The notes under the pieces were generated by a model that saw nothing but the letters and a program-made list of their open reading frames with translations, was not told the origin of the DNA and did not search any database. From contig NZ_CP032382.1 of assembly GCF_003589925.1 (NCBI RefSeq), positions 1,674,001-1,738,000 on the forward strand: DNA of 64,000 nucleotides, written 5' to 3'. The translations under genes and the position numbers were made by a program. The stretch's first letter is position 1. Every line of letters begins with the position of its first letter. Shown here piece by piece: positions 1 to 64,000 of this stretch. Source of the stretch: Chryseolinea soli. Lineage in GTDB: Bacteria > Bacteroidota > Bacteroidia > Cytophagales > Cyclobacteriaceae.

Positions 1-1
1 C

Positions 2-454
2 TACAAGTTCCGCCTGGTCTGCAACGACGACAACACGCCGAAAGAAGTGTCGATCGACATCAGCTTCAGCGGTTCCTTCGACACCCCCAAGTTGAAAGCT
101 TCACACACCGGCGTTTCCGAACTTGACGTGACCGCCCTGGCCGACACTACAAAAAGCTTTTTGCTGAACGGTCTCTACAAACGCAGCGGCTCTTTTGAAA
201 ACAAAGAGAAGAAAACTTCCGGCAACAGTAGCATCGAAATTACACTTACCGATCTGGTAATTGACAAGCACTCACACAAGATCATCAGTGGCAAGGGTAC
301 CTATTCCATCACCGGCACCGTGCCCGGCAAAGGCGACTTCAGCTACACCGGCGACATCACCTTTGAAGGCAGCGACAAGGCCATCCTGGATGTGCGTGGC
401 GACAAGTTTGATATCGATTTGAAGGCCGGTGGCGTAAACAAGAAAAATTCTTAA
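2..454 (+). CDS. C-terminal part of an uncharacterised protein
   Basis: The reading frame is open from base 2 and stops at 454, so the 5' end lies outside the window; a GTG at 47 is inside the frame and is probably not the true start. The visible 150 residues are rich in Thr, Ser, Lys and Gly with alternating polar and hydrophobic residues, which suggests beta structure (for example the stretch GKGTYSITGTVPGKGDFSY). No catalytic motif or membrane segment is visible. I do not recognise a family. An intrinsic terminator follows 57 bases downstream, so this is the last gene of its transcript. Confidence 0.6.
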   Translation, partial: YKFRLVCNDDNTPKEVSIDISFSGSFDTPKLKASHTGVSELDVTALADTTKSFLLNGLYKRSGSFENKEKKTSGNSSIEITLTDLVIDKHSHKIISGKGTYSITGTVPGKGDFSYTGDITFEGSDKAILDVRGDKFDIDLKAGGVNKKNS

Positions 455-510
455 ACGGAAGATTTCCGAACGGAAAAATTTCTGCTCACCAAGGGCCCTT
501 TCTATTAACA

Positions 511-540
511 AAAGATCCGGTATGTGCCGGATCTTTTTTA
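511..540 (+). terminator. Rho-independent terminator
   Basis: Ten-base arms AAAGATCCGG and CCGGATCTTT enclose the loop TATGTG, followed by a T run. It lies just after the first partial gene and ends its transcript. Confidence 0.85.
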
Positions 541-698
541 TTGTCCATATCACTGGGGCTCTCCATGTTTTTTTGTTGATACAAATCGTTCATATTTGTC
601 ATCGTGACAAAAAAATAACCGACACGAAGGCATCAATTGTTGTGCGGGCGCTAACTTTTGTTAAAAATCCACCGGCGCCCAAAAGGTCACCCGCTTTG

Positions 699-1421
699 TT
701 AAAAATAACCGTCTCTATAACATGCAAAAATAACCCCGGTTTTATTATCGGTGAGATACGTGCAATTGGTCACACTGTCTGATTTGAAAATAAGTAGTTC
801 ATCTCCCACTACTACTGCGCGACCCGAAAGAATAGTGTCGGGCAATGCTAAGGCGCGATAATCTGAGTTGTGGATCTGGTAGTTTTTCTCGTTGTATAGA
901 AAGTCTATTCCTTCGTCGGTCCGGTGGACCGTGACAGCTTTTCCTTGCTGGTCCAGCAGTTCTTGCGTTTTGATCTCGTCGGGATAGTAGCCGTGATAAA
1001 CGTTGCGTTGGTAACCAAACAGGTTTGTCCAAAGGTGGATGGCTGCGTTTCTTGGGCCGTGTGTAAAGGGCTCATGCCCATACACGATACAACCTGAGGT
1101 CGAACGCCACACCCGGTATTGTGGATCGAGATTAAAAAGTTCCGGCAGTGGATAGCCAACCGTGAGTGTGGTGGCCCTGCCGGAAAAATAGCCTATCGTT
1201 CCGATCATGAAATTGATGACGGGAACAAGGATCCAAGCCGAAAAGAAAAGCAATCGCCAAGCCCTCCGGCGGTCGTGTCTGATCAACAAAATAAAAACGA
1301 TCAACCAAAAAATAGCCACAACGTAGGCGATCTCAAAAAGCAAAAACGCAGGCCACGAGGTGAGGCATGCTATCCAGAACAATTTTCGATAGATATTTTT
1401 GCGCCGTCTGTCAGACATCAT
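699..1421 (-). CDS. Uncharacterised membrane protein
   Basis: 240 residues. The first third is hydrophobic: about two membrane segments in residues 13-48 separated from a third at about 55-80 by a short basic loop (RHDRRRAWR). The remaining 150 residues are soluble and include three cysteines (near ...STSGCIVYG..., ...SVTNCTYL..., ...VIFACYRD...), compatible with an exported domain. It begins with two Met codons after a basic stretch. I see no known family motif. It is preceded on the same strand by the YciI-like gene with a 26-base gap, so the two may be co-transcribed. Confidence 0.6.
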   Translation of the reverse strand: MMSDRRRKNIYRKLFWIACLTSWPAFLLFEIAYVVAIFWLIVFILLIRHDRRRAWRLLFFSAWILVPVINFMIGTIGYFSGRATTLTVGYPLPELFNLDPQYRVWRSTSGCIVYGHEPFTHGPRNAAIHLWTNLFGYQRNVYHGYYPDEIKTQELLDQQGKAVTVHRTDEGIDFLYNEKNYQIHNSDYRALALPDTILSGRAVVVGDELLIFKSDSVTNCTYLTDNKTGVIFACYRDGYF

Positions 1422-1447
1422 TATTGTCCTAAACGGGGGCGCGCCGA

Positions 1448-1741
1448 TTACTGTTTCACGGAGGCCCGCATAGGATACATCTCATACGTATTGATCGTCA
1501 GCGCCGGGTCTTTCGACATCAGCGCCCTGGCTTCGTCCTCACTCTCCACGCAAACAATGGCCAAACCCCACACGCCTTTGGGATCGAGGACGGGGCCGTA
1601 AACGAGCAGCTTCCCGTTTTCGAGCGACGGCTTCCAGTATTCGATGTGTTGCAGCATAACATTTCTCTCTGCATCACTCATGGTGAGCGCAAAGTCGGCG
1701 CGGGGCGGAATCAGTTTCATGACGAAATATTTCTTGTCCAT
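1448..1741 (-). CDS. YciI-like (YCII domain) protein
   Basis: 97 residues, the normal size for the stand-alone YCII alpha/beta ferredoxin-like fold. The family pattern is present: an N-terminal strand KYFVMKLIPP, a helix after MSDAERNVMLQHIEYW with the conserved His, the strand GKLLVYGPVLDPKGVWGLAI, and then SEDEARALMSKDPA, which matches the usual acidic-Ala helix. YciI proteins are thought to be small enzymes or binding proteins, but few have a known reaction, so no specific reaction is assigned. It sits directly upstream of the membrane protein gene on the same strand. Confidence 0.8.
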   Translation of the reverse strand: MDKKYFVMKLIPPRADFALTMSDAERNVMLQHIEYWKPSLENGKLLVYGPVLDPKGVWGLAIVCVESEDEARALMSKDPALTINTYEMYPMRASVKQ

Positions 1742-1840
1742 GGCGGTGGTGTTTTTTTGTTTAGTAAGATACGCATGGAGTAGAAAAACTTTGCTCGCCT
1801 TTGACGTAAAAAATTCGTGAAGCTCAGCCCTAAAGGCTAC

Positions 1841-3823
1841 TCACACCACGTTGTCGGCGCGCAGGAGGGTGAAGGAAATGGTGGTGCCTTTTCCTTCGGT
1901 GGAAGAGATAAAGAACACGCCGTGGTTGTATTGAATAAAATCGCGGCACAGCAACAGTCCGAGCCCGGTGCCCTTCTCTCCCTTTGTGCCGCGGGTGCTC
2001 TCTATTTTGTCGCCGCGCAGGAGGCGTTCCACCCGCTCGGCGCTGATACCCGGCCCCTGATCGGCAACGCTGATGCGAATGTGGTGCTCTTCGGGTGTCA
2101 CGTTGATGCGGATGGTTGAGTGGTCGGGGCTAAATTTTATGGCGTTGTTAACCAGGTTACGCAGGATGATCCGGATGTGGTCGCGATCGGCCCGCACCAG
2201 GGCTTCCCGCAAATCGCCCGCCTCGATCCGAATGTGTTTTGCCGCCGCGAGCGACGCCAACTGGATGACTTCTTCCACCAGGGTCTCCACGTGGAACACC
2301 ACCGGGTTAGGCACGATACCTTGTTGTTGCGAAGTTACCCAATGCAAAACCTCCTCCAACATCTTGTAGGTGGTGTCAACATCCAGGCGTAGGTGTTCGG
2401 AGACCCGTTGAAATTCCTCTTGTGACAAGTGTTTGCTCTTTAGCAGTGACATCACCGAACTCAAATTTCCCACGGGGCCACGCAAATCGTGCGACAGCAC
2501 CGACAGAAGTTTGTCTTTTGTTCCATTCAGTTCGGCCAGTTTGCTGGCCTGCTCTTCGATTTCCATCTTTTGACTTTCGATGGTGACGTTGCGGACCAGC
2601 AGCTCATTGTTTTGACTTTTGAAGATCTCCGTTTCACGTTCCTGCTGCATTTTAGTGAACGTGATCTTCATCAACTCCTCATGCACCTGTTGATATTGTG
2701 TGACCACTCCCAACGAGAGAATGAGGCTTTGGAGCAGAAAGGAAACGCCGGCCAACAGGTTGAGCCCCGTCACCGTGAGCCATCCCATCTCATTGGCGAC
2801 GATCAATAGCGCCACCAATACCGGCGCCGCGAACGAGAAAAGGAAATAGCGCGCGGGCTGGAAATTTTGCCGGAAGAAGGCTACGCCGGCGTACACGGCA
2901 ATCGTCAGAACGCTAACAATGTTATAGAGCAGGATCAGGTTGGAGTTCAACGTCAGGTTGACGGGGATCGTGATGATGCAGACCAATGAGAAGATCATCA
3001 GACTGATGAACGCCCTTTTCCAACCGAGTGATTTCTTCCGGATATCAAAAAATGAAAACGCAAACCACAGCAACGACAACGGTGCAAAAACAAAATACAA
3101 TTGATTGGCAGCTGAATTTAAAAACAAGCGCGGAAACGTCTCTCCGAAATAGAACGACAAAAATTGCCCGTTCACCATGAAGTACATGCAAAAGAGATAC
3201 AGGCAAAACCACATGTAGTTGCGATCGCCCAGAAAAAGGAAAAGTGTGAGGCTGGTTAAAAAAATGATCAGCAGCCCGCCCGTGATAAAGAACGACAGGT
3301 GCGAATTGGTTTGAATGAGGGCATCTACATCGGCTTTTTGTTCCAGAAAAATAGCGAGAGGTTGTGCATCGCCTTGAATGGGGTCTACCCGGAGATAGAT
3401 CACGCTATCGGTGGGGTGAATCGAAAAACAGATGTTCATGAAACGGCGTGGAACGGATCGCGTGGAGGGAGGCGTGTTCCTGCCGTTTTGTTGGTGGACC
3501 GTTTCGCCAGAACGAAAGAGGTAAAGATGAATGATCTCCTCCACCCGGGTGGTGGTGCAATACTCACCGGGCGGAATACCGGGTGGAATCTTCAATTTTA
3601 CCCAGGTAGGAAATTGATTCGACAAACGGTTCTGCGCTGTAAATCGGTGTTGTACGCTGAGCGACGTCATGCTGTCGGGCGTGAGCGTGTTTGCGCTGTC
3701 AGAGAGGAAACCGGCGCCGGTGATGAGGGAAACCCGGAAAGCAGTGGATTCGCGTGCCTGGGCGCTGCTTTCCAAAGCCCAAACCATGATCACTCCAAAA
3801 ACAACTATACAAACCCAACGCAT
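1841..3823 (-). CDS. 7TM-DISM sensor histidine kinase
   Basis: 660 residues with a clear domain order: signal peptide (1-23, ending SSAQA), an extracellular 7TMR-DISMED2-type beta domain (about 30-165), seven hydrophobic membrane segments (about 175-385), a coiled coil (about 390-440), a HisKA dimerisation helix with the phospho-acceptor in LSHDLRGP, and a HATPase domain with N box NLVNNAIKFSP, G1 box DQGPGIS and G2 box GTGLGLLLC. It would bind a carbohydrate-like or other ligand outside the cell and autophosphorylate on His inside. No response regulator is adjacent, so its partner is encoded elsewhere. Neighbours give no hint about the signal. Confidence 0.93.
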   Translation of the reverse strand: MRWVCIVVFGVIMVWALESSAQARESTAFRVSLITGAGFLSDSANTLTPDSMTSLSVQHRFTAQNRLSNQFPTWVKLKIPPGIPPGEYCTTTRVEEIIHLYLFRSGETVHQQNGRNTPPSTRSVPRRFMNICFSIHPTDSVIYLRVDPIQGDAQPLAIFLEQKADVDALIQTNSHLSFFITGGLLIIFLTSLTLFLFLGDRNYMWFCLYLFCMYFMVNGQFLSFYFGETFPRLFLNSAANQLYFVFAPLSLLWFAFSFFDIRKKSLGWKRAFISLMIFSLVCIITIPVNLTLNSNLILLYNIVSVLTIAVYAGVAFFRQNFQPARYFLFSFAAPVLVALLIVANEMGWLTVTGLNLLAGVSFLLQSLILSLGVVTQYQQVHEELMKITFTKMQQERETEIFKSQNNELLVRNVTIESQKMEIEEQASKLAELNGTKDKLLSVLSHDLRGPVGNLSSVMSLLKSKHLSQEEFQRVSEHLRLDVDTTYKMLEEVLHWVTSQQQGIVPNPVVFHVETLVEEVIQLASLAAAKHIRIEAGDLREALVRADRDHIRIILRNLVNNAIKFSPDHSTIRINVTPEEHHIRISVADQGPGISAERVERLLRGDKIESTRGTKGEKGTGLGLLLCRDFIQYNHGVFFISSTEGKGTTISFTLLRADNVV

Positions 3824-3995
3824 GGAGCAAATAAAATAAATAAAGGGCTGCCTTCATAGGCCCATCCAATTCCTGCAGCACCCAAGCAAGGAAAAGTCCC
3901 AAAACGTCGTTTCTTCTTTTTTCCGGACAACCATTTTATTGCCCGGTGCTTTCCATGGACTGGCTTTTCTGCCCGCGGCAACGTACTTTACTCCG

Positions 3996-5090
3996 GTGAA
4001 ATCGCTTCTGTTTTTCATGGTGGGATGGTTCATCCTCTTCGGAGGTGAAAAAGTGCTGGGCCAGGGAGGAGACAGCACGCGGGCTTATTTTATTGACGCA
4101 CGCTTTCACACGGGAAAAATATTGGACAATATCCCCACCGGCAATTCCACCGTGCGGCCCCCGTTCATGGCCGAGTTGGATCTGGGCATTATCAAGAATG
4201 AGCAACGGGTGTGGGACTATGCCAATTGCTACGCCAAAAATGGTCTTGCCCTTAGCTACATAGATTTTGGAGACGCCAAGTTGCTTGGCAAAGCCGCAGG
4301 CCTCACGATTTTTACGGAACCGCATGTGGTCCGGTCGCAGCGATTCTTGTTCACGTTCCGCGCCGGCGCTGGATTTTCCTACCTGAGCAAACTCTACAAT
4401 GCCGACTCCAATCCCGACAACATTTATTTCAGTCAACACATCAGCTTTTTATTGTTGCTGAACCCAACGCTTTATTATGTGATCCATCCGCAGTGGCGCA
4501 TTTTGGGAGGCGTTCAATTCAGTCACATTTCAAATGGCGGCAGCACCTGGCCCAATTGGGGGATCAACATCGTTACAGCCAACGTGGGGGTATCCTATTC
4601 GCTGCACCCACTGGAGCTAAAGCCGCGCTCGCGCAAGCCTTTCACCGACCGCCATCTGAAAGTGATCGCGCACCTTTTTGGTGGCAGTCACACCTCGGAC
4701 CCCACCGACACGGACCCCTCTAAAAAAAGATTTGCCGGCGGTGTCAATGTCGGCGTGGTAAAACCGCTGGGCAGAGTTTGCTCCATCGGCGTGGGTACTG
4801 AATTTTTTTACGACGGCGTTAGCAAATTGTTGGAAGAACAAAACAACAAACCGTACAACACGTTTGTGGGCTCTGTGAGCTTGCAGAACTATTTCTTTTT
4901 TGGCAAAATTCTTTTCGGACAACAATTGGCCTATTACATAACGCCACATCATCCCAATCCCGACAACAATCTCTACCAACATTATCTCCTCGAGTATCGA
5001 ATCAAGGGTCCCTTGTATGCCGGCATCTCATTGCACGCGCATGGAAAGGTATCGGACTTTGTTGCGTTCACCACAGGTGTGATCTTTTGA
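3996..5090 (+). CDS. PagL-like acyloxyacyl hydrolase (lipid A deacylase family)
   Basis: Outer-membrane beta-barrel protein of the acyloxyacyl hydrolase/PagL family, which removes a 3-O-linked acyl chain from lipid A. The family's catalytic segment is intact: FSHISNGG with the His-x-Ser-Asn core, followed by NWGIN and GVSYSL. The GTG at 3996 is preferred as start because it gives a compact signal peptide (MKSLLFFMVGWFILF, cleavage near VLGQG); a longer frame opens at TTG 3939. About 364 residues, longer than enterobacterial PagL (around 170), as is common for Bacteroidota members. Catalytic activity on lipid A is inferred from the family. Confidence 0.82.
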   Translation: MKSLLFFMVGWFILFGGEKVLGQGGDSTRAYFIDARFHTGKILDNIPTGNSTVRPPFMAELDLGIIKNEQRVWDYANCYAKNGLALSYIDFGDAKLLGKAAGLTIFTEPHVVRSQRFLFTFRAGAGFSYLSKLYNADSNPDNIYFSQHISFLLLLNPTLYYVIHPQWRILGGVQFSHISNGGSTWPNWGINIVTANVGVSYSLHPLELKPRSRKPFTDRHLKVIAHLFGGSHTSDPTDTDPSKKRFAGGVNVGVVKPLGRVCSIGVGTEFFYDGVSKLLEEQNNKPYNTFVGSVSLQNYFFFGKILFGQQLAYYITPHHPNPDNNLYQHYLLEYRIKGPLYAGISLHAHGKVSDFVAFTTGVIF

Positions 5091-5110
5091 TCATTCTTTT
5101 TGAAAAAATT

Positions 5111-5162
5111 GAGCCGGCACCTTGTTGAACGTTGTCAAAAAAGTGCCGGCTCTTATTTTTTT
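5111..5162. terminator. Bidirectional intrinsic terminator
   Basis: Arms GAGCCGGCAC and GTGCCGGCTC enclose a 22-base loop, with a T run on the plus-strand side and an A run on the other. It lies between the convergent PagL-like gene and the FtsX permease and probably serves both. Confidence 0.85.
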
Positions 5163-5172
5163 CTTGCGACGC

Positions 5173-7578
5173 TTACTCGCTTCGCATGGCGTTGACGGGG
5201 TTTTCGCGCGCCGCCCTTAGCGACTGAAAGCTGATGGTAAAGATCGCGACGAGCAGTGATGTTGTTCCGGCCCAGATCACGGCCCAGGCGTCCACGCCCG
5301 TGTGGAACGCAAAACCATTCAGCCAATTGTCGGCCAGGTACCAGCCCAGTGGCGCGGCAATCACAAAGGCGATGAGCACCAGCACGGCAAAATCCTTGGC
5401 GATGAGCACGATGATGTGGGGGACGGATGCGCCCATCACCTTGCGGATGCTGATCTCTTTGGCACGTTGTTCGGCGGTGAACGTGCTGAGTCCAAACAGG
5501 CCGAGGCTGGCAATGGTGATGGCAAGCACAGTAAAGATGAGCACGATATAGCTCATCCGTTGTTCGGCGCGGAAGAGCGCATCAAAATTTTCGTCAATGA
5601 AAGAATATTCAAAGGCATTGCTGGAATATTTTTTCCAGATGCTTTCCAGCAACGCAATTTTCGCGTGTGTATCCCCGGGCGCCAAGCGGATGGCCATCTC
5701 TCCATTGGGCTCGCCGCTGAGTATGATGGCCATGGGCTTCACGTTGTTGCGCAGTGTTTCGAAATTGAAATCCTTCATGACACCGATGAGGTTCATTGGA
5801 CGCGGGTTGTCGCCGCCATAGTTGATCACAAACTGATTTTCCATGGTCTCGAATCCCATTTGTTTGTAAGCCGCTTCGTTGAGAATGATGGACGCCGTGT
5901 CGGCGGGGAAGTCGCGTGAAAAGAATCGTCCTTCGGCCATCGTGTAGTGCATGGCCGCCAGGTGGTCGTGATCGACGAAGTATACCTGCAGCAGGAAATC
6001 CTGTTCGGTTCCTCCCTTGCGAAAGGCGTTGTTCCAACCGATGTGTGGCGGCAGGCTGCTGGCAAAGCTTGAGGCTTTGAATTCCGGATGTTGGGCCAGT
6101 TCATTTTTGAAAGCCTTGGCGTTTTTATCCAGCGACCAGGTGTGCAGCAAATCGATGACGTTCTCTTTGTCGAATCCCATGTCACGATGCTGCATGAAGG
6201 TGAGCTGCTTGTACACCACGATGCTGCCTAAAATAAGTGCGATGGAAATGACAAACTGGAACGTTACCAACACATTGCGCAGGCCCGAGTTCTTGAAGCC
6301 CGACCGGATCTTGCCCTTCAATACCTCCGACGGATTGAACGACGTCAGATAAAATGCCGGGTAGCTACCCGCCAGCAAACCGACGATGAGCGTGAACAAA
6401 ATAAGGCTCACCACCACGACCGGTTTGGCGAAAAACGAAAGCGTCAGCATTTTGCCCGAGAGCACATTGAAAGGCGATAACAACAACGCGATGAGCAACA
6501 ACGCCAGCAGCATTGATAGCGCGCTATAAATAAGCGACTCCGCCAAAAACTGGCCCATCAACCGCGAGCGCAACGCACCGATGGTCTTGCGCACACCCAC
6601 TTCCTTGGCCCGGTTCGACGACCGCGCCGTGGACAGGTTCATAAAATTGATACAGGCAATGAGGATGATGAACGCGGCCACAGCTCCGAAAATATAGAGG
6701 TACTGCATGTTGCCGCCGGGGATGATGTCTTCGTCTTGTTTGGCCCTTAGGTGAACATCAACCATCGGGATGATCGTAAAGCCGACGTCGCTCCCTTTTT
6801 CGCGGAACTGTTTGAAGGTGAGGCCCAGGAATTTTTCAAGATCCCTGCCGATGTTTTTTTCGGCCAGCACATCCAATTTTGATTTGACCTGCTGCACATT
6901 GGATTGCGCATGGATCTTGAAATAGGTATAAAGGTTGTTGGACGTCCATTGCTCTTCGTTCATATAGTTCCACGACTGACCCGACAACACCATGTCAAAA
7001 ACGATGGTCGAGTTGCCGGGAGGGTCTTGCGCTACGCCCGTCACTTCGCAGGCGGTTTTCTCGCCGCCACGCAACAGTATTTTTCCAATAGGGTTCTCGC
7101 TGCCAAAATAGCGTTTGGCTGCCGACTCGGTGATCACGATCTTATTGGTCCCTTTCAACACCGTTTTCGGATCGCCCGAGATCAACGGGAAAGAGAAAAA
7201 TTGGAAGAAGTTGGAGTCGGCCACCAGCATGTAGCGCTCGGTAAAAGTTTTGTCGCCGATGGCTATGGGCTGCGTGCGCCACAACCCGAAGCGTACCGCA
7301 GCTTCCACTTCCGGGATCTCGGCCTGCATGGCCGCGGCCACTGGCGCGGGCGACACGGCCATATTGAAATTGTTGCCCTGCAAACGCCCTGCAAATCCAA
7401 TGCGATAGGTGCGATCGGCATCGGCATGGAACCGGTCAAAACTCAATTCGTCAACGACATACAGCATGATGAGCAGACTGGCCGCAATGCCCAAGCCCAG
7501 CCCTACGATGTTGATAAACGAATAGGCTTTTTGCCGGAGCATGATGCGGAACGCGGTGGTCAGGTAGTTTTTGATCAT
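5173..7578 (-). CDS. FtsX/MacB-type ABC transporter permease
   Basis: About 802 residues from the ATG at 7578 (MIKNYLTTAFRIMLRQKAYS), the classic start of this family; the frame runs further upstream to 7794 but that part shows no family similarity. Layout: TM1 (about 20-42), a periplasmic MacB_PCD domain, three TM segments around 290-400 followed by GSYPAFYLTSFNP, a second periplasmic domain, and three C-terminal TM segments with the FtsX signature EQRAKEISIRKVMGASV. Unlike the other large permeases here it lacks the N-terminal prefix domain. No ATPase gene is adjacent. Substrate unknown; relatives move lipids, lipoproteins or peptides or transmit mechanical signals. Confidence 0.88.
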   Translation of the reverse strand: MIKNYLTTAFRIMLRQKAYSFINIVGLGLGIAASLLIMLYVVDELSFDRFHADADRTYRIGFAGRLQGNNFNMAVSPAPVAAAMQAEIPEVEAAVRFGLWRTQPIAIGDKTFTERYMLVADSNFFQFFSFPLISGDPKTVLKGTNKIVITESAAKRYFGSENPIGKILLRGGEKTACEVTGVAQDPPGNSTIVFDMVLSGQSWNYMNEEQWTSNNLYTYFKIHAQSNVQQVKSKLDVLAEKNIGRDLEKFLGLTFKQFREKGSDVGFTIIPMVDVHLRAKQDEDIIPGGNMQYLYIFGAVAAFIILIACINFMNLSTARSSNRAKEVGVRKTIGALRSRLMGQFLAESLIYSALSMLLALLLIALLLSPFNVLSGKMLTLSFFAKPVVVVSLILFTLIVGLLAGSYPAFYLTSFNPSEVLKGKIRSGFKNSGLRNVLVTFQFVISIALILGSIVVYKQLTFMQHRDMGFDKENVIDLLHTWSLDKNAKAFKNELAQHPEFKASSFASSLPPHIGWNNAFRKGGTEQDFLLQVYFVDHDHLAAMHYTMAEGRFFSRDFPADTASIILNEAAYKQMGFETMENQFVINYGGDNPRPMNLIGVMKDFNFETLRNNVKPMAIILSGEPNGEMAIRLAPGDTHAKIALLESIWKKYSSNAFEYSFIDENFDALFRAEQRMSYIVLIFTVLAITIASLGLFGLSTFTAEQRAKEISIRKVMGASVPHIIVLIAKDFAVLVLIAFVIAAPLGWYLADNWLNGFAFHTGVDAWAVIWAGTTSLLVAIFTISFQSLRAARENPVNAMRSE

Positions 7579-7875
7579 GAACGATGAAGATGTTTGGTAG
7601 TATGACGCGGGGACGCGGGTTTTGGTTGCACCAAGATTGCGGGTTTTTAGGGCTGCGGCATGTGTTTTTAGCAAAAAACATCCTTTCGGCGGCGCATCCC
7701 AATGTGTTTTAAAAAGCTTCAAATAAACAAGGACTTTCGTTACCCCTCGACAAAGATGCCTTGCGAAAACGAAAGTCCATTTGACAAAAATCAAGAAATT
7801 AAAAGTAACCCGGATGGCGAGACAAGCATTACAAATCTTCGAAGTGTAGTCATGTCAGGTGAAAATGATGCGGGC

Positions 7876-8982
7876 TTACACAATGTATTCAACCCGATGC
7901 GCTTCCTGCAACAAAGGAACTTCCAACTTGCTCAACAGGCGCGAAAGAACTTGATTCGGCACCGGATATTCCCGGTTGCTATTCTGATTTATCCATTCCT
8001 TATACGGCGTCTCAATATATACCAGCTTCACACGCGCTTTGTAAGAAACAAACAAATCAATCCATTGACCGCGGAGTTGCCGGGTGATATTGGTCGCGTT
8101 CCACACAAAGGGTTGCCCCTTTCTTAAAAAAGCCTTCGCTTGCTCCTTAGCTTCCTGCACCACCCAACCGGTGGCCGACGAGTCATCCGGCTTCAATTTG
8201 TGTTTGCGCCGGATGTCATCCAGGCTGATCACCGGCAGCCCGGGATAATTTTTTTTCAAGAACGTATCCTTTCCCATGCCGGGCAGACCCGACAGCATGA
8301 TCACTTCTCCTTTCAAATCATCAAACGGCACATAGTCGGGAGAAGAATCTTCTTTCTGGAAATAAACAAACCGCGCCAGGTCGGTCGGGAAAACGCGTGG
8401 CGCATGCCAGCATTGTTGCTCTTCGCAAAATGCTTTGAACAATTCAATGCGGTCCAACAAGTCTTGTTGATCCAAACACCGCCGCCCGAGCGCGTCGGCC
8501 TTTGCCAGCATGGCCAGCAACGGCATGTCCAGACGAAGCGACGCCTCCAGGACCGCTTTTCTTGGATCCGGTCTTTCCAGGGCCCATAAAGGCAATCCGT
8601 GATACCGCACCAGTGCAGCCACTTGTTCGCGGATAGCGAAAGGTGTGGGGATCGTTTTGTACAAAATTTGCCGCGCCGTAAATTCCCCTTGCCGCGCGTG
8701 ACCCCGCGACGTGATGCGACCGTCCTCCTCCGTCACCGTGGTGGAACGTTTTTCAACATCGTGCAACAAGGCCGCTGCCCACAGCACTTCTTGTTGCTGC
8801 TCATCCAGTAGTTTGAATTCATCGAGCGATTGAAGGGCCTCCAGCACCATGCGGGTGTGGATGGCCACATCGCCTTCCGCATGGTGGAATGGACTCTGCG
8901 GCACGTTCCGCATGTCGGCCACCCAATCGAAAGTTTGCTCGAGGTGATCCCATGTTTTATTATTAGTTATTGACCATTTCAT
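7876..8982 (-). CDS. HD-Pnk: HD phosphoesterase fused to 5'-OH polynucleotide kinase
   Basis: 368 residues with two enzyme domains. Residues 1-200 are an HD domain with metal-ligand candidates H33/H34, H42, H74-D75 (LLHDVEK) and H95. Residues 225-368 are a P-loop kinase: Walker A GLPGMGKDT at 232-240, SLDDIRR, and NATNITRQLR, the T4 Pnk-like pattern. This architecture was characterised from Runella slithyformis as a bifunctional end-healing enzyme: HD removes 2',3'-cyclic or 3' phosphate and Pnk phosphorylates 5'-OH RNA or DNA ends. The RNA ligase gene lies 13 bases upstream on the same strand, so the pair would heal and then seal nicked RNA. Confidence 0.9.
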   Translation of the reverse strand: MKWSITNNKTWDHLEQTFDWVADMRNVPQSPFHHAEGDVAIHTRMVLEALQSLDEFKLLDEQQQEVLWAAALLHDVEKRSTTVTEEDGRITSRGHARQGEFTARQILYKTIPTPFAIREQVAALVRYHGLPLWALERPDPRKAVLEASLRLDMPLLAMLAKADALGRRCLDQQDLLDRIELFKAFCEEQQCWHAPRVFPTDLARFVYFQKEDSSPDYVPFDDLKGEVIMLSGLPGMGKDTFLKKNYPGLPVISLDDIRRKHKLKPDDSSATGWVVQEAKEQAKAFLRKGQPFVWNATNITRQLRGQWIDLFVSYKARVKLVYIETPYKEWINQNSNREYPVPNQVLSRLLSKLEVPLLQEAHRVEYIV

Positions 8983-8995
8983 AATTTGTCTTTGT

Positions 8996-9688
8996 TTAAA
9001 CGGGGAACTCTCCCGTCAGTCTTGCTCTTCTCCAGTTGCGGGTCCAGTGCTCATCGGTTTTCACATGTCCTTTGCGGACGTATTTGAATACATGATGGGC
9101 AAACTCGTCCACCGCGTATGCTTTGGCGTTTCTGCTCACGACACCCTCCCGCGTGCACGGTGCTTTTAACGCGATATCATAAGAATCGAATATACTATTC
9201 TCCGACACCAACGTCATCACTTCCTGTCGAAACGTGACTTCATCGACAGGGTGCGTCACCTTCAACTCGGGCACCGTGGGGAAATCGAACAGGGCTGCAT
9301 AAAACTTCACCTCATCCCAACCCAACCACGTATCGTGCTGCCGGACGCCAAAAACATAGTAGTGATGATCCAGTTTTCGGTATTCAATAGAGTGAATGGC
9401 GTATACGTTCTCGCCAAAGATCTCGAGATCTCCTAAGTCGTTTTTTATCAACTCCCATCGCGTGCGGATCTGCTGGGTCCACGATGAGGTCGTGGGTGCG
9501 GCATGCGACCGGGCAAATACGCCATAGCGACTAAGGCAATTGTTCTCGCCATCCATTTTTTCAGTGTGAACTATGGTATCGATATTTTTTACATCCTGCC
9601 AATATTCGTGATTGATCCGGTCGTCGCTGCTCGTTCCCGGAGAAAAGGGATAATGATAGGTTCTTCCATATTTTCTTGAAATACTCAT
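8996..9688 (-). CDS. RNA ligase (Rnl family)
   Basis: Start taken at the ATG at 9688 (MSISRKYGRTYHYPFSPG); an in-frame codon at 9724 adds only a hydrophobic stretch. The nucleotidyltransferase motifs of ATP-dependent RNA ligases are visible: motif I TEKMDGENN with the AMP-accepting Lys at about residue 44, a motif IIIa-like IFGENVYA, motif IV REGVVSRN and motif V VFKYVRKGHVK. It would seal 3'-OH/5'-phosphate RNA ends. First gene of a two-gene operon with HD-Pnk, which would prepare the ends; together they form a complete RNA break-repair pathway. Confidence 0.9.
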   Translation of the reverse strand: MSISRKYGRTYHYPFSPGTSSDDRINHEYWQDVKNIDTIVHTEKMDGENNCLSRYGVFARSHAAPTTSSWTQQIRTRWELIKNDLGDLEIFGENVYAIHSIEYRKLDHHYYVFGVRQHDTWLGWDEVKFYAALFDFPTVPELKVTHPVDEVTFRQEVMTLVSENSIFDSYDIALKAPCTREGVVSRNAKAYAVDEFAHHVFKYVRKGHVKTDEHWTRNWRRARLTGEFPV

Positions 9689-10042
9689 AATGATCGAAGT
9701 TAAAATAATGATCGGTAAAGACATGGCTCCGCCCTGCGGACATTTGTGTCAGCTTAATAAGCATGGAAAGCAATCTTTCCAGATTGATCTGAGATACTTA
9801 TGCTTTACTCGCAAACTTTAGGGCAAAACACCATGAAGGCTCCTGGATGACGGAGCGTTTGAAGCGTTGATATGGCGTCACATGACAGGCATCTTTGAAA
9901 TTCCCTCTTTTTGAAGGGTTGAACATTATTTAGTGATGCGAAGATAATTGTTAATGTGGTAAAACGGAATAACCGGAGAGAAGTTTTGGATTTCTCTACC
10001 GGTCCTGAATAACTTAGACTATATCGCTTGACAACCCGAAGC
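9689..10042. other. Intergenic region with small hairpins
   Basis: 354 bases without a gene, between the RNA ligase start and the stop of the next permease. It holds two stem-loops: GGAAAGCAATCTTTCC at about 9767, and ACCGGAGAGAA paired with TTTCTCTACCGGT (one bulge) at about 9974-10004. The second lies downstream of the minus-strand RNA ligase promoter region and of no plus-strand gene, so its role is unclear. I see no convincing ORF, tRNA or operator. Confidence 0.35.
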
Positions 10043-12655
10043 TCACTCCGAGCGAAGGCTGTTCACCGGATTCGTCAACGCAGCCCTTATGGCCTGATAA
10101 CTCACCGTGGTCAACGTAATCACAAACGCACCTACCGAGGCTCCCGCAAATACATACCATGACAAGGGCGCGCGATATTCATATTGCTGCAACCAATCAT
10201 TCATAAAGTACCACGACAACGGAACGGCAATGACACACGAGATCGCCACCAGCAAGGCAAAGTCCTTTGACAACATACTCCACAGCCTGCCAACGGACGC
10301 TCCCAAAACCTTCCGGATGCTGATCTCTTTCGCTCTTTGCTCAGCAACGAAAGATGCCAATCCGAAAATTCCAAGGCAACTGATAAAAACTGCCAGTCCC
10401 GCAAACATAAACGCCAACTTGCCCGTAAGCTCTTCGTCGCTGAACTTGCGCGCATATTCCTCGTCCACAAATGCGTAATCGAAAGGAGTTGCAGGGTCGT
10501 ACTTTTTAAAGATCGTCTCTATTTTTGGCAACGCCTCGGCTGCGCGCAGATTCGGATTGATGCGAATGTTCACCAGGTTGTGGGCTGTGTTGTCAAGCAT
10601 GTAGACTGTTTTGCGCACGGGATAAAAGGGCGACTCCATCAGCATATCTTTAATAACGCCGATCACTTTGAATGAAGTCGTTTTATCGAAGAGGGTAAGT
10701 TTGATGATTTTATCCACGGGATCGTTCAAGTTCATATATTTTGCCGCTGTCTCGTTCAGGACGATCGCCGCCGTGTCGCTGGCCATATCTTTTGAGAAAT
10801 CGCGTCCCGCTACAAATTCCCATCCTACGGTTTTTCCAAATTCAGACGCTACCCAAACCGTGGGAAACCCCGATTGCCAATCGGGCCCGGCGCCCGTCCA
10901 GTCATAGCCGTTTAACACAAAGCCAACGTTGGTAACCGTATTGAGCGACTCGGCAATTTCCACGACCGCCCCCGACTTCTTCAGTTCCTCTCGCACGACA
11001 TCGATATGCTGATGGATCTCCGCCGTCGGGGTATTCACCCAAATCAATCCCTCGCGGTTATACCCCACCGGGCGATCCTTGCCAAATTGGATCTGCTGAA
11101 ACACAATGATGACGCCCACCATGAGCGTGATGGAAACGGTGAACTGCACCACGACTAAAACTTTGCGCGGAAGCACTGCAAACCTGCCCAGCCGGTAAGT
11201 GCCCTTCAGAACATTCACCGCATTGAAAGAAGACAAATAAAAAGCAGGATAGCTTCCCGCCAGCAGGCCCGTGATCAAACAAAATCCAACACTCGCCATC
11301 CAAAAGAAAATGTTCGACACCGGGATCGTGATTTCTTTTTCAGCGATTTGATTAAAGAAAGGCAGCGCCAGTTGTGTCAGGCACAAGGCCACGACAAAGG
11401 CAAAACCAGTGACCAAGAACGATTCGCTAAAAAATTGACCCACCAACTGGTTGCGCACCGAGCCCATGGATTTGCGGATGCCCACTTCGCGTGCCCGCTT
11501 CTCGGAGCGCGCCGTGGCCAGGTTCATAAAGTTGATACAAGCCAGGAGCAACACAAACAACCCGATACTGCCATACAGCCACAGCAAGCTGATGCGGCCA
11601 CCGCCATTCTCCAGGTCGGAATACAAACGCCACTGGCTCATGGGATGGAGGAACACTTTGAAATTGAAAACAGCATCTTCTGCAGCAGCGTGATTTTGCC
11701 GGATCGCTTTGATCTGATCCGAAGCCATCTGCATGTCAGCGCCATCGGCCAGTTGGACAAACGTTCGAAACCCATTTTGGCGCCAATCGTCTTTCCGAAC
11801 CCACGCGTTGGTGGCGATGAACTGGTCCCACGTGCCAAGGAAGGTCATGTCGCTGAAGTCGGAGCCGCTGGGAATGTCTTCATAAACGCCGGTCACCACA
11901 AGGTCTTGCTTGTTGTCGGTCACCGTGATGAGTTTGTTCATAGGGTCGGCATCGCCAAACAAGGCCTTGGCCGTGGAAACGGAGAGAAATACCGCCTCCT
12001 TTTTTTGCAGGCCCGACCACGATCCGCTCAGCATTTTTAAAGAGAGCATTTCGGCCATGCCGGGCTCTGCATAGTAGCCCGTTTTGGTCACCTGGTTGTC
12101 GCCGACCGCCAGAATGTCTTGGTTTCGGTTGGTCGACATGACCACGTGTTTGAATTGTGGTCCATATAAATTCCGTATCTCGTTGCCAAAAGGAGGCGCC
12201 GTGTTCCATTGTACAAACGGCCCGCTGCTGTTTGCTCCACCGACCACCACACGGGCAATGCGTTTATAATTTGGATGTACTTTGTTGAATGACACTTCAT
12301 CATAGATCCACAACCCAATGAGCATGGCGACCGCCATGCCCACGGCCAGCCCGCCGATGTTGATGAACGCATAACCTTTCTTCTTCACCAGATTTCTCCA
12401 GCCGACAATGAAATAGCTCCTGTACATAGCATAAGGGTTTATATATTCTTGTTTTTTTAGTTGTCGTACGATTCCCGGCCGGCAAAGTGTGAGCACGTCG
12501 ATCACAAACTTTAGATCGGCTCTCCGTTTATTCCCTTGCGCACACCTTTCATAATACAATTCCATCAGATCGCCTTCAATGGCGTCGCGCAGCTTCGGGC
12601 GGCAGAACCACCGGAAGAAACGAAGAAAAAGTTTTGGAGGAATTTGCGGGGTCAT
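10043..12655 (-). CDS. FtsX-type ABC permease with N-terminal prefix domain
   Basis: 870 residues. Residues 1-85 match the permease prefix domain found in Bacteroidota (KLFLRFFRWFC, then IEGDLMELY, then RRADLKFVIDVL and FRPG-like CRPGIV). A normal MacB/FtsX permease follows: TM1 near 105-125, a first periplasmic domain, a middle three-TM block with LACINFMNLATARS and REVGIRKSMGS, GSYPAFYLSSFN, a second periplasmic domain, and the C-terminal TM block with EQRAKEISIRKVLGASVG. No ATPase is adjacent. Divergent from the next permease across a 344-base gap, an arrangement suggesting paralogue duplication. Substrate unknown. Confidence 0.9.
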   Translation of the reverse strand: MTPQIPPKLFLRFFRWFCRPKLRDAIEGDLMELYYERCAQGNKRRADLKFVIDVLTLCRPGIVRQLKKQEYINPYAMYRSYFIVGWRNLVKKKGYAFINIGGLAVGMAVAMLIGLWIYDEVSFNKVHPNYKRIARVVVGGANSSGPFVQWNTAPPFGNEIRNLYGPQFKHVVMSTNRNQDILAVGDNQVTKTGYYAEPGMAEMLSLKMLSGSWSGLQKKEAVFLSVSTAKALFGDADPMNKLITVTDNKQDLVVTGVYEDIPSGSDFSDMTFLGTWDQFIATNAWVRKDDWRQNGFRTFVQLADGADMQMASDQIKAIRQNHAAAEDAVFNFKVFLHPMSQWRLYSDLENGGGRISLLWLYGSIGLFVLLLACINFMNLATARSEKRAREVGIRKSMGSVRNQLVGQFFSESFLVTGFAFVVALCLTQLALPFFNQIAEKEITIPVSNIFFWMASVGFCLITGLLAGSYPAFYLSSFNAVNVLKGTYRLGRFAVLPRKVLVVVQFTVSITLMVGVIIVFQQIQFGKDRPVGYNREGLIWVNTPTAEIHQHIDVVREELKKSGAVVEIAESLNTVTNVGFVLNGYDWTGAGPDWQSGFPTVWVASEFGKTVGWEFVAGRDFSKDMASDTAAIVLNETAAKYMNLNDPVDKIIKLTLFDKTTSFKVIGVIKDMLMESPFYPVRKTVYMLDNTAHNLVNIRINPNLRAAEALPKIETIFKKYDPATPFDYAFVDEEYARKFSDEELTGKLAFMFAGLAVFISCLGIFGLASFVAEQRAKEISIRKVLGASVGRLWSMLSKDFALLVAISCVIAVPLSWYFMNDWLQQYEYRAPLSWYVFAGASVGAFVITLTTVSYQAIRAALTNPVNSLRSE

Positions 12656-12999
12656 GGTTCGTCAGCGATTTGTATGTTCAATATGATCTCAATATCTCCA
12701 AATCTGCCCATTGAATAACTCCTCATGACAATAATTATTTCCTATTTGTAGGAATATAAAAATGATGCCAGGATCGCAAAGATGGAAATCAGGGTTGATC
12801 CGCGAGGACGGAGGCAACGGCTTGTTCGAATGCGGACGAATGCCGGACGGTTTTTCGTTTGTGGATGTCACCCTTTGCCCATCCCAGTCGTTAGCGCGTC
12901 ATTTTATCCTGGCACAATTATTATTACTACATTTAGGAATTAATTATCACCGGCCGCTCCCCCTATGGCAGGCTCAACCTAATCCAGCGCAACACCGAA
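12656..12999. other. Divergent intergenic region between two FtsX permeases
   Basis: 344 bases between the start codons of two divergent permease paralogues. It contains a short palindrome TTCCTATTTGTAGGAA near 12746 and is AT-rich around 12900-12950, where promoters for both genes could lie. I see no ORF with family similarity and no RNA gene. Confidence 0.35.
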
Positions 13000-15594
13000 T
13001 TGAAAAAGCACGCCCCACCCCGCCTCTTTCTCCGCTTCTTCCGGTGGTATTGCCACCCGGACCTGGTCAGTCACATCGAAGGCGATCTCATGGAACTCTA
13101 TAACGAGCGTCTGAAAGACACGGGGAAGCGAAAAGCAGATTGGAGATTTGTGTGGGATGTCCTGTTGCTTTTCCGCCCGGGAATTATCCGCTCGCAAAGA
13201 GAATATGACAACATAAACAACTTCGATATGTTTAGAAACTACTTCAAGACTGCCTGGCGCCATCTCGTGAGCAGCAAATATTACAGTGCGCTCAACCTCT
13301 TGGGACTCACCCTGGGGCTCACGGTGGGATTGCTCATTCTGCTGTGGGTGAATGATGAGCTGCACTACGACGGCTTCCACAGCAAGGCCGACCGGATCTA
13401 TCGGATCAACGTGAACCTGGAATCGAGCGGCAACAAATTTTCGGTGTCAGTTGTGCAGCCCACCGTGGCCTTCTATGGATTGAAAGAGATTGCTGACATT
13501 GAGCAGGCCGCACGCATCACGCAGACGCAAGACTATGCCGTTTTTCGCCACAAGGATGTGGCGCTCAGCAAAAATGTGGCGGTCTATACCGATCCCTCTT
13601 TCTTTAAGATCTTTGACTATCCCTTGGTGGAAGGCGACTTGAAAAATCCATTCCCCACACCCGAGTCGGTGGTGCTCACCCAAGCCACGGCGAAACGATT
13701 CTTTGGAGACGAAGATCCGTTGGGAAAGATCTTGTTGGCCGACAACAAAGACAATTTCGTGGTGAGTGGCGTCATGGCCGATTTCCCGGATAACTCCGGC
13801 ATAAAATGCGACATCCTGTTTTCTACTTCGCTAGCGGAGAAGCAAAGTAAGGATCGGGGATGGCAACCGTTGGAAGAACAATGGGGCAATTATGGTTGGG
13901 TCACGTTTCTTCAATTGCGCCCCGGCACGAACCTTAAATCGGTAGAAGAGAAGCTTACCCAGATCAACATCAAGCATCAGCCGGCGTTGAAGCCCGTAGA
14001 CGTAGGTTTCTACACGCTCCAATCGCTAAAAGATCTCCATCTCTACGACACCGATGGCAAACCCAGTGGCATGCAAACCGTGAAGATCTTCGCCATCGTG
14101 GCAGCGTTGATCCTGCTCATTGCGTCGATCAACTATGTGAACCTTTTCACGGCCCGCGCGACGTTGCGCTCGAAGGAAGTGAGCGTCAGAAAAATTATTG
14201 GTGCCTCGCGAAAACAGCTCTTCAATCAATTCGTCGTTCAGACCCTTTTGTTTTTCCTGATCGCTCTAACGGTAGCGCTGGGGTTGATCTCGTTTCTCAT
14301 GCCCTACTACAACGTGCTTGCCGGCAAGCACATGGTGCTCGATCCATTTAGTCCGATGGTTTGGAAAGTGATTGGCGCCACCTTACTGGTAACGCTGTTG
14401 GCTTCCAGCGTTTATCCGGCCATGTTGTTGTCGTCTTTTCACCCGATCCATGCACTGCGCCAAAAATTGTCTTGGGGCATTCGCAATGCGGCGTTCCGAA
14501 AAATTTTGGTGGTTTGTCAGTTTGCGTTTTCCGTCGGGCTGATCATTGCCACGCTGATGATCGGCCGGCAGCTCACTTTTTTAAGAGAAAAGGAATTGGG
14601 CTATGATAAGTCGTTCGTGATCGGGCTCGACATGAACCGTATGAAAGATCATTTCGAAGAAGTGAAAAGCCAACTGCTCTCCCAGACCAGCATCACGGGT
14701 GTCACCAGCGCCACCAACAACATTACTAACGTAGGCGGCGCGTCGCTGGATGTTGACTGGGATGGCAAAGATCCCAATGGCAGTTTCTTTATCCACGACA
14801 TGGGCATCGACAAGGACTTTATTTCGCTTTTCAAGATCGAGATGATCGAGGGGAAAAATTTTACAGGCGCCGCTACCGATTCGTCTTACTTTATTTTGAA
14901 TGAAACCGCCGTGCGTGAAAGTGGCATCAAAGATCCGATTGGAAAGCGATTCCGGTTGCATCGTATCGAGGGGACCATCGTGGGGGTAGTGAAAGATTTT
15001 CATTTTGTTTCGCTCCGGCAAAAAATAGAACCTTTTGTCTTTCATTATGAGCCCGTGAGTTCGGGATTGTTTGTGAAAGCCAATGCCAATGGCGCGAAGG
15101 ATGCGTTGCGCCACATCGAGAAGGTGTGGAATCAGTACAATGATGGGTTTCCTTTTGATTACGCCTTTATGGACGAGACGTACGGAAAGCACTACGAGTC
15201 GGAGCAGCGGATCGGTATGCTTTTCAATCTTTTTACGGGAATTGCCATCGTGATATCGTGTCTGGGTTTGTTGGGGCTTTCTACTTACACGGCGCAGACG
15301 CGTGTGAAGGAGATTGGTATCCGGAAAGTGATGGGGGCGAGTGTAGGAAGTATCGTGGTGATGCTTTCGAAGAATTTTCTGTTGTTGATCGGGATTGCTA
15401 TTGTCATTGCCACGCCGGTGTCGTTGTGGTTGATGCAAGGTTGGTTGCAGAACTTTGCGTATCAGGTGAGTGTGCAGTGGTGGGTGATCGCGTTGGCTGC
15501 GGGGACGGCGGTGTTGATTGCTTTCTTTACGATCAGTTTTCAGTCGGTGCGGGTGGCGTTGGAGAATCCGGTGAAGAGCCTGCGGTCGGAGTAA
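13000..15594 (+). CDS. FtsX-type ABC permease with N-terminal prefix domain
   Basis: 864 residues. The start is a TTG at 13000; no ATG is available upstream in frame, and this start aligns well with the prefix domain of the paralogues (RLFLRFFRWYC, IEGDLMELYNERL, FRPGII). TM1 at about 100-122, two MacB-type periplasmic domains, a middle TM block with SINYVNLFTARATLRSKEVS and VRKIIGASR, and a C-terminal block ending in TRVKEIGIRKVMGASVG. Last residues VKSLRSE match the ends of the other two permeases upstream (VNAMRSE, VNSLRSE). No ATPase adjacent; substrate unknown. Confidence 0.9.
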   Translation: MKKHAPPRLFLRFFRWYCHPDLVSHIEGDLMELYNERLKDTGKRKADWRFVWDVLLLFRPGIIRSQREYDNINNFDMFRNYFKTAWRHLVSSKYYSALNLLGLTLGLTVGLLILLWVNDELHYDGFHSKADRIYRINVNLESSGNKFSVSVVQPTVAFYGLKEIADIEQAARITQTQDYAVFRHKDVALSKNVAVYTDPSFFKIFDYPLVEGDLKNPFPTPESVVLTQATAKRFFGDEDPLGKILLADNKDNFVVSGVMADFPDNSGIKCDILFSTSLAEKQSKDRGWQPLEEQWGNYGWVTFLQLRPGTNLKSVEEKLTQINIKHQPALKPVDVGFYTLQSLKDLHLYDTDGKPSGMQTVKIFAIVAALILLIASINYVNLFTARATLRSKEVSVRKIIGASRKQLFNQFVVQTLLFFLIALTVALGLISFLMPYYNVLAGKHMVLDPFSPMVWKVIGATLLVTLLASSVYPAMLLSSFHPIHALRQKLSWGIRNAAFRKILVVCQFAFSVGLIIATLMIGRQLTFLREKELGYDKSFVIGLDMNRMKDHFEEVKSQLLSQTSITGVTSATNNITNVGGASLDVDWDGKDPNGSFFIHDMGIDKDFISLFKIEMIEGKNFTGAATDSSYFILNETAVRESGIKDPIGKRFRLHRIEGTIVGVVKDFHFVSLRQKIEPFVFHYEPVSSGLFVKANANGAKDALRHIEKVWNQYNDGFPFDYAFMDETYGKHYESEQRIGMLFNLFTGIAIVISCLGLLGLSTYTAQTRVKEIGIRKVMGASVGSIVVMLSKNFLLLIGIAIVIATPVSLWLMQGWLQNFAYQVSVQWWVIALAAGTAVLIAFFTISFQSVRVALENPVKSLRSE

Positions 15595-15645
15595 GGGTTC
15601 TGCAGTCTGCAAAGAAAGGCGGCACGAGTGCGACACTTGCGCCAA

Positions 15646-16905
15646 CTACATTATTTTGTTTGCCACCTCTTTCCCACTCGTCAACGCTGCCTCTACTGTC
15701 CCCATGGAAGGGCCCTCATACATGGCTTCTCCAGCAAAATAGAGGGTGTCTTGTATAGGCTTCGTCACCAGGGCCAAAGCGCTTGAGGTTTCTACAGTAG
15801 TGTAGCCATATGCGCCGTGGGTGAAGGGATCTTGTGTCCAATCGGCGATGTGCCAGTGGCGGATCCTGGATTCTATTTCGGCGGGAGTGAGTTTGAAAAT
15901 GTACTGAAGCGATGCGATGGCTTTTGCAAACAGATCGCCGGTCTGATGATGCGCATTAAAGGTACGCGGGCCGCCAAACCAGCCAGTGAGCAGTGGCGTC
16001 TGGTCGGGAAGTTGTGTCCACCAGGTGGGGATGTCGGCATCGGAAAATAAAAAAGCGAGGTTCTTCAATTTTCTGCTGGCGTGATCCTCCCAAAAGGGCT
16101 CGTTAAACTCAAACAGAAACTTAATGACCCCTCCAAAGCCCATGGCTTGAAACGCAGTTCGATGCTGCGGCAGATCGGGGGTGAACCGTATCGTTCCTTT
16201 TTGCAACACGCCCAACGGTACGGTGACGATCACATTGTCGCCTTCGATGCTTCTGCCGGAATCGGTGGTTACTTTCACGTGGCCTTCTCGCCATTCTATT
16301 TCGTGAACCGGCGAAGAAAGCAGGATGGTGCCACCTGCTTTTTTTACCTTTTCAGCAAGATACTGCATCAATGTGCTGTAGCCATCGCGAACATGATATT
16401 GATGTTCTTCATCGGTTCCCGACCACTCTTCTCTTAAAGCCAATGCGCTGACACGGTGAATATCGGCCGTGTCGAATCCTTCCGCAAAACGTTGCACGCG
16501 GTTGCGCAGGTCTTGGTAGGTGTCTCCTCTGAAATGCCGGTCCAGAAAAGAGGCCATGTCGGTGTCGGTCGTCAGGGTGTTGAGGGCTTGGGTCAATTCG
16601 CCCCATTGGTCGTCCATGAAATCGCCTTGCTCTAGTTCACCTTTATTTAGCGTATAATAATTTCCTTGCACTTTCATAGCCTCGCCGTTGGCTTCACGGA
16701 GTAGGGCGAGCGTGAGGGATTGGTCGCCGTGGATAAATTCGGCACCCGTTTCCACGGGGCGGGAAAATTTTTCGGTCAACTTGTGGATGCGGCCACCGAT
16801 TCGGTCACGGGCCTCTAGTATCGTCACGCTGTGATTTTTCTCCGACAGCATTCTGGCGCTCATTAGTCCTGCGGCTCCGGAGCCGATTATGATAATATGT
16901 GACAT
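15646..16905 (-). CDS. FAD-dependent amine oxidase (flavin monoamine oxidase family)
   Basis: 419 residues. The N-terminal dinucleotide-binding motif HIIIIGSGAAGLMSAR is followed by the acidic end of the second strand (ILEARDRIGGRI), the signature of the amine oxidase/protoporphyrinogen oxidase superfamily. The C-terminal FAD segment LYFAGEAMYEGPSMGTVEAA is also present. It would oxidise an amine to an imine with release of H2O2; the substrate cannot be told from sequence. No export signal, so probably cytoplasmic. It converges with the permease gene, 51 bases apart. Confidence 0.88.
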   Translation of the reverse strand: MSHIIIIGSGAAGLMSARMLSEKNHSVTILEARDRIGGRIHKLTEKFSRPVETGAEFIHGDQSLTLALLREANGEAMKVQGNYYTLNKGELEQGDFMDDQWGELTQALNTLTTDTDMASFLDRHFRGDTYQDLRNRVQRFAEGFDTADIHRVSALALREEWSGTDEEHQYHVRDGYSTLMQYLAEKVKKAGGTILLSSPVHEIEWREGHVKVTTDSGRSIEGDNVIVTVPLGVLQKGTIRFTPDLPQHRTAFQAMGFGGVIKFLFEFNEPFWEDHASRKLKNLAFLFSDADIPTWWTQLPDQTPLLTGWFGGPRTFNAHHQTGDLFAKAIASLQYIFKLTPAEIESRIRHWHIADWTQDPFTHGAYGYTTVETSSALALVTKPIQDTLYFAGEAMYEGPSMGTVEAALTSGKEVANKIM

Positions 16906-17043
16906 CGGGAAGAAATTTAGAAGTTATTCAGCTAAACAACTGGTGCTGGGGAAGGTTTTTTTTGAAAACAAAAACGGCTTACAAGACATAAAGAACTATC
17001 TTCGCTTCGAACGTTAAATTTAAGATGGAGGTTCAGCGATCGA

Positions 17044-17470
17044 ATGACCATTAAAAAAATCGTACTCAGAACATTACTCGGACTGCTTGTCATTTTTTTC
17101 CTTTTCATTGGATTATTTGTCGTCCCCTATTTCGCCAATATTGTTATGCCTTGGGATAGGGCGGAAGCCATTGAAATCGCGACAAGATGGGGAGGATTGG
17201 CAGATCTACCGGACGCAGCAGAAGATATTTCGGTGGACACCGAGGGAGGTATGTTTACAAGAACCTTTATCATTGAATTTGAACTTGACAATAATGCGAT
17301 CGATGCGTGGATAAAAAAAGAGTGCTCGTATGAAGGACCTGGCGCCGATCGTTGAAGAGGATGGTACCCTTCGATATGAAATTCATCCTGGCGAAGAACG
17401 GTCGATCGGGGGAACCGTTCGCATCAATCGGCTGGATCATTGGGTTATCATTAAAATGGCATGGAGCTAA
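17044..17470 (+). pseudogene. Small membrane-anchored protein gene with an apparent frameshift
   Basis: The first frame (17044-17355) encodes an N-terminal membrane anchor (residues 8-32) and a polar domain. It hits TGA at 17353, but the next frame continues without a stop through DLAPIVEEDGTLRYEIHPGE and on to a TAA at 17468-17470, which overlaps the next gene's ATG at 17461. Together they would make a protein of about 142 residues with even composition, so a one-base indel near 17315-17350 is likely, either real or a sequencing error. The overlap with the NADAR gene suggests they once formed, or still form, an operon. Function unknown. Confidence 0.5.
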
Positions 17471-18045
17471 ACACTAAGCGAATGGACTATCATCTGAACT
17501 GGTTAAAAAATAAGTTTGACAAAGGAGAACCACTCAAATACATCTTCTTCTGGGGCCATTCGAACAAAGCCCCGGATGAAATTGGAAAATTTGTTTTCAG
17601 TCAATGGTATCCTTCACCGTTCACATTGGATGGCGTAGAATACAAAACGGCTGAACATTGGATGATGGCCCAAAAAGCGCGTTTGTTTGGAGACCACGAA
17701 ATTTCCGAGCGGATCTTAAAAGCCACAAAGCCCGGGGAGGTAAAGGAGCTCGGCCGAAAGATCAGGGGATTTGATGAAGTCAAATGGAACAACGAGAAAT
17801 TTGAAATCGTAAAGACTGGAAATATTCACAAGTTCAATCAAAACAAAAAGCTTAAGGAATATTTGTTGAGTACCGCCGACAGGATCATTGTAGAAGCAAG
17901 CCCAACCGATTCCATCTGGGGAATTGGGCTCGGCCAAGATGCTAAACTGATTGAAGATCCCCATACCTGGAAAGGGGAGAACTTATTGGGGTTTGCCATC
18001 ATGGCGGCAAGAGATTTTTTGCGCGACGAGTCGCTGAAGAAATAA
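17461..18045 (+). CDS. NADAR family protein (YbiA-like N-glycosidase fold)
   Basis: 194 residues. NADAR signatures are clear: YIFFWGH at the domain start, GKFVFSQWYPSPFTLDGVEYKTAEHWMMAQKA, GRKIRGFDEVKWN, and PTDSIWGIGLG followed by WKGENLLG. Characterised members hydrolyse N-glycosidic bonds, for example in early riboflavin intermediates or in ADP-ribosyl-guanine adducts. The ATG at 17461 overlaps the end of the preceding frameshifted gene; ATG 17482 is an alternative. Which glycosidic substrate it uses here is unknown. Confidence 0.88.
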   Translation: MELNTKRMDYHLNWLKNKFDKGEPLKYIFFWGHSNKAPDEIGKFVFSQWYPSPFTLDGVEYKTAEHWMMAQKARLFGDHEISERILKATKPGEVKELGRKIRGFDEVKWNNEKFEIVKTGNIHKFNQNKKLKEYLLSTADRIIVEASPTDSIWGIGLGQDAKLIEDPHTWKGENLLGFAIMAARDFLRDESLKK

Positions 18046-18120
18046 TTCTTATAAAAACTCCAACCTAGATCTTCCCGACTTGAAGATCCTTTGTCACTTC
18101 CGTGGAACTAAACGCCGGTG

Positions 18121-19089
18121 TCAGGCTAAGACTTCCTCCGATAACTTTGGCGACTTCATCCCGGAATACGTCAAGATAAGTCCCACGACGCTTGTAGCAA
18201 TTCCAAAATAGGCCGGAAGCAAGTGGGACGTCGTGGTGTAGCCAATCAGGAAGTGAACGCCGATCGCCGTAGAAAAACCGACGGTCATCGACAGCGCAAG
18301 GATCTGCCAAAGATTAATAGAAGGTCCCGATCTTCGGATAATGAAAAAGTAGAGCAGCCCAATGGTGGCCAATCCTCCTCCAAAGGCGGCACGGTCATGC
18401 GCGATCAGTGGCTTGAGGTTGCTGTTTATTTTTTCGATGCCGCACACCGTGATGTTCATGTACTCCAGATCCTGGGGAACAAAAATTGTGGTCATCCCAA
18501 CGATCATGATCGTGACACCCGCCAGGAGCATGCCTGTCGCGGAGAACAATAGGAAGATCCTCCCTATGCCATATCGCGACTTGAAATCAATCTTTTCCTT
18601 TGCTAGAAAGACATCGCTGACAGCGCTATTCCGTATGATGATCGAATAGGAACGGGTCAACCCCGCGACGAAAAATGGAAGCAAGAGCAACGTGGCAACA
18701 CCATGCCAGGTGTCGAGGTATCCATAGCCCAGATAAGTAAGGAAGCTTCCAAAACCAATGAGTCCGGAGAATAAAAACAAATACCAGGCCCAGGCTTCCT
18801 TATTTTTTAGAGGGAATTCCGCCAACCACATATAGAGCAAACCCACTGCAATGATAGAGCCGCCAAACGACACACGGTCGTGAAACATGAAGCGTGTCAT
18901 GGTGCCGTTATTGAAGGCCGACAATTGATTGGCATCCATCCCCAGGTACGATATGTCGTGCGGAAGAAAATGACCGGTAACCGATTGAACAATGACAAAC
19001 AGCCCCGAGAGAACCAGGATAATGGCTGTAAAGATCAGCAGGAACCTGCCGTCTCCTAAAAGGGCTTCCAACAACGTTCGTCTGTCCAT
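18121..19089 (-). CDS. Multi-pass membrane protein with an internal duplication
   Basis: 322 residues with about eight hydrophobic segments. Two related halves are visible: FMFHDRVSFGGSIIAVGLLY in the first and LIAHDRAAFGGGLATIGLLY in the second, each preceded by a polar loop with a hydrophobic tail, so HDR-x-(S/A)-FGG is a repeated core. This points to an ancient tandem duplication and a possible pseudo-symmetric transporter or enzyme. I do not recognise the family. It is 16 bases downstream of the fatty acid desaturase gene on the same strand, so a lipid-related role is possible. Confidence 0.65.
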   Translation of the reverse strand: MDRRTLLEALLGDGRFLLIFTAIILVLSGLFVIVQSVTGHFLPHDISYLGMDANQLSAFNNGTMTRFMFHDRVSFGGSIIAVGLLYMWLAEFPLKNKEAWAWYLFLFSGLIGFGSFLTYLGYGYLDTWHGVATLLLLPFFVAGLTRSYSIIIRNSAVSDVFLAKEKIDFKSRYGIGRIFLLFSATGMLLAGVTIMIVGMTTIFVPQDLEYMNITVCGIEKINSNLKPLIAHDRAAFGGGLATIGLLYFFIIRRSGPSINLWQILALSMTVGFSTAIGVHFLIGYTTTSHLLPAYFGIATSVVGLILTYSGMKSPKLSEEVLA

Positions 19090-19105
19090 TTTAAATCGAT
19101 CCGGT

Positions 19106-19924
19106 TTAAAATTTAACTTCCAGTGGCTCTATCCCTTCTTTCCTGAAATAAGCATCCAACCTGCCGGCGAGTCTCGGCCAATTTTTATGCGGCACCATGG
19201 GATAAAGATGATGCTCCAGGTGAAAGAGGTGATTAAAAGCAATGGCTGAAAAAAAAGTGCCGCGAAATAGTCGCGTTTGTTTTAATTCATTCGCTCCCTG
19301 GGGCGTGTGAACCAAATATGACGTCACCAAAGGAATGATCCAACTGCCGGCGATCATCAAAAACATGTAGACCAAAAATATGCTCGTATACTGAGCACTA
19401 TAGATGCAGAACGCGACTAGCGCTAACACGGAAACACCTTCTACAAGAATCAGCGTATGAAACTTCTTCCCCTTTGATTGCACAAGCGCCCAGAAATATA
19501 TTTTGAATTGAAAGATAACTCCCTCCACCAAGGTTCGGCCCAGCGACATCCTTGATGCCGCACCCTCGACATCGTCCTCATGGGGAAACCGCTTGTGGTG
19601 ATAGAGATGGCTTAGCTTATAAGCATGACCACTCCGGAAGCAAAGCAATTCAAGCACGGAAAGAAATGCCGCGTTCAAGGTCTTATTCAATTTAAGATTC
19701 TCGTGAACGAGATCGTGCGACGTTGAACCATACGTAGTAAAGCTCAAGGCCATCGTGCAAAGAACGGCGGGTATCCAATAGTCATTTGCAGCAAATAAAA
19801 AATAGAGAACAAAAAATCCGAACGGCAGGAATAGTGTGACCCATAGTTGAAAACGCGACAAGGTCATCAGGTCGAGACCGAGTTCCTTAATGGAGGGCTT
19901 GGGGGATGGCGTTAACGGTTCCAA
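19106..19924 (-). CDS. Membrane fatty acid desaturase family protein
   Basis: 272 residues with the three histidine boxes of the membrane di-iron desaturase/hydroxylase superfamily: HDLVHE, HLYHH and HLEHH, placed between pairs of membrane segments in the expected order. It would insert a double bond or hydroxyl into an acyl chain or carotenoid-like lipid using O2 and an electron donor. No electron-donor gene is adjacent. It is followed by the duplicated membrane protein gene and lies 59 bases from the MFS gene upstream on the same strand. Confidence 0.87.
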   Translation of the reverse strand: MEPLTPSPKPSIKELGLDLMTLSRFQLWVTLFLPFGFFVLYFLFAANDYWIPAVLCTMALSFTTYGSTSHDLVHENLKLNKTLNAAFLSVLELLCFRSGHAYKLSHLYHHKRFPHEDDVEGAASRMSLGRTLVEGVIFQFKIYFWALVQSKGKKFHTLILVEGVSVLALVAFCIYSAQYTSIFLVYMFLMIAGSWIIPLVTSYLVHTPQGANELKQTRLFRGTFFSAIAFNHLFHLEHHLYPMVPHKNWPRLAGRLDAYFRKEGIEPLEVKF

Positions 19925-19983
19925 GGTAGAATAATAGTTAGTTTTTTGTTATTGATCTCAGTCTTGAACGCTCTTCATTTTTT

Positions 19984-21120
19984 TCAACTCCGCGAATGCT
20001 TGAAAAATCCTTGCGACACCGGCACGAACATTAATCCGGCAAGTCCAAAGGCGACAAATGCGTACTTCAATCCAAACGCTTGCGCCAAATAGCCAATAAG
20101 TGGCGGACCTAAAAATGCGCCCGTAATGCCATACGTGGCAAGAATGGAAATAGCCATCCCGGGCGAATACTTTCTCGACCCCGCCGCCAACGAATAGGTT
20201 ACTGGAATGACCGAAGCGGTACCAAACCCCACCAAACAAAAACCAGCCATCGAAGGCCAGAACGTGGGGAACACCACCGCAAGCGCAATACCGGCTACAA
20301 TAAAAGCAGCACTAACCATGAACATGCGATCCATTCCGATGCGCGTAACAATACGATCGGATGCAAAACGCGACAGCGACATGAAGATCATGAAATTGAG
20401 ATACCCGAGGGTGAAGATCTCTTCTTTGACCACTTCCCTAAAAAAATTTCCACTCCAGTCGAACATGCCACCTTCGCAGATCGATGCCAGGAAAACCAGG
20501 ATGCCCAGGTAGACCATATACGGATCAGGCTTGGCTAGGATGAGCTTGTTGCCGGCCGGAGCCCGGTCGTTGTCCAGGAGAAAGCGGTAGCAGGTTAGCG
20601 TAGCCACCAGAATAATGCCGGTCACGATAAGGAGGTGCGTTGCGATGGACACATTAAAAAGGAGGAGCAGCGAAGTGAACCCCACGCCGGCAATACCCCC
20701 CGTGCTCCACACACCGTGAAAAGAGCCGTTGATGTGCCGGTTGAAGAGTTTTTGAAGGTGAAGGGCTTGCGTATTCACGGCGATGTTGATGATGCGCGTG
20801 CTGAAGGCTAACAAACATAAAGAGGCAATCAGCCCCAATTTGGTAGTAGAAAAACCCAAGCACGAAAGGGCAACTGCCAACGAGCAAAACGCCGCCGCCA
20901 GCGGAACCCGGCTATTGTAGTGCGACACCAGCCAGCCCGAAATGGGCAAACCGACGAGGGAACTGAAGGGCATGAAAATAAGAATGGTGCCCAGTTCGGC
21001 GTAGTTAAAGCCAAAGAATTCCTTTATGGTGGGGATGCGCGAAGTCCAAGTTGAGAAGCAAAAGCCTGAAAGAAAGAAAAAGAGGCTCAGAAAGGCGCGC
21101 TGCCTGTTTTTTAAGTCCAT
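19984..21120 (-). CDS. MFS transporter
   Basis: 378 residues with about twelve hydrophobic segments. The loop between TM2 and TM3 contains GLPISGWLVSHYNSRVPL, a variant of the MFS signature, and the second half repeats the pattern with SDRIVTRIGMDRMF. GSFHGVWSTGGIAG in the middle is typical of the YbjJ-like subgroup, for which sugar or drug export has been suggested. Substrate is unknown. It is the first gene of a possible minus-strand group with the desaturase and the duplicated membrane protein. Confidence 0.82.
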   Translation of the reverse strand: MDLKNRQRAFLSLFFFLSGFCFSTWTSRIPTIKEFFGFNYAELGTILIFMPFSSLVGLPISGWLVSHYNSRVPLAAAFCSLAVALSCLGFSTTKLGLIASLCLLAFSTRIINIAVNTQALHLQKLFNRHINGSFHGVWSTGGIAGVGFTSLLLLFNVSIATHLLIVTGIILVATLTCYRFLLDNDRAPAGNKLILAKPDPYMVYLGILVFLASICEGGMFDWSGNFFREVVKEEIFTLGYLNFMIFMSLSRFASDRIVTRIGMDRMFMVSAAFIVAGIALAVVFPTFWPSMAGFCLVGFGTASVIPVTYSLAAGSRKYSPGMAISILATYGITGAFLGPPLIGYLAQAFGLKYAFVAFGLAGLMFVPVSQGFFKHSRS

Positions 21121-21340
21121 GTGCCCGTTGATTCGGATACTATTTTATCCAGGACAAAGATGAAGACCGATCGGGATAAATTCAGCATTTTTTACACAGG
21201 AATTCTGACACGGCCAAGATCGCCGGCACTTTCCAAGGTCCAGTAGCCGGGATCACGTCCAGCGAAATCCCTGTGGACGTCCATTCGGATCGTCAAACCC
21301 TGTTTTTCGTTAGATTTGGAACAATTGAGGAACCGCCAGC

Positions 21341-22462
21341 TTGAAAACATTTTTTAGTCTTCTTTTCCAGGTGCTCATCTACGGGGGCATCATCCAGAGT
21401 GTGTTCATTGTGTTGCTGCTCAATAATAAAGGTGTGCGGAAAGGACGGGCGAATATCTTCCTGTCGGTTTTGTTGCTGGCGCTGGCGTTTAGCATTTCGC
21501 ACATCCTGTTTGCCGGGGTAGTGCTCGACCATCTTTCGGCACGGGTCTATTCGATTGGCGATCCCACCTTCTACCTGATCGCGCCCTTGTTGTGGTTCTA
21601 TAGCTGCGAGCTCACCGGACAGCGGATCCGGTTTTCGTGGACCTTGCCGTTTCACTTTGCACCGTTTTTTATCATCATATTTCTATCGCTATCGCTACAC
21701 GAGCTTCCGAACGGCCACATCAGCCAAGTCCTGGCCGGGAGCCACCGGTTAGTGACGATCTTTTTCTGGATCTCGGTGGTGACGCAATTTTCGTGGTACC
21801 TGGCGTTGGTAAGGAAGCGACTGTTGGCCTATCAAAATTTCATGGAACAGGAAGTTTCCAATACCGAGAACGTGAACATTTCGTGGGTGCGATTCTTTAT
21901 GGCCGTGTTCCTCGCGATAAACCTGCTCTTTCTTTTCAGCCTCTTTGCCGCCATCCATTTCCAACCCAGCGCATGGCTTCCTATGGCCACGGCCTTGACA
22001 TTTTCACTTTCCATTTTTGCGCTGGGGTATAAGGGGATCCTGCAAAAAGAGATCTTTCAACCCGAAGGAAGGACCGATGACAAAAGCCGCGCGCCGATTG
22101 CTCCCGTGAAAGAGAAACCCGACCAGGCGCTCATCGACCAGGTGACAACTTACATGGAAGAGCAAAAACCTTATCTCGATCCGGAATTGACGCTGACAAG
22201 TTTGGCAAAAGATCTGAACATGACCCGGAGCCAGCTCTCGCAATTGATCAATGTCGGCATCGGCGACAATTTTTATGATTTCGTCAATAAATATAGAGTG
22301 GAGCAGGTAAAGAAATTGATGACCGACCCACACGTGAAGAATTTCAACATGCTCGGCATCGCCCTCGAAGCGGGATTCAAATCAAAATCGACCTTCAACC
22401 TCATCTTCAAACGGTTCACAGGCTTGACGCCAACCGAATACCGGAAAAATCTTTCGGACTAA
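21341..22462 (+). CDS. AraC-type regulator with N-terminal membrane domain
   Basis: 373 residues from a TTG start at 21341. Residues 1-235 contain about seven hydrophobic segments. After a linker, residues 265-373 form an AraC-type double helix-turn-helix (LTLTSLAKDLNMTRSQLSQLIN, then GIALEAGFKSKSTFNLIFKRFTG and LTPTEYRK). It would sense a membrane or extracellular signal directly and control transcription. It lies 68 bases upstream of the ABC ATPase/permease pair, which is its most likely target. Confidence 0.87.
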   Translation: MKTFFSLLFQVLIYGGIIQSVFIVLLLNNKGVRKGRANIFLSVLLLALAFSISHILFAGVVLDHLSARVYSIGDPTFYLIAPLLWFYSCELTGQRIRFSWTLPFHFAPFFIIIFLSLSLHELPNGHISQVLAGSHRLVTIFFWISVVTQFSWYLALVRKRLLAYQNFMEQEVSNTENVNISWVRFFMAVFLAINLLFLFSLFAAIHFQPSAWLPMATALTFSLSIFALGYKGILQKEIFQPEGRTDDKSRAPIAPVKEKPDQALIDQVTTYMEEQKPYLDPELTLTSLAKDLNMTRSQLSQLINVGIGDNFYDFVNKYRVEQVKKLMTDPHVKNFNMLGIALEAGFKSKSTFNLIFKRFTGLTPTEYRKNLSD

Positions 22463-22530
22463 GACGTCCACCGGGATGTCTGTAGACGCTTGTAATCCTG
22501 CGTTGCCATATTGTTGTACAAAAAAACAAT

Positions 22531-23235
22531 ATGAACACGGAACAGTCCAAACGGCTCATCGAATTGAGTCATGTCACAAAATCATTTCCTTCGGTCTCGG
22601 GAAATTTTCAGGCGTTGAAAAATGTGAGCCTGAAAATTGACAAAGGTCAGCTCGTGGCCGTCACCGGAAAATCGGGGAGCGGGAAGTCCACGCTTCTCAA
22701 CATCATTGCCGGCATCGATAAGCCCACGGAGGGCCAGGTCGCGATCAATGGCATCCGGGTGGACAAACTCTCGGAAAGCGAACTCGCCACGTGGCGGGGG
22801 AAAAATATCGGTGTTGTTTTTCAATTTTTTCAACTGCTGCCCACCCTCACGGTCATCGAGAACATTATGTTGCCGATGGATTTCTGCAACCGGTATCCCA
22901 AAAACGAGAGAAGAGCGCGTGCACTGGCTTTGCTGGAGCAAGTGAACATCAAGGAGCAGGCCGACAAACTTCCCTCCGCTTTGTCCGGCGGGCAACAGCA
23001 GCGCGCGGCCATTGCGAGAGCCTTGGCCAATGATCCGCCGGTCATCATTGCCGACGAACCCACGGGCAACCTGGACTCACAAACGTCGGCCGCCATCTTC
23101 GAATTGTTTGCAGCCCTGGCCCGTTCGGAGAAGACGGTCATCGTGGTCACACACGAGAAGGATTTTGCCGACTACTTCAAAGATGTCATCGTGATTGCGG
23201 ACGGTGCGATTGTCAACGAATTTATTCCCGCCTGA
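22531..23235 (+). CDS. ABC transporter ATPase (LolD/MacB type)
   Basis: 234 residues: Walker A GKSGSGKST, Q-loop FQFFQLLP, signature LSGGQQQRAA, Walker B VIIADEPTGNLD, and the H-loop VVTHEKDF. The DEPTGNLD form is typical of ATPases that pair with FtsX/MacB permeases. The permease gene starts 10 bases downstream and completes the transporter. These systems act on membrane lipoproteins, peptides or lipids in mechanotransmission mode; the cargo here is unknown. Confidence 0.93.
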   Translation: MNTEQSKRLIELSHVTKSFPSVSGNFQALKNVSLKIDKGQLVAVTGKSGSGKSTLLNIIAGIDKPTEGQVAINGIRVDKLSESELATWRGKNIGVVFQFFQLLPTLTVIENIMLPMDFCNRYPKNERRARALALLEQVNIKEQADKLPSALSGGQQQRAAIARALANDPPVIIADEPTGNLDSQTSAAIFELFAALARSEKTVIVVTHEKDFADYFKDVIVIADGAIVNEFIPA

Positions 23236-23245
23236 AAATCCCGCC

Positions 23246-25645
23246 ATGAAAACACGATACATCAAAGTCATCCGCGACCTGACGTCCGACTACTCAAAGA
23301 ACATCATGCTCATCGTCGCCATCGCCCTCGGCGTTTTTGGCATCGGCGCCATCCTGGGAGGTTACAGCGTCATTAAACGCGAGATGACCGACAATTATTT
23401 AAGCACCACGCCTGCGTCGGCAACCCTGGAACTCGAAAAAGAAATTTCAAAAGGTCTGATCGACAGTGTCAGAAAAATTCCCGGCATACAAGAGGCGGAA
23501 CGCCACGCCACCGTCACCGCACGGATGAAGGTTGGTGACAAATGGTTTCCGCTACTCCTCTTTGTCGTTGATGATTTCAAAGACAAACGAACGAACAAGC
23601 CGCATCACCTCAGTGGAGAAGCAGACCCTTCACCCGGGTCAATGCTGGTAGAGCGAACCGCATTGATCGTCATGAATGCCAGCGAAGGTGACGACCTGTT
23701 GATCAAAACGCCCCATGGCAAACCCATGAAAATAAAATTGTCGGGAACAGTGCATGACCCCGGCCTGGCACCGGCGTGGCAAGAGCAAGCCGGCTACGGA
23801 TACATCTCGCTCGAAACGCTCCACGCCCTGGGAGAAATGCAGGGCTTTGATCAGCTCAGGATCCTGGTCAGCGAGCATCCTTATTCAAGAGATCACATCA
23901 TGGAGCGGGCACAATCGGTGGCCCGTCAGGTGGCACTCGCGGGCTATGCGGTTCACGAGATCCAGGTGCCGTCGCCTGGAAAACATCCGCACCAGAGCCA
24001 GATGAATGCCGTCATGTCGATTTTCATCGTATTCAGTTTTATGATCCTCGTGTTGGGATCCATATTGGTGGCCACGTCCATGGCCACGCTCATGGTGAAG
24101 CAGGTCCGCCAGATCGGTGTGATGAAAACGATCGGAGCGAGCTCGGCTCAGGTGATGAGTTTATATGCGCTGATGATGGTCTTGCTTTGTGTGCTGGCCC
24201 TGATCGTTGCTATTCCGCTAAGCCAGTTGGCTGCTGCTGGTTTTTATCGCCAGCTGGCTGTTCTTCTCAACCTGGAGATCAATAACAGTTCCATTCCTTA
24301 TTGGGTCGCGATGACTCAGGTAGGCGCTGGCCTCGTCATTCCCCTCATCGCGGCGGCTCTTCCGGTTATTCGCGGCAGTCGCATCACCGTCAAAAATGCA
24401 TTGGATAACTACGGCGTTGCAAAAAAATACAGCGCAAGCACGTCGTGGGTCGTGCGTTTTTCACAGTTGAGTTTTTTTAGCGAGACCTTCCGTCTTGCTA
24501 TTCGAAATGTTTTCCGGCAGCGTTCGCGGTTGGTGATGACCCTTGGATTGCTCGCCGCCGGCGGTGCCATGTTTATGACGGCGCTCAATGTGTCGGAAGC
24601 CTGGGAAACCAATCTGAAAAGAATATACACGCAACGGTTGTATGACCTGGAAGTACACCTGAATAATTTTACCCCGGTTGATTCGACCATCAAAAAAATT
24701 AAAGCCATTCCCGGTGTGCGTACGGCAGAAGCTTGGAGCAGTTCGCCCACATCCGTCAGCAGAGAAAATGCTTTGAATATAACGGGCACGTACCCCGACA
24801 AAGGTCACGCAAGTTTTAGCATGTTGGCACTCCCCGTGCCCACACAACTCCTAAATCCCACAATTACCGAGGGCGTGTGGCTTCACGATCCAACAGCGCA
24901 TGATGTGGTGTTGAATCAGTCGGCAAGAGGTTTGTTAAAGATCGGCGACGAGGTATCGCTGGCCATCGAAGAGAAGGTTTCCACCTGGAAGGTGATCGGT
25001 TTTGTGGAAGACGTTGGCTCACATTCCACCGCTTATGTGTCGCTGCAAACTTTTTCGACGATAACAAACACTGCGGGCCAGGCAGAGATGCTCCGGATTT
25101 CTTACCTGGATCGTTCAAAGGAAAATGCGATGCACAAGAACCTCGAAATAGAAAAGCTTCTCGAAAAGGAGAACATGGCCGTGAGTTCCACCATCCCGGT
25201 GTGGTTGCTGCGCAATGCCATTGCCGCTCACATGAAGGTGCTCGTCAATTCGCTGTTGGCCATGGCGCTGCTCATGGCCCTCGTCGGCACTATCGGATTG
25301 GTGTCTACCATGAGCATGAGTGTGCTGGAGCGAACCCGCGAGATCGGCGTGATGCGCGCCATTGGTGCAACACCCGCAAAGATCAGAAACCTGATCGTCT
25401 GGGAAGGCCTGTTGATCGGCACGATCAGTATTTTCGTGGCCTTTGTTCTATCGGTGGTGTTGTCAACGTACATGGGAAGACTGATCGGTGACATGGCGTT
25501 CAGAACGCCCTTGTCTCTGACCATCTCAGCCTTTGCGTTGATCACCTGGATCGTTGCCATCTTTGTTGTCGCTTATGTGGCCGTGTTGTTGCCGGCAAGA
25601 AGAGCAAACCGGATCAGCACCCGCGAGGCGTTGGCTTACGAATAG
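23246..25645 (+). CDS. FtsX-type ABC permease (partner of the preceding ATPase)
   Basis: 799 residues from the ATG at 23246 (MKTRYIKVIRDLTSDYSKN); the open frame reaches back into the ATPase gene at 23195, but that part is not conserved in kind. TM1 about 20-45, a periplasmic MacB_PCD domain, a TM block about 260-370 with MVKQVRQIGVMKTIGASSAQ, a second TM and periplasmic domain starting at FRLAIRNVFRQRSR, and a C-terminal TM block with ERTREIGVMRAIGATPAKI. It has two FtsX repeats, like LolC/E-type fused permeases. Together with the upstream ATPase and AraC-type regulator this is a self-contained module. Confidence 0.92.
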   Translation: MKTRYIKVIRDLTSDYSKNIMLIVAIALGVFGIGAILGGYSVIKREMTDNYLSTTPASATLELEKEISKGLIDSVRKIPGIQEAERHATVTARMKVGDKWFPLLLFVVDDFKDKRTNKPHHLSGEADPSPGSMLVERTALIVMNASEGDDLLIKTPHGKPMKIKLSGTVHDPGLAPAWQEQAGYGYISLETLHALGEMQGFDQLRILVSEHPYSRDHIMERAQSVARQVALAGYAVHEIQVPSPGKHPHQSQMNAVMSIFIVFSFMILVLGSILVATSMATLMVKQVRQIGVMKTIGASSAQVMSLYALMMVLLCVLALIVAIPLSQLAAAGFYRQLAVLLNLEINNSSIPYWVAMTQVGAGLVIPLIAAALPVIRGSRITVKNALDNYGVAKKYSASTSWVVRFSQLSFFSETFRLAIRNVFRQRSRLVMTLGLLAAGGAMFMTALNVSEAWETNLKRIYTQRLYDLEVHLNNFTPVDSTIKKIKAIPGVRTAEAWSSSPTSVSRENALNITGTYPDKGHASFSMLALPVPTQLLNPTITEGVWLHDPTAHDVVLNQSARGLLKIGDEVSLAIEEKVSTWKVIGFVEDVGSHSTAYVSLQTFSTITNTAGQAEMLRISYLDRSKENAMHKNLEIEKLLEKENMAVSSTIPVWLLRNAIAAHMKVLVNSLLAMALLMALVGTIGLVSTMSMSVLERTREIGVMRAIGATPAKIRNLIVWEGLLIGTISIFVAFVLSVVLSTYMGRLIGDMAFRTPLSLTISAFALITWIVAIFVVAYVAVLLPARRANRISTREALAYE

Positions 25646-25665
25646 ACATTCCACTTTGAAATCGA

Positions 25666-25709
25666 TAACCCGGAACAGGATGCGTTGCCATTCTATTCCG
25701 GGTTATTTT
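25666..25709 (+). terminator. Intrinsic terminator after the ABC operon
   Basis: Arms TAACCCGGAA and TTCCGGGTTA enclose a 20-base loop, followed by TTTT. Located 20 bases after the permease stop codon. Confidence 0.8.
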
Positions 25710-25850
25710 CTAAGACCATGCATCCCTTCAGGGCCTGCATCGGATCCTAAGGATCAACATAAAAAGGTAGTAGTAGGCAATTAAAGGGATTCGATACATT
25801 TTACTTTCTGCACAGCGTTTCTCATCGTTGCATCAGCACATTCCAACTAC

Positions 25851-26312
25851 CTATTCCATGTATGGGTAGGCTAAAATCTTTTTCAGATCACCCGGAAGCT
25901 TCACCACCTCCTTCTCCAGATAGGTTTCCATCATCAGGACGTCATCATAGGTGTTCCTCAACCGGAGGAGATATGAAAACCGCAGCAGGGAAATCGCCAA
26001 GAAAATATCTTCGTCTTTAAGAACCGGAAAGGTGATGGCCCGGTCGGGAACAAACCGGTGCTGTTGTATCCGGTCGAGCGTCAAAAGCTCGGAGGTGAGT
26101 TGACGGCCAAACACGATGTCGAGATTTCCATTCCAGTGAACGTGTCCTATTTCGGTTTCGTGAAAGAAGAACGCTTTTCCACCCATCGGGTGAGGAAACG
26201 AACCGAGGCCGTGCCAGGTAGTTACCTGATCCTCTATCCGGCCGATCAATTTTTGAACCGCCGGCCGCGTGACCTTAAAGAACAGATGATAAAAGAAAGC
26301 GGGATGCATCAT
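25851..26312 (-). CDS. Luciferase-domain (DUF5519-like) protein
   Basis: 153 residues. The segment FFFHETEIGHVHWNGNLDIVFGRQLTSELL resembles the DUF5519/luciferase-domain family pattern of a Glu-Ile-Gly-His-x-His core followed by an acidic Asp and a hydrophobic-basic stretch; the name comes from weak similarity to a domain near bacterial luciferases and does not imply light production. It is the last gene of a minus-strand run of five (with DoxX, cytochrome c, a membrane protein and an SDR-like protein), all very closely spaced. Confidence 0.6.
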   Translation of the reverse strand: MMHPAFFYHLFFKVTRPAVQKLIGRIEDQVTTWHGLGSFPHPMGGKAFFFHETEIGHVHWNGNLDIVFGRQLTSELLTLDRIQQHRFVPDRAITFPVLKDEDIFLAISLLRFSYLLRLRNTYDDVLMMETYLEKEVVKLPGDLKKILAYPYME

Positions 26313-26313
26313 G

Positions 26314-26697
26314 TCACACGTTGATACTGAATTTGCGATGGCTCACCTTGTAATAATAGAGGTAGGAAACCACCAGGGTGATAAAGAAGAACGTGTGAAA
26401 TACTTCCAGCAACACGCTATCGCCACTGGACAGGTGCGCCACCGGTGTGGACAATAAAACAATACCAAAACCGAAATAAGCAAACTCCCGGATCTTGTGG
26501 GGAGTCCCCGGCACAACGAGGGCCAACACCCCCAGGAGTTTCGCGGTGGTCAACTCCAACCTAAACCAATTGGGCAATCCCAAATGGACAAATGCTTCTT
26601 TCATTTCCGGATTGAATGCAAAGTTGACCGCGCTCCACAACATGATCGCCACGATAATGCCCGTGGAAATCCAATAGATGATCTTATCCTTCTTCAT
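26314..26697 (-). CDS. DoxX-like membrane protein
   Basis: 127 residues with four hydrophobic segments, the normal size of the DoxX-like family. The second segment region with FVHLGLPNWFRLELTTAKLLGVLALVVP matches the family's conserved Gly-hydrophobic-Lys pattern. DoxX-like proteins are linked to respiration or redox stress, usually without a defined reaction. Its stop is one base before the DUF5519-like start and the cytochrome c gene lies 10 bases upstream, so it is part of a redox-flavoured operon. Confidence 0.78.
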   Translation of the reverse strand: MKKDKIIYWISTGIIVAIMLWSAVNFAFNPEMKEAFVHLGLPNWFRLELTTAKLLGVLALVVPGTPHKIREFAYFGFGIVLLSTPVAHLSSGDSVLLEVFHTFFFITLVVSYLYYYKVSHRKFSINV

Positions 26698-26707
26698 AGG
26701 TCGTTAT

Positions 26708-27067
26708 TTATTTTTTCAAAGTTTTTATATAGCCCACCAGTTCATGTATTTCCGTTTTGGAAAGACTCGTCTTAAACGACGGCATCGCGTTCTTGCCGTC
26801 GGCGATGATCGTTCGAAGCGCGACCGTGTCCAACGAAGTCAATTGCAGATTCGCTGCTCCGGCAATTCCGGCAGTGCCATCGCTGCCGTGACACACGGAA
26901 CATTTGCTTTCGTAAAGCGCTTGACTGCCCTCGGTCGTCACTCCCTGCCTGACGCTGGTATCTGACGCGACCGGGGAAGACTGTCCCTCTGCCGCTTCCT
27001 TCTTCGCACAACTCCACGCGAGACACAGGGAAATCGCGACGACTACTCCGTTAATGATGCGTGACAT
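26708..27067 (-). CDS. Lipoprotein-type monohaem cytochrome c
   Basis: 119 residues from the ATG at 27067 (MSRIINGVVV). A lipobox-like signal LAWSC ends the signal peptide, so it is probably anchored in the membrane. One haem-binding CxxCH site is present (CSVCH) followed by GSDGTAGIAGAANL, and a distal Met ligand lies in AMPSFK. It would carry electrons in the periplasm. The neighbouring CopD-like and DoxX-like membrane proteins fit a small respiratory or redox module. Confidence 0.85.
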   Translation of the reverse strand: MSRIINGVVVAISLCLAWSCAKKEAAEGQSSPVASDTSVRQGVTTEGSQALYESKCSVCHGSDGTAGIAGAANLQLTSLDTVALRTIIADGKNAMPSFKTSLSKTEIHELVGYIKTLKK

Positions 27068-27077
27068 CGGTAGCTCT

Positions 27078-27554
27078 CTAGTTGAACTTAAAGACACTCA
27101 ATAGCAGAATGGCAAAAAACATGACGAGCTGCACCGCATGGAAGATCGATAGATTTCGTTTTATCTTTTTGATCTGCTGCGAAATGCCGGCCCCGGTCTC
27201 TTGCAGGATCTTCGATAGCTTCGATCCCTGCCCCCTGCGTATTAACAAACCGTTCAGGATGGTGAGCAGCACGATCGGGACTTTTACCCTCAGCCACACT
27301 TGCTCACCGAACACACCGTGTGTAAACGCCATCATCCCCACCGCCGTGATGATGATGAGCAACATGCCCACGCCCATCAGCACGGGAAATTTGGACATGG
27401 CCTGCCAAATCGCCTGGCCCTTAGGCGGATCCAGTTCGTATTGTCGCCAAAATTGATTGACCGATAAATAGTCGACTACCGTCGTACCGATAAAAAGAAT
27501 GATCCCCGTGATGTGAAACAGGAGGAAAGCATGATAAAGGGTTTGTGTTGTCAT
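27078..27554 (-). CDS. Four-helix membrane protein (DUF2269/CopD-like)
   Basis: 158 residues with four membrane segments (about 8-28, 55-75, 85-100, 135-155). A His in the first helix (LFHITGIILFIG) and the polar residues before helix 2 resemble small CopD/DUF2269-type membrane proteins, which can bind haem or metals. This is a weak assignment. The gene is 10 bases from the cytochrome c gene and 11 bases from the SDR-like gene, all on the minus strand. Confidence 0.55.
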   Translation of the reverse strand: MTTQTLYHAFLLFHITGIILFIGTTVVDYLSVNQFWRQYELDPPKGQAIWQAMSKFPVLMGVGMLLIIITAVGMMAFTHGVFGEQVWLRVKVPIVLLTILNGLLIRRGQGSKLSKILQETGAGISQQIKKIKRNLSIFHAVQLVMFFAILLLSVFKFN

Positions 27555-27565
27555 GGATGTATAAA

Positions 27566-28204
27566 TTAATATGCGATGTCTATGATGGATCGAAACGTGC
27601 GCGCGTCGTTGACAATGCCGAGCATGTAATGCGCGAGGTCTGCCCGGTTAATGCTAAAGGGTCGCGCGAGGTGCGTACCAACGGCCACCCTATACTGGGC
27701 GGTGAGGGGTTTGTCTTTCAACATGGGAGGCCGGATGATCGACCAATCGGCCGCGCTGGCCTGCACTGTCTTCTCCATAATGCGCAAGTCGGCATACGGA
27801 TTTTTTAAAATTCGTTGCAAGACCTGCGTTGCGAGGAGCCGGATAAAAAATCCCATCTCCTTATAAGTATAGAGTGCGCCGGCCGAAAGACAGATGAGGC
27901 GCGTCACGTTTGCCTGGTGCATGGCAGCCAGAATGTTCTCCATCCCTTTCGAATAAACCGTTGTCGGCTTGACATCCCGGCCCACCCCGAGACAGGAAAT
28001 GACCGCTGTTTTTCCCACCATTTCTTTTTCGAAACTGGAAAGCTGCAGCACATCACCTTTCACAATGGTCAAGGCATCGTGCCGGAGGGTGAACGCCGCG
28101 GGGTTGCGCACCACGGCCGTGACGGAAAATCCTTTTTCGAGCGCCTGGATCACCGCTTCCCTGCCCGAACCACCTGTGGCGCCGAAAATCAAAATGCTGT
28201 CCAT
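27566..28204 (-). CDS. NAD(P)-binding protein (NmrA/flavin-reductase-like SDR)
   Basis: 212 residues. The N-terminal Rossmann motif ILIFGATGGSGREAV is the GxTGxxG type of atypical short-chain dehydrogenases, followed by VVRNPAAF, the usual NADP-contact strand, and CLSAGALYTY near the active-site position. Relatives act as NAD(P)H-binding regulators or reductases. First gene of the minus-strand five-gene run; its promoter region is shared with the divergent MarR gene and contains a strong inverted repeat. Confidence 0.82.
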   Translation of the reverse strand: MDSILIFGATGGSGREAVIQALEKGFSVTAVVRNPAAFTLRHDALTIVKGDVLQLSSFEKEMVGKTAVISCLGVGRDVKPTTVYSKGMENILAAMHQANVTRLICLSAGALYTYKEMGFFIRLLATQVLQRILKNPYADLRIMEKTVQASAADWSIIRPPMLKDKPLTAQYRVAVGTHLARPFSINRADLAHYMLGIVNDARTFRSIIDIAY

Positions 28205-28252
28205 AAAGGCTGTTTTTTATTCCGTTTTCGTTGTAAAACGCCTAAATGTACA

Positions 28253-28312
28253 ACGGTTTCGTATGTTTACAATAGATTCGTATAAAATATTTTACATTTG
28301 CTACGAAACCGT
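28253..28312. promoter_or_regulatory. Shared operator/promoter between the SDR operon and the MarR gene
   Basis: Arms ACGGTTTCGTA (28253-28263) and TACGAAACCGT (28302-28312) form a perfect 11-base inverted repeat separated by 38 bases. A Bacteroidota -7 box TACATTTG lies at 28293-28300, directly before the MarR gene, and on the other strand TACATTTA lies near 28244-28251. Each arm sits by one promoter, so a dimeric MarR-type repressor could silence both. Confidence 0.7.
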
Positions 28313-28324
28313 ATTAATTTCCTA

Positions 28325-28993
28325 ATGGAAAAAACGATTGAATTGGTCAACCTCTGGGGGGCCTTTGCCACACAACACCCGGATGCGAGCATCGAGGATT
28401 TTTGCCGGCACCTGCTGATTCATAGACGGGAAAACGAAAATAAGGGTCCGTTACTAGGCGGGGTGGTGCCCATGCACACCGATGGGTTGCTCATGAAACT
28501 GATCGGCCGCATCCACAAGCTCCATGTTTTCTATGCCTCGGCCGCATTCGTCGGAACACCTCTGGGCCAATTGGAAGAGTTCGGACTCCTGGCGACGATC
28601 CAGCAACGCGGCAATCCAAAAAAATCGGAACTGATCTACAGCAACCTCCTGGAACTTTCGAGCGGAACAGACATGGTGAACCGTTTGAAATACAAGGGAC
28701 TCATAAAAGAATTTGACGACAAAGACGACAAACGCTCCAAACGCATGTCGCTCACCCCGCTCGGGGAGAAGACCATGTCGACGTGCATTCATCGCGTGTT
28801 GAAGCTTGCCCGGATGATGTTGTATGAAATGACGGAAGATGATAAGCAGTTGTGTATTCAGCTCTTGAAACATGTCGAGATCAAATTCGCAGGGTTGATA
28901 CAGAAACACAAAGGGGAAACGTTCGAGGATATTTATAAGGAGCTGGTGGCAGAACCGGACCAGAAAACAGAAAAGAAGAAGAAAAATTCTTAA
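28325..28993 (+). CDS. MarR-family transcriptional regulator
   Basis: 222 residues from the ATG at 28325 (MEKTIELV). The winged-helix part contains LEEFGLLATIQQRGNPKKSE, then LLELSSGTDMVNRLKYKGLI and the wing DDKDDKRSKRMSLTPLGEK, a clear MarR pattern (Asp-Lys-Arg-Ser wing). The N-terminal extension and the Lys-rich tail are longer than in the minimal MarR fold. It probably represses the divergent SDR/cytochrome operon and itself through the inverted repeat in front of it, in response to an unknown ligand. Confidence 0.88.
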   Translation: MEKTIELVNLWGAFATQHPDASIEDFCRHLLIHRRENENKGPLLGGVVPMHTDGLLMKLIGRIHKLHVFYASAAFVGTPLGQLEEFGLLATIQQRGNPKKSELIYSNLLELSSGTDMVNRLKYKGLIKEFDDKDDKRSKRMSLTPLGEKTMSTCIHRVLKLARMMLYEMTEDDKQLCIQLLKHVEIKFAGLIQKHKGETFEDIYKELVAEPDQKTEKKKKNS

Positions 28994-29016
28994 CTTTCTT
29001 GTGATCCCTCTCCGTC

Positions 29017-29895
29017 ATGATCAATTATGTAGAAATACTTAAATCGGATCCCATCCATTTTAAGCAATTCTCCTGCAAAGAATTACTTTTCCTGAACTAT
29101 GACTGCCCGGTAAAAGAGAAAAAAATAGCCAAATGGTCAGAGCACAATTATTTCTATTATGTGCTCTCCGGTCAGAAAGCATTGTGCACACCCAATCGCT
29201 CCTGGCTGCTGACAAAAGGAACGTTGTCGTTCATCAAACGGGGCGCCTGCCTGGTTGAGCAATTTTTTCGCGAACCGTTTTGCATCGTTGTTTTCATTAT
29301 GCCGGATTCGTTTATCTCACGATTCATTCTCGAAAACAAAGATCAGGTACCCCCCGCGCGACAGCATCAAAAAGATGATGACCTGGTGCTTCCGGTAGAA
29401 ACCGACGACGTGCTCCACAAATTCTATGAGTCCGTCCTGCCCTACTTCACCTCCAAAACGCCGCCTTCAGAGAAGTTGATCGAGCTCAAGTTCAACGAGC
29501 TGTTGTTGCACATCGTGAACAATCCCGACAACGCCGAGCTGATATCCTACATGCATTTGGTCGCCTCCCACAAAACCGGTACACTGGAGAAAGTGATGGA
29601 GGCGAACTATCCCTACAACCTCACGCTGGCGGAATATGCCACGCTGTGTAACCGGAGTCTGTCTTCCTTCAAACGCGATTTCGAGGCAACCTACAAGACC
29701 TCGCCCGGACGTTGGCTCTTGAATAAAAGATTGGAACATGCCCACCGGCTTTTGTCGGACGTGGACAAGACGCTGTTCGATGTTTTGTTGGAAAGTGGTT
29801 TTGAAAACCAGGCGCACTTCAGCAGTGCGTTCAAAGCGCGGTTCGGCCAGTCGCCGTTACAATACCGGAAAACGCTGGAGGCCACCGTGTCATGA
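29017..29895 (+). CDS. AraC-family transcriptional regulator
   Basis: 292 residues. An N-terminal cupin-like sensing domain (about 1-150, with EHNYFYYVLSGQKAL and GTLSFIKRGACL) is followed by the double helix-turn-helix: NLTLAEYATLCNRSLSSFKR and LFDVLLESGFENQAHFSSAF, ending FGQSPLQYRK. It lies 23 bases after the MarR gene, so both may be on one transcript, and 84 bases before the haloperoxidase-like gene. Similar in architecture to the AraC protein at 59297-60097. Confidence 0.9.
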   Translation: MINYVEILKSDPIHFKQFSCKELLFLNYDCPVKEKKIAKWSEHNYFYYVLSGQKALCTPNRSWLLTKGTLSFIKRGACLVEQFFREPFCIVVFIMPDSFISRFILENKDQVPPARQHQKDDDLVLPVETDDVLHKFYESVLPYFTSKTPPSEKLIELKFNELLLHIVNNPDNAELISYMHLVASHKTGTLEKVMEANYPYNLTLAEYATLCNRSLSSFKRDFEATYKTSPGRWLLNKRLEHAHRLLSDVDKTLFDVLLESGFENQAHFSSAFKARFGQSPLQYRKTLEATVS

Positions 29896-29979
29896 ACTTC
29901 TCAGCATAAAAGTTGGACTGCTAGCCAAAACCTCGCCAAGTCCCTCGCACTATCTTTATCCTATCAAAAAGAAAGGAAT

Positions 29980-31266
29980 ATGAAAAAGCTCATCCCCCAG
30001 AGCATGGCATTGCTCATGCTGTTTCTCATTTCCATTGGCGTTCCGGCAAAGGATACGTCTTCGGGAAAATTGCTTTCCGATTGGATCGGTGTTCATCTAA
30101 AGCTCGTGCGCACTACGCAAGGCGTCGCGCATGTGGCTTACTCCCGGCACTTCTCCTACACCGCGATTGCTTGCTATGAATCGGAGATCATCGGCGATAA
30201 GAAATACAGATCGCTGGCAGGCCAATTGCAAGGTCTGAACAGCTTGCCTTTGTTTACATCCCCGACTCAAGGCGAACCGGCAGCCAGTGTCAACGCGGCC
30301 TACGCGGCGATGCTTCGGCATTTCTATGGCAAAAATTCAAATGCCTACCTGATCGACTCCACCGAAGCGGCCAACATCGCATGGCTTCAACAATGCGGCG
30401 TGACAAAAGATGCGCTTTCCGCTTCCAGTGAATTTGGAAAAAGCGTGGCGCTCGCCATCATTCAGTGGTCGGAGACCGACGGTTCCGAAAAAGCCGACGC
30501 GCCCTATTCGCCGCCTGCAGGCGAAGGGCAATGGCAGCTCACGCCACCTTCTTTTAGCAAGGCTGCCATGCCCTACTGGGAAAACATGCGGAGCCTGGTG
30601 AGCGGAAGCGGCACAAATGTGTTCGCGAAAATGCCGCCCCAATACTCGCTCGATCCTAATTCCGATTATCAAAAAATGGTAAAGGAAGTATATGACGTCT
30701 CGCTTCATCTCTCGGAAGAGCAAAAGAACATTGCTTTGTTTTGGGATGATTCACCGGGAGAGCATTTAACGGTATTCGGTCATTGGTCGTCCATCGTGGC
30801 CCAACTCATCGACGCTAAAAAATTATCGCTGCTGTCGGGTGCCGAAGCCTATGTCAAGATGCATATCGCGCTGCAAGATGCAACGATGGTGGCTTGGCAT
30901 GGAAAGTATCTGTACAACGTGTTGCGGCCGGTAAGCAATATTCAAAAGACGATGAAGGCCGGCTGGTTGCCCCTCATTGAAACGCCACCCCATCCCGAAT
31001 TTCCCGCCGCACACGCCACCTTCTCTACGGCCGCAGCCACGGGATTGACGAGCGCCCTCGGTGAAGGTGTCGCGTTAACCGACAACACGTATGCCTACCT
31101 GGGAATGCCGGCAAGAAAATTCCCCTCCATTAAAGACGCCGCTAAAGAAGCGGGGCGCTCAAGGTTGTATGGAGGTATTCACTATAGTTTTTCGATAAAC
31201 GAAGGATCGGCCATCGGGGAGCGCACGGCGTTGAATGCGTTGAAAAAATTGAAGTTTAAAAATTGA
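29980..31266 (+). CDS. Vanadium-dependent haloperoxidase/PAP2-superfamily protein
   Basis: 428 residues with a signal peptide (1-23, ending VPAKD). Family features are HPEFPAAHATFSTAAA, the equivalent of the PSGH motif that carries a catalytic His, and SRLYGGIHYSFSINEG with the Arg and His that bind vanadate or phosphate. Secreted or periplasmic. Homologues are annotated as haloperoxidases but many act as phosphatases or have no known reaction, so the name should be read as a family name. Terminated by a clear hairpin. Confidence 0.85.
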   Translation: MKKLIPQSMALLMLFLISIGVPAKDTSSGKLLSDWIGVHLKLVRTTQGVAHVAYSRHFSYTAIACYESEIIGDKKYRSLAGQLQGLNSLPLFTSPTQGEPAASVNAAYAAMLRHFYGKNSNAYLIDSTEAANIAWLQQCGVTKDALSASSEFGKSVALAIIQWSETDGSEKADAPYSPPAGEGQWQLTPPSFSKAAMPYWENMRSLVSGSGTNVFAKMPPQYSLDPNSDYQKMVKEVYDVSLHLSEEQKNIALFWDDSPGEHLTVFGHWSSIVAQLIDAKKLSLLSGAEAYVKMHIALQDATMVAWHGKYLYNVLRPVSNIQKTMKAGWLPLIETPPHPEFPAAHATFSTAAATGLTSALGEGVALTDNTYAYLGMPARKFPSIKDAAKEAGRSRLYGGIHYSFSINEGSAIGERTALNALKKLKFKN

Positions 31267-31376
31267 CGACGGGTTACGTCATTCACCGTTCAGCTTGGAG
31301 AGAACGATCTTTATGATTGAAGTACCTCAAAGCCATGGCATACTTTAATTAATAGAAAGCCCGTGTTTTTTACTGC

Positions 31377-31419
31377 AACGGCAGGTGCCTTTTTCCGGGC
31401 CTGCCGTTTTCAATTTTTC
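31377..31419 (+). terminator. Intrinsic terminator after the haloperoxidase-like gene
   Basis: Arms AACGGCAGG and CCTGCCGTT enclose a 14-base loop, followed by TTCAATTTTT. Confidence 0.8.
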
Positions 31420-31487
31420 ACCCAGCAAGTACAAACACAGTTCTTGAAAGAATAGGATTTCTGCAGCCGACGCGTTATTTTGATGAG

Positions 31488-32735
31488 GTGATCAATAAGA
31501 TTCTAAAAGTTGTCTTCTGTTTGCCGGCTATTGTTGTTCTGCTCGTCATCCTATTTTCAAACATCAATCTCTACTACACACCGGAGATAACGTTTGTTGC
31601 TCCCGATAGTGTCCGTGCCGATCTGCTCAAAGAACTCCGTGGACTGAAAAGCGCGTTGCATGACAACGCCGATATAAAAATGCAGCGCCTGTACCCAGAA
31701 GGTTATCTCTTCATGAACGCCATCTATGGATTGGCGTGGTGCAATTTCATGGAAGGATTGAGCAACGAATCCGAATACTTCGAAGAAGGCACGGTCGAAC
31801 TTAAAAAAACGTGGGATAAAATTGATTCCGATCGGGGGCGTTCTCCCTTTAACGAGTCGCTCCCCTTGCGTTATGGCGCCTTCTACACCGGGTGGAGCAC
31901 TTATTTCCTGGGTCGGAAATTATCACTTGAACATCCCACCAAAAGAAAGGAAAGTGAGGTTACCTATTTTAAACAACAATGCGACAGCATCGCAGCCGTT
32001 GTAAAGGAGAGGATTTATCCGGTCAGCTACTACGGAGGCGCATGGCCCGCCGATGCCATTTTATGTATAGCGTCCTTGTCGTGGCATGATAAACTTTTCG
32101 AGCCCCGATATGCCGAAGTGCGCAAAGCGTGGTTGGAGAAAGTAAAAAACAATCTCGATGTCCATGGACTGATCCCCCATTCGGTCAGTCCATTAAACGG
32201 AAAACCCGTTGAGAGTGCCCGCGGTTCATCGCAAGGGTTGATGCTGATCTTTCTGCGGGAAATTGATGCCTCCTTTGCTTCTGAACAGTTCGCCATCTTT
32301 CGATCCAACTTCCTCGATCGTACCCTGGGCCTTTCCGGCATTCGCGAATATCCAAAAGGCGAGTTTGGAATCGGCGATGTCGACTCAGGGCCCATGCTCT
32401 TTCAGGTCGGTTCTGCGGCGACGCTCGTCGGCATGCAAACGCTATGCCTCTATGGCGACGTCGAGAACAGTGTTCAGATGCGAGATGTCATCGAAGCCGT
32501 GGCTTTTCCATACGAACGAGATGACCGGAAATCCTACCTGTTCGGTCTCATGCCGATAGCCGATGCCTTTATAACCTGGAGTCACAGTGTCGAGCGCAGT
32601 CATGACAACGTTTCATCGTCATTTACAACTTTTCATGTCATAAGTGCTGCGGTATGCATTGCCCTTGGAGTATTTCTCTGGATCATATTGAGACCAAAAA
32701 AACCAACGTCAGATGTGTTGCATGTCCCGTGGTAA
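31488..32735 (+). CDS. Uncharacterised protein with terminal membrane segments
   Basis: 415 residues from a GTG at 31488. An N-terminal membrane segment (8-25) and a C-terminal one (about 378-398) flank a soluble helical domain with many Trp, Tyr and aromatic-Gly segments such as AWCNFMEGL, YTGWSTYFLG and YYGGAWPADAILC, the appearance of an alpha/alpha toroid. This resembles linalool dehydratase/isomerase-like or glycoside-processing folds only in general style. I do not assign a function. It stands alone between the haloperoxidase gene and the convergent higA. Confidence 0.55.
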   Translation: MINKILKVVFCLPAIVVLLVILFSNINLYYTPEITFVAPDSVRADLLKELRGLKSALHDNADIKMQRLYPEGYLFMNAIYGLAWCNFMEGLSNESEYFEEGTVELKKTWDKIDSDRGRSPFNESLPLRYGAFYTGWSTYFLGRKLSLEHPTKRKESEVTYFKQQCDSIAAVVKERIYPVSYYGGAWPADAILCIASLSWHDKLFEPRYAEVRKAWLEKVKNNLDVHGLIPHSVSPLNGKPVESARGSSQGLMLIFLREIDASFASEQFAIFRSNFLDRTLGLSGIREYPKGEFGIGDVDSGPMLFQVGSAATLVGMQTLCLYGDVENSVQMRDVIEAVAFPYERDDRKSYLFGLMPIADAFITWSHSVERSHDNVSSSFTTFHVISAAVCIALGVFLWIILRPKKPTSDVLHVPW

Positions 32736-32782
32736 TTGTTCAAGGCCTATCCTTGCCGCAATACTGGACCGTTAGACGGACA

Positions 32783-33340
32783 TTAATCCAACGCACAAAA
32801 GATCTTCTTCATCGCCGAATCTCGTTTTTTATAATTCGGACCTGCAACTTTGAAATGACTGTCGAGCACAACCAGGTTTTTTATCTTGGCAACGTCAAAT
32901 AGCTTCTCCTCTTGCGGATCGTTCACCTGGTAGGCGCGTAGTAGCGCCGTACCTTTTGTTCCCACACCATAGCATTGCGGTTCGGCGGTTCTCAACTTGC
33001 CGTTATACTCAAATTGAATCTGTAGTTTCTTTTTGATCGCTTTACAAATCAAAATGCCGGTCAACGAATCTCCTTCCACGGCTTCCATCTTCTGATAGCC
33101 TTTGGCCAAATCAAAGTTCATTTGTGCCTGCAACCAAAACTCGGGAGTGGTGCCCAGCAATTTGCTGAGTTTGAAGGCCATCTCAACCGAAACGGCATAC
33201 TCTCCTTTTATAACGGCGTATAAATTTTTTCGTGCGATGCCCAGGGCGCCCGCCACTTCGGTGATTGTGAGTCGATGAGGTTTGATGTAAAGCTCTTCGA
33301 GGATCTGACCGGGGTGACTGGGGCTGTGCATGCGTGGCAT
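32783..33340 (-). CDS. HigA-type antitoxin fused to a WYL-like domain
   Basis: 185 residues, about twice a normal HigA. Residues 1-85 are a HigA/XRE helix-turn-helix (HPGQILEELYIKPHRLTIT, LGIARKNLYAVIKGEYAVS, LGTTPEFWLQAQMNFDLA). Residues 100-185 resemble small WYL-type domains: IQFEYNGKLRTAEPQCYGV, ALLRAYQV, then LFDVAKIKNLVVLD and a final F-K-x-x-x-x-x-Y. WYL domains often sense nucleic acid or nucleotide ligands and control transcription in defence loci. The toxin gene lies 5 bases upstream. It would neutralise the toxin, and I infer that it binds the inverted repeat between this operon and the tRNA operon. Confidence 0.8.
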   Translation of the reverse strand: MPRMHSPSHPGQILEELYIKPHRLTITEVAGALGIARKNLYAVIKGEYAVSVEMAFKLSKLLGTTPEFWLQAQMNFDLAKGYQKMEAVEGDSLTGILICKAIKKKLQIQFEYNGKLRTAEPQCYGVGTKGTALLRAYQVNDPQEEKLFDVAKIKNLVVLDSHFKVAGPNYKKRDSAMKKIFCALD

Positions 33341-33345
33341 AGAGG

Positions 33346-33618
33346 TTACTTTTGGTCCTGGCGATAATTAAGCTCCCGTATCTCTCCTTTAACAAACCGG
33401 AACGAAAATGTTCCCATGCCATGGACCGTCAGACGGCAACTGTCGTTACTTTCTTCCAGAACACTGACCTGTGCAATAGAAAGATCGCGCAGATCTTTGG
33501 CGGCATGTATCACGGAAAGCCACAGCAATAAATAGTCTTTCAGCTCGCGCGACAAGCCGCGGGCCGTTCCTTTCTCAAAGAGACTTTTTAAAACGCTATG
33601 ACGAATAGATACGATCAT
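33346..33618 (-). CDS. HigB/RelE-type toxin
   Basis: About 90 residues from the ATG at 33618 (MIVSIRHSVLKSLFEKGT); an upstream in-frame start at 33657 adds a tail that is not family-like. The HigB pattern is present: N-terminal strand with Arg-His, LFEKGTARGLS, then CRLTVHGMGTFSFRFVKGEI, matching the beta-sheet of the RelE fold where the usual WRVTFRF occurs. HigB enzymes cut mRNA on the ribosome. The toxin-first order is normal for HigBA. The gene is transcribed away from the tRNA/RNA ligase operon from a shared regulatory region. Confidence 0.78.
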   Translation of the reverse strand: MIVSIRHSVLKSLFEKGTARGLSRELKDYLLLWLSVIHAAKDLRDLSIAQVSVLEESNDSCRLTVHGMGTFSFRFVKGEIRELNYRQDQK

Positions 33619-33654
33619 CAACAACCCAAAACGTATTTTCTGCGTTAGGGGTGA

Positions 33655-33713
33655 CAAAAGTAAAAAAATATTTGTAACCTGCGGGGTAACATAAAGAGAA
33701 CTTGCTATCTTTG
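33655..33713. promoter_or_regulatory. Divergent promoters with central 19-bp inverted repeat (higBA / tRNA operon)
   Basis: On the minus strand, TACTTTTG (complement of 33655-33662) is a -7 box for higBA. On the plus strand, TATCTTTG (33706-33713) is a -7 box for the tRNA operon. Between them lies the inverted repeat TGTAACCTGCGGGGTAACA (33673-33691). A second copy of this repeat occurs before the other tRNA unit at 35610. A protein bound here would control both directions. Confidence 0.72.
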
Positions 33714-33784
33714 CATCACATTAAGAAAATGAAAATGAAACCGAGTATCCATCTGAATAACCGCCACACCAGCTCGCAAAGCAT

Positions 33785-33859
33785 ATGTTTTGCAGGGAGA
33801 GGAGCTTATGGCGCATGCCCGGGTCGAAGTATTTATATCTAGCATTAGATTTATTCTAA
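33785..33859 (+). CDS. Possible leader peptide of the first tRNA operon
   Basis: A 24-codon ORF (MFCRERSLWRMPGSKYLYLA and four more residues) between the promoter and a terminator. Its segment RERSLWRMPG can be aligned with REAGLCMPD in the leader of the second tRNA unit. An alternative, longer ORF in another frame starts at 33729 and stops at 33842. Position and similarity suggest an attenuation leader in which ribosome stalling decides whether transcription passes the terminator. Neither reading frame is proven. Confidence 0.4.
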   Translation: MFCRERSLWRMPGSKYLYLALDLF

Positions 33860-33864
33860 ATACG

Positions 33865-33896
33865 AAGCCCCGGGTCTACAGCCTGGGGCTTTTTCT
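33865..33896 (+). terminator. Attenuator terminator before the first tRNA
   Basis: Arms AAGCCCCGGG and CCTGGGGCTT (one mismatch) followed by TTTTCTTT. It lies between the promoter and the first tRNA of the same transcript, so read-through must be regulated for the operon to be expressed. Confidence 0.8.
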
Positions 33897-33913
33897 TTGC
33901 TCAAATCTTAATC

Positions 33914-33986
33914 GGACACATAGCTCAGCCGGTAGAGCAGGGCGCTGTTAACGCCCAGGTCGATGGATCGTGCCCATCTGTGTCCT
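33914..33986 (+). tRNA. Divergent tRNA-Asn (GTT)
   Basis: Complete cloverleaf: acceptor GGACACA/TGTGTCC, D-arm GCTC-AGCCGGTA-GAGC, anticodon arm GGGCG-CTGTTAA-CGCCC with anticodon GTT, variable AGGTC, T-stem GATGG/CCATC. All stems pair perfectly. The T-loop is ATCGTGC: A at 54 and T at 58 instead of the near-universal T54 and A58. The discriminator is T rather than the G usual for Asn, and CCA is not encoded. First gene after the attenuator. Confidence 0.85.
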
Positions 33987-34002
33987 CCTATGTTAAAAAA
34001 AA

Positions 34003-34080
34003 CGAGGTGTATCGACTCACGCTTATACCGTGTTGAAATCGTAGTCTGGTTACACGTTGGTTCAAATCCAGCCACCTCGA
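34003..34080 (+). tRNA. tRNA-like RNA with rearranged arms
   Basis: A perfect acceptor CGAGGTG/CACCTCG (discriminator A) and a perfect canonical T-arm GTTGG-TTCAAAT-CCAGC mark a tRNA-like gene of 78 bases. The middle does not fold as a standard D-arm plus anticodon arm. Instead the first internal hairpin is CACG-CTTATAC-CGTG, which looks like an anticodon arm (TAT, Ile), and after it comes GTA-GTCTGGT-TAC, which looks like a D-arm with its GG. The order of the two arms seems exchanged. It may be a rearranged, an intron-containing or a decayed tRNA. Confidence 0.5.
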
Positions 34081-34148
34081 CGGGAATGAAGTAAGATCAT
34101 AAATAAAGCAATATGGAAACTGACAAGACGATCGGAGAGAAAAAATTT

Positions 34149-34219
34149 CCGGCCAAAGCATTAAGGTGATGCTCCTGCCTTTTAAGCAGGAGAACACGGA
34201 TCGTTACCGTGTGGCCGGA
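34149..34219 (+). tRNA. Divergent tRNA-Lys (TTT)
   Basis: Complete cloverleaf: acceptor CCGGCCA/TGGCCGG, D-arm GCAT-TAAGGTG-ATGC, anticodon arm CCTGC-CTTTTAA-GCAGG with anticodon TTT, short variable AGAA, T-stem CACGG/CCGTG. The T-loop ATCGTTA again has A54 and T58. The first pair is C1-G72, where normal Lys tRNAs have G1-C72; the discriminator A is normal. CCA is not encoded. It is followed 96 bases later by the RNA ligase gene. Confidence 0.87.
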
Positions 34220-34315
34220 CAAGAATGAGTATTCATCAGTCATCGCAAAATCACGGTGAATGATCGAAGTATTTTGTTTAACAATTAAGGAAAGAATTTT
34301 TTTACACGTTTTAAT

Positions 34316-34954
34316 ATGAAAGAGTACCACAAGATCCAGACCGTATTTTTACGGTCCCCGGAAAGCAATTTTAAGACCCTCATGGAAGGTCACTGGGCAT
34401 TGCCGGAGTTTGAAATTTTAAAGGACATTCCATGGATCTGGACTGAAAAAATTGACGGAACGAATATTCGTATCCAGTGGAATGGCCGGGAAGTCCGTTT
34501 CGGTGGAAAAACTGACGACGCCCAAATCCCTACGTTTCTGCTGAATGTTTTGCAAGACAAATTTACAGCAGACCGGATGAAGGCCGTTTTTACTGACGCC
34601 ACCGAAGTGTGTTTGTACGGCGAGGGTTACGGTGCCAAAATTCAAAAAGGTTCCCATTACCTGCCCGATCGAACGGATTTCATTTTGTTCGACTGCAAAG
34701 TTGACAACTGGTGGTTAGCCCGTCCAAACCTGGAAGATATCGCGAACAAACTTTCCATTGGCATTGTTCCGATTATGGGTATGGGCACGCTGCCGCAAGC
34801 TGTTGAATTGGTAAAGAAGGGCTACAAATCCACGATCGCACATAATAAAAATTATGACGCCGAGGGATTAATTATGAAACCCGCCGTTGAATTGTTCAAC
34901 CGGCAAGGTCAACGGATAGTCTCCAAAATTAAATTCAGAGACTTCATCCGTTAA
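34316..34954 (+). CDS. RNA ligase inside the tRNA operon
   Basis: 212 residues. Nucleotidyltransferase motifs are clear: motif I TEKIDGTNIRI with the AMP-accepting Lys at 45, LYGEGYGAKIQKG, motif IIIa-like FILFDCKVDNWWL, motif IV AEGLIMKPA and motif V SKIKFRDF. It is smaller than T4 Rnl2 and lacks a separate C-terminal domain. It would seal RNA 3'-OH/5'-phosphate ends. Its place between tRNA genes strongly suggests that tRNAs are the substrate. It is only distantly similar to the ligase at 8996-9688, so the two are not a recent duplication. Confidence 0.9.
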   Translation: MKEYHKIQTVFLRSPESNFKTLMEGHWALPEFEILKDIPWIWTEKIDGTNIRIQWNGREVRFGGKTDDAQIPTFLLNVLQDKFTADRMKAVFTDATEVCLYGEGYGAKIQKGSHYLPDRTDFILFDCKVDNWWLARPNLEDIANKLSIGIVPIMGMGTLPQAVELVKKGYKSTIAHNKNYDAEGLIMKPAVELFNRQGQRIVSKIKFRDFIR

Positions 34955-34962
34955 GAAGTCAG

Positions 34963-34997
34963 TGTCCCAGGTATAAATGGTTATTGTACTGGGGACA
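34963..34997 (+). other. Stem-loop after the RNA ligase gene
   Basis: TGTCCCAG pairs with CTGGGGACA (one bulged G) around an 18-base loop. It starts 8 bases after the ligase stop and is not followed by a T run, so it is probably a processing or stabilising structure in the transcript rather than a terminator. It might also be a remnant of a tRNA acceptor stem. Confidence 0.4.
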
Positions 34998-35005
34998 TTG
35001 TTCTC

Positions 35006-35079
35006 TGGAGATTAAGCTAACTAAGTAGAAGCATCCCGCCGAAAACGGGAGGGACTGGAGCGTTACCAGAAATCTCCAC
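35006..35079 (+). tRNA. Divergent tRNA-Phe-like (GAA)
   Basis: Acceptor TGGAGAT/ATCTCCA pairs perfectly. The anticodon arm is TCCCG-CCGAAAA-CGGGA: five pairs, anticodon GAA, but position 33 is C instead of the near-invariant T. The D-arm is weak (GCT/AGC) and its loop lacks GG. The T-arm is CTGG-AGCGTTA-CCAG with a loop that again has A54 and T58. First pair T1-A72 and discriminator C differ from normal Phe tRNA. It could be functional only in a special context, or be a decoy. Confidence 0.55.
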
Positions 35080-35095
35080 ATAGGGCAAGTCGGAA

Positions 35096-35120
35096 GGATG
35101 GGAGGTATATTCTCCTGTCC
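35096..35120 (+). other. Nine-base-pair hairpin with seven-base loop
   Basis: GGATGGGAG and CTCCTGTCC pair over nine positions (two G-T pairs) around the loop GTATATT. Stem length and the seven-base loop with T at the second position resemble an extended anticodon arm, but no acceptor stem could be found around it. It lies between two tRNA-like genes. Confidence 0.4.
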
Positions 35121-35133
35121 CACGTCAGTGCCG

Positions 35134-35211
35134 GTGGCGCGATAGCATAGTCGCCGAAAAATGCGTTCCGGGTTTCCCGGAAAGATCGAGGTTAAAGCCC
35201 TCCGCGCCACA
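35134..35211 (+). tRNA. tRNA-like RNA, identity unclear
   Basis: Acceptor GTGGCGC/GCGCCAC pairs perfectly and can extend to eight pairs. A D-like stem GCAT/ATGC, an anticodon-like arm TTCCG/CGGAA with loop GGTTTCC, and a T-like arm GAGG-TTAAAGC-CCTC are in the normal order. The anticodon-like arm can also close to a seven-pair stem with a TTT triloop, and position 33 would be G, so decoding is doubtful. Perhaps a decoy or a degenerate tRNA. It ends 27 bases before the DUF4180 gene. Confidence 0.45.
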
Positions 35212-35238
35212 ACACATTGTGAAACAAATAAAAAAATC

Positions 35239-35592
35239 ATGACGAATCACGTTCTACACAACATCAACGGCGAGGTTATCGCCGAGCTCCAGGCCAACGG
35301 CACCGCCATCCGCGACGCCCAGCAGTTCCTGGAAATCATGATGAATCTCCCCGCCGATAAGATTGTCATTCACAAGGCGTGTTTAGATGAATCATTTTTC
35401 GATCTGCGTAGCGGCCTTGCCGGCGAAGTGTTGCAAAAAGTGGCGAACTATTCCAGGCAACTGGGAATCGTCGGTGATTTTTCTGTTTATGAAAGTAAGA
35501 GTTTGCGCGATTTTATTTACGAGAGTAACAAGTCAAACACCGTGGCCTTTGTGAGTACACTCGATGCTGCGTTGAAAAAACTGAGTGCTTGA
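35239..35592 (+). CDS. DUF4180 protein
   Basis: 117 residues from the ATG at 35239 (MTNHVLHNINGEVIAELQ). The DUF4180 signature is strong: a helix with DAQQFLEIMMNLPADKIVIHK, then DESFFDLRSGLAGEVLQK, NYSRQLGIVGDFSVYESKSL and DFIYESNKSNTVAFV. The family is small, cytoplasmic, of unknown function and resembles STAS-like alpha/beta folds. Last gene of the first tRNA/RNA ligase transcript. This placement is the best clue to its function and suggests an RNA- or translation-stress role. Confidence 0.88.
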   Translation: MTNHVLHNINGEVIAELQANGTAIRDAQQFLEIMMNLPADKIVIHKACLDESFFDLRSGLAGEVLQKVANYSRQLGIVGDFSVYESKSLRDFIYESNKSNTVAFVSTLDAALKKLSA

Positions 35593-35609
35593 AAAAAATA
35601 TTCAAAAAG

Positions 35610-35653
35610 TGTTACCTAATGGGTAACAAATAAAAAATTACATCGTATATTTG
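35610..35653 (+). promoter_or_regulatory. Promoter of the second tRNA unit with the shared inverted repeat
   Basis: The inverted repeat TGTTACCTAATGGGTAACA (35610-35628) is the same element as at 33673-33691. A -7 box TATATTTG follows at 35646-35653, 17 bases downstream. No other copy was noticed in the window, so the repeat marks the two tRNA units. Confidence 0.72.
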
Positions 35654-35657
35654 AGTC

Positions 35658-35744
35658 ATGAATAAGAGAAACGTACATAGTTCCTATCGCCGACCCCAAC
35701 CGCTAACAACCCGGGAGGCCGGACTATGTATGCCTGATCAATGA
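35658..35744 (+). CDS. Possible leader peptide of the second tRNA unit
   Basis: A 28-codon ORF starting just after the promoter and ending REAGLCMPDQ. Its last part resembles the leader at 33785 (RERSLWRMPG) and the one before the EF-G gene (GEACVFPDERG). The codons for R-E-A contain GGGAGGC (35713-35719), complementary to GCCTCCC in the terminator's 5' arm, and CCTGATCA (35733-35740) is complementary to TGATCAGG in the terminator. These could form an anti-terminator. The ATG lies very near the expected transcription start, so translation may be leaderless. Confidence 0.45.
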   Translation: MNKRNVHSSYRRPQPLTTREAGLCMPDQ

Positions 35745-35772
35745 TGTAACATCGCGTTGTGTAAGACCATAC

Positions 35773-35804
35773 AAGCCTCCCTGATCAGGAGGCTTTTTGT
35801 TTTT
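35773..35804 (+). terminator. Attenuator terminator before tRNA-Pro
   Basis: Perfect arms AAGCCTCC and GGAGGCTT around CTGATCA, followed by TTTGTTTTT. It stands between the promoter and the first tRNA of the second unit. Confidence 0.85.
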
Positions 35805-35819
35805 ATAGGTAATATTTAT

Positions 35820-35894
35820 AGGGTAATAGAGGAGTCGGTCGTCCTCGCTTGCTTTGGACGCAAGAGATCCCTGGTTCGAATCCGGGTTACCCTA
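35820..35894 (+). tRNA. Divergent tRNA-Pro (TGG)
   Basis: Acceptor AGGGTAA/TTACCCT, D-arm GAGG/CCTC with a ten-base loop, anticodon arm CTTGC-TTTGGAC-GCAAG with anticodon TGG, variable AGATC, T-arm CCTGG-TTCGAAT-CCGGG. The T-loop is canonical. The first pair is A1-T72 rather than the C1-G72 usual for bacterial Pro tRNA; discriminator A is normal. CCA is not encoded. Palindromic repeats begin 6 bases downstream. Confidence 0.88.
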
Positions 35895-35899
35895 CGTGG

Positions 35900-35958
35900 T
35901 CGCCGTAGCTTTAGCGAAGGCGGGCGGCGCTCGCCGAAACTTTAGCGAAGGCGAGCAT
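35900..35958. repeat. Palindromic repeat copies 1
   Basis: Two adjacent copies of a unit with core GCCGTAGCTTTAGCGAAGGC or its variant GCCGAAACTTTAGCGAAGGC. Each can fold through CGCC...GGCG ends. The same unit occurs repeatedly between the following tRNAs and was not noticed elsewhere in the window. Confidence 0.7.
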
Positions 35959-36029
35959 TGCTCACAAAGCTCTCAACGCTGGCGAGTACCACTCACCACG
36001 CTCGTTTGATGATGAGCAAAAAAGTATTT

Positions 36030-36112
36030 CGGAGAGTAGTCCGTAAGTGGGAGCGGGCCGCTCTGTAAAAGCGGTGCTTTTAGCCTTGGGTGTTCGATTC
36101 GCCCCTCTCCGA
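36030..36112 (+). tRNA. tRNA-Tyr (GTA)
   Basis: Class II tRNA with acceptor CGGAGAG/CTCTCCG, D-stem GTCC/GGGC, anticodon loop CTGTAAA with anticodon GTA, a long variable region of about 12 bases, and T-arm GGGTG-TTCGATT-CGCCC. The first pair is C1-G72, unlike the G1-C72 of normal bacterial Tyr tRNA. Discriminator A; CCA not encoded. Confidence 0.88.
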
Positions 36113-36205
36113 CTTGCCCGCCGTAGCTTTAGCGAAGGCGGGCGGCGCTCGCCGAAGCTTTAGCGAAGGCAAGCTTACTCATCGAACCATCAGCGAAGGC
36201 GAGCT
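36113..36205. repeat. Palindromic repeat copies 2
   Basis: Two full units (GCCGTAGCTTTAGCGAAGGC and GCCGAAGCTTTAGCGAAGGC) followed by a partial one ending AGCGAAGGCGAGC. They begin directly after the tRNA-Tyr 3' end. Confidence 0.7.
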
Positions 36206-36328
36206 TGCCTGAACTCGAGCGTGAGATTGTTTGCAGATGTCGGTCTGACCGTTCTGTGAGATAGTACGTTCTGGAGCGTTGATTTCTTCACGCATTTCAT
36301 AGCTCCGCTCCCGGGCCGCGGGGGCCCC

Positions 36329-36410
36329 GCATGTTCCCATCCGGGCTTAACCCTATCCGCACATGCCCATGCCAGGCCGAAGATAGGCTTAGGCCCGGAT
36401 GGGAACATGC
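36329..36410. repeat. Large stem-loop with 29-base arms
   Basis: Arms at 36329-36357 and 36382-36410 are inverted copies; the outer 18 bases (from GCATGTTCCCATCCGGGC) match perfectly and the inner 11 have two differences. The loop is 24 bases. It lies in the 400-base gap between tRNA-Tyr and tRNA-His and is not followed by a T run. It may be a folded single-stranded recombination site, a structured RNA or a mobile palindrome. No protein-coding gene is convincing in this gap. Confidence 0.65.
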
Positions 36411-36488
36411 TGGAGTTGGTGTGGGTGCGAAGTGTGGGTGTGGCTCGTACCATTCCGTTCGCCTCCGACTCATCGTGATGTGATGAGC

Positions 36489-36516
36489 AACCCGCCTTCG
36501 CTAAAGCTTCGGCGGG
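36489..36516. repeat. Palindromic repeat copy 3 (inverted)
   Basis: One unit in the opposite orientation, CCCGCCTTCGCTAAAGCTTC followed by GGCGGGTG, 11 bases before tRNA-His. Confidence 0.7.
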
Positions 36517-36526
36517 TGATATACAT

Positions 36527-36601
36527 GGTGATGTAACGCAAACTGGTTTCGCGGCGGGATTGTGGATCCCGTGTTTATGAGTTCGAGCCTCATGCATCAC
36601 C
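36527..36601 (+). tRNA. tRNA-His (GTG)
   Basis: The His-specific extra G at -1 pairs with C73. Acceptor GTGATGT/GCATCAC, D-stem CGC/GCG, anticodon arm CGGGA-TTGTGGA-TCCCG with anticodon GTG, variable TGTTT, T-arm ATGAG-TTCGAGC-CTCAT. All key identity elements for His are present. CCA not encoded. The next tRNA begins 11 bases later. Confidence 0.9.
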
Positions 36602-36612
36602 CTTATTATAAT

Positions 36613-36685
36613 TGCCCTGTCGTCTAACGGATCAGGACACGAGGCTACGAACCTCGAAGTGCAAGTTCGATTCTTGCCAGGGCAA
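36613..36685 (+). tRNA. tRNA-Arg (ACG)
   Basis: Acceptor TGCCCTG/CAGGGCA, D-stem GTC/GAC with loop TAACGGATCAG, anticodon arm CGAGG-CTACGAA-CCTCG with anticodon ACG, variable AAGT, T-arm GCAAG-TTCGATT-CTTGC. Anticodon ACG would be edited to ICG by TadA and read CGN codons. The first pair is T1-A72 rather than G1-C72. Discriminator A; CCA not encoded. Confidence 0.9.
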
Positions 36686-36687
36686 CA

Positions 36688-36712
36688 CCTTCGCTAAAGC
36701 TTCGGCGAGCGA
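36688..36712. repeat. Palindromic repeat copy 4, running into tRNA-Ser
   Basis: CCTTCGCTAAAGCTTCGGCG followed by AGCGA. Its end overlaps the expected 5' acceptor strand of the next tRNA. Confidence 0.65.
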
Positions 36713-36796
36713 GGCAGGCAGACATTGGTTCGCTGCACTGTCCTGCTAAGACAGGTCCCGGGCTATGGGATGAAGGTTCGATTCCTTCGCTCTCCG
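36709..36796 (+). tRNA. tRNA-Ser (GCT) with defective 5' acceptor strand
   Basis: D-arm GCAG-ACATTGGTTCG-CTGC, anticodon arm CTGTC-CTGCTAA-GACAG with anticodon GCT, a long variable arm and T-arm GAAGG-TTCGATT-CCTTC are all good. The 3' acceptor strand is GCTCTCC with discriminator G. The 5' strand expected as GGAGAGC is GCGAGGC here, so several pairs are lost. The palindromic repeat just upstream seems to have replaced or overwritten the original 5' end. It may be inactive unless processed unusually. Confidence 0.7.
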
Positions 36797-36821
36797 CTTA
36801 AGTCTTTGAGTAATTATACAT

Positions 36822-36905
36822 GGAGGGTACCCGGCCGGATGAGGAGCTTGTCTTGAAAACAAGTAGCGGTTAACCCCGTTGTGAGTTCGAGTCTCACACC
36901 CTCTA
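36822..36905 (+). tRNA. tRNA-Ser (TGA)
   Basis: Acceptor GGAGGGT/ACCCTCT with G1-T72 wobble, anticodon arm CTTGT-CTTGAAA-ACAAG with anticodon TGA, a long variable arm AGCGG-TTAA-CCCCGTT, T-arm GTGAG-TTCGAGT-CTCAC. The D-arm is short (CC/GG). Discriminator A instead of the G usual for bacterial Ser. CCA not encoded. Last tRNA of the array. Confidence 0.88.
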
Positions 36906-36907
36906 CT

Positions 36908-36985
36908 CCCGCCGTAGCTTTAGCGAAGGCGAGCTCGCCCGTCGAAGAAGACTTACCCATCGAAACTTTAGCAAGGCGAGTTCAA
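36908..36985. repeat. Palindromic repeat copies 5
   Basis: One unit GCCGTAGCTTTAGCGAAGGC plus a decayed copy (GAAACTTTAGCAAGGCGAG). They close the tRNA array, just before the convergent permease gene. Confidence 0.6.
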
Positions 36986-37009
36986 TCGTCGAACTTATTC
37001 AAAGCCGAC

Positions 37010-39622
37010 TTATTCATATTTCAAACTATCCGAAGGATTCGCGCGACTGGCCCTCAGGGACTGCCAGCCCACGGGCATCAGCGTCATCATCAAAGTTATC
37101 CCACCGGCGATGGCAAATACAATCCAGGGTATTTCAATGTGATTGGTGTACCGCTCCAAAAACAATTGCATGATGTACCATGCTATCGGAGCCGCCACCC
37201 CAAACGCGACCGTTACCAACACCAGAAAATTTCCGGAGAGCAACAACAGTATACTCGAAACGCTTGCCCCCAGCACTTTACGGATGCCAATCTCCTTCGT
37301 GCGGCGCGTGCACACGAACGAGACCAATCCATATAATCCCAGGCAACCGATGAAGATGCCTACGCCGGCAAAGGCGGTGAGCATGTGTGAGAATTTGTTC
37401 TCGTCGTCATAGAATGTGCGCAACTCGGTGTCCAGAAATGTGTACTGGAAATAGTTGTCGGGAAATTCCTGTGTCCAGTATTTACCGATGAGGGCGATAG
37501 CTTCTTGTGCCGCCGACGGGTCGATGCGGACGCTGGCGAGAGAAAAATGGTTCTTGCGAAAAGAATAAAGATGCGGAACGATGCCTGACTTCAGGCTTTG
37601 CGAATGATAGTTCTTTACGACACCGATCACGGTCCGTGGCACAGCATTGTCGCCCTCCGAGAGCTTGGTCCCGATAGCCTCATCCGGCGTAGCAAAGCCC
37701 AAGGCCGCGGCGGCCTGTTCATTGATCATGACCACAGGGTTTGTCTTGGAGGTATCGTTCGCCTGAAACATGCGGCCGGCCAACAGCGGGATCTTGTAGA
37801 ACCGGAAATAGCTGGTGTCTACAAATTGCAACCGGAAGGTAGCCGCGCCGTTGGCTAAACCCGGATGCTTGATGGTCCACCACCACCAGTTGCGCGTGCT
37901 CGAGGGTGACGTGAGTCCGAAGGTCACGTCCTGGATCACGGGGTGTTTCAACAGTTGCTGCCGCAGGTGTTCGCGTTTCACTTCGTCGCCGCCATCGGGC
38001 ATGTCGATGGTGATTACCGATTTCGTATCAAAACCCAAATCCTGTGTGTGGAAATACTGCATTTGCTTCAAGGCGATCAGCATGCAGATCACCATCACCT
38101 GGGCAATACCAAATTGAAAGACCACCAGGGCCTGGCGCAAAGAAATGCCCCGGGCCGAAAGCGCTGCCAGCTTATTGCGCATGACGCTCATTGGCTGGAA
38201 GCCTGACAAAATCAGTGCCGGGTAAAATCCGGAGGCAAATGTTACGGCAAGTCCCGTGATCAACAAAAAAACAAACGTGTTGCCGTTCCACACCGGTGAC
38301 CCAGCGATGTGCGTGTTTAAAAGATAATCCATGCGCCCCACCAACAATGTCGCCATTCCACCCGCGATCACCTCCGCCATCAACACAATGACGGCGGTCT
38401 CGACAAAGAACTGACACACCAGCGCCGCGCGACTACTCCCCAGGATCTTGCGAACGGCAATCTCGCGGCTGCGCTGCACAGATTGCACGGTGGCGAGGTT
38501 CACAAAATTGATGCAGGCAATGACCAACACAAAAAGCCCGATGTAGAAAAGTGTATCGGGTAGCCAGTGCGGCATGATGTAATTATACGTATCGTTGTCC
38601 TCATTGAAGTGCATCTCCGAAAAAGGCAGGAGTTTGAAATAGGTATACTGCCCGTTTTCTTTGTGGAGTTCAGCTTGCTTTTTTAATTGCGCCTCTACAC
38701 TCGCAGGGTCCACGCCTGCTTTCAACATGACATAACCGTGATGACTGGAGTCGCCGCCGCCCCAGTTGTTTTCATCCGATTGCCACCCCGCATAAAGGGA
38801 CAGGGTCTTATAGGAGGTAATAAATTGAAATTGGAATTCCGAATTGGCGGGTGCTTTTTGAATGATGCCCGTAACCGTAAGATCGTACGCATTGTCGTAG
38901 CGCACCGTTTTTCCCATGGCGCCCTCGGGAAACAACCGGCGGGCCGTTGGCTCATCCAAAACCAACTGGTAAGGCTGGGACAGGGATTTGTCCGGCGATC
39001 CAGCGATCCATTTTATGTCCAGCGTTTTCATGAATTCCGGCGTGACATAGAAGCTGTGTTCCTGTTGCAGGTTCTCATTCCTTACCTTGATCACGTTTGG
39101 ATTCCAAAACAACGCCGCCGACGCACTCTCCACCCCACTGTTTTCTCTCAAAAACTTTATCACGGCACCGGGCACATGCGAGGTGGGCTCATTGAATTTA
39201 TCATAACTCATGACCTGGTACATTCGCTCCGCGCCCGGATATTGCCGGTCGAAGCTATTCTCGAAGCGGACCACCCAATACATCATCAGAAAGGTGGCAA
39301 GCCCCAGGGCGAGACCCGCAATGTTCAGGGCGGCATACGTACGGTTGCGCAGCGTGTTCCGCCAGGCCACGATAATAAAGTTCTTCAGCATAGCGCGTTG
39401 GATAAAAGGTGAAGCGAAGGTGTTTCTTAAAATAATACCTGGTCTGAAAAATCGAATGGCTTGACGTGCAAATCGCCGCCGTGCCTTCCGCACACCCACC
39501 ACCTCAACGTCTGCGTCGAATGCCTCCAGCAAGTCGCCTTCGATGCCCTCGTACAATTGCGAGGGGCAGAACCACTTCAAAAAACGAAGGGCCAGGCGCG
39601 GCGGATCGATTTTTTGGGACAT
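37010..39622 (-). CDS. FtsX-type ABC permease with N-terminal prefix domain
   Basis: 870 residues. Residues 1-85 are the permease prefix domain (RLALRFLKWFC, IEGDLLEAFD, FRPGII). Then TM1 (about 105-125), a periplasmic domain, a middle TM block with ACINFVNLATVQSVQRSREI and AVRKILGSSRAAL, FASGFYPALILSGFQP, a second periplasmic domain, and the C-terminal block TRRTKEIGIRKVLGASVS. It ends DSLKYE. The PadR regulator gene is 3 bases upstream, so the regulator and permease form one operon, a frequent pairing for prefix-domain permeases. Substrate unknown. Confidence 0.9.
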   Translation of the reverse strand: MSQKIDPPRLALRFLKWFCPSQLYEGIEGDLLEAFDADVEVVGVRKARRRFARQAIRFFRPGIILRNTFASPFIQRAMLKNFIIVAWRNTLRNRTYAALNIAGLALGLATFLMMYWVVRFENSFDRQYPGAERMYQVMSYDKFNEPTSHVPGAVIKFLRENSGVESASAALFWNPNVIKVRNENLQQEHSFYVTPEFMKTLDIKWIAGSPDKSLSQPYQLVLDEPTARRLFPEGAMGKTVRYDNAYDLTVTGIIQKAPANSEFQFQFITSYKTLSLYAGWQSDENNWGGGDSSHHGYVMLKAGVDPASVEAQLKKQAELHKENGQYTYFKLLPFSEMHFNEDNDTYNYIMPHWLPDTLFYIGLFVLVIACINFVNLATVQSVQRSREIAVRKILGSSRAALVCQFFVETAVIVLMAEVIAGGMATLLVGRMDYLLNTHIAGSPVWNGNTFVFLLITGLAVTFASGFYPALILSGFQPMSVMRNKLAALSARGISLRQALVVFQFGIAQVMVICMLIALKQMQYFHTQDLGFDTKSVITIDMPDGGDEVKREHLRQQLLKHPVIQDVTFGLTSPSSTRNWWWWTIKHPGLANGAATFRLQFVDTSYFRFYKIPLLAGRMFQANDTSKTNPVVMINEQAAAALGFATPDEAIGTKLSEGDNAVPRTVIGVVKNYHSQSLKSGIVPHLYSFRKNHFSLASVRIDPSAAQEAIALIGKYWTQEFPDNYFQYTFLDTELRTFYDDENKFSHMLTAFAGVGIFIGCLGLYGLVSFVCTRRTKEIGIRKVLGASVSSILLLLSGNFLVLVTVAFGVAAPIAWYIMQLFLERYTNHIEIPWIVFAIAGGITLMMTLMPVGWQSLRASRANPSDSLKYE

Positions 39623-39625
39623 AGC

Positions 39626-39958
39626 CTACCGCCCCGCGAATTTAAGTTGAGGAATAAGCTTCCAAAGATCGGTGCGCATCTCCTTGATGGCGCGCAACAT
39701 GGCCAGGCCCGCATTGGTGATGGTGAAAATGCGCTTGCGTCTTCCACCACGGGCGTTGGTGGCACCGCCCATCTTCGATTTGATGAGGCCTTTATCCTCA
39801 AGGCGATAGAGCGTGACGTGAACGGCACTTAGCAGCACCTCGCGGCCGGCGCGTTCCTTTATTTCGCCGACAATCGCGTTGCCGTATGCTTCCTCCTGCA
39901 GAATGCCCACCATGGTCAGCACCAGTTCCTCAAATTCGCCCAGGTATTCTTTCCCCAT
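39626..39958 (-). CDS. PadR-family transcriptional regulator
   Basis: 110 residues, the size of the short PadR class. The winged helix is clear: ELVLTMVGILQEEAYGNAIV, the recognition helix LSAVHVTLYRLEDKGLI and the wing GGRRKRIFTITNAG. It is encoded 3 bases upstream of the prefix-domain permease and most likely represses this two-gene operon. The ligand is unknown. Confidence 0.9.
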   Translation of the reverse strand: MGKEYLGEFEELVLTMVGILQEEAYGNAIVGEIKERAGREVLLSAVHVTLYRLEDKGLIKSKMGGATNARGGRRKRIFTITNAGLAMLRAIKEMRTDLWKLIPQLKFAGR

Positions 39959-40240
39959 TTGTATGTATTTTGTTAAAGTAATATACGGCTTGTCTTTCTA
40001 TTTGTTAGCATTTTGCTAAAGATATTTTTTTAAGTTCATCAAAAATTGCAAGCGCGGCGCAGCCAAACCCGGTCCGTTCTCTGAAAAGTGCAGGTTTTAC
40101 AAATTCAGTAGAGGATTTCACTTTATTTAAATGAACCTGTCCGGATTTCGAGACCCTCGTTGTCTTTAGGACATGAAGCCATTTATCTCGTTCCGGCTTT
40201 ACGGATTTTGAATTACTTTATAACTTACATAACACAATTT

Positions 40241-40600
40241 ATGACTATGGAAAAATTCATGCTGATCATTCGCGAAGACCTGAAACGCATCGGTGCGCTG
40301 ACCGACGAGGAGCGCTTCTCCAATATGCCTGAGCAAATGGAGTGGATCAAGTCTATCGCCGAGTCGGGCAACTATGTCACGGGAGAACCGCTGGAAATTC
40401 GGGGGCGTTATGTGAGCAAGAACGAAGTGCTGTCGGACGGACCGTTCATTGAAGCGAAGGAAGGCATTGCCGGCTACGACATGATCATGGCCGAGAACAT
40501 CGATCAGGCCGTTGCCATCGCGCAGATGTGTCCCTTGGTGATGAAGGGCGTGGCCGTTATTGAGGTGAGACCCGTGAGCATGCTCGACACGCTTTCGTAG
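40241..40600 (+). CDS. YCII-related DGPF protein
   Basis: 119 residues from the ATG at 40241 (MTMEKFMLIIRED); the frame extends upstream but without family similarity. The DGPF motif is present (EVLSDGPFIEAKEGIAGYDM), as are the flanking strands FMLIIRED and VEVRPVSML-like IEVRPVSML. DGPF proteins are known partners of ECF42 sigma factors, encoded together in many genomes. The sigma factor gene follows 36 bases downstream. Exact biochemical role unknown. Confidence 0.9.
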   Translation: MTMEKFMLIIREDLKRIGALTDEERFSNMPEQMEWIKSIAESGNYVTGEPLEIRGRYVSKNEVLSDGPFIEAKEGIAGYDMIMAENIDQAVAIAQMCPLVMKGVAVIEVRPVSMLDTLS

Positions 40601-40636
40601 CCTTAGCAACGCAATTCACAAAGACAAGAACAACCG

Positions 40637-41875
40637 ATGGCCAGCATAGAGCAAGCCGTAGACAAACTTTACAAAGATCATTTTGGAAAAATGGTCGGCG
40701 TCTTGCTCTATGCCTCGCGCGACATCGACCCCGAAACGGCCGAAGATCTTGTCCAGGATTCCTTTTCCGCGGCACTCACCGATTGGAAAAGCAACGGCAT
40801 ACCTCTCAATCCCGCGGGGTGGATCTACAAAGTGTGCCGCAACAAGGCGCTCAACAAAATCAAAAAAGAAAAACGCACGGAGGGCCTCAACGAAAATACA
40901 TTCCAGGAATCCGTAGAGATCCGTTTTTCCGAATCCGCTTTGGACGATCAACAGTTGAAACTATTATTTGCCTGCGCTCATCCCGATCTATCACCCAAAG
41001 TGCAGGTGGTGATCACGTTAAAATATGTTGTCAACCTGAAAGTAGACGCCATCGCCGGTGTGTTGGGCATGACGGTGGACGGCGTGGATAAATTGTTGCT
41101 CCGGGCACGGCAAAAGATCAGGGACGAAAAGATCCTGCTGGAGGAGCCTCCACCCGCGGCCCTGCGACCGCGATTGCCCATCGTCCACAAGATCATCTAT
41201 CTCATCTTTAATGAAGGATACAAGTCGTTCCGCGGCACGGAAATTATACGCGAAGAACTATGCGAAGAAGCGCTGTTGCTGAACAAAGCCCTCATGGACG
41301 CCCACCTGGGCAACAAACACACCGCAGCACTTCACGCCCTCATGTTGTTCAACAGTGCCCGCTTCAAATCCCGCTTCGGTCTTTCTGGCGAGTTGCTGAA
41401 CCTTGAAGAGCAGGATCGCTCGCTTTGGGACAAAGCCTTGATCCAATTGGGCAACGACTTTCTTCATACGTCAAAAGGCGAGGAGATCACTTCCTTTCAC
41501 CTGGAAGCCTCCATAGCATTCCTGCACTGCAGAGCCCATTCGTTTGCCGACACCGACTGGACTACGATCACACAATTGTATGCGCGGTTGCTCAAAGAGC
41601 ATCCCAACCCTTTTGTGGAGCTGAACTATGCCATCGCGCTTTTTTATTCCGGGCAAAGGCTGAAGGCGTTTCAAATCTTGCATGCACTGGAGCGTCAACC
41701 CATTCTAAATCAATACTACTTATTGAACGCGGCGCTTGGAAAACTACATCACCTCGAAGGTCAAGACGATCTGGCGACGCAATACTTAAAGAAGGCCCAT
41801 GAACAAACGGGGGTTGCAAAAGAGCGGGAACTTATTCAGAAGATGATACTCGAAATCGAGACCGGCGAGTCATAA
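40637..41875 (+). CDS. ECF42-type RNA polymerase sigma factor
   Basis: 412 residues. The sigma2 region (KLYKDHFGKMVGVLLYASRD, then AEDLVQDSFSAALTDW and PAGWIYKVCRNKALNKIKKE) and sigma4 region (VVITLKYVVNLKVDAIAGVL, then VDKLLLRARQKIRDE) are followed by about 230 residues of helical, TPR-like extension, beginning RLPIVHKIIYLIFNEGYKS. This long C-terminal extension and the adjacent DGPF gene define the ECF42 group. It has no obvious anti-sigma factor; in ECF42 the extension itself is thought to control activity. Confidence 0.92.
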   Translation: MASIEQAVDKLYKDHFGKMVGVLLYASRDIDPETAEDLVQDSFSAALTDWKSNGIPLNPAGWIYKVCRNKALNKIKKEKRTEGLNENTFQESVEIRFSESALDDQQLKLLFACAHPDLSPKVQVVITLKYVVNLKVDAIAGVLGMTVDGVDKLLLRARQKIRDEKILLEEPPPAALRPRLPIVHKIIYLIFNEGYKSFRGTEIIREELCEEALLLNKALMDAHLGNKHTAALHALMLFNSARFKSRFGLSGELLNLEEQDRSLWDKALIQLGNDFLHTSKGEEITSFHLEASIAFLHCRAHSFADTDWTTITQLYARLLKEHPNPFVELNYAIALFYSGQRLKAFQILHALERQPILNQYYLLNAALGKLHHLEGQDDLATQYLKKAHEQTGVAKERELIQKMILEIETGES

Positions 41876-41898
41876 TAGCGCATCCTCGACACGGTAAC

Positions 41899-42957
41899 CT
41901 ATGAGGTGAATTCGCTTCTGATTTTCACCAGTAATTCTTCGCAAAGTTCACCGTCGGGAGTCTCGGGTAAATCAGAATGCTTAAACAGTTCGTCCACCAT
42001 TTGCATTTTCTCATCGGCCTGCTGCAACAGATCATCATACGCAAACTCCCCGGCGCGGATGCGCAAGAGCCATTCCCGGTCGGGGCGCCTCACGTTCACC
42101 ATATTGAAGCGGGCGATTTCTTCCGCCATATTCAACAAGCGAAAAACATGCATCATGTTCTTGGCGTCATAGTTCTTTCCATGCTCAACGGTATTTTCAT
42201 AGCGCGCTTCATTTCTCTGGTCCACCCATTCCCAATATTGTTTGTATTCTTTACAATACACGGTGTAGCCGTCCTTATTAAAGTATAGCGTCGCAGCAGG
42301 AGTGAGGCCCTCGGGAACCGAGCTCAGCGACACCTCATCGGATCGTTCGCTGGAACAGATTCCACGGAAAGGCTGCGTGGGCGACGGCCCGAACAACGCA
42401 TAGATGTCACGCATATGGTTTATACTTACCAGGCCACACTCTTCTTGCCGATAGTGCATGTTACTTAACCATTCGCTTGCCGGGACCGAGCCTTGCCCTT
42501 GAACAACATAACAGAAATCCAAAACCGTCTTTCGTTTCTTGTCCAACGGATTCAGTATCTTTTTATTCAGACCCCTCGCTTTCTTGATTTGAGCATACGC
42601 ATATTGCCCAAAGGTTTGATTGCAAAGCCGGGATAAAAAAAATTCCGGCCGGATCAAATCCATGCTGGGATGACGGTAAAGAATGCAATCCGCCGGAGTG
42701 TTTAAAAGCTCCAGGATATTGGGATTATTTTTTAACAACAGGTCGACGAACTTCCAGATCTCATAGTACATCTCATCATTTGTGGCGTTATTGATCTGAT
42801 CGGTATACGTCAATCCATAAAATTCTTCCTTGGGCAAGACAAACACGCCTTTTATATCGGTGTCGGAATGTGGCAAGGCCAGGCCATAGGCCTGGCTACC
42901 ACTGATGCACTTGAACAAAATGCTGGAAGAATCTTTCTGTAATTCTTGTAACGTCAT
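41899..42957 (-). CDS. Polymerase-beta-like nucleotidyltransferase
   Basis: 352 residues. The nucleotidyltransferase active-site pattern is present: SGSQAYGLALPHSDTDIKGV, with GS and the Asp-x-Asp metal ligands. It belongs to the COG3541-like group of nucleotidyltransferases (E. coli-type predicted NTases). A 24-residue polar stretch (around SSERSDEVSLSSVPEG) interrupts the middle and looks like an inserted repeat. It overlaps the upstream homologue's stop codon by 4 bases, so both are translationally coupled. The substrate is unknown; RNA ends are a reasonable guess from the RNA-repair genes nearby. Confidence 0.83.
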   Translation of the reverse strand: MTLQELQKDSSSILFKCISGSQAYGLALPHSDTDIKGVFVLPKEEFYGLTYTDQINNATNDEMYYEIWKFVDLLLKNNPNILELLNTPADCILYRHPSMDLIRPEFFLSRLCNQTFGQYAYAQIKKARGLNKKILNPLDKKRKTVLDFCYVVQGQGSVPASEWLSNMHYRQEECGLVSINHMRDIYALFGPSPTQPFRGICSSERSDEVSLSSVPEGLTPAATLYFNKDGYTVYCKEYKQYWEWVDQRNEARYENTVEHGKNYDAKNMMHVFRLLNMAEEIARFNMVNVRRPDREWLLRIRAGEFAYDDLLQQADEKMQMVDELFKHSDLPETPDGELCEELLVKIRSEFTS

Positions 42958-43700
42958 ACGATGTACTTTCTGAATATGCGATTTAACGGTTCATCATCCA
43001 CCGCAACGCCAGTTTCCGAAACTGCCCTTTTGCAGATCGCCATTTGCTCGCGGATATAATCATTAACCGATGCCAGGCTTGCGATGGAACTCTTCTCGTC
43101 GCCCACGGCCTTCTGTCTCAGAAGATCATCCACCGTTTCATTCAAGTCCGCTCTCATGATCGCCCGGAGTTTATCAAATTCCATCGGCGGCACTTCCGAG
43201 TGGTTAACGATCCATTGACAGGCCAGGAGCGTGCGCAACGCATAGCAGTATTTCTTCAGCCTGACGGTATCTCCCGAAAGATCGCTTTCAAAAATACCAA
43301 GCGTCATGCTAAGATAGTGATGCATGGCGGCACGGGGTGAGAAGTAGCGTGGCATAAGTGCCCTCATCTCGCCGACAAAACCGGGATCCGCCTCATAAAC
43401 CACCGGCGACTGCAACCACTCATAAAGTGGGGCGTTTGATTTCCGGAAAAGACGGAGCGCTTTTCTCAGTTCCCATCCGCTGATATCCAGCACTTCATTT
43501 ACCGGGAGCTCAACCACATCGCGTTGATCATTCAGCGACAAATAAAAGTCAGCTTTGTGAACATAGATGAACCGCACGTCAAAATCGCTGTCGGCAGAGG
43601 CAAATCCCCAGGCGCGGCTTCCGGATTCACAGGCAAAGAGGATCCGAATATCGAATTCCCGTTCCAGGGCCCGCAGTTTTTCTTGAATGATAGCTTTCAT
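42954..43700 (-). CDS. Polymerase-beta-like nucleotidyltransferase (paralogue)
   Basis: 248 residues from the ATG at 43700 (MKAIIQEKLRALER). The active site is ESGSRAWGFASADSDFDVRF: GS followed by Asp-x-Asp. Further family features are LDISGWELRKALRLFRKSNA and PLYEWLQSPVVY. First gene of the overlapping pair with the nucleotidyltransferase at 41899. Paired genes of this type probably form a functional unit. No antitoxin-like HEPN partner is visible, which argues against a simple MNT/HEPN toxin-antitoxin system. Confidence 0.87.
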   Translation of the reverse strand: MKAIIQEKLRALEREFDIRILFACESGSRAWGFASADSDFDVRFIYVHKADFYLSLNDQRDVVELPVNEVLDISGWELRKALRLFRKSNAPLYEWLQSPVVYEADPGFVGEMRALMPRYFSPRAAMHHYLSMTLGIFESDLSGDTVRLKKYCYALRTLLACQWIVNHSEVPPMEFDKLRAIMRADLNETVDDLLRQKAVGDEKSSIASLASVNDYIREQMAICKRAVSETGVAVDDEPLNRIFRKYIV

Positions 43701-43839
43701 GGTTGTTTTTGTTGTCCAGACAAAGCTATGATACAAGTGCGCAGTCTTTCTGCGTAGTTGCTGTCTAGGTGTCTTTTATTTTCGAATGGCTGCTGTTTTG
43801 TCAAGTGACCACTATCCCTGCGAATCCTGGATACGAGGA

Positions 43840-44412
43840 CTACTCAATTTCGATGTCGTATTTCGCCAGCAACCCCATCAACCCTTCTCTGCTGAACTTG
43901 GCTTTCTTGATTTTATTCTTCTCCGGATCAAAGGCAAAATTATAGGCGGTGCGAAAGTCAGTCTTTTCCAGGATCGTATTCTCGAAAGTAGCTCCCATCA
44001 GATCGCAGTTTTCAAACGTCGCGCCGCTGAGATCAGCATTGGCAAAATCGACTTCCTGGAGGCTGCAGTTCTTTATGATCTTCTTTTTGAGCGAGAGCTT
44101 ATAGAAAGTAGACAGGTTAAGAATACAATCCTCAAAATCAACCGAGAAAAGGAAAGCGTTACAGTTGTCAAAATGCAGTCCCAGCAGTTTGCATTGCTTG
44201 AAGCGGACGCCTTGCATGGAGGTTTGATAGAGTTTGGTGGTACTGAGGTTACAATCCAGGAACTCGCAGTCGGAGAATTTTATGTTGGAAAGATCGGCGT
44301 TGATGAAAGTACATTGCTTGAACTGGCAATTTTCATATTCGGTGTTTGGCAGTTTGGTTTCGCTGAAGTTTATCCTGTCAATTACTTCCTCCCAGTTGCG
44401 TTTCTTTTCCAT
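43840..44412 (-). CDS. Pentapeptide-repeat protein
   Basis: 190 residues made mainly of A(D/N)Lxx-type repeats, for example CTFINADLSNIKFSDCEFLD and VDFANADLSGATFENCDLMG. These repeats fold as a right-handed quadrilateral beta-helix. The size and Cys/Phe-rich repeats recall Qnr/McbG proteins, which mimic DNA and protect gyrase, but most pentapeptide proteins have no known role. Single gene with no operon partner; 752 bases of non-coding sequence separate it from the operon that starts at 45165. Confidence 0.88.
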   Translation of the reverse strand: MEKKRNWEEVIDRINFSETKLPNTEYENCQFKQCTFINADLSNIKFSDCEFLDCNLSTTKLYQTSMQGVRFKQCKLLGLHFDNCNAFLFSVDFEDCILNLSTFYKLSLKKKIIKNCSLQEVDFANADLSGATFENCDLMGATFENTILEKTDFRTAYNFAFDPEKNKIKKAKFSREGLMGLLAKYDIEIE

Positions 44413-44454
44413 GGTGTGTTAAAATAGAGTCTTTATTCTCGTTGTTAAAGATAG

Positions 44455-44660
44455 TTCTTACATGCATACGTTGCGATGTTTCGCTTGCGGTTTTGCAATG
44501 GCGTTGCGTGTGCGTCACTACCGCAATACCGCAAATACGCAACGTGGATGCAAGAACGGCCGTTGCGATGAAATTTCAATATCTGTAGATACAATTATGA
44601 GAAAGGCCCAACGCAACGGCCTGTACCGTTTGCGTTGCGTGCGATGTTTGCGATAATATT
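44455..44660. repeat. Cluster of GTTGCG/CGCAAC motifs
   Basis: In about 200 bases the hexamer GTTGCG or its complement CGCAAC occurs at least six times, with related TTGCG/CGCAA copies in between, in both orientations. Some copies can pair into hairpins (for example CGCAACGGCC with GGCCGTTGCG). Short ORFs here are low-complexity and not convincing. It lies upstream of the micro-ORF leader and the five-gene operon, so it could be a protein-binding array. Confidence 0.55.
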
Positions 44661-44775
44661 ATATATGTATTTCACCGATATCTTACAAGACGTACTGTAA
44701 ATATATATTTGATTGAAACACCCCAACATTCCTAAAAGCGCCTCGTTAATTCTCTCACAAAACAACAAAACTAAA

Positions 44776-44805
44776 ATGACAAGCGCTCCTCCTGCTAAGT
44801 CTTAA
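44776..44805 (+). CDS. Nine-codon micro-ORF 1 (MTSAPPAKS)
   Basis: ATG to TAA encoding MTSAPPAKS. A near-identical ORF follows 146 bases later. The two differ at four third-codon positions without changing the amino acids, which argues that the peptide itself is conserved. Directly after the stop is a small hairpin GCCT-GCACC-AGGC. The whole unit of about 100 bases is duplicated. Probably a regulatory leader peptide for the operon at 45165. Confidence 0.55.
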   Translation: MTSAPPAKS

Positions 44806-44951
44806 AGCCTGCACCAGGCAACTCTCTCCTGCTGCAGCACCTCTGACTGCGGCACACATTCACCCACTATTTAGTACACAGATCTGAGAATTTACCCAGC
44901 CATGCCGTGGCAGTGTCTTCTCGTGATCGGAAAAAAAATTAAAACAAAACA

Positions 44952-44981
44952 ATGACAAGCGCACCGCCTGCCAAATTATAA
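44952..44981 (+). CDS. Nine-codon micro-ORF 2 (MTSAPPAKL)
   Basis: ATG to TAA encoding MTSAPPAKL, matching micro-ORF 1 except for the last residue. It is followed immediately by the hairpin GCCT-GCAC-AGGC and then by a stretch similar to that after copy 1 (around CGACTGCAGC). It lies 183 bases before the first gene of the coiled-coil/ABC operon. Confidence 0.55.
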   Translation: MTSAPPAKL

Positions 44982-45164
44982 GCCTGCACAGGCAATCACA
45001 ACAGTTGCTCCAGTTCCTTCGACTGCAGCTCAGCGTCTCGCTTTCGTTCAAAAATTTTGAGTGGCCTCCATCACTGGCAATGGCGTTGCCGTGTGTGCCC
45101 CTCTCTTTTCGAACGAAAGCCGTCCAAGACTTTTTCGATTCTCTTTTCACTTAACCAAACAACT

Positions 45165-45812
45165 ATGGCTAATCTTTTAAAGAAAGCTATGGGCCTCTTC
45201 GTGGAATTCGATGAAGGTCCTGATGATCAACGCGCGCCGCGCAACGATTCTTCGCCAACGCCACCCCCACGCGCCACCGCACGGGCGGTGCTGAATGCAG
45301 AAGAACTCGACAAGTTCGGGAAGCACTTCGAGAAGTTGTTCGACCAGCAAAATTTGCCGGGACCGGACTACTACGAATTCATGAAAATGATGGAAACACT
45401 CGAAGCGCACATCAAGGATGAGAAAGCGCGGATCTCTGCCACGTTCGCGGCCCTCGCCATTCAAGGCTTGACAAAAGAAAAACTTGTCGAGACCGCGAAG
45501 ACCTACCAGGAGATCATCCGTCACGACCAGGCGCAATTTGAGAAGACGGCGTCGGAAAAACGCGATAAGGAGATCGGTCAGAAGCTAAAAGATGTGCAAG
45601 GCTTGGAGGAAAACACTGCCCGCCATGCCGAGACCATCCAAAAGCTGACCAAAGAGATCTCGGATTCTCAACAGGCGATGGAAAAACTAAAGCAAACCAT
45701 TGCCGAAGAGGAGGGCAAGCTGAACCGGAACAAGCAAGGCTACTTGACGGCCTGCGAAGCCATGTTCGGAAAGATTGCGGACGACATAACCAAAATTCAA
45801 ACAAACCTATAA
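45165..45812 (+). CDS. Coiled-coil protein, first gene of the PspA/ABC-like operon
   Basis: 215 residues from the ATG at 45165 (MANLLKKAMGLFVEFDEG). After a Pro-rich linker the protein is almost entirely helical with strong coiled-coil character (residues 60-200, rich in Glu, Lys and Gln). The N-terminal amphipathic LLKKAMGLF could touch the membrane. No enzyme motif is seen. It is 3 bases upstream of the PspA-like gene, so it probably works with it as a scaffold or sensor. Confidence 0.7.
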   Translation: MANLLKKAMGLFVEFDEGPDDQRAPRNDSSPTPPPRATARAVLNAEELDKFGKHFEKLFDQQNLPGPDYYEFMKMMETLEAHIKDEKARISATFAALAIQGLTKEKLVETAKTYQEIIRHDQAQFEKTASEKRDKEIGQKLKDVQGLEENTARHAETIQKLTKEISDSQQAMEKLKQTIAEEEGKLNRNKQGYLTACEAMFGKIADDITKIQTNL

Positions 45813-45815
45813 ACT

Positions 45816-46778
45816 ATGGAAACACAAATTTTTCCTGCAGATGCACAACAATTGAAATCGTATTGGAAGCGACCCGGTGGAAAATTCGGTACGCTGGCCG
45901 GGCTGGGTATTCTCGGCGCCATCGGATACTACGTGCTGCCGATCCTCACCGCCGTGGTGTGGAACACTTTCAACTTCGGTGTGGCACTGGCCTGTCTGGG
46001 CGTATTTCTCTACTGCATAACGCATCGCAAGCTTCGCATGAGCCTCTTTTATCTCTATGAGATCCTCATGAAGAAACTGGTGGGCGTGGTGATCGAGCTC
46101 GACCCCTTCATCATTGCAGAAGACTACATCAGCGACATGCAGGAAGAGCGCGAAAAGCTCTACAAGCAAGCCACCGACGTGGACGCGCAAAAGGAGAAGA
46201 TCCATGCCAAGATGCGCGAAAAGGAAGGTGAGATCAACAAGCTGATGACCAAAGCGCAAGTGGCCAAGGAACGGGGCATGATGCCCGAACTGGGCAACGC
46301 GACGCGACAGATCGGCCGCTTAAAAGAGTATGTCCAACAACTCTCGCCCATCTTCGAAAATCTGTCGCGCATTGGTGACTACCTCACCAAGGTGCATAAG
46401 AACAGTGCTTATCTCATCGAGGATGCGAAGAACGAATTGGAGGTGAAGAAGGATCTGTACAAATCGGTCACCTCCGGCAATCGTGCGCTGACCTCAGCGC
46501 TGAAGATCTTCAAAGGCGACCCGGAGAAGAAAATGATGGTGGAGCAGTCGATGGAATTTTTGAAGGAAGACATTGCCGGGAAACTGGCCAACATGAAAAA
46601 GGCCATCAGCTACTCGTCGGACTTCATGAAGTCGATCGACCTCGACAACGCTACCTACGAAAAGGAGGGCTTGAAGATGCTGGACAAATTCAATCCCGAC
46701 AGCGAGTTCAAACTGGCCGTGTCTTCGCGACAGTCGACCGGCACGAGTGGTAGCGACTATGGTGACCTTTTAAAATAA
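45816..46778 (+). CDS. Membrane-anchored PspA-like coiled-coil protein
   Basis: 320 residues. Two membrane segments (about 28-48 and 52-70) precede a long helical region. The segment LDPFIIAEDYISDMQEEREK followed by a Lys/Glu-rich coiled coil resembles the start of PspA/Vipp1 (ESCRT-III-like) helices, which bind and remodel stressed membranes; unlike PspA it carries its own membrane anchor. This similarity is a judgement from pattern, not from a search. It sits between the first coiled-coil gene and the SBP-OmpA gene. Confidence 0.6.
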   Translation: METQIFPADAQQLKSYWKRPGGKFGTLAGLGILGAIGYYVLPILTAVVWNTFNFGVALACLGVFLYCITHRKLRMSLFYLYEILMKKLVGVVIELDPFIIAEDYISDMQEEREKLYKQATDVDAQKEKIHAKMREKEGEINKLMTKAQVAKERGMMPELGNATRQIGRLKEYVQQLSPIFENLSRIGDYLTKVHKNSAYLIEDAKNELEVKKDLYKSVTSGNRALTSALKIFKGDPEKKMMVEQSMEFLKEDIAGKLANMKKAISYSSDFMKSIDLDNATYEKEGLKMLDKFNPDSEFKLAVSSRQSTGTSGSDYGDLLK

Positions 46779-46818
46779 AACAACGCAAACAATTTTCTAA
46801 ACCAAACAACAAATTAGT

Positions 46819-48588
46819 ATGTCAGTAAAAGTTAAAACATCCGGAAAAGTAGTCATGATCGTGCTCGTGCTGGCCGTCATTTTCGTCGGCAAAGTAGGGT
46901 GGTGGGATAAACGCCCACGCGAAGCCAAGCAATCACAAGAAATCGGCCGTGTGGCCTTGCCTGACGCGCCCGAAGCGTCGCTGGCCGGTCAGGCCATGAT
47001 GTTGCCCCTGCCCGCACCGAAGGAGTCCGTGAACGGTGGTACCAAGATCGTGTGGAAGATCATGGCGTGGAACTCGCAGTTCCCGCTCATGTATGCCAAC
47101 GGTGGCGCGGTGACCACGCAAGGTTCCTTGCTGGACAAAGCGAAACTTCAGGTCGATATCTCGCGTCAGGACGACTGTTTCAAGTCGCTGGCCGACATCG
47201 TGAAGTTTGCGCAGGACTATAAGGACCATCCCAACTCCACACCCGGTGTGTTCGCGTCCTTCATGGGCGACGGTATGCCGGCCTTCTTTGCCTCGTTGTC
47301 GAAGGAGCTGGAGCCGCTGGGTCCCGAGTACCAGCCCATCGCTTTCTATGCCATGGGTAAATCATACGGCGAAGACCAATTGATGGGTCCTGCCGATTGG
47401 AAGAAGAATCCTTCTTCGGCCTTGGGTAAAACAGTAGCCTGCGTGCTGCGCGACGGTGACATGAACATCTTGTTGAAATGGGCTGGCGACAACAACCTGC
47501 GGGTGAACCCCGACGAGACGACGTTCGACAAGAACGCCATCAACCTGATCGCTGCTGCCGACTTCCTGGATGCCGGTAACAAATATATCTCCGGCTACAA
47601 AGAGAAGCGCAAGATCGTGGAAAATGGCCAGAAGCTTAGTGAAGAAGTCACTGTCGGTGTGGATGCCGTGGCTACCTGGACGCCTTGCGACGTGAACATC
47701 GCGCAAAAGAAAGGTGGTCTGGTGACCATTGCCAACACAAAACAGTATGCGTCGCAGATGCCCAACATCACGATCACGATCAAGAAGTTTGCGTATGACC
47801 ACCGCACCGACATCGAGAACCTGATCATGGCGCTTAGCCAGGCGGGCGACCAGGTGAGATCGTTCAAAGAAGCCAAGGCGTTTGCCGCTAGCGTATCGGC
47901 CAAAGTGTATAACGAGCAAAGCGGCGACTACTGGCTGAAGTATTATAACGGCGTAACCGAAAACGACATGCAAGGCGTGCCTGTATCGCTCGGTGGTTCG
48001 ATGGCCTTCAACTTGCAGGATGCCGCCAACATGTTTGGTCTGGGCAAAGATGGTATCGACCGCTATAAGATCGTGTATACTACCTTCGGCGATATTTTGT
48101 CGAAGATGTACCCGGAGTATATGGCGACTTACCCGCAGTATAGTGCAGTGGTAGATAAATCGTTCCTCGTGTCGGTGATCGCCAACCACGGCGAGCTGAT
48201 GGAAGGTAAGGCCTTGCAAGTGGCGTACTCGAACGAGATCACGAGCGAAGTTTCTTCGAAGTCGTACCAGATCCAGTTTGAAACCGGTAGCGCGCTGATC
48301 AAACCCGAGTCGTATAAGCTGCTGGACGAGATCCTGCAAAGCTCGGTGGTCGCCGAAGGTTTGAAGGTAGGTGTGTATGGCCATACCGACAACGTAGGTG
48401 GTGCACAATCGAACCAGGCGCTTTCGGAAGAGCGTGCCAATTCGGTGAAGAGCTACCTGTTGAGCAAAGGTCTTTCGTCTCAGCGTATTGAGGCAAAAGG
48501 TTTTGGTCCATCCAATCCCATCGCCGACAACGCTACGGCTGCGGGTCGTGCCAAGAACCGACGTGTACAAATTGTTTTAGGTGAATAA
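46819..48588 (+). CDS. Periplasmic substrate-binding domain fused to OmpA domain
   Basis: 589 residues. One N-terminal membrane segment (11-26) anchors it in the inner membrane. Residues 75-470 look like a type 2 periplasmic binding protein of the nitrate/sulfonate/taurine class (IVWKIMAWNSQFPLMYANGG, AFYAMGKSYGEDQLMGPADW, DAVATWTPCD). Residues 480-589 are an OmpA domain that binds peptidoglycan (YGHTDNVGGAQSN, LSEERANSVKSYL, AGRAKNRRVQI). It would link the ABC transporter to the cell wall. The permease gene overlaps its end by 8 bases. Confidence 0.88.
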   Translation: MSVKVKTSGKVVMIVLVLAVIFVGKVGWWDKRPREAKQSQEIGRVALPDAPEASLAGQAMMLPLPAPKESVNGGTKIVWKIMAWNSQFPLMYANGGAVTTQGSLLDKAKLQVDISRQDDCFKSLADIVKFAQDYKDHPNSTPGVFASFMGDGMPAFFASLSKELEPLGPEYQPIAFYAMGKSYGEDQLMGPADWKKNPSSALGKTVACVLRDGDMNILLKWAGDNNLRVNPDETTFDKNAINLIAAADFLDAGNKYISGYKEKRKIVENGQKLSEEVTVGVDAVATWTPCDVNIAQKKGGLVTIANTKQYASQMPNITITIKKFAYDHRTDIENLIMALSQAGDQVRSFKEAKAFAASVSAKVYNEQSGDYWLKYYNGVTENDMQGVPVSLGGSMAFNLQDAANMFGLGKDGIDRYKIVYTTFGDILSKMYPEYMATYPQYSAVVDKSFLVSVIANHGELMEGKALQVAYSNEITSEVSSKSYQIQFETGSALIKPESYKLLDEILQSSVVAEGLKVGVYGHTDNVGGAQSNQALSEERANSVKSYLLSKGLSSQRIEAKGFGPSNPIADNATAAGRAKNRRVQIVLGE

Positions 48589-49387
48589 CAAAATGTCAAT
48601 GGATATCATCAAAAGTGTGTTTCGTCCATTGACCCAGATCAAGGGCCGCACTTCCATAACGCTTGTCGTTGTGGAAGCGCTGGCGGCCCTGCTGGCCTGG
48701 GAGATCTTCGGACAACATGGACTGATCCCCACGCCTTCCAAAATCATGGTAGCCGTCGGGCGGATCGTTACCTCGGCCTATTTTACCGACAACCTGTTCA
48801 GCAGTCTTTCGCTCACATTGTCGGGGATGGGCATTTCAATTGTCCTGGCGCTGGTGGTGAGCTATCTGTCGCTGATCCCGGTGTTCGCGCCGGTGACGCG
48901 CTTCATCGTGAAGTGCCGCTACCTGACCTTGACCGGATTGATCTTTCTGTTCACACTGCTCACACAGGATGGTCACCAATTGAAGCTCAGCCTGCTCATC
49001 TTTGGGATCGTTCCATTCTTTGTGACGTCGCTGTTGTCGATCATCGACGGCATCAACACACAGGAATACGATCTCTGCAAGACGCTGCGGATGAACAATT
49101 GGCAAACGCTGCTGGAGGTGGTGATCGTGGGCCGGTTGGACCAGGTGTTTGAAGTGATGCGCCAGAACTTCGCCATTGCCTGGATGATGATCACCATGGT
49201 GGAAGGCCTCAGCATGTCGGAGGGAGGCTTGGGCACTATGCTCATCAAGTCGAACAAGTACATCGACCTGAGCACGGTGTTTGCCATCCTGGTCATCATT
49301 TTCGGGTTGGGTATTTTCTTTGACTACTTGTTGAAGCAAATGCGCTACTGGCTTTTTCCGTATACTAAAATCGAAAAACGATCATGA
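48581..49387 (+). CDS. ABC permease (nitrate/sulfonate/taurine type)
   Basis: 268 residues with six membrane segments. The permease EAA-like loop is DGINTQEYDLCKTLRMNNWQ, and IAWMMITMVEGLSMSEGGLG is typical of SsuC/TauC-type permeases. The start GTG at 48581 overlaps the preceding gene; ATG 48593 is an alternative. It overlaps the ATPase gene by 4 bases (ATGA), so the three transporter components are translated together. The substrate is unknown and could be a signal rather than a nutrient, given the OmpA fusion. Confidence 0.88.
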   Translation: MNNKMSMDIIKSVFRPLTQIKGRTSITLVVVEALAALLAWEIFGQHGLIPTPSKIMVAVGRIVTSAYFTDNLFSSLSLTLSGMGISIVLALVVSYLSLIPVFAPVTRFIVKCRYLTLTGLIFLFTLLTQDGHQLKLSLLIFGIVPFFVTSLLSIIDGINTQEYDLCKTLRMNNWQTLLEVVIVGRLDQVFEVMRQNFAIAWMMITMVEGLSMSEGGLGTMLIKSNKYIDLSTVFAILVIIFGLGIFFDYLLKQMRYWLFPYTKIEKRS

Positions 49388-50175
49388 ACTATACAAAGAA
49401 TGAAGTGCTGCTCGACGTGAAGGATGTGAGCTTACGCTACGACAAGCCCATTCTCCGCGACATCAATTTCACGATCCGCAACATTGTGCGACCAGGCCTG
49501 GACCAGGGCCAGGTGATCTCGCTCATCGGACGAAGTGGAGTGGGCAAGACGCAGTTGTTCAGAGTTCTCGCTGGCTTGATTCAACCCGATACAGGGACGA
49601 TCTTGATCGGCGTCGAGCAACAAGCCGTAGAAGCGGGGCAGGTGGGCATTGTGCCGCAAAATTATCTGCTGTTCAACCATCGCTCCATCTACGACAACCT
49701 GCGCCTCGCCATGAAGCACGTGACGTTGGAGAGTAAGGAGAAGGACGCCCTTATTCAGGATTATGCCGTGAAGTTTGACCTGACGGAGCACTTGAAAAAA
49801 TATCCGCAGCAACTTTCCGGCGGGCAGCGTCAGCGCGTCAGCATCATTCAACAAGTGCTCACGGGCAACCGTTTTATCTTGCTGGACGAACCTTTCTCGG
49901 GATTGGATGCGCTCATGATCGACAAGGTGATGGACTTGCTGGGCCGCGTGGCCACGTTGCACGAATGGAACACGCTGGTCATTGTGAGTCACGATGTGGA
50001 GAACTCACTGGCCATCTCGGATACGGCGTTCATTTTGGCGCGTGAGAAAGACAAAGAGGGCGCCACCATCACCGAGACACTCGACCTCATAGAAATGGGG
50101 TTGGCGTGGACGCCGGGCATTCGTGAGAACGCACATTTCCAGCAAGTGGTATCGCAGATCAAACACAAAATCTAA
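49384..50175 (+). CDS. ABC transporter ATPase
   Basis: 263 residues: Walker A GRSGVGKTQ, Q-loop VPQNYLLF, signature LSGGQRQRVS, Walker B FILLDEPFSGLD, H-loop IVSHDVENS. It is the partner of the preceding permease and belongs to the nitrate/sulfonate/taurine group. Last gene of the five-gene operon; an intrinsic terminator follows. Confidence 0.92.
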   Translation: MNYTKNEVLLDVKDVSLRYDKPILRDINFTIRNIVRPGLDQGQVISLIGRSGVGKTQLFRVLAGLIQPDTGTILIGVEQQAVEAGQVGIVPQNYLLFNHRSIYDNLRLAMKHVTLESKEKDALIQDYAVKFDLTEHLKKYPQQLSGGQRQRVSIIQQVLTGNRFILLDEPFSGLDALMIDKVMDLLGRVATLHEWNTLVIVSHDVENSLAISDTAFILAREKDKEGATITETLDLIEMGLAWTPGIRENAHFQQVVSQIKHKI

Positions 50176-50179
50176 TGTC

Positions 50180-50210
50180 AAAGGTGTCCGGAAAACCGGG
50201 CACCTTTTTT
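50180..50210 (+). terminator. Intrinsic terminator after the ABC operon
   Basis: Arms AAGGTGTCCGG and CCGGGCACCTT (one G-T) around AAAA, followed by TTTTTT. It separates this operon from the convergent peptidase operon. Confidence 0.87.
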
Positions 50211-50224
50211 CGTTCTTGATTTTT

Positions 50225-51010
50225 TTAGCCTTCCACGATGCGCATCGTCCAGAAGTCATCCGAAAGATTTTCGCTCAACAGGTAATCGTAGGGCATCGTG
50301 TAGTATCCGGCCTTGCCCCAGCCCTTGCCCCAACTGTTGCGCACCCAAAACCGTTTTGACGCATCGTTGTAGCCTACCGCCAGCACGGCGTGACCACCCA
50401 CTTCCTTTTCCGACGGATCGGGCATGTTCAGTTTACCGGTTTCGGCGACTTCATCGCTTTCAAACGATTCGTACACCGTGAAGCCGAACACGAACGGAAA
50501 GCCGTCGGCCAGACAGCTTTTCATTTGTTTGAGGTCGCGGCGCACGCGGTGATAGGATAGCACCTGGTGCTTCTCTGCTTCGACGTAACAAGGATCGGGG
50601 GGCAGTTTTGCAAATTTCCGGATTTCATAGGGCCACATTCTTTCCGGGCACACACCGTTTTTGTTTACCGTTTTCATGCCGTCGCGGATCATGGCGCCGG
50701 CGTCGGTGTTCACGGTGCCCTCGATGACCCGTTCGTTGTAGTAGATGAAGAGCCGCGAAGGGGTGAACGGCTTCATCTTGTTTGTCTTTCGGCGAAGCTC
50801 GAATTCATAGGCGGCACCAATGGCGTTGGCCGTACAACTCCCCAGCGATTCCTGGTCGTACACGGGCGGACAGGAATTGCGCAGATCTTTTGACGAGGGT
50901 AGCTTGCGCAGCAGCCGGGTGGGAGCCGAATACATCAGGTCGCGTTGATCGGGCAGATCGGGAACCCAGCCAAGTTGTTTTACGTGCCGTTTTTTTGTTT
51001 GAAGTTTCAT
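50225..51010 (-). CDS. Papain-like (C1A) cysteine protease
   Basis: 261 residues. Catalytic residues are all present: Cys59 in YDQESLGSCTANA, His in GGHAVLAVGY, and Asn in VRNSWGKGWG. The oxyanion Gln is in DQESLGSC. No signal peptide is visible, so it may act in the cytoplasm or be released by lysis. It is the last gene of a minus-strand group of four with YkuD-like, subtilase-like and membrane proteins, convergent with the ABC/OmpA operon. Confidence 0.92.
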   Translation of the reverse strand: MKLQTKKRHVKQLGWVPDLPDQRDLMYSAPTRLLRKLPSSKDLRNSCPPVYDQESLGSCTANAIGAAYEFELRRKTNKMKPFTPSRLFIYYNERVIEGTVNTDAGAMIRDGMKTVNKNGVCPERMWPYEIRKFAKLPPDPCYVEAEKHQVLSYHRVRRDLKQMKSCLADGFPFVFGFTVYESFESDEVAETGKLNMPDPSEKEVGGHAVLAVGYNDASKRFWVRNSWGKGWGKAGYYTMPYDYLLSENLSDDFWTMRIVEG

Positions 51011-51072
51011 ACGTTTTGGGTTTTCTTTTCAGATTTAATGATACGGTATTGGGGTCTTTTGTTGGTTGCTCT

Positions 51073-51981
51073 TCAGAGGGAAAGGTTGATCCCGAGTTCC
51101 TGCGCCGTGATCGGTCCGACAATGCCGTCGGCTTCGTTGATCCCGAATTTTTGTTGTTGAAAACCTATCAAAGCTTTCAATGTCCGCTCGCCAAAATCGC
51201 TGTCGACAATGCCTTCGTAAAATCCTTTCACCTTCAGGGCTTGTTGGAGCACAGCGACCAGCGGGCCTTGCGAGCCGAAACGCAGCTTTGCACTTTGCAT
51301 GGTCGAAATCTCAGACGCCTCGCGGCCGTTCACGAGCACGTAGGGAAATGAATTTTGCGGCAGGGCGTAGGCGTTGTCGTGGAACACTTGCCAAGGCCCG
51401 ATATTTTTATCGCGGCCGGGTTTGTCGCATTTGGGAAAACCCATGATCACCTGGCATCCGGCGCTGGCGTAGTTGGTGGAGTCCAGGCCCTGGAACCAGC
51501 CGCAGTGAATGTTGTCGTGGGGGTTGTCGTATTCAATGCGGTCGTCGTTCTCAAAGTCCAGGTCGTCGGACGTGCGGCGAAAGGGATGGACGGCATTCTG
51601 GCGGAAGGCTTCATGGGCCGTGGGCGTACCCGCTTTGTGTATGCCCTTGCGATAATCCTGGTAGTAGCCCGTGAGCAAGCAATTTGTGCGCTCGCCACCT
51701 GCCAGCGATTTACTCACATTGATCCGGTTGGGCACCGTACTGGCCGGAAATGCCGCCAATTGCCGGTTGGCCATATCCCATTGCAAAATGGTGCACCGTG
51801 GATTCGAGTAGTTGATCTCGGCCGTTTCCAGAAGTTGTTCGGACTTGAAGGACTGGTCATTGGCGTTGGACGTCACTGCGCCACGAAGCCCCACAAGAAG
51901 CATGGACGTTTCGGGAAGCATAAATTGATTTACCGCGCAAAGACGCTGCAGCAAATCATGTGTAAGCGAAAAAGTTGACAT
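51073..51981 (-). CDS. YkuD-like protein with C-terminal peptidoglycan-binding domain
   Basis: 302 residues. The C-terminal 70 residues are a PG_binding_1 domain (FGSQGPLVAVLQQALKVKG, DFGERTLKALIGFQQQ, GIVGPITAQELG). In the middle, NIHCGWFQGLDS and NYASAGCQVIMG resemble the His and Ser-x-Gly-Cys active site of L,D-transpeptidases (YkuD). If so, it would act on peptidoglycan cross-links. No signal peptide is visible. The assignment of the catalytic domain is tentative. 62 bases before the C1A protease gene. Confidence 0.68.
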   Translation of the reverse strand: MSTFSLTHDLLQRLCAVNQFMLPETSMLLVGLRGAVTSNANDQSFKSEQLLETAEINYSNPRCTILQWDMANRQLAAFPASTVPNRINVSKSLAGGERTNCLLTGYYQDYRKGIHKAGTPTAHEAFRQNAVHPFRRTSDDLDFENDDRIEYDNPHDNIHCGWFQGLDSTNYASAGCQVIMGFPKCDKPGRDKNIGPWQVFHDNAYALPQNSFPYVLVNGREASEISTMQSAKLRFGSQGPLVAVLQQALKVKGFYEGIVDSDFGERTLKALIGFQQQKFGINEADGIVGPITAQELGINLSL

Positions 51982-52125
51982 AACATTGAGGGTTAAAGGT
52001 TATTCATGGATCACCGCCCATTTACTGACAACGAGAAAAGATATCCTGTTGCTATACCGTTTTATTACAATCGCTCCTATCCATCATTTATTTTTCTTGA
52101 AGACACGCCGGGCGCGCAACGAGGC

Positions 52126-53265
52126 TCATGACTTATACACCCGGAGCATTTCATTAAAATTAGACGCCGACAAACGGGTCGCCGCGTTCGACAGCAGGGC
52201 CATCTCGTTTTCGTACAGGGCATTTTTTTCCAGGTATGACCGGATGAGGGCCAGCACACCCGACACGATCGCCGTGGACACGTTGCAACCGTCGCGGGTC
52301 ATATATGCGTTATCGGATTTTTGCAGAGAATGGAAACTCCAGTTGGGGAGCACAAAATCGATCGCGGAGTTTATCGCATGGCTTGAAATATTTTCCTTGG
52401 AGATGGCGCCAATACCCAGTACGTTGGGATCGGCGGCCGGGTAAAAGGCGACGTTGGAGTAGATCGCGGTTTCGTCCTGACCCGCCGCCACCAGAATGGC
52501 GCCCTTGCCGGCCAGTGATTTGATCACGGCATCAAATTCCGCGCGTTTAGCACCCGGGTCGAAATGAAGGCTCAGGTTGATAATGTCCGGAGGTGTTGCC
52601 AGTTTGTCGATCCATTGCAGCGCGGCAAGCACGTTGGTCATGGACACTTGGCCGTTATCCACCGCTTTTACGATCAGCAGTTTTGCTTCCGGCGCAATGC
52701 CCACCAGCCGGTTGGCTGGATCTTCGCGCGCGGCGATGATGCCGGCCAGGAACGTGCCCTGGCTGTCCGGCGATGTGTCCGAAACGTTGTCCGACCCATT
52801 CAACACATTGTGCTTGCCGGCGATGGCATCGCCCAGTGCACGATGATCGCTGCTGCCGCTGTCGACCAGGGCTATCGTTATGCCCGCCCCTTTGGTTTGT
52901 TTGAATTTGGCATCCAGCACCAGCAACTGGTTATAGTCGAAGCGCGTGTCGCTGGCGGGTGTGGCGTCCTGTGGTTTGGCTTCTTGTGATTTGGTCTCTG
53001 CTGGTATGACTTCCCGCGGTGGTGCATCCCGCTGCGGGGCATCCCCGATTGAGGTTTGCAAAGCTTCGAAGTTTGTTCCTCCGCTCCAGTAGTAGTTGGC
53101 GGCTTGATCTTTCACCCAGGTGTTCACGCCTTCGAAGGCGTCGCCTTTATAGAGCTTGCCGTCCACGTCGAGTTCGCTGCCGGGCGAGAGGTATTGAAAC
53201 GTGGGCGCATTAACACTCGGCTTGCCCACCCGCACATTCAGATATTGTGTTACGGTCACTTTCAT
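52126..53265 (-). CDS. Subtilisin-fold protein with degenerate active site
   Basis: 379 residues. Residues 1-65 look like an SH3-type domain (YLNVRVGKPSVN, GVNTWVKDQ). Residues 115-375 are a subtilase (S8) fold: IALVDSG keeps Asp135, and DIINLSLHF and AGIIAARED are in place. However the His position of the HGT motif is Gln169 (DSQGTFLAG), the Asn of the oxyanion hole is Gln263 (VAAGQDE), and the Ser of GTSMATP is Asn328 (DGCNVSTA). It should therefore be proteolytically dead and act as a binding or regulatory protein. Start overlaps the stop of the upstream gene. Confidence 0.83.
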   Translation of the reverse strand: MKVTVTQYLNVRVGKPSVNAPTFQYLSPGSELDVDGKLYKGDAFEGVNTWVKDQAANYYWSGGTNFEALQTSIGDAPQRDAPPREVIPAETKSQEAKPQDATPASDTRFDYNQLLVLDAKFKQTKGAGITIALVDSGSSDHRALGDAIAGKHNVLNGSDNVSDTSPDSQGTFLAGIIAAREDPANRLVGIAPEAKLLIVKAVDNGQVSMTNVLAALQWIDKLATPPDIINLSLHFDPGAKRAEFDAVIKSLAGKGAILVAAGQDETAIYSNVAFYPAADPNVLGIGAISKENISSHAINSAIDFVLPNWSFHSLQKSDNAYMTRDGCNVSTAIVSGVLALIRSYLEKNALYENEMALLSNAATRLSASNFNEMLRVYKS

Positions 53266-54362
53266 CAGCCCTTGGGAGTTATAGTTTTGCCGCCACTGCT
53301 GGTCTTACCACCGTCGGCCGTTGCGCCGGCGGGTTGGACGCCACTGCGCAGGTTCATGAGCTTGTTCAAAAGGTCGAACCAAAACGGTGCTCCCAATGAC
53401 AAGGCGAAGGCGGTGAGCAGCCAGCCGGGAACCCTGCAGAGAATATTTTGATAGAACCATTCACCGGAAGGTATCGATTCTTGTGGCACACCTGCACCCT
53501 CTTGTCCAGCCCAACCCAGCGCCAGTACTTCCCGCGTTTTTGAGATGTCGTTGGTCACCACTTTCGAGGCTTCATCCATCAGCGTTTTGTTCCGCTTCTC
53601 GAGCGCTTCCAGTTCATCGGTTGCTTTTTTCAGCGTATCGCCAGGCGCATTTTGTGCGCGCAGACTTTGCAGGTCTTCCTTCAGGGCAGCGTGCTCTTTC
53701 ATATAGGCGTCGGCCTGCCTCACCAGTTGTTCACGCAGCTCGGGGTCGTTAGACAATTTATGGATGATCACGACGGTGTCCACATTGAACGTTATGGCAA
53801 TGCCCAGGCCCACAAAAAAAAGAATGATCTGCGTTCTTTTCTTATACCATCCGGATGCGCGCTCCATCGTGTCGTTGAACCATTGCTCGAGGGCGTTTTG
53901 GAATTTTTCGATATCACCATGCGATTCGGCCCACACCGAGCGCAGGTAGATGAGCGTTTCTCCTTTCACAAGCTTCTTTGTTTCCGAAAGGGATATGCCG
54001 TTTGTCAACGCGTCATCAATTTTTGAGCGGAAGTCATCGCCGGGTTCGGGATTCGCGCCCTTTAAAATGTCGAGGATCACTTTGCTGAAATTGCGGGCGG
54101 CCAGGTAGGAAGGTTTCTTGCTGTTGTTCTGGGCCATGTACTTAATGAGGGGCGACAGATAGAAGGCTTTGCTGAAGTCGTCCGTTTTCACTTCCTTGTC
54201 GTTATCGTCGAGCATGCGTTTGATGGCTTTCTCCAGGATCTTGGCGCGCAGGTGCAAAATGTTGGTGGCCAGAATTTCCTGGACGATGGTGGCCAGCAAA
54301 CTATAGAGCAGGTAGATGAACACGAGCCCGATAACGACATCCAAGGCAATTGAGCCGGTCAT
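53265..54362 (-). CDS. Membrane protein, first gene of the peptidase-fold operon
   Basis: 365 residues from the ATG at 54362 (MTGSIALDVVIGLVFIYLLY); the frame continues upstream but without a good start. One membrane segment near the N-terminus (8-30), another in the middle (about 175-200, IILFFVGLGIAITFNV), a coiled coil (about 210-270), and a last hydrophobic segment (about 310-335). It overlaps the start of the subtilase-like gene by one base. I do not recognise the family. The membrane anchor, coiled coil and gene order suggest a sensor or platform for the other products. Confidence 0.65.
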   Translation of the reverse strand: MTGSIALDVVIGLVFIYLLYSLLATIVQEILATNILHLRAKILEKAIKRMLDDNDKEVKTDDFSKAFYLSPLIKYMAQNNSKKPSYLAARNFSKVILDILKGANPEPGDDFRSKIDDALTNGISLSETKKLVKGETLIYLRSVWAESHGDIEKFQNALEQWFNDTMERASGWYKKRTQIILFFVGLGIAITFNVDTVVIIHKLSNDPELREQLVRQADAYMKEHAALKEDLQSLRAQNAPGDTLKKATDELEALEKRNKTLMDEASKVVTNDISKTREVLALGWAGQEGAGVPQESIPSGEWFYQNILCRVPGWLLTAFALSLGAPFWFDLLNKLMNLRSGVQPAGATADGGKTSSGGKTITPKG

Positions 54363-54436
54363 GACTTCATGGTTTAATTGTGAGTTTGGTACTTTCTTAA
54401 TAGTGCTTTCCGCAGCGCGACAGAACGTCAAAACAA

Positions 54437-54482
54437 AGCCCATCTCTCTAACACTTTTCATGGAGTGTCAGACAAATGGGCT
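54437..54482. other. Leader hairpin in the 54363-54754 intergenic region
   Basis: AGCCCAT pairs with ATGGGCT, with an inner hairpin ACACT/AGTGT. On the minus strand it is followed by TTTGTTTTG and lies about 75 bases before the start of the membrane protein gene, so it could be an attenuator of the peptidase-fold operon. The rest of this 392-base divergent region holds no ORF or RNA gene that I can support. Confidence 0.4.
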
Positions 54483-54754
54483 CACTGAACCTAATGTAGA
54501 AAAGCAAACACACTTTTCCAATGAGGTGCCTGTTTAATTCTTCCGCATCGACTCCAAATCCCTGAGAGCATGGAGTTGATCTTGCGCAAAACACGAGACA
54601 AAATTTAAATTGACCTGCTAATGGAAAGATCCTCCTTCGTCTCTTTAAACCGGAAGATAAAAAAACAAAACCCTGCATCCGTTGTTGTAACATACAACAG
54701 ATGAAGAAACCATTGCCTGCGCAATAGGAATTTGTCTCTGACGAGCGACAACTT

Positions 54755-55672
54755 ATGATACAGCAGGTCCGCGAGCCCTTTACGATCCTTAAAAAATCAT
54801 TCCAGCTTATCAGCAACTCCAATCCCCTGCTGCTGTCGGCGGCAACGGCCTTTTTCACGACGTTCGCCTTAGCGCCTGTCCTGATCAATTTGAGCCACTT
54901 GTTAAGTCTTTTCTTCCGGGAAGACGTCATCCTTTCCAAGCTGTCTGCCAAGTTGATCACGGCGTTTGGAAAAAAAGCTACTCACGCCATAGAGCGCATT
55001 GTTGAGAATTTCTTGTCGTTGGAAACCAGTGCCTGGGTGACGGCGGCGTTAGCGGTGTTTTTCTATTTCGTGGCCACCACCTGGCTCAGTGCCATCCGGC
55101 AATCGATCCACCAGTTGTGGAGCATTCGAAAGAAGCCACATCAGAAGCTCCGGTATCATATCAAAGAGCGCCTTATTGAAATTGGATTGATCCTGCTTAT
55201 CGGCGGGTTATTTCTCATCACGGTAGGGATAGACTACGGGCTGGTGAACCTGCGAAAAGCATTCGGCGGTTTTGTTCCGAAGTTTTTGTTTTCAGCATTA
55301 AACATTTTGCTTTCCATGCTGATCATCTCTACGTGGCTCGCGTTCGTGTATCGCTTTATGCCGGAAGCGCGTGTGCGTTGGCGGGTAGCGTTGGCAGGAG
55401 GACTGTGTACGGGTTTACTTTTTGTTTTAGGGCGCTTCGGTATCACGAAAATATTAGTAGAAGGAAAGTTGGGCGCGCTCTTCGGGCCGTCCAGTTCCAT
55501 TGCTATTATTTTGCTGTTCATCTTCTACTGCTCATTCATTCTGTACTTCGGCGCTTCGTTGACCTACGAATATGCCAAAGCTACCGGTCACCCTATCCGG
55601 CCGGGTAAATTAGGGGAAAAATACAGCGAAGAATTGGTCGAGGCCGGCACGAAAAAGAGGCCGGCGCACTGA
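54755..55672 (+). CDS. YihY/BrkB-family membrane protein
   Basis: 305 residues with six membrane segments. Family features: LLSAATAFFTTFALAPVLIN near the start, WVTAALAVFFYFVATTWLSA, and the C-terminal GALFGPSSSIAIILLFIFYC and FGASLTYEYAK. YihY proteins are inner-membrane proteins without an established function; RNase BN was once wrongly assigned to this family. Single gene. Confidence 0.9.
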   Translation: MIQQVREPFTILKKSFQLISNSNPLLLSAATAFFTTFALAPVLINLSHLLSLFFREDVILSKLSAKLITAFGKKATHAIERIVENFLSLETSAWVTAALAVFFYFVATTWLSAIRQSIHQLWSIRKKPHQKLRYHIKERLIEIGLILLIGGLFLITVGIDYGLVNLRKAFGGFVPKFLFSALNILLSMLIISTWLAFVYRFMPEARVRWRVALAGGLCTGLLFVLGRFGITKILVEGKLGALFGPSSSIAIILLFIFYCSFILYFGASLTYEYAKATGHPIRPGKLGEKYSEELVEAGTKKRPAH

Positions 55673-55752
55673 CTTTTCCGGTCGGGATCAAAAAAAATAG
55701 ATAACAAACCGGGCGATAGCGGGTTAAAAAAATAAAATTTCCGTCCATCGCT

Positions 55753-56733
55753 ATGCCGTTGAGAATCCGGTTGCTTTTTGTTGTCATGCTTTGTACCTGC
55801 CGCGCACTGGCCCAGGAGCGGGATAGCGTTGAGAATTCGGTTGAGCATCAAAAATTTCTCACGCTGGTGAATGCCAACCGCGAGCAAAGCTACGTCACGT
55901 TCGGCAGCGGCATAGGCACCCTCGAGCCGCTCATCTGTGAAGCGCGGTTGTCGCCGAGCTATTTTTTCACGGGACAAAAACGCAGCTGGGCGCTCATGTT
56001 AAACCCTCAAGTGCAAATTCGCATGCTCAATAAAAAATCGTATCCCATACGAAACCCGAGCTACAAAGTGTACATCACCTATTACCACGACATCAAATTC
56101 TGGCAGACCAGTTTTCTAAAAAAAATTCTCTACAGCAACGCCCTATGGTATGCCGCCGTGGCCCATCACTCCAATGGCCAGGAAGGGACGTTCTACATTC
56201 CCGACGACTCCACGCATGCGCCAAACCTGAAAAACGGAAATTTCGCAACCAACTTCCTGGAGTTCGGGGTGTCGTCCTATCACCTGGAGAAGATCGGGAG
56301 TAAAAATTTTTCTATTCGCGAAATAAAAGTGTGGGCCGAGATCCATCCCCCTAAGGGGTCGCTCAAAGAAATGAGGGAGAGCTACGGCTTCTACCGCCTC
56401 TATGCCAAAGCCGGATTCCTCGGACCCATGCGCAAAAGAAAAGGCGACGCCGTAAACCGCTGGTTGCAGCAATCCAGTATCGAATTGAAGGGCGGGTGGA
56501 TCATGGGAGAGATGAACGGAGCAAGCCCGCTCCAGGCGTCGCGACGGCTTGTCATTGATATCACGTATAAATATTATCCGACATGGTTTGATGAGATCGC
56601 TTTCTTCTTACGATTCTACCGTGGACAGGACTACTACAACATTTATTACCTGAACGGCGAACTCACACAGCTGAGCATTGGGATCACATCCAACATTATG
56701 AATTTTCAGAAGGCAGTGAAATATCTGGAATAA
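55753..56733 (+). CDS. Outer-membrane phospholipase A (OMPLA)-like protein
   Basis: 326 residues with a signal peptide (1-21, ending RALAQ). A beta-barrel pattern of alternating residues covers the rest. The segment AHHSNGQEGTFY matches the OMPLA catalytic HxSNG motif (His, Ser), and FATNFLEFG gives a candidate for the Asn of the triad. It would hydrolyse acyl chains of phospholipids in the outer membrane. Single gene after yihY. With the PagL-like protein at 3996 it is the second outer-membrane lipid hydrolase of the window. Confidence 0.75.
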   Translation: MPLRIRLLFVVMLCTCRALAQERDSVENSVEHQKFLTLVNANREQSYVTFGSGIGTLEPLICEARLSPSYFFTGQKRSWALMLNPQVQIRMLNKKSYPIRNPSYKVYITYYHDIKFWQTSFLKKILYSNALWYAAVAHHSNGQEGTFYIPDDSTHAPNLKNGNFATNFLEFGVSSYHLEKIGSKNFSIREIKVWAEIHPPKGSLKEMRESYGFYRLYAKAGFLGPMRKRKGDAVNRWLQQSSIELKGGWIMGEMNGASPLQASRRLVIDITYKYYPTWFDEIAFFLRFYRGQDYYNIYYLNGELTQLSIGITSNIMNFQKAVKYLE

Positions 56734-56962
56734 CGATTGTTGCCCTTCCGGGGCAAGTGTGGATTTCTTACCCACTCCAAAAATCGTCGACCCTGCCGTG
56801 CGACGAGCCTACTGTCATTGTCGTCCTGGCACGGAATTTTTGGTTTTTTCCGAAAGGAATAGGGAAGACCAGCCCTGGCGTTACGAGGGCGGTTTCCTGA
56901 AATCGTTTCTGTTCACTTTAATCCTTACCGCTATGAGCCCCTTCACTTTATTTCACATCGAC

Positions 56963-57403
56963 ATGGCCACGCTCAACATTCAGAGCCCCGCGTTTGCGCA
57001 CAACGGCTATATACCCGCGAAGTACACTTGCGATGCTGCTGGCGTCAATCCCCCGCTGACCTTCAGCGACATCCCCGAAAAGGCGCAAACCCTGGCGCTC
57101 ATCATCGAAGACCCCGACGCACCCCATGGTACTTTTGATCACTGGCTGTTGTGGAACATTGCGCCCACCAACGCGATCGATGAGAACAGCGCGCCCGGCG
57201 AACAAGGATTGAACAGCCGACAGCAAAGCGGCTACACCGGTCCCTGCCCGCCACAGGGCGTGCACCACTATCACTTCAAACTATTTGCGCTCGACCTCAC
57301 ACTCGACCTGCCCGGTGGCGTGGATAAACATACGCTGTTAAAAGCTATGGACGGTCACGTGATCGGCACGGGCGAATTGATTGGCTTGTATAAACGACAA
57401 TAA
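56963..57403 (+). CDS. YbhB/YbcL (PEBP)-family protein
   Basis: 146 residues from the ATG at 56963 (MATLNIQSPAFAHNGYIPAK); an open frame reaches to 56759 but the upstream part is not family-like. PEBP features: KYTCDAAGVNPPLTFSDIPE, IIEDPDAPHGTFDHWLLWNI with the ligand-pocket Asp-Pro-Asp-Ala-Pro and His, and GPCPPQGVHHYHFKLFALD. Bacterial YbhB proteins have no clear function beyond ligand binding. It is 23 bases upstream of the DUF2188 gene. Confidence 0.9.
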   Translation: MATLNIQSPAFAHNGYIPAKYTCDAAGVNPPLTFSDIPEKAQTLALIIEDPDAPHGTFDHWLLWNIAPTNAIDENSAPGEQGLNSRQQSGYTGPCPPQGVHHYHFKLFALDLTLDLPGGVDKHTLLKAMDGHVIGTGELIGLYKRQ

Positions 57404-57426
57404 TGTAAAATCAAAATTTCAAAATT

Positions 57427-57870
57427 ATGCCTTGGACAAAATCAGATTATCCCGATTCGATGAAGAATCTCCCCGAAGCGGTGCGTGACAAAGCGATTGA
57501 TATCGCCAACGCCCTGCTGGAGGAAAAGCACATGGACGATGGCATCGCCATTGCCACGGCCATCAGCCGCGCCAAAGACTGGGCCGCCAACCGCGACCTG
57601 GAAACAGAACGACCCGATGCCTCCGAAATCACCGACGTGAAACAACACGGTGAAGACCGCTACGTGGTGCCCCACGAAAAAGAATGGGCCATCAAAGTGG
57701 AAGGGGAAGCAAAAGTGGAGAAAGTGTTTCACACCAAAAAAGACGCCGTACGCCAGGCACGCCGCGAAGCGCGTTCGGTGAACGGTTCGCTCACGATTCA
57801 ACAAAAGAATGGCAAAGTAGAGAAGCGGATCTCGTACAATCCGCGGAAAACCGCCGTGAAGCAAAGCTGA
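57427..57870 (+). CDS. DUF2188 protein
   Basis: 147 residues. The DUF2188 domain is at 70-140: DRYVVPHEKEWAIKVEGEAK, HTKKDAVRQARREARSV and LTIQQKNGKV. The N-terminal half (PWTKSDYPDSMKNLPEAVRD, AIATAISRAKDW) resembles a ChaB-like fold. The protein is small, charged and cytoplasmic, with no known function; the family is often stress-related in annotation. Ends at a clear terminator. Confidence 0.85.
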   Translation: MPWTKSDYPDSMKNLPEAVRDKAIDIANALLEEKHMDDGIAIATAISRAKDWAANRDLETERPDASEITDVKQHGEDRYVVPHEKEWAIKVEGEAKVEKVFHTKKDAVRQARREARSVNGSLTIQQKNGKVEKRISYNPRKTAVKQS

Positions 57871-57896
57871 TCGCGCGGATCGCATTTCAAATAGCA

Positions 57897-57931
57897 AGAG
57901 GCTGCCTCAGAAGGACAGCCTCTCGTTTTTT
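57897..57931 (+). terminator. Intrinsic terminator after DUF2188
   Basis: AGAGGCTG and CAGCCTCT pair around a loop with inner CC/GG pairs, followed by CGTTTTTTG. Confidence 0.82.
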
Positions 57932-57938
57932 GTTTAGC

Positions 57939-58235
57939 CTATGCCGTGCGAAATGACAATCCTTCGGCCGCGAGCGCTTTTCGCAGCTTGGGGATGCTGC
58001 TGGGGCCCATGCCATGCAGCATCAGGATCTCGCGCTCGCTTCGCGACGAAAGTTGTTTGAGTGTGCTTATCCCTGCATTTTCCAGCGCGCGACGCGCCGG
58101 GGCACCAAGGAGGGCGAGAAAGCCGCTGTCCGGTTTGCGTTCTTGTTCGCAAACCGGGCAGGTCGGGCAGTCGGTGCTTTTGTAATATGTGTGACCTTGT
58201 TCACAAACCCGCAGGTTCTTCTTCGAAGGAGGCAT
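57939..58235 (-). CDS. Zinc-ribbon and helix-hairpin-helix protein (RpoA-CTD-like)
   Basis: 98 residues. The N-terminus has a zinc-ribbon-like pattern (VCEQGHTY, CPTCPVC). The C-terminal part GAPARRALENAGISTLKQLS and EILMLHGMGPSSIPKLRKAL is a helix-hairpin-helix like that of RNA polymerase alpha CTD, and probably binds DNA. The gene starts 3 bases downstream of the SRPBCC gene on the same strand. Confidence 0.82.
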   Translation of the reverse strand: MPPSKKNLRVCEQGHTYYKSTDCPTCPVCEQERKPDSGFLALLGAPARRALENAGISTLKQLSSRSEREILMLHGMGPSSIPKLRKALAAEGLSFRTA

Positions 58236-58237
58236 TA

Positions 58238-58666
58238 CTAGGCGTTGGCTTCTGAATATTTTTTAAAGTTGTCGAGAATGGCCTGCCAGCCACCGCGTTG
58301 CATCTCGATGGGGTTGATGGTCTCGGGGTCAAACGTCTCCGTGATCAGCGTTTCGGCGTCCCGTGATCCAAAGATTATTTTCACTTTGCGGCCATCGGCG
58401 ATGGTGTACTCCACTACTTTGTGGGGAACCACGTTGGTGTAGGTGCCTTCGAAGTCGAAGCTGACGCTACCGTCTTTGGCGGCCATGGTGGTTACGAATT
58501 TACCGCCCGTGCGCAAGTCGTTTTCGGCTTTGGGTGCATGCCAGTCGTCGGAGGGTGAGCACCATTTTGTGATGTGTGCCGGCTCGAACCAGTGCTTCCA
58601 CACTTTTTCTACAGGGACTTTTACCAATGCTTCTACGGTGATCTGGGTTTTTGTTGCAGTTTCCAT
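58238..58666 (-). CDS. SRPBCC (AHSA1-like) protein
   Basis: 142 residues. The pattern is the START/Bet v1-like AHSA1 domain: VKVPVEKVWKHWFEPAHITK, WHAPKAENDLRTGGKFVTTM, FDFEGTYTNVVPHKVVEYTI and the end QRGGWQAILDNFKKY. These small proteins bind hydrophobic ligands; the cargo is unknown. Co-transcribed with the downstream zinc-ribbon protein. Confidence 0.88.
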   Translation of the reverse strand: METATKTQITVEALVKVPVEKVWKHWFEPAHITKWCSPSDDWHAPKAENDLRTGGKFVTTMAAKDGSVSFDFEGTYTNVVPHKVVEYTIADGRKVKIIFGSRDAETLITETFDPETINPIEMQRGGWQAILDNFKKYSEANA

Positions 58667-58826
58667 GATAGGATATGTTTTGGTTTTTGTTTGCGTTTAT
58701 GGATACAAACATAACGCACAAAACCGGCCCCGGAGTTGGCAAAAAGCGACTTTTTAGCGGGTCGATTGCGACAAGATCCTTTTTCCATGCCTTTCACTGC
58801 ACGTCCTTTTTTTGGTGGAAAGCGAG

Positions 58827-58865
58827 TATTTCAAATTATGAAATAAAATTTCCATATTTGAAATA
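58827..58865. promoter_or_regulatory. Inverted repeat before the XRE antitoxin-like gene
   Basis: TATTTCAAAT (58827-58836) and ATTTGAAATA (58856-58865) form a perfect ten-base inverted repeat. A near-consensus -7 box CATATTTG overlaps the second arm. This is what one would expect for an operator autoregulated by the XRE protein encoded next. Confidence 0.6.
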
Positions 58866-58895
58866 TCATTCATTGTGGAGCACACACGATTTAAC

Positions 58896-59285
58896 ATGAT
58901 AACCAAGATCAGAACCGCGGCAGAATACAAATTGGTGATGAAGAGCATCGAAGCTATGCTCCAAACCGCGACAAAAAAGGGAGGCTTCCACAAGCTTTCT
59001 AAAGATGAGTCGGCGACACTGGCTAAACTCTCCAAGCTGGCTGAAACCTACGAAGACAAAGACCTTCAGCTGATGCCCATAAAGCCGAAGACCATACAAG
59101 AAGCAGTAGAATTCAAACGCGCCGAAAAACGCCTCACTCAAGCCAAGCTCGCCAAAAAACTTGGCATCGGGGCACCCAAACTTTCGCAGATCCTATCCGG
59201 CAAACGCGAACCCGACGTGGTTTTCCTCAAAGCCCTTCACAAAGAGCTTAATATTGACGCGGAATTCCTGCTGACGCATGCCTAG
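58896..59285 (+). CDS. HigA-like XRE protein without a partner toxin
   Basis: 129 residues from the ATG at 58896 (MITKIRTAAEYKLVMKSIEA); a GTG at 58875 is an alternative. The N-terminal part matches COG5499-type HigA antitoxins, and the C-terminal helix-turn-helix is VEFKRAEKRLTQAKLAKKLG, GAPKLSQILSGKREPDVVFL. The typical toxin gene would be upstream, but only 229 non-coding bases lie there, so it is an orphan antitoxin or a stand-alone regulator. Confidence 0.83.
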   Translation: MITKIRTAAEYKLVMKSIEAMLQTATKKGGFHKLSKDESATLAKLSKLAETYEDKDLQLMPIKPKTIQEAVEFKRAEKRLTQAKLAKKLGIGAPKLSQILSGKREPDVVFLKALHKELNIDAEFLLTHA

Positions 59286-59296
59286 TGCGCAACGCG

Positions 59297-60097
59297 CTAC
59301 AACAAGCTCGACGGACTATAGCCATACAAATTCTTGAACGCGGTGGAGAAATGCGATATGTTCTCAAAGCCAACCTCGTGATAAACGTCCGTAGGCCGCT
59401 GATTTTTTTGTGCAATCAGAAAATGGGCCTGCTCCAATCTTTTCTTTAACAACCATTTCTCGGGAGAGGAAGCAAAGATCTTTTGAAAGTCGCGTTTGAA
59501 TGTGGCCAGGCTCCGGCCCGTGAGGCTGGCAAACTGGTTTAACGAAACGTGATAGGTAAAATTCTGATTCATGAACGCCTCCAGGTCTATTTTGAAAGGT
59601 TCGGTGAAATCGAATAGAAAATTCTTCAAGTTCGGATCCCGTCGCAGCAGGAGCTCGATCGCTTCCTTGGTTTTTAATTCGGCCAATGCGGGCGAGAGTT
59701 GGTCGGGCTGGTCGAAGTAGGGCAACAACGAATCGAAATAACTTTTCAGGAACGGGTCGCGCGACAAGTTGATCATGGTTTCTCCGGTGTAGCGCCCGGG
59801 GGCGTGAAGGTTGTGCTCGGCACGATAGCGTTTCAGGGAGTCCTGATCCAGAAAAATGTTGATCGATTTGAACGGCGCGCCATCGGGGCCGGGCGCCTTG
59901 ATGGTCTTGGTGAGCTGATTTTTGCGGATGAGGCCGATGGTACCTTCTCCGAAAACCTGCATGCCCTGGTTGGTATAGAAGTGCGATTCACCCGACACCA
60001 CATAGCCCAGGGCATGCTCGACCACCAGTTGCTCGTTACTTCGTTTCTTGTGCTCGACACACGAATACAGGATATTATGTTGAAGCTGATGAATCAT
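59297..60097 (-). CDS. AraC-family transcriptional regulator
   Basis: 266 residues. The N-terminal cupin-like sensor (HALGYVVSGESHFYTNQGMQ, GTIGLIRKNQLTK) is followed by a double helix-turn-helix (HVSLNQFASLTGRSLATFKR, DVYHEVGFENISHFSTAFKN). It ends YGYSPSSLL. It lies 14 bases downstream of the SDR gene on the same strand and may control it. Confidence 0.9.
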   Translation of the reverse strand: MIHQLQHNILYSCVEHKKRSNEQLVVEHALGYVVSGESHFYTNQGMQVFGEGTIGLIRKNQLTKTIKAPGPDGAPFKSINIFLDQDSLKRYRAEHNLHAPGRYTGETMINLSRDPFLKSYFDSLLPYFDQPDQLSPALAELKTKEAIELLLRRDPNLKNFLFDFTEPFKIDLEAFMNQNFTYHVSLNQFASLTGRSLATFKRDFQKIFASSPEKWLLKKRLEQAHFLIAQKNQRPTDVYHEVGFENISHFSTAFKNLYGYSPSSLL

Positions 60098-60111
60098 AGA
60101 CCACTGCCAAG

Positions 60112-60924
60112 TTACTTCATTTGACTCATGATCATTTTATCCATCATGCGATCGGATAGTAGTTTCCGCGCGATGACCGCCGGCTTGGCCAGGTAGCCTC
60201 CCACATAACGTGCCTTGGGCCGTTTGGCTTCGATCGCCTTGCGGATCAGTTCGGCAATGACGATGGGCTCGGGATTTTTCTCTTCCGTCGCTTTAAAAGC
60301 ATCCGCAAATTTATCGGCGAGCGGTTTGTAGGCCGTATGCCCTGAAACTTTCACGAGACTATCGAAGGCAATGCGGCCCCATTCCGATTTCACGCCACCG
60401 GGTTCGATGAGGATCACGTCGATGCCAAACGGCTTCACCTCGTTGCGCAGCGTGTCGCTAAGTCCTTCCAGGGCAAACTTGCTGGCATGATACCAACCTC
60501 CCAACGGCGTGGCGATCTTGCCCCCGATCGAAGAGATGTTCACGATCTTGCCGCCCTGTTGTCGACGCATGTGGGGTAACACCAACTGGATGAGACGCGC
60601 GGCACCAAACAAGTTCACGTCCAGTTGATACTTCGCGTCTCTCATGGATACATCCTCTACCGCGCCGTAGGACCCGAACCCGGCGTTGTTGATCAGCACA
60701 TCAATGCGTCCCTCGTTGGCGATGACCTGGCGCACGCCGTCGGACATCGATTCATCGTCCGTCACGTCCATGGCGAGCAATTTCACGCCGTAGGTTTGGA
60801 GGTCACTCATTTTGTCTACACGCCGGGCGGCGCCGTACACCGTGTAGCCGTGTTGTGTTAAAAACCTGGCAGTTTCTTTGCCCATGCCGGCGGAGGCGCC
60901 TGTGATGATGACTACTTTTTTCAT
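60112..60924 (-). CDS. Short-chain dehydrogenase/reductase
   Basis: 270 residues of a classical SDR: cofactor motif TGASAGMGKETA, NNAGFGSYG (structural NAG), and catalytic Ser in NISSIGG with YHASK. An Arg pair after the second strand (AARRVD) suggests NADP preference. The C-terminus is extended by a helical region. Substrate unknown. It precedes the AraC regulator. Confidence 0.92.
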   Translation of the reverse strand: MKKVVIITGASAGMGKETARFLTQHGYTVYGAARRVDKMSDLQTYGVKLLAMDVTDDESMSDGVRQVIANEGRIDVLINNAGFGSYGAVEDVSMRDAKYQLDVNLFGAARLIQLVLPHMRRQQGGKIVNISSIGGKIATPLGGWYHASKFALEGLSDTLRNEVKPFGIDVILIEPGGVKSEWGRIAFDSLVKVSGHTAYKPLADKFADAFKATEEKNPEPIVIAELIRKAIEAKRPKARYVGGYLAKPAVIARKLLSDRMMDKMIMSQMK

Positions 60925-60934
60925 GATTATTTTT

Positions 60935-61432
60935 CTAAAATTTGAGCTGTCTTATTTCTTCGAGATACTTGCGGTTGCGCTTCATCGAAAACAGTTCGAC
61001 GCCAACGCCCAGGAGACCAATCAAGAGCAGTCCAAGTCCTACGCCCTTCTGTAATTGCTTTTGAGCGAGCGTAAGTAACGCTATGCCAGCAACCGCCGCC
61101 ACTGAGAATGTTACCAAACCCCCGATATAGGCCGTGGCCATTACTTTTTCCATTCGGCTCACCTCAGATCGTTGCAGGTCGACGTTGCTCGCCACGGGCA
61201 TCTCCCTGGTGTGCAGTATCCGGCGGTTGTTGTAAAACACGGTGACGGTGGTTGCCAAAACGATGAGTGCACCGGCACTCGATAGTGCATACCCCAGGCC
61301 CCGCTGCAAACTCGTGTCGCCAGCGGTGCGCCATAACCCTATCGCAATAACAATAACGGTTGCGCCCAGGGCGATGCCCCAGGTTGCACCCTGTTTTTCG
61401 CTTGCATAATATTGAAGGATGTGTTCTTTCAT
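60935..61432 (-). CDS. Uncharacterised four-helix membrane protein
   Basis: 165 residues from the ATG at 61432 (MKEHILQYYASEKQG); a longer frame to 61498 would add WWRNNNNPPPPTFEVSNG. Two pairs of membrane segments (about 16-35 and 48-66, then 95-115 and 122-142) flank a polar loop. It ends in a basic stretch MKRNRKYLEE. No family recognised. It lies 10 bases upstream of the SDR gene and probably belongs to the same operon. Confidence 0.6.
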   Translation of the reverse strand: MKEHILQYYASEKQGATWGIALGATVIVIAIGLWRTAGDTSLQRGLGYALSSAGALIVLATTVTVFYNNRRILHTREMPVASNVDLQRSEVSRMEKVMATAYIGGLVTFSVAAVAGIALLTLAQKQLQKGVGLGLLLIGLLGVGVELFSMKRNRKYLEEIRQLKF

Positions 61433-61591
61433 GACGATCCCGTTTGATACTTCAAAAGTCGGTGGCGGCGGATTATTATTGTTTCGCCACCAGCTCAAAG
61501 TATTTTTCCCACCGGCTCATGCGCTGGATCACCCCGTTGGCGTCATTCCTTAAACTTTAAATTCCAGTTTTGCGGCTTACACGCATCTTAT

Positions 61592-61599
61592 TATCTTTG
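61592..61599 (+). promoter_or_regulatory. Promoter -7 box of the EF-G leader
   Basis: TATCTTTG, a perfect TAnnTTTG box, 29 bases before leader ORF 1. It has the same sequence as the box at 33706-33713 of the first tRNA operon, but no inverted repeat lies beside it. Confidence 0.6.
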
Positions 61600-61627
61600 C
61601 CGCCGTTAAAGTTGAATACTTAACACC

Positions 61628-61756
61628 ATGATCACGAATCGCACATATCAAAACGAAACTGTCGGCAAGGCTTTTATCAAAGCCGTTCTTGCCAGCAGCC
61701 ACATCGTCTTTATAGTAGACGGGGAGGCTTGCGTGTTTCCGGATGAAAGAGGATAG
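61628..61756 (+). CDS. Leader ORF 1 before the EF-G gene
   Basis: A 42-codon ORF between promoter and terminator. It ends GEACVFPDERG. Codons for G-E-A contain GGGGAGGCTT (61721-61730), complementary to the terminator's 5' arm, as in the second tRNA unit. This suggests control by ribosome stalling and an alternative RNA fold. Confidence 0.5.
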   Translation: MITNRTYQNETVGKAFIKAVLASSHIVFIVDGEACVFPDERG

Positions 61757-61785
61757 TGATATGGGTTATACCTATATATAAAAAG

Positions 61786-61816
61786 AGCCTCTCCCATTCG
61801 GAGGGGCTTTTTTATT
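61786..61816 (+). terminator. Attenuator terminator 1 before the EF-G gene
   Basis: Arms AGCCTCTCC and GGAGGGGCT (one G-T) around CATTC, followed by a T run. It lies 29 bases after leader ORF 1. Confidence 0.85.
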
Positions 61817-61862
61817 GTCTCCCCTTTATTTTACTTCTCCAATACACATCATAAAAACAGCT

Positions 61863-61919
61863 ATGACACTATCATTGAAATTAATAATCAACGAAATACT
61901 CACCCTGTCAGAGACATAG
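61863..61919 (+). CDS. Leader ORF 2 before the EF-G gene
   Basis: An 18-codon ORF (MTLSLKLIINEILTLSET) between the two terminators. It might be a second leader peptide, but no similarity to the first is visible. Confidence 0.35.
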   Translation: MTLSLKLIINEILTLSET

Positions 61920-61944
61920 GTATCCGGTACGTCATGTGCCCGCG

Positions 61945-61976
61945 AAGCCTCTCATCTCTGATGGGAGGCTTTTTTT
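61945..61976 (+). terminator. Attenuator terminator 2 before the EF-G gene
   Basis: Arms AAGCCTCTCAT and ATGGGAGGCTT (one G-T) around CTCTG, followed by TTTTTT. The stem begins AAGCCTC, like the terminator before tRNA-Pro. Confidence 0.85.
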
Positions 61977-62021
61977 ATGATGTGAAATCACTACGACAAT
62001 TATTCTTTACTGTATTACAAG

Positions 62022-64000
62022 ATGAAAACGAACAGACAAATACGAAATATAGGGATCATGGCCCACGTCGACGCGGGCAAGACCACCGTTACCGAACGCA
62101 TACTTTATTATACCGGCATGATCCATAAAATGGGAAGTGTCGACGAAGGAAACACCACGATGGACACCGATCCGCAGGAAGCAAAACGCGGCATCACCAT
62201 TTCGTCGGCGGCCATCACCACCTATTGGGAAATGAATGGCGCGTCGTACCAGATCAACCTGATCGATACGCCTGGGCACGTTGACTTCACGGCGGAAGTA
62301 GAACGCTCGCTGCGTGTGCTCGATGGCGCCGTGGCGGTGTTTTGCGCGCGATCGGGCGTGCAACCACAGTCGGAAACCGTTTGGCACCAGGCCGATAAGT
62401 ATGGTGTGCCGCGCATCATCATGGTGAACAAGATGGACCGGCAAGGTGCCGATTTCATCCGGGTCGTAAACGAGATCCATGAAAAGCTCAACGTGGTGGC
62501 TGTGCCGGTACAACTGCCGCTTGGCGCGGAGGATTCTTTTAGCGGCGTGATCGATCTTATCGGATGGAAAGCGCTGCAATGGAACAACGCCGATGGAAAA
62601 TCCTTCGAGGTGACGGACATTCCAGCGACGATGCTGGAATTGGCTGGTCATTGGAGGCAAAACCTCCTCGAGCAACTGGCGCTGGTGGATGAGACGATCT
62701 TCTCCAAGTTTACCGCATCCATGTCGGTGACCGAAGACGAGATCCGAAGGGCGCTGCGAAGCGCTACGCTGTCGTTACAAGTAACGCCAGTGTTGTGTGG
62801 AGCGGCCTTCCGCAACAAGGGTGTGCAACCTTTGCTGGATGCCATTGTAAACTATTTGCCCGCTCCTGCGGACGTTGCCACGATAACCGGAATTGATCCC
62901 GAAAATCGTCAGGCAATGAAACGCAACACGGATTTGGATGCGCCGTTGACGGCCCTGGTGTTCAAGGTCATTGCCGACGACTATGTAGGCAAACTCGTGT
63001 TGGTGCGTGTGTACTCGGGTTTCCTGGAAAGCGGACAACACGTGCTGAACAGCCGCACCGGCAAAAAGATGCGCATGAGCCGCTTGCTCAGAGTTCTTTC
63101 CGACAGGTTCGAACCCGTCGAGACACTCCAGGCCGGCGACATCGGTGCCTTGATGGGATTGAAAGACGCTCGTACAGGCGATACGTTGTCTGATCCTTTG
63201 CATCCCTTGCAACTGGAGAGCATGGACTTTCCTGCGCCGGTGATTGGCTTTGCCATTGAAGCAAAATCGACCGCCGATTCCAACAAACTGGGTGAGGCCT
63301 TGTCGAAGGTGGTGGAAGAAGATCCGACGTTGAGCGTCGAGGTCGATCCGCAATCGGGACAAACTGTCCTGAAGGGCATGGGCGAACTTCATTTGGAAGT
63401 GGTGCTGGAGAAGCTGGCGTCGCGCTACGATGTGATCGTCAACAAAGGCGAACCACGCATTGCCTATCGCGAAATGCTGACCCAAGCCGTTGTGCACCGC
63501 GAGGTGTTCAAAAAACAAAATGGTGGCAGTGGAAACTTTGCCGAAATCCATTTTGAATTGATCCCCACCGCGGAAGGCGCGTCAGGATTGGAGTTCGTGA
63601 ACGATGCGAAAGGCGGGGCCATTCCACGGGAATTTATTTCTTCGGTGAAGAAAGGTTTCGAAGAGGGCATGCGCAATGGCGTGTTGGCCGGCTACCCCGT
63701 TGAGGCCATGAAGGTGCGCCTCTTCGACGGCGCGATCCACCCGAAGGACTCGCACGCGCAGGACTTTGAAATGGCCGCATGGCTGGGCTTCAAAGAAGCT
63801 GCCCGAAAAGCATCGCCGAAGCTGCTCGAGCCGCTCATGCGTGTTGACGTTCTGACACCGGAAGAATACACCGGCGCGGTAACGGGCGACCTGAACCGGC
63901 GACGGGCGATCATCCGTGGCATCCATGCCAAAGCAAATGTTCAATGGATCGATGCCGAGGTTCCATTGGCTGGTCTGTTCGGGTACGTCACCGCGCTGCG
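62022..64000 (+). CDS. Elongation factor G paralogue (3' end outside the window)
   Basis: 659 residues visible; the frame is open to the window edge, and about 40-50 are expected to be missing. GTPase motifs: G1 [10 protein letters not shown]2 [11 protein letters not shown]3 DTPGHVDF, G4 NKMDR. EF-G domains II-IV follow ([44 protein letters not shown] in domain V). It is a translational GTPase of the EF-G/FusA2 type; a ribosomal protection role is also possible. Regulation by two leader ORFs and two terminators is unusual for a housekeeping EF-G and suggests induction when translation is inhibited. Confidence 0.88.

Follow-up and report, generated by a model that had tools for sequence, protein, structure and literature searches.

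A candidate tRNA-loss alarm with built-in replacement in Chryseolinea-like bacteria

Main finding

In a 64 kb stretch of Chryseolinea soli DNA (the window), two units of tRNA genes are each preceded by a short leader open reading frame (ORF). Across 19 leaders of related islands, the leader codons match 98 of the 101 anticodons encoded downstream. We consider it likely that the island is a tRNA-loss alarm with built-in replacement, in which the leader would check the stock of tRNAs and release spare ones. The spares are probably made only once the cell has exhausted its regular supply of the same tRNAs.

Organization of the island

The first-pass annotation had described a HigBA pair divergent from a unit of tRNAs and tRNA-like RNAs with an RNA ligase and a DUF4180 protein, and profile and RNA searches (TIGR02607, PF05015, PF09414, ARAGORN, Rfam) confirmed this arrangement. 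Unit 1, on the plus strand, encodes tRNA-Asn(GUU) (33914..33988), a D-armless Ile(UAU)-like tRNA (34003..34080; Rfam tRNA, 31 bits), tRNA-Lys(UUU) (34149..34220), an Rnl2-type RNA ligase (34316..34954; PF09414 E 9e-18), a Phe(GAA)-like tRNA with an unusual T loop (35007..35078), the tRNA-like RNA X, which has no anticodon (~35130..35211), and the DUF4180 protein (35239..35592; E 2e-33). ARAGORN called the Asn and Lys tRNAs; neither ARAGORN nor the Rfam tRNA model called the Phe-like RNA or X. Unit 2, also recognized at first pass, was recovered by ARAGORN as six tRNAs on the plus strand (35820-36906): Pro(UGG) (35820..35895), Tyr(GUA) (36030..36113), His(GUG) (36528..36602), Arg(ACG) (36613..36686), Ser(GCU) (36709..36797) and Ser(UGA) (36822..36906). 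With eight ARAGORN tRNAs in 3 kb (17 in the related locus L116), the island fits the definition of a tRNA array unit, a dense cluster of non-housekeeping tRNA genes.

The inverted repeat, leader and terminator previously noticed at both units were found again, in the same order. The operator-like repeat, TGTTACC-N5-GGTAACA, lies between HigBA and unit 1 (33673..33691) and before unit 2 (35610..35628), with no strand assigned. At one mismatch or fewer it occurs twice in the 64 kb, against an expected count of 0 in 100 shuffles. On the plus strand, unit 1 has TATCTTTG at 33706..33713, which we take to be its Bacteroidetes-type -7 box, a leader ORF MKPSIHLNNRHTSSQSICFAGRGAYGACPGRSIYI (33735..33842, with a further in-frame ATG at 33729), an antiterminator 5' arm inside this ORF (33816..33836) and an intrinsic terminator (33864..33898). 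Unit 2 has a putative -7 box TATATTTG (35646..35653), a leader ORF MNKRNVHSSYRRPQPLTTREAGLCMPDQ (35658..35744), an antiterminator 5' arm inside it (35712..35732) and an intrinsic terminator (35773..35804).

Leader codons match the tRNAs encoded downstream

Each leader is a short ORF, predicted to be translated, between the promoter and the first gene, and its putative regulatory codons relate to the product of the operon. The 98 matches compare with 64/101 and 53/101 in the other reading frames and about 53 in host coding stretches. By unit, unit-2 leaders match 43 of 44 anticodons (19.4 for host coding stretches, with a maximum of 31 in 4000) and unit-1 leaders 55 of 57 (33.6, with a maximum of 44). 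When only intact tRNAs called by ARAGORN were counted, 68 of 70 anticodons were matched (36/37 and 32/33). Swapping leaders among units gave P values of 0.004 and 1e-4, permuting amino acids gave 6e-4 and 0/20000, and the same permutation with one leader per close cluster gave 0.017 and 1.5e-4; because the loci are related, these values overstate independence. Two further loci, L119 and L120, were scanned for tRNAs and proteins before the test (ARAGORN called Cys in L120 only), and their leaders, read after the main test, matched 6/6 anticodons. Both arrays consist of Cys, Tyr and Ile(UAU), and all three codons are present in each leader.

A single leader can list up to ten isotypes, as in L116, the locus to which all three uncovered anticodons belong. 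Under strict wobble rules, two Ser(UGA) and one Leu(UAG) are also uncovered. For the window's own unit-1 leader the amino-acid excess is not significant (6/26 codons, P 0.5), and of 22 anticodons outside the array 15 are covered as well.

For these counts, leader start codons were chosen by eye, and the sensor part was taken to end where the antiterminator arm begins to be formed by the leader, at the arm identified in the shuffling test described below. The main count included interrupted or remnant tRNAs (Asp, Ile and Tyr in L115; Pro and Gly in L116; Asp in L117; Pro and His in L123; His in L006; Tyr remnants in L007, L118 and L121) as well as the Phe-like and Ile-like RNAs. It left out the RNAs lacking a conserved anticodon (X, TL1 and TL2) and the leaders of four ligase-only loci with no recognised tRNA (L008, L009, L010 and L017). 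Leader reading left out L012-L016.

The leaders as candidate attenuators

An ORF followed by a terminator was found in 25/25 leaders (15 of unit 1, 8 of unit 2 and 2 read later). The ORFs have 22-36 residues and end in an antiterminator/terminator pair, and both of the window's own leaders are ORFs with antiterminators, which the first-pass annotation had missed. In all 15 unit-1 leaders the antiterminator arm lies at codon 26-29. Shuffling of codons gave P < 0.05 for the antiterminator in 11/23 leaders, with combined P values of 4e-9 (unit 1) and 8e-5 (unit 2) when the leaders are treated as unrelated.

In a nascent-RNA model, the 5' arm of the terminator is sequestered at 0.65 with a ribosome stalled in the middle of the sensor, against 0.13 with the ribosome at the stop codon and 0.44 with shuffled codons; the stalled value exceeds both of the others in 23/23 leaders. 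Antiterminator and intrinsic terminator are thus modelled as mutually exclusive, although less clearly in an equilibrium model, in which only 11/23 leaders show a terminator value under 0.7 at any of the stall positions reported and the terminator is weak in three leaders without a ribosome (0.16, 0.42 and 0.56). Since only 11 of the 23 leaders switch at thermodynamic equilibrium, the switch would have to be kinetic.

We propose that when all listed tRNAs are present, the ribosome would reach the stop codon and cover part of the antiterminator, and the terminator would end transcription. Should any one of the listed tRNAs be absent, cut or uncharged, the ribosome would stall at the corresponding codon, the antiterminator would form and the polymerase would continue into the spare tRNAs (at some loci also into the RNA ligase and DUF4180 genes). 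The spares would take the place of tRNAs lost to anticodon nucleases or similar toxins, and the array ligase, with the nearby HD-kinase and RlaP, would mend cut tRNAs. Sequence comparison underlies the leader ORFs, the antiterminator/terminator pairs, the codon checklist, the covariation and the operator, whereas stalling in vivo, HigA binding, a role of the spares in translation and tRNA nucleases as the trigger are inferred. A more specific version is a dedicated defence, in which leaders sense the loss of a single tRNA species and release nuclease-tolerant copies, and leader and array coevolve with their attackers; we regard this version as an even call.

Spare tRNAs and RNA-repair genes

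The spares are strongly diverged: their best match among 43 housekeeping tRNAs is 58-67%, and they are 50-67% identical to those with the same anticodon. Because the anticodon is retained while many other positions have changed, they may be able to replace tRNAs destroyed by a nuclease. In 4/8 tRNAs the anticodon loop is identical to its housekeeping counterpart, and in the rest it differs at 1-2 positions, so we rejected loop mutation as a general means of resisting nucleases. Alteration of the anticodon loop at the nuclease cut site, a feature of phage anti-nuclease sets, is not general in this set.

The stems of four array RNAs are 100% paired, and in three of these the compensatory changes fall mostly in the anticodon arm; housekeeping Lys and Phe tRNAs, by contrast, are 96-100% identical in 10 genomes. 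The Lys pair count covers six of the nine loci with the gene, leaving out L006, L116 and L117. Of the five measures applied to the Phe-like RNA, the number of pairs changed on both sides was reached by 228/500 shuffles; the base before its anticodon is C here and T in 8 relatives. In related loci, small palindromes interrupt a number of array tRNAs, among them the Tyr genes of L119 and L120 and the Cys gene of L119.

The first-pass reading of a replacement and repair system holds in outline, with conserved, inducible-looking spare tRNAs and repair genes nearby, but the RNA ligase and DUF4180 are optional in the arrays. HigBA stands beside 9 of the 13 array loci found, an array-internal ligase is present in 4/13 and DUF4180 in 5/13. 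We therefore rejected the ligase as a defining part of the system: it is absent from 9/13 arrays and rare, being present in 4/146 relatives (the window's own included) and, among 390 order and 395 class genomes, only in the window's own. Its EKIDG aligns with EKIHG of T4 Rnl2 (the nucleotidyltransferase lysine motif), and it scores far below the cut-off of the NCBIfam Rnl2 model. A sequence search of the PDB returned no relative of DUF4180 at E < 0.1, and its predicted fold is weakly STAS-like (TM 0.49). Elsewhere in the window, on the minus strand and absent from the first-pass annotation, are an HD plus AAA_33 kinase with a second RNA ligase (7879..9688), homologues of which lie beside islands L118, L121, L123 and L007, and two RlaP genes of the RNA-repair polymerase-beta family (41899..43736).

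Distribution and alternative explanations

The system's known range so far is Chryseolinea-like bacteria. A HigB profile in 395 class genomes and an Ile(UAU) model in 390 order genomes each found only the window's own genome; the relatives found earlier evidently lie outside these samples, and the Ile(UAU) search scored a small part of the first-look candidates (12/3570 in the own genome). Of the weak hits L104-L109, only the surroundings of L109 were scanned, as locus L124.

The island may instead be a domesticated phage or mobile tRNA array used for codon supply or anti-defence, with leaders inherited from phage regulation, which we think unlikely. Phages commonly carry ligases of this family (32 viral contigs; 81 phage records), and phage tRNAs share 76-84% identity with some of the island tRNAs over partial length (20 of 141 records listed). 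However, a control housekeeping tRNA-Tyr of the same genome matches phage equally well (79.5% over 99% of its length for the best match listed), which weakens the case for a phage origin. The His and Arg island tRNAs have no phage match at E 0.1, the exact Lys and Phe-like island motifs were not found in viral contigs, and island tRNA motifs had no match in plasmids.

It is quite unlikely, in our judgement, that the leaders form a general starvation or translation-stress attenuator, a mixed-codon sensor whose tRNAs merely raise decoding capacity. Unit-1 leaders do cover 136 of 229 non-array anticodons, and part of PMC12121999 describes a leader ORF of TopAI-YjhQ that senses several ribosome drugs. 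Unit-2 leaders, however, cover few non-array anticodons (52/164) and follow the content of their arrays: Gln codons number 4, 2 and 3 in leaders with tRNA-Gln against 1, 1, 0, 0 and 1 in those without, and Cys codons accompany tRNA-Cys. Additional tRNA genes would also bring no relief from amino-acid starvation.

Distinctly unlikely is a role of X, TL2 and the whole array as decoys that soak up a tRNA nuclease. Both of these RNAs carry variable hairpins in place of the anticodon arm; that of X is covarying and 100% paired, yet has no conserved triplet, and for the tRNA-like YrlA RNA of Salmonella, PMC7790460 proposes that it might competitively inhibit an anticodon nuclease. The other array tRNAs, however, retain the cloverleaf and an anticodon that matches the leader, a match for which a decoy would have no need.

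The role of HigBA

The HigA-type HTH antitoxin or repressor (32783..33340, minus strand; TIGR02607 E 2.1e-22) shares one operon with a HigB-like partner (33346..33618, minus strand), for which the match is weak (PF05015 E 9e-4, below the Pfam cut-off). The WYL-like C-terminal extension reported for HigA at first pass has a weak match to the PADLOC WYL model (E 5e-4), but it is present in only 2/9 HigA proteins and unmatched in 7/9 related loci. HigB has HigB 4mct as its best PDB match (E 6e-5). We take its catalytic residues to be His54 and His92; the position aligned to His54 of 4mct is not His in 9/9 HigB proteins, the alignment ends before His92, and a His near the C terminus occurs in 2/9 (L116 and L117) at differing places. 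From this alignment HigB probably lacks a catalytic His, and perhaps the known catalytic residues; because the His54 position is without His in 9/9, a role as active ribosome-dependent RNase is doubtful. A first level of control probably lies with HigA, partnered by HigB, acting as a repressor of the unit promoters through predicted binding to the repeats.

That HigBA is the true sensor, as initially suggested, and the leader ORFs incidental is highly improbable: the putative operator stands at both promoters and at 17/17 promoters of HigBA loci, but leader, terminator and codon match are kept in four arrays without adjacent HigBA (L007, L011, L119 and L120; flanking DNA examined), HigB probably lacks the catalytic His, and the codon match is better in frame than in the other frames. 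The codon checklist thus points to the ribosome in the leader, and not HigBA, as the reader of tRNA shortage.

Significance and comparison with known systems

If true, the tRNA-loss alarm would represent a new means of surviving attacks on tRNA. Cutting of tRNA is how many toxins, bacteriocins and phage-defence systems kill, and a host system that detects and supplies the lost tRNA would show how bacteria survive them. The leader system would be a ready-made reporter for tRNA loss, and the checklist makes a sharp prediction, since the identity of the missing tRNA is testable codon by codon. The arrays also provide natural sets of heavily diverged tRNAs for study, including D-armless and anticodon-less forms.

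The leader attenuators of amino-acid biosynthesis and synthetase genes (trp, his and pheST) have a leader ORF with sense codons, an antiterminator and an intrinsic terminator, and a stalled ribosome switches them on. The leaders described here resemble them in all three elements. Those attenuators, however, respond to a single charged tRNA or a small number of them and regulate enzymes, whereas here up to ten isotypes would be sensed and the output is tRNA genes. Leader attenuation itself is known; its use for stock-checking tRNA genes was not found in the literature searched, and we know of no earlier autogenous supply control of tRNA genes by a multi-isotype leader peptide.

Phage anti-defence tRNA sets, as presented in part of PMC10264068, are likewise divergent spares that replace cleaved host tRNAs; the present arrays differ in being chromosomal and apparently leader-controlled, with 4/8 loops unchanged and the divergence elsewhere. 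The Mycobacterium and plasmid tRNA array units (PMC12803027, PMC5966550) likewise pack divergent tRNAs densely in bacterial genomes and are termed putative antidefence in PMC12803027; the main texts of both make no mention of a leader, attenuation, a promoter or an RNA ligase. The rsr-yrlBA-rtcBA operon (PMC7790460) also combines an RNA ligase with tRNA-like RNAs and is induced by tRNA damage, but it is controlled by RtcR, a protein with a CARF domain, and neither tRNA genes nor a leader is mentioned in the main text. The enzyme families of phage RNA repair (Rnl2, kinase and RlaP, from a portion of PMC7824862) are those of this window, where they are spread over ~35 kb of chromosome with one ligase inside a putatively attenuated tRNA unit. 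Finally, the toiL uORF of TopAI-YjhQ (sections of PMC12121999) is likewise a leader ORF that senses translation stress and precedes a toxin-antitoxin operon; toiL acts on translation and Rho, and its output is the toxin-antitoxin pair.

Island layout and distribution among relatives

The island (window positions 32783-36906) lies in a genome that consists of a single contig of 8.24 Mb. Its reverse strand encodes HigB (a weak match) and a HigA-type antitoxin (TIGR02607, E 2e-22), both within 32.8-36.9 kb. Two units follow on the forward strand. Unit 1 comprises, in order, a leader, a terminator, tRNA-Asn, a D-armless Ile(UAU)-like tRNA, tRNA-Lys, an RNA ligase, a Phe(GAA)-like tRNA, an anticodon-less tRNA-like RNA (X) and DUF4180. 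Unit 2 comprises a leader, a terminator and tRNA-Pro, Tyr, His, Arg, Ser(GCU) and Ser(UGA). This layout, with HigBA divergent from two tRNA units, an RNA ligase and DUF4180, had been read in the first-pass annotation and was confirmed by ARAGORN, Rfam and profile matches. The proposed sharing of a promoter repeat, leader and terminator by both units was also borne out: the 19-bp inverted repeat occurs only twice in the 64-kb window, once upstream of each tRNA unit.

Relatives were gathered from a ligase scan of 84,980 species (12 loci), whole-genome searches and retrieved DNA stretches. They include 13 tRNA-array loci in 12 genomes (the window, L006, L007, L011 and L115-L123; L011 and L122 share one genome) from the window's genus and family and from named Chryseolinea, Pseudochryseolinea and Ohtaekwangia genomes. 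L116 alone has 17 ARAGORN tRNAs. Unit-1 DNA was matched at E <1e-20 in 9 of the 196 family genomes drawn, the window's own included, and weakly in 6 more. In class- and order-level draws (395 and 390 genomes), the ligase gave no match outside the window's own genome, nor, among the candidates scored, did the HigB profile (class) or the Ile(UAU) model (order). The tRNA island is conserved among relatives. The association expected by the first-pass annotation holds for the arrays and for HigBA, which adjoins 9 of 13 (the window, L006, L115-L118 and L121-L123; upstream DNA covered at the others was ~2 kb at L119 and L120 and 4-5 kb at L007 and L011). It is looser for the RNA ligase, found in 4/13 arrays (the window, L006, L007 and L011), and for DUF4180, found in 5/13 (the window, L006 and L115-L117).

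At L008, L009, L010 and L017, a leader and terminator precede an RNA ligase, with no recognised tRNA at these ligase loci; the genomes of L008 and L009 are MAGs labelled Chitinophaga and Bacteroides. The leader peptide of these four loci is almost invariant (MKPGVNIANQNTLPKYASYLTGRAVGFYPGYMYR), and a conserved non-coding stretch of ~80 bases without a tRNA call separates terminator and ligase (L008:4880-4980, same place in the other three). In L017 (Ohtaekwangia koreensis), a frameshift and an in-frame stop disrupt the ligase (L017:5001-5638); the leader and terminator of this locus look intact.

L118, L121, L123 and L007 each have an HD-kinase and a second RNA ligase next to them; the window has this pair ~23 kb from the island. 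Two RlaP genes occur 5 kb beyond the window island, and RlaP is also found near L006 (L125). tRNA repair thus recurs near the arrays, and its arrangement varies. By eye, the RlaP at window 41899-42957 has an internal stretch resembling a translated short repeat.

Leaders as predicted attenuators

All 23 leaders are ORFs of 22-36 residues (start codons chosen by eye) followed by an intrinsic terminator. We searched each leader for a segment pairing with the terminator 5' arm, in comparison with codon-shuffled leaders. This antiterminator segment starts at codon 26-29 in 15/15 unit-1 leaders, near a conserved Pro-Gly. Pairing exceeded that of shuffled codons at P <0.05 in 11 of the 23 leaders, and the combined P was 4e-9 for unit 1 and 8e-5 for unit 2, with leaders treated as independent despite their kinship. 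In a nascent-RNA model, the mean probability that upstream RNA holds the terminator 5' arm was 0.65 with the ribosome stalled mid-sensor, 0.13 with the ribosome at the stop codon and 0.44 with codons shuffled; the stalled value exceeded both others in every leader. In an equilibrium model, the complete terminator prevailed with the ribosome at the stop in 23/23 leaders, fell below 0.7 at a reported stall position in only 11/23, and was weak without any ribosome in three. Because the equilibrium model shows the switch in so few leaders, the decision to terminate or read through would have to fall during transcription, as it does in known attenuators. Pairing and modelling together indicate that the leaders are probably attenuators.

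Leader codons list the downstream tRNAs

The second leader of the window reads MNKRNVHSSYRRPQPLTT..., and unit 2 encodes tRNAs for His, Ser(GCU), Ser(UGA), Tyr, Arg and Pro. At L118, the second unit is limited to Pro, a remnant of Tyr, and His, and its leader reads MRVYNPYHPHRPDK. Leaders of L115, L116 and L117, with an added tRNA-Gln, have more Gln codons, and that of L116, where three tRNAs for Leu are added, has two Leu codons; the other leaders have 0-1.

For 19 leaders, we scored the presence of codons readable by downstream anticodons. Unit-2 leaders covered 43 of 44 anticodons, compared with 19.4 (sd 3.1, maximum 31) for equal-length host coding stretches (4000 stretches); unit-1 leaders covered 55 of 57, compared with 33.6 (sd 3.1, maximum 44). 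The three uncovered anticodons are all in L116. Coverage in the two other frames was 64/101 and 53/101, and anticodons outside the array were covered in 52/164 (unit 2) and 136/229 (unit 1) cases. With intact ARAGORN tRNAs only, coverage was 36/37 and 32/33 (33/37 and 32/33 under strict wobble). Swapping leaders among units gave P 0.004 and 1e-4, and permuting amino acids with one leader per close cluster gave P 0.017 and 1.5e-4. The window unit-1 leader is a weaker case: on its own, it shows no amino-acid enrichment (6/26). The leaders of L119 and L120 were read once this test was complete. The arrays there hold tRNA-Cys, Tyr and Ile(UAU), with Cys interrupted in L119 and Tyr at both loci; the leaders contain three and two Cys codons, two Tyr codons each and two ATA codons each (P ~0.04 each for a random stretch). 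The leaders are codon checklists of their downstream tRNAs.

Our evidence is comparative throughout and is best explained by an autogenous alarm for tRNA supply. If any listed tRNA were lost, the leader ribosome would stall, the antiterminator would form, and the spare tRNAs would be released, together with the ligase in some loci. A general translation-stress attenuator is a less likely rival: unit-1 leaders also cover many non-array anticodons, but unit-2 leaders cover few and track their array.

Spare and housekeeping tRNAs

The tRNA search of the window genome scored 150 of 274 candidates and gave at least 48 matches; 5 lie in the island, and the 43 outside served as the comparison set. 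All 8 ARAGORN tRNAs of the island share their anticodon with a housekeeping gene, to which they are 50-67% identical, and the best match among all 43 reaches 58-67%. Anticodon loops are identical to housekeeping loops in 4/8. Across 10 of the array-bearing genomes, housekeeping tRNA-Lys is 96-100% and tRNA-Phe 99-100% identical; among loci, island Lys genes go down to 82% and Phe-like genes to 81%. The island tRNAs are extra and divergent copies. A domesticated phage tRNA array is a less likely alternative to the tRNA-supply alarm.

HigBA and the putative operator

In the nine loci with HigBA, the operator-like repeat is present at 17/17 promoters. It also occurs at L011, where HigBA is encoded at another place in the genome (L122), and was not found at L007, L008, L009, L010 or L017. 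Where a -7 box was found, the repeat starts 33-36 bases before it, so HigA likely represses the unit promoters through this putative operator. HigBA as the sole control of the units would fit these repeats but is unlikely, as leader, terminator and codon match persist at L007, L011, L119 and L120, which lack adjacent HigBA. At L119 and L120, the inverted repeat ahead of the promoter is of another kind, longer and imperfect (AGTAACTTTTTCGA...TCGAAAAAAGTTACT in L120), which suggests another regulator for these promoters.

HigB is well conserved among loci (67-91% identity). It has no His where His54 of HigB 4mct aligns; the alignment ends before the C-terminal His92, and only L116 and L117 HigB have a His near the C-terminal end. 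A WYL-like extension is fused to HigA in the window and L006 only; of 12 genomes searched, 5 have similar stretches that stand alone at other sites.

Structures of the array RNAs

In alignments of 6-9 loci, 100% of scored cells pair in X, Phe-like, Ile-like and Lys RNAs. Double changes occur in 6 pairs of X, 3 of Phe-like, 3 of Ile-like and 6 of Lys, mostly in the anticodon arm for X, Phe-like and Lys; the anticodons GAA (Phe-like), UAU (Ile-like) and UUU (Lys) are invariant. The array RNAs are conserved as structures. A variable hairpin replaces the anticodon arm in X and in TL2, a second tRNA-like RNA found in relatives. Array RNAs acting as decoys, a less likely rival, might suit such hairpins; the anticodons kept by the other array tRNAs speak against it.

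TL2 (L007:4818-4889, L118:1773-1849, L122:1800-1875 and L123:1652-1735) is tRNA-like, with a canonical T arm and a locus-specific hairpin where the anticodon arm should be; on visual inspection, the D region is similar to that of the L116 array tRNA-Trp. A third conserved RNA, TL1, follows an Asp(-like) tRNA at L115:1905-1963, L116:2015-2073 and L117:3716-3774; it receives no ARAGORN call and by eye forms a long stem and two hairpins in a three-way junction. Some array tRNA genes contain small palindromic repeats (e.g. TCCCGATAGTTATCGGGA), which were seen by eye and commonly fall in the anticodon or T arm (L115:1808-1900, L115:3364-3453, L116 ~4200-4220, L123 ~2490-2510 and ~2630-2650, L006 ~6890-6925).

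Proposed trigger and comparison with known systems

The most likely trigger of the tRNA-supply alarm would be tRNA loss by anticodon nucleases, since this would explain why replacement tRNAs occur alongside repair enzymes. The island's replacement tRNAs may be compared with phage tRNAs (PMC10264068), and the repair enzymes near the arrays with those of phages (PMC7824862).

Among the best literature matches by title or abstract opening (at most 20 per search), drawn mostly from outside subscription journals, none described a leader peptide controlling tRNA genes through the codons that those tRNAs read. Leader attenuation has long been known, and tRNA arrays are also known; we know of no counterpart to the leader-array units as a tRNA-supply system. 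The terms 'leader' and 'attenuat' are absent from the main text of two tRNA-array papers (PMC12803027 and PMC5966550). We class the leader-array units with leader-peptide attenuation, as a putative form that would control tRNA genes through the codons that those tRNAs read.
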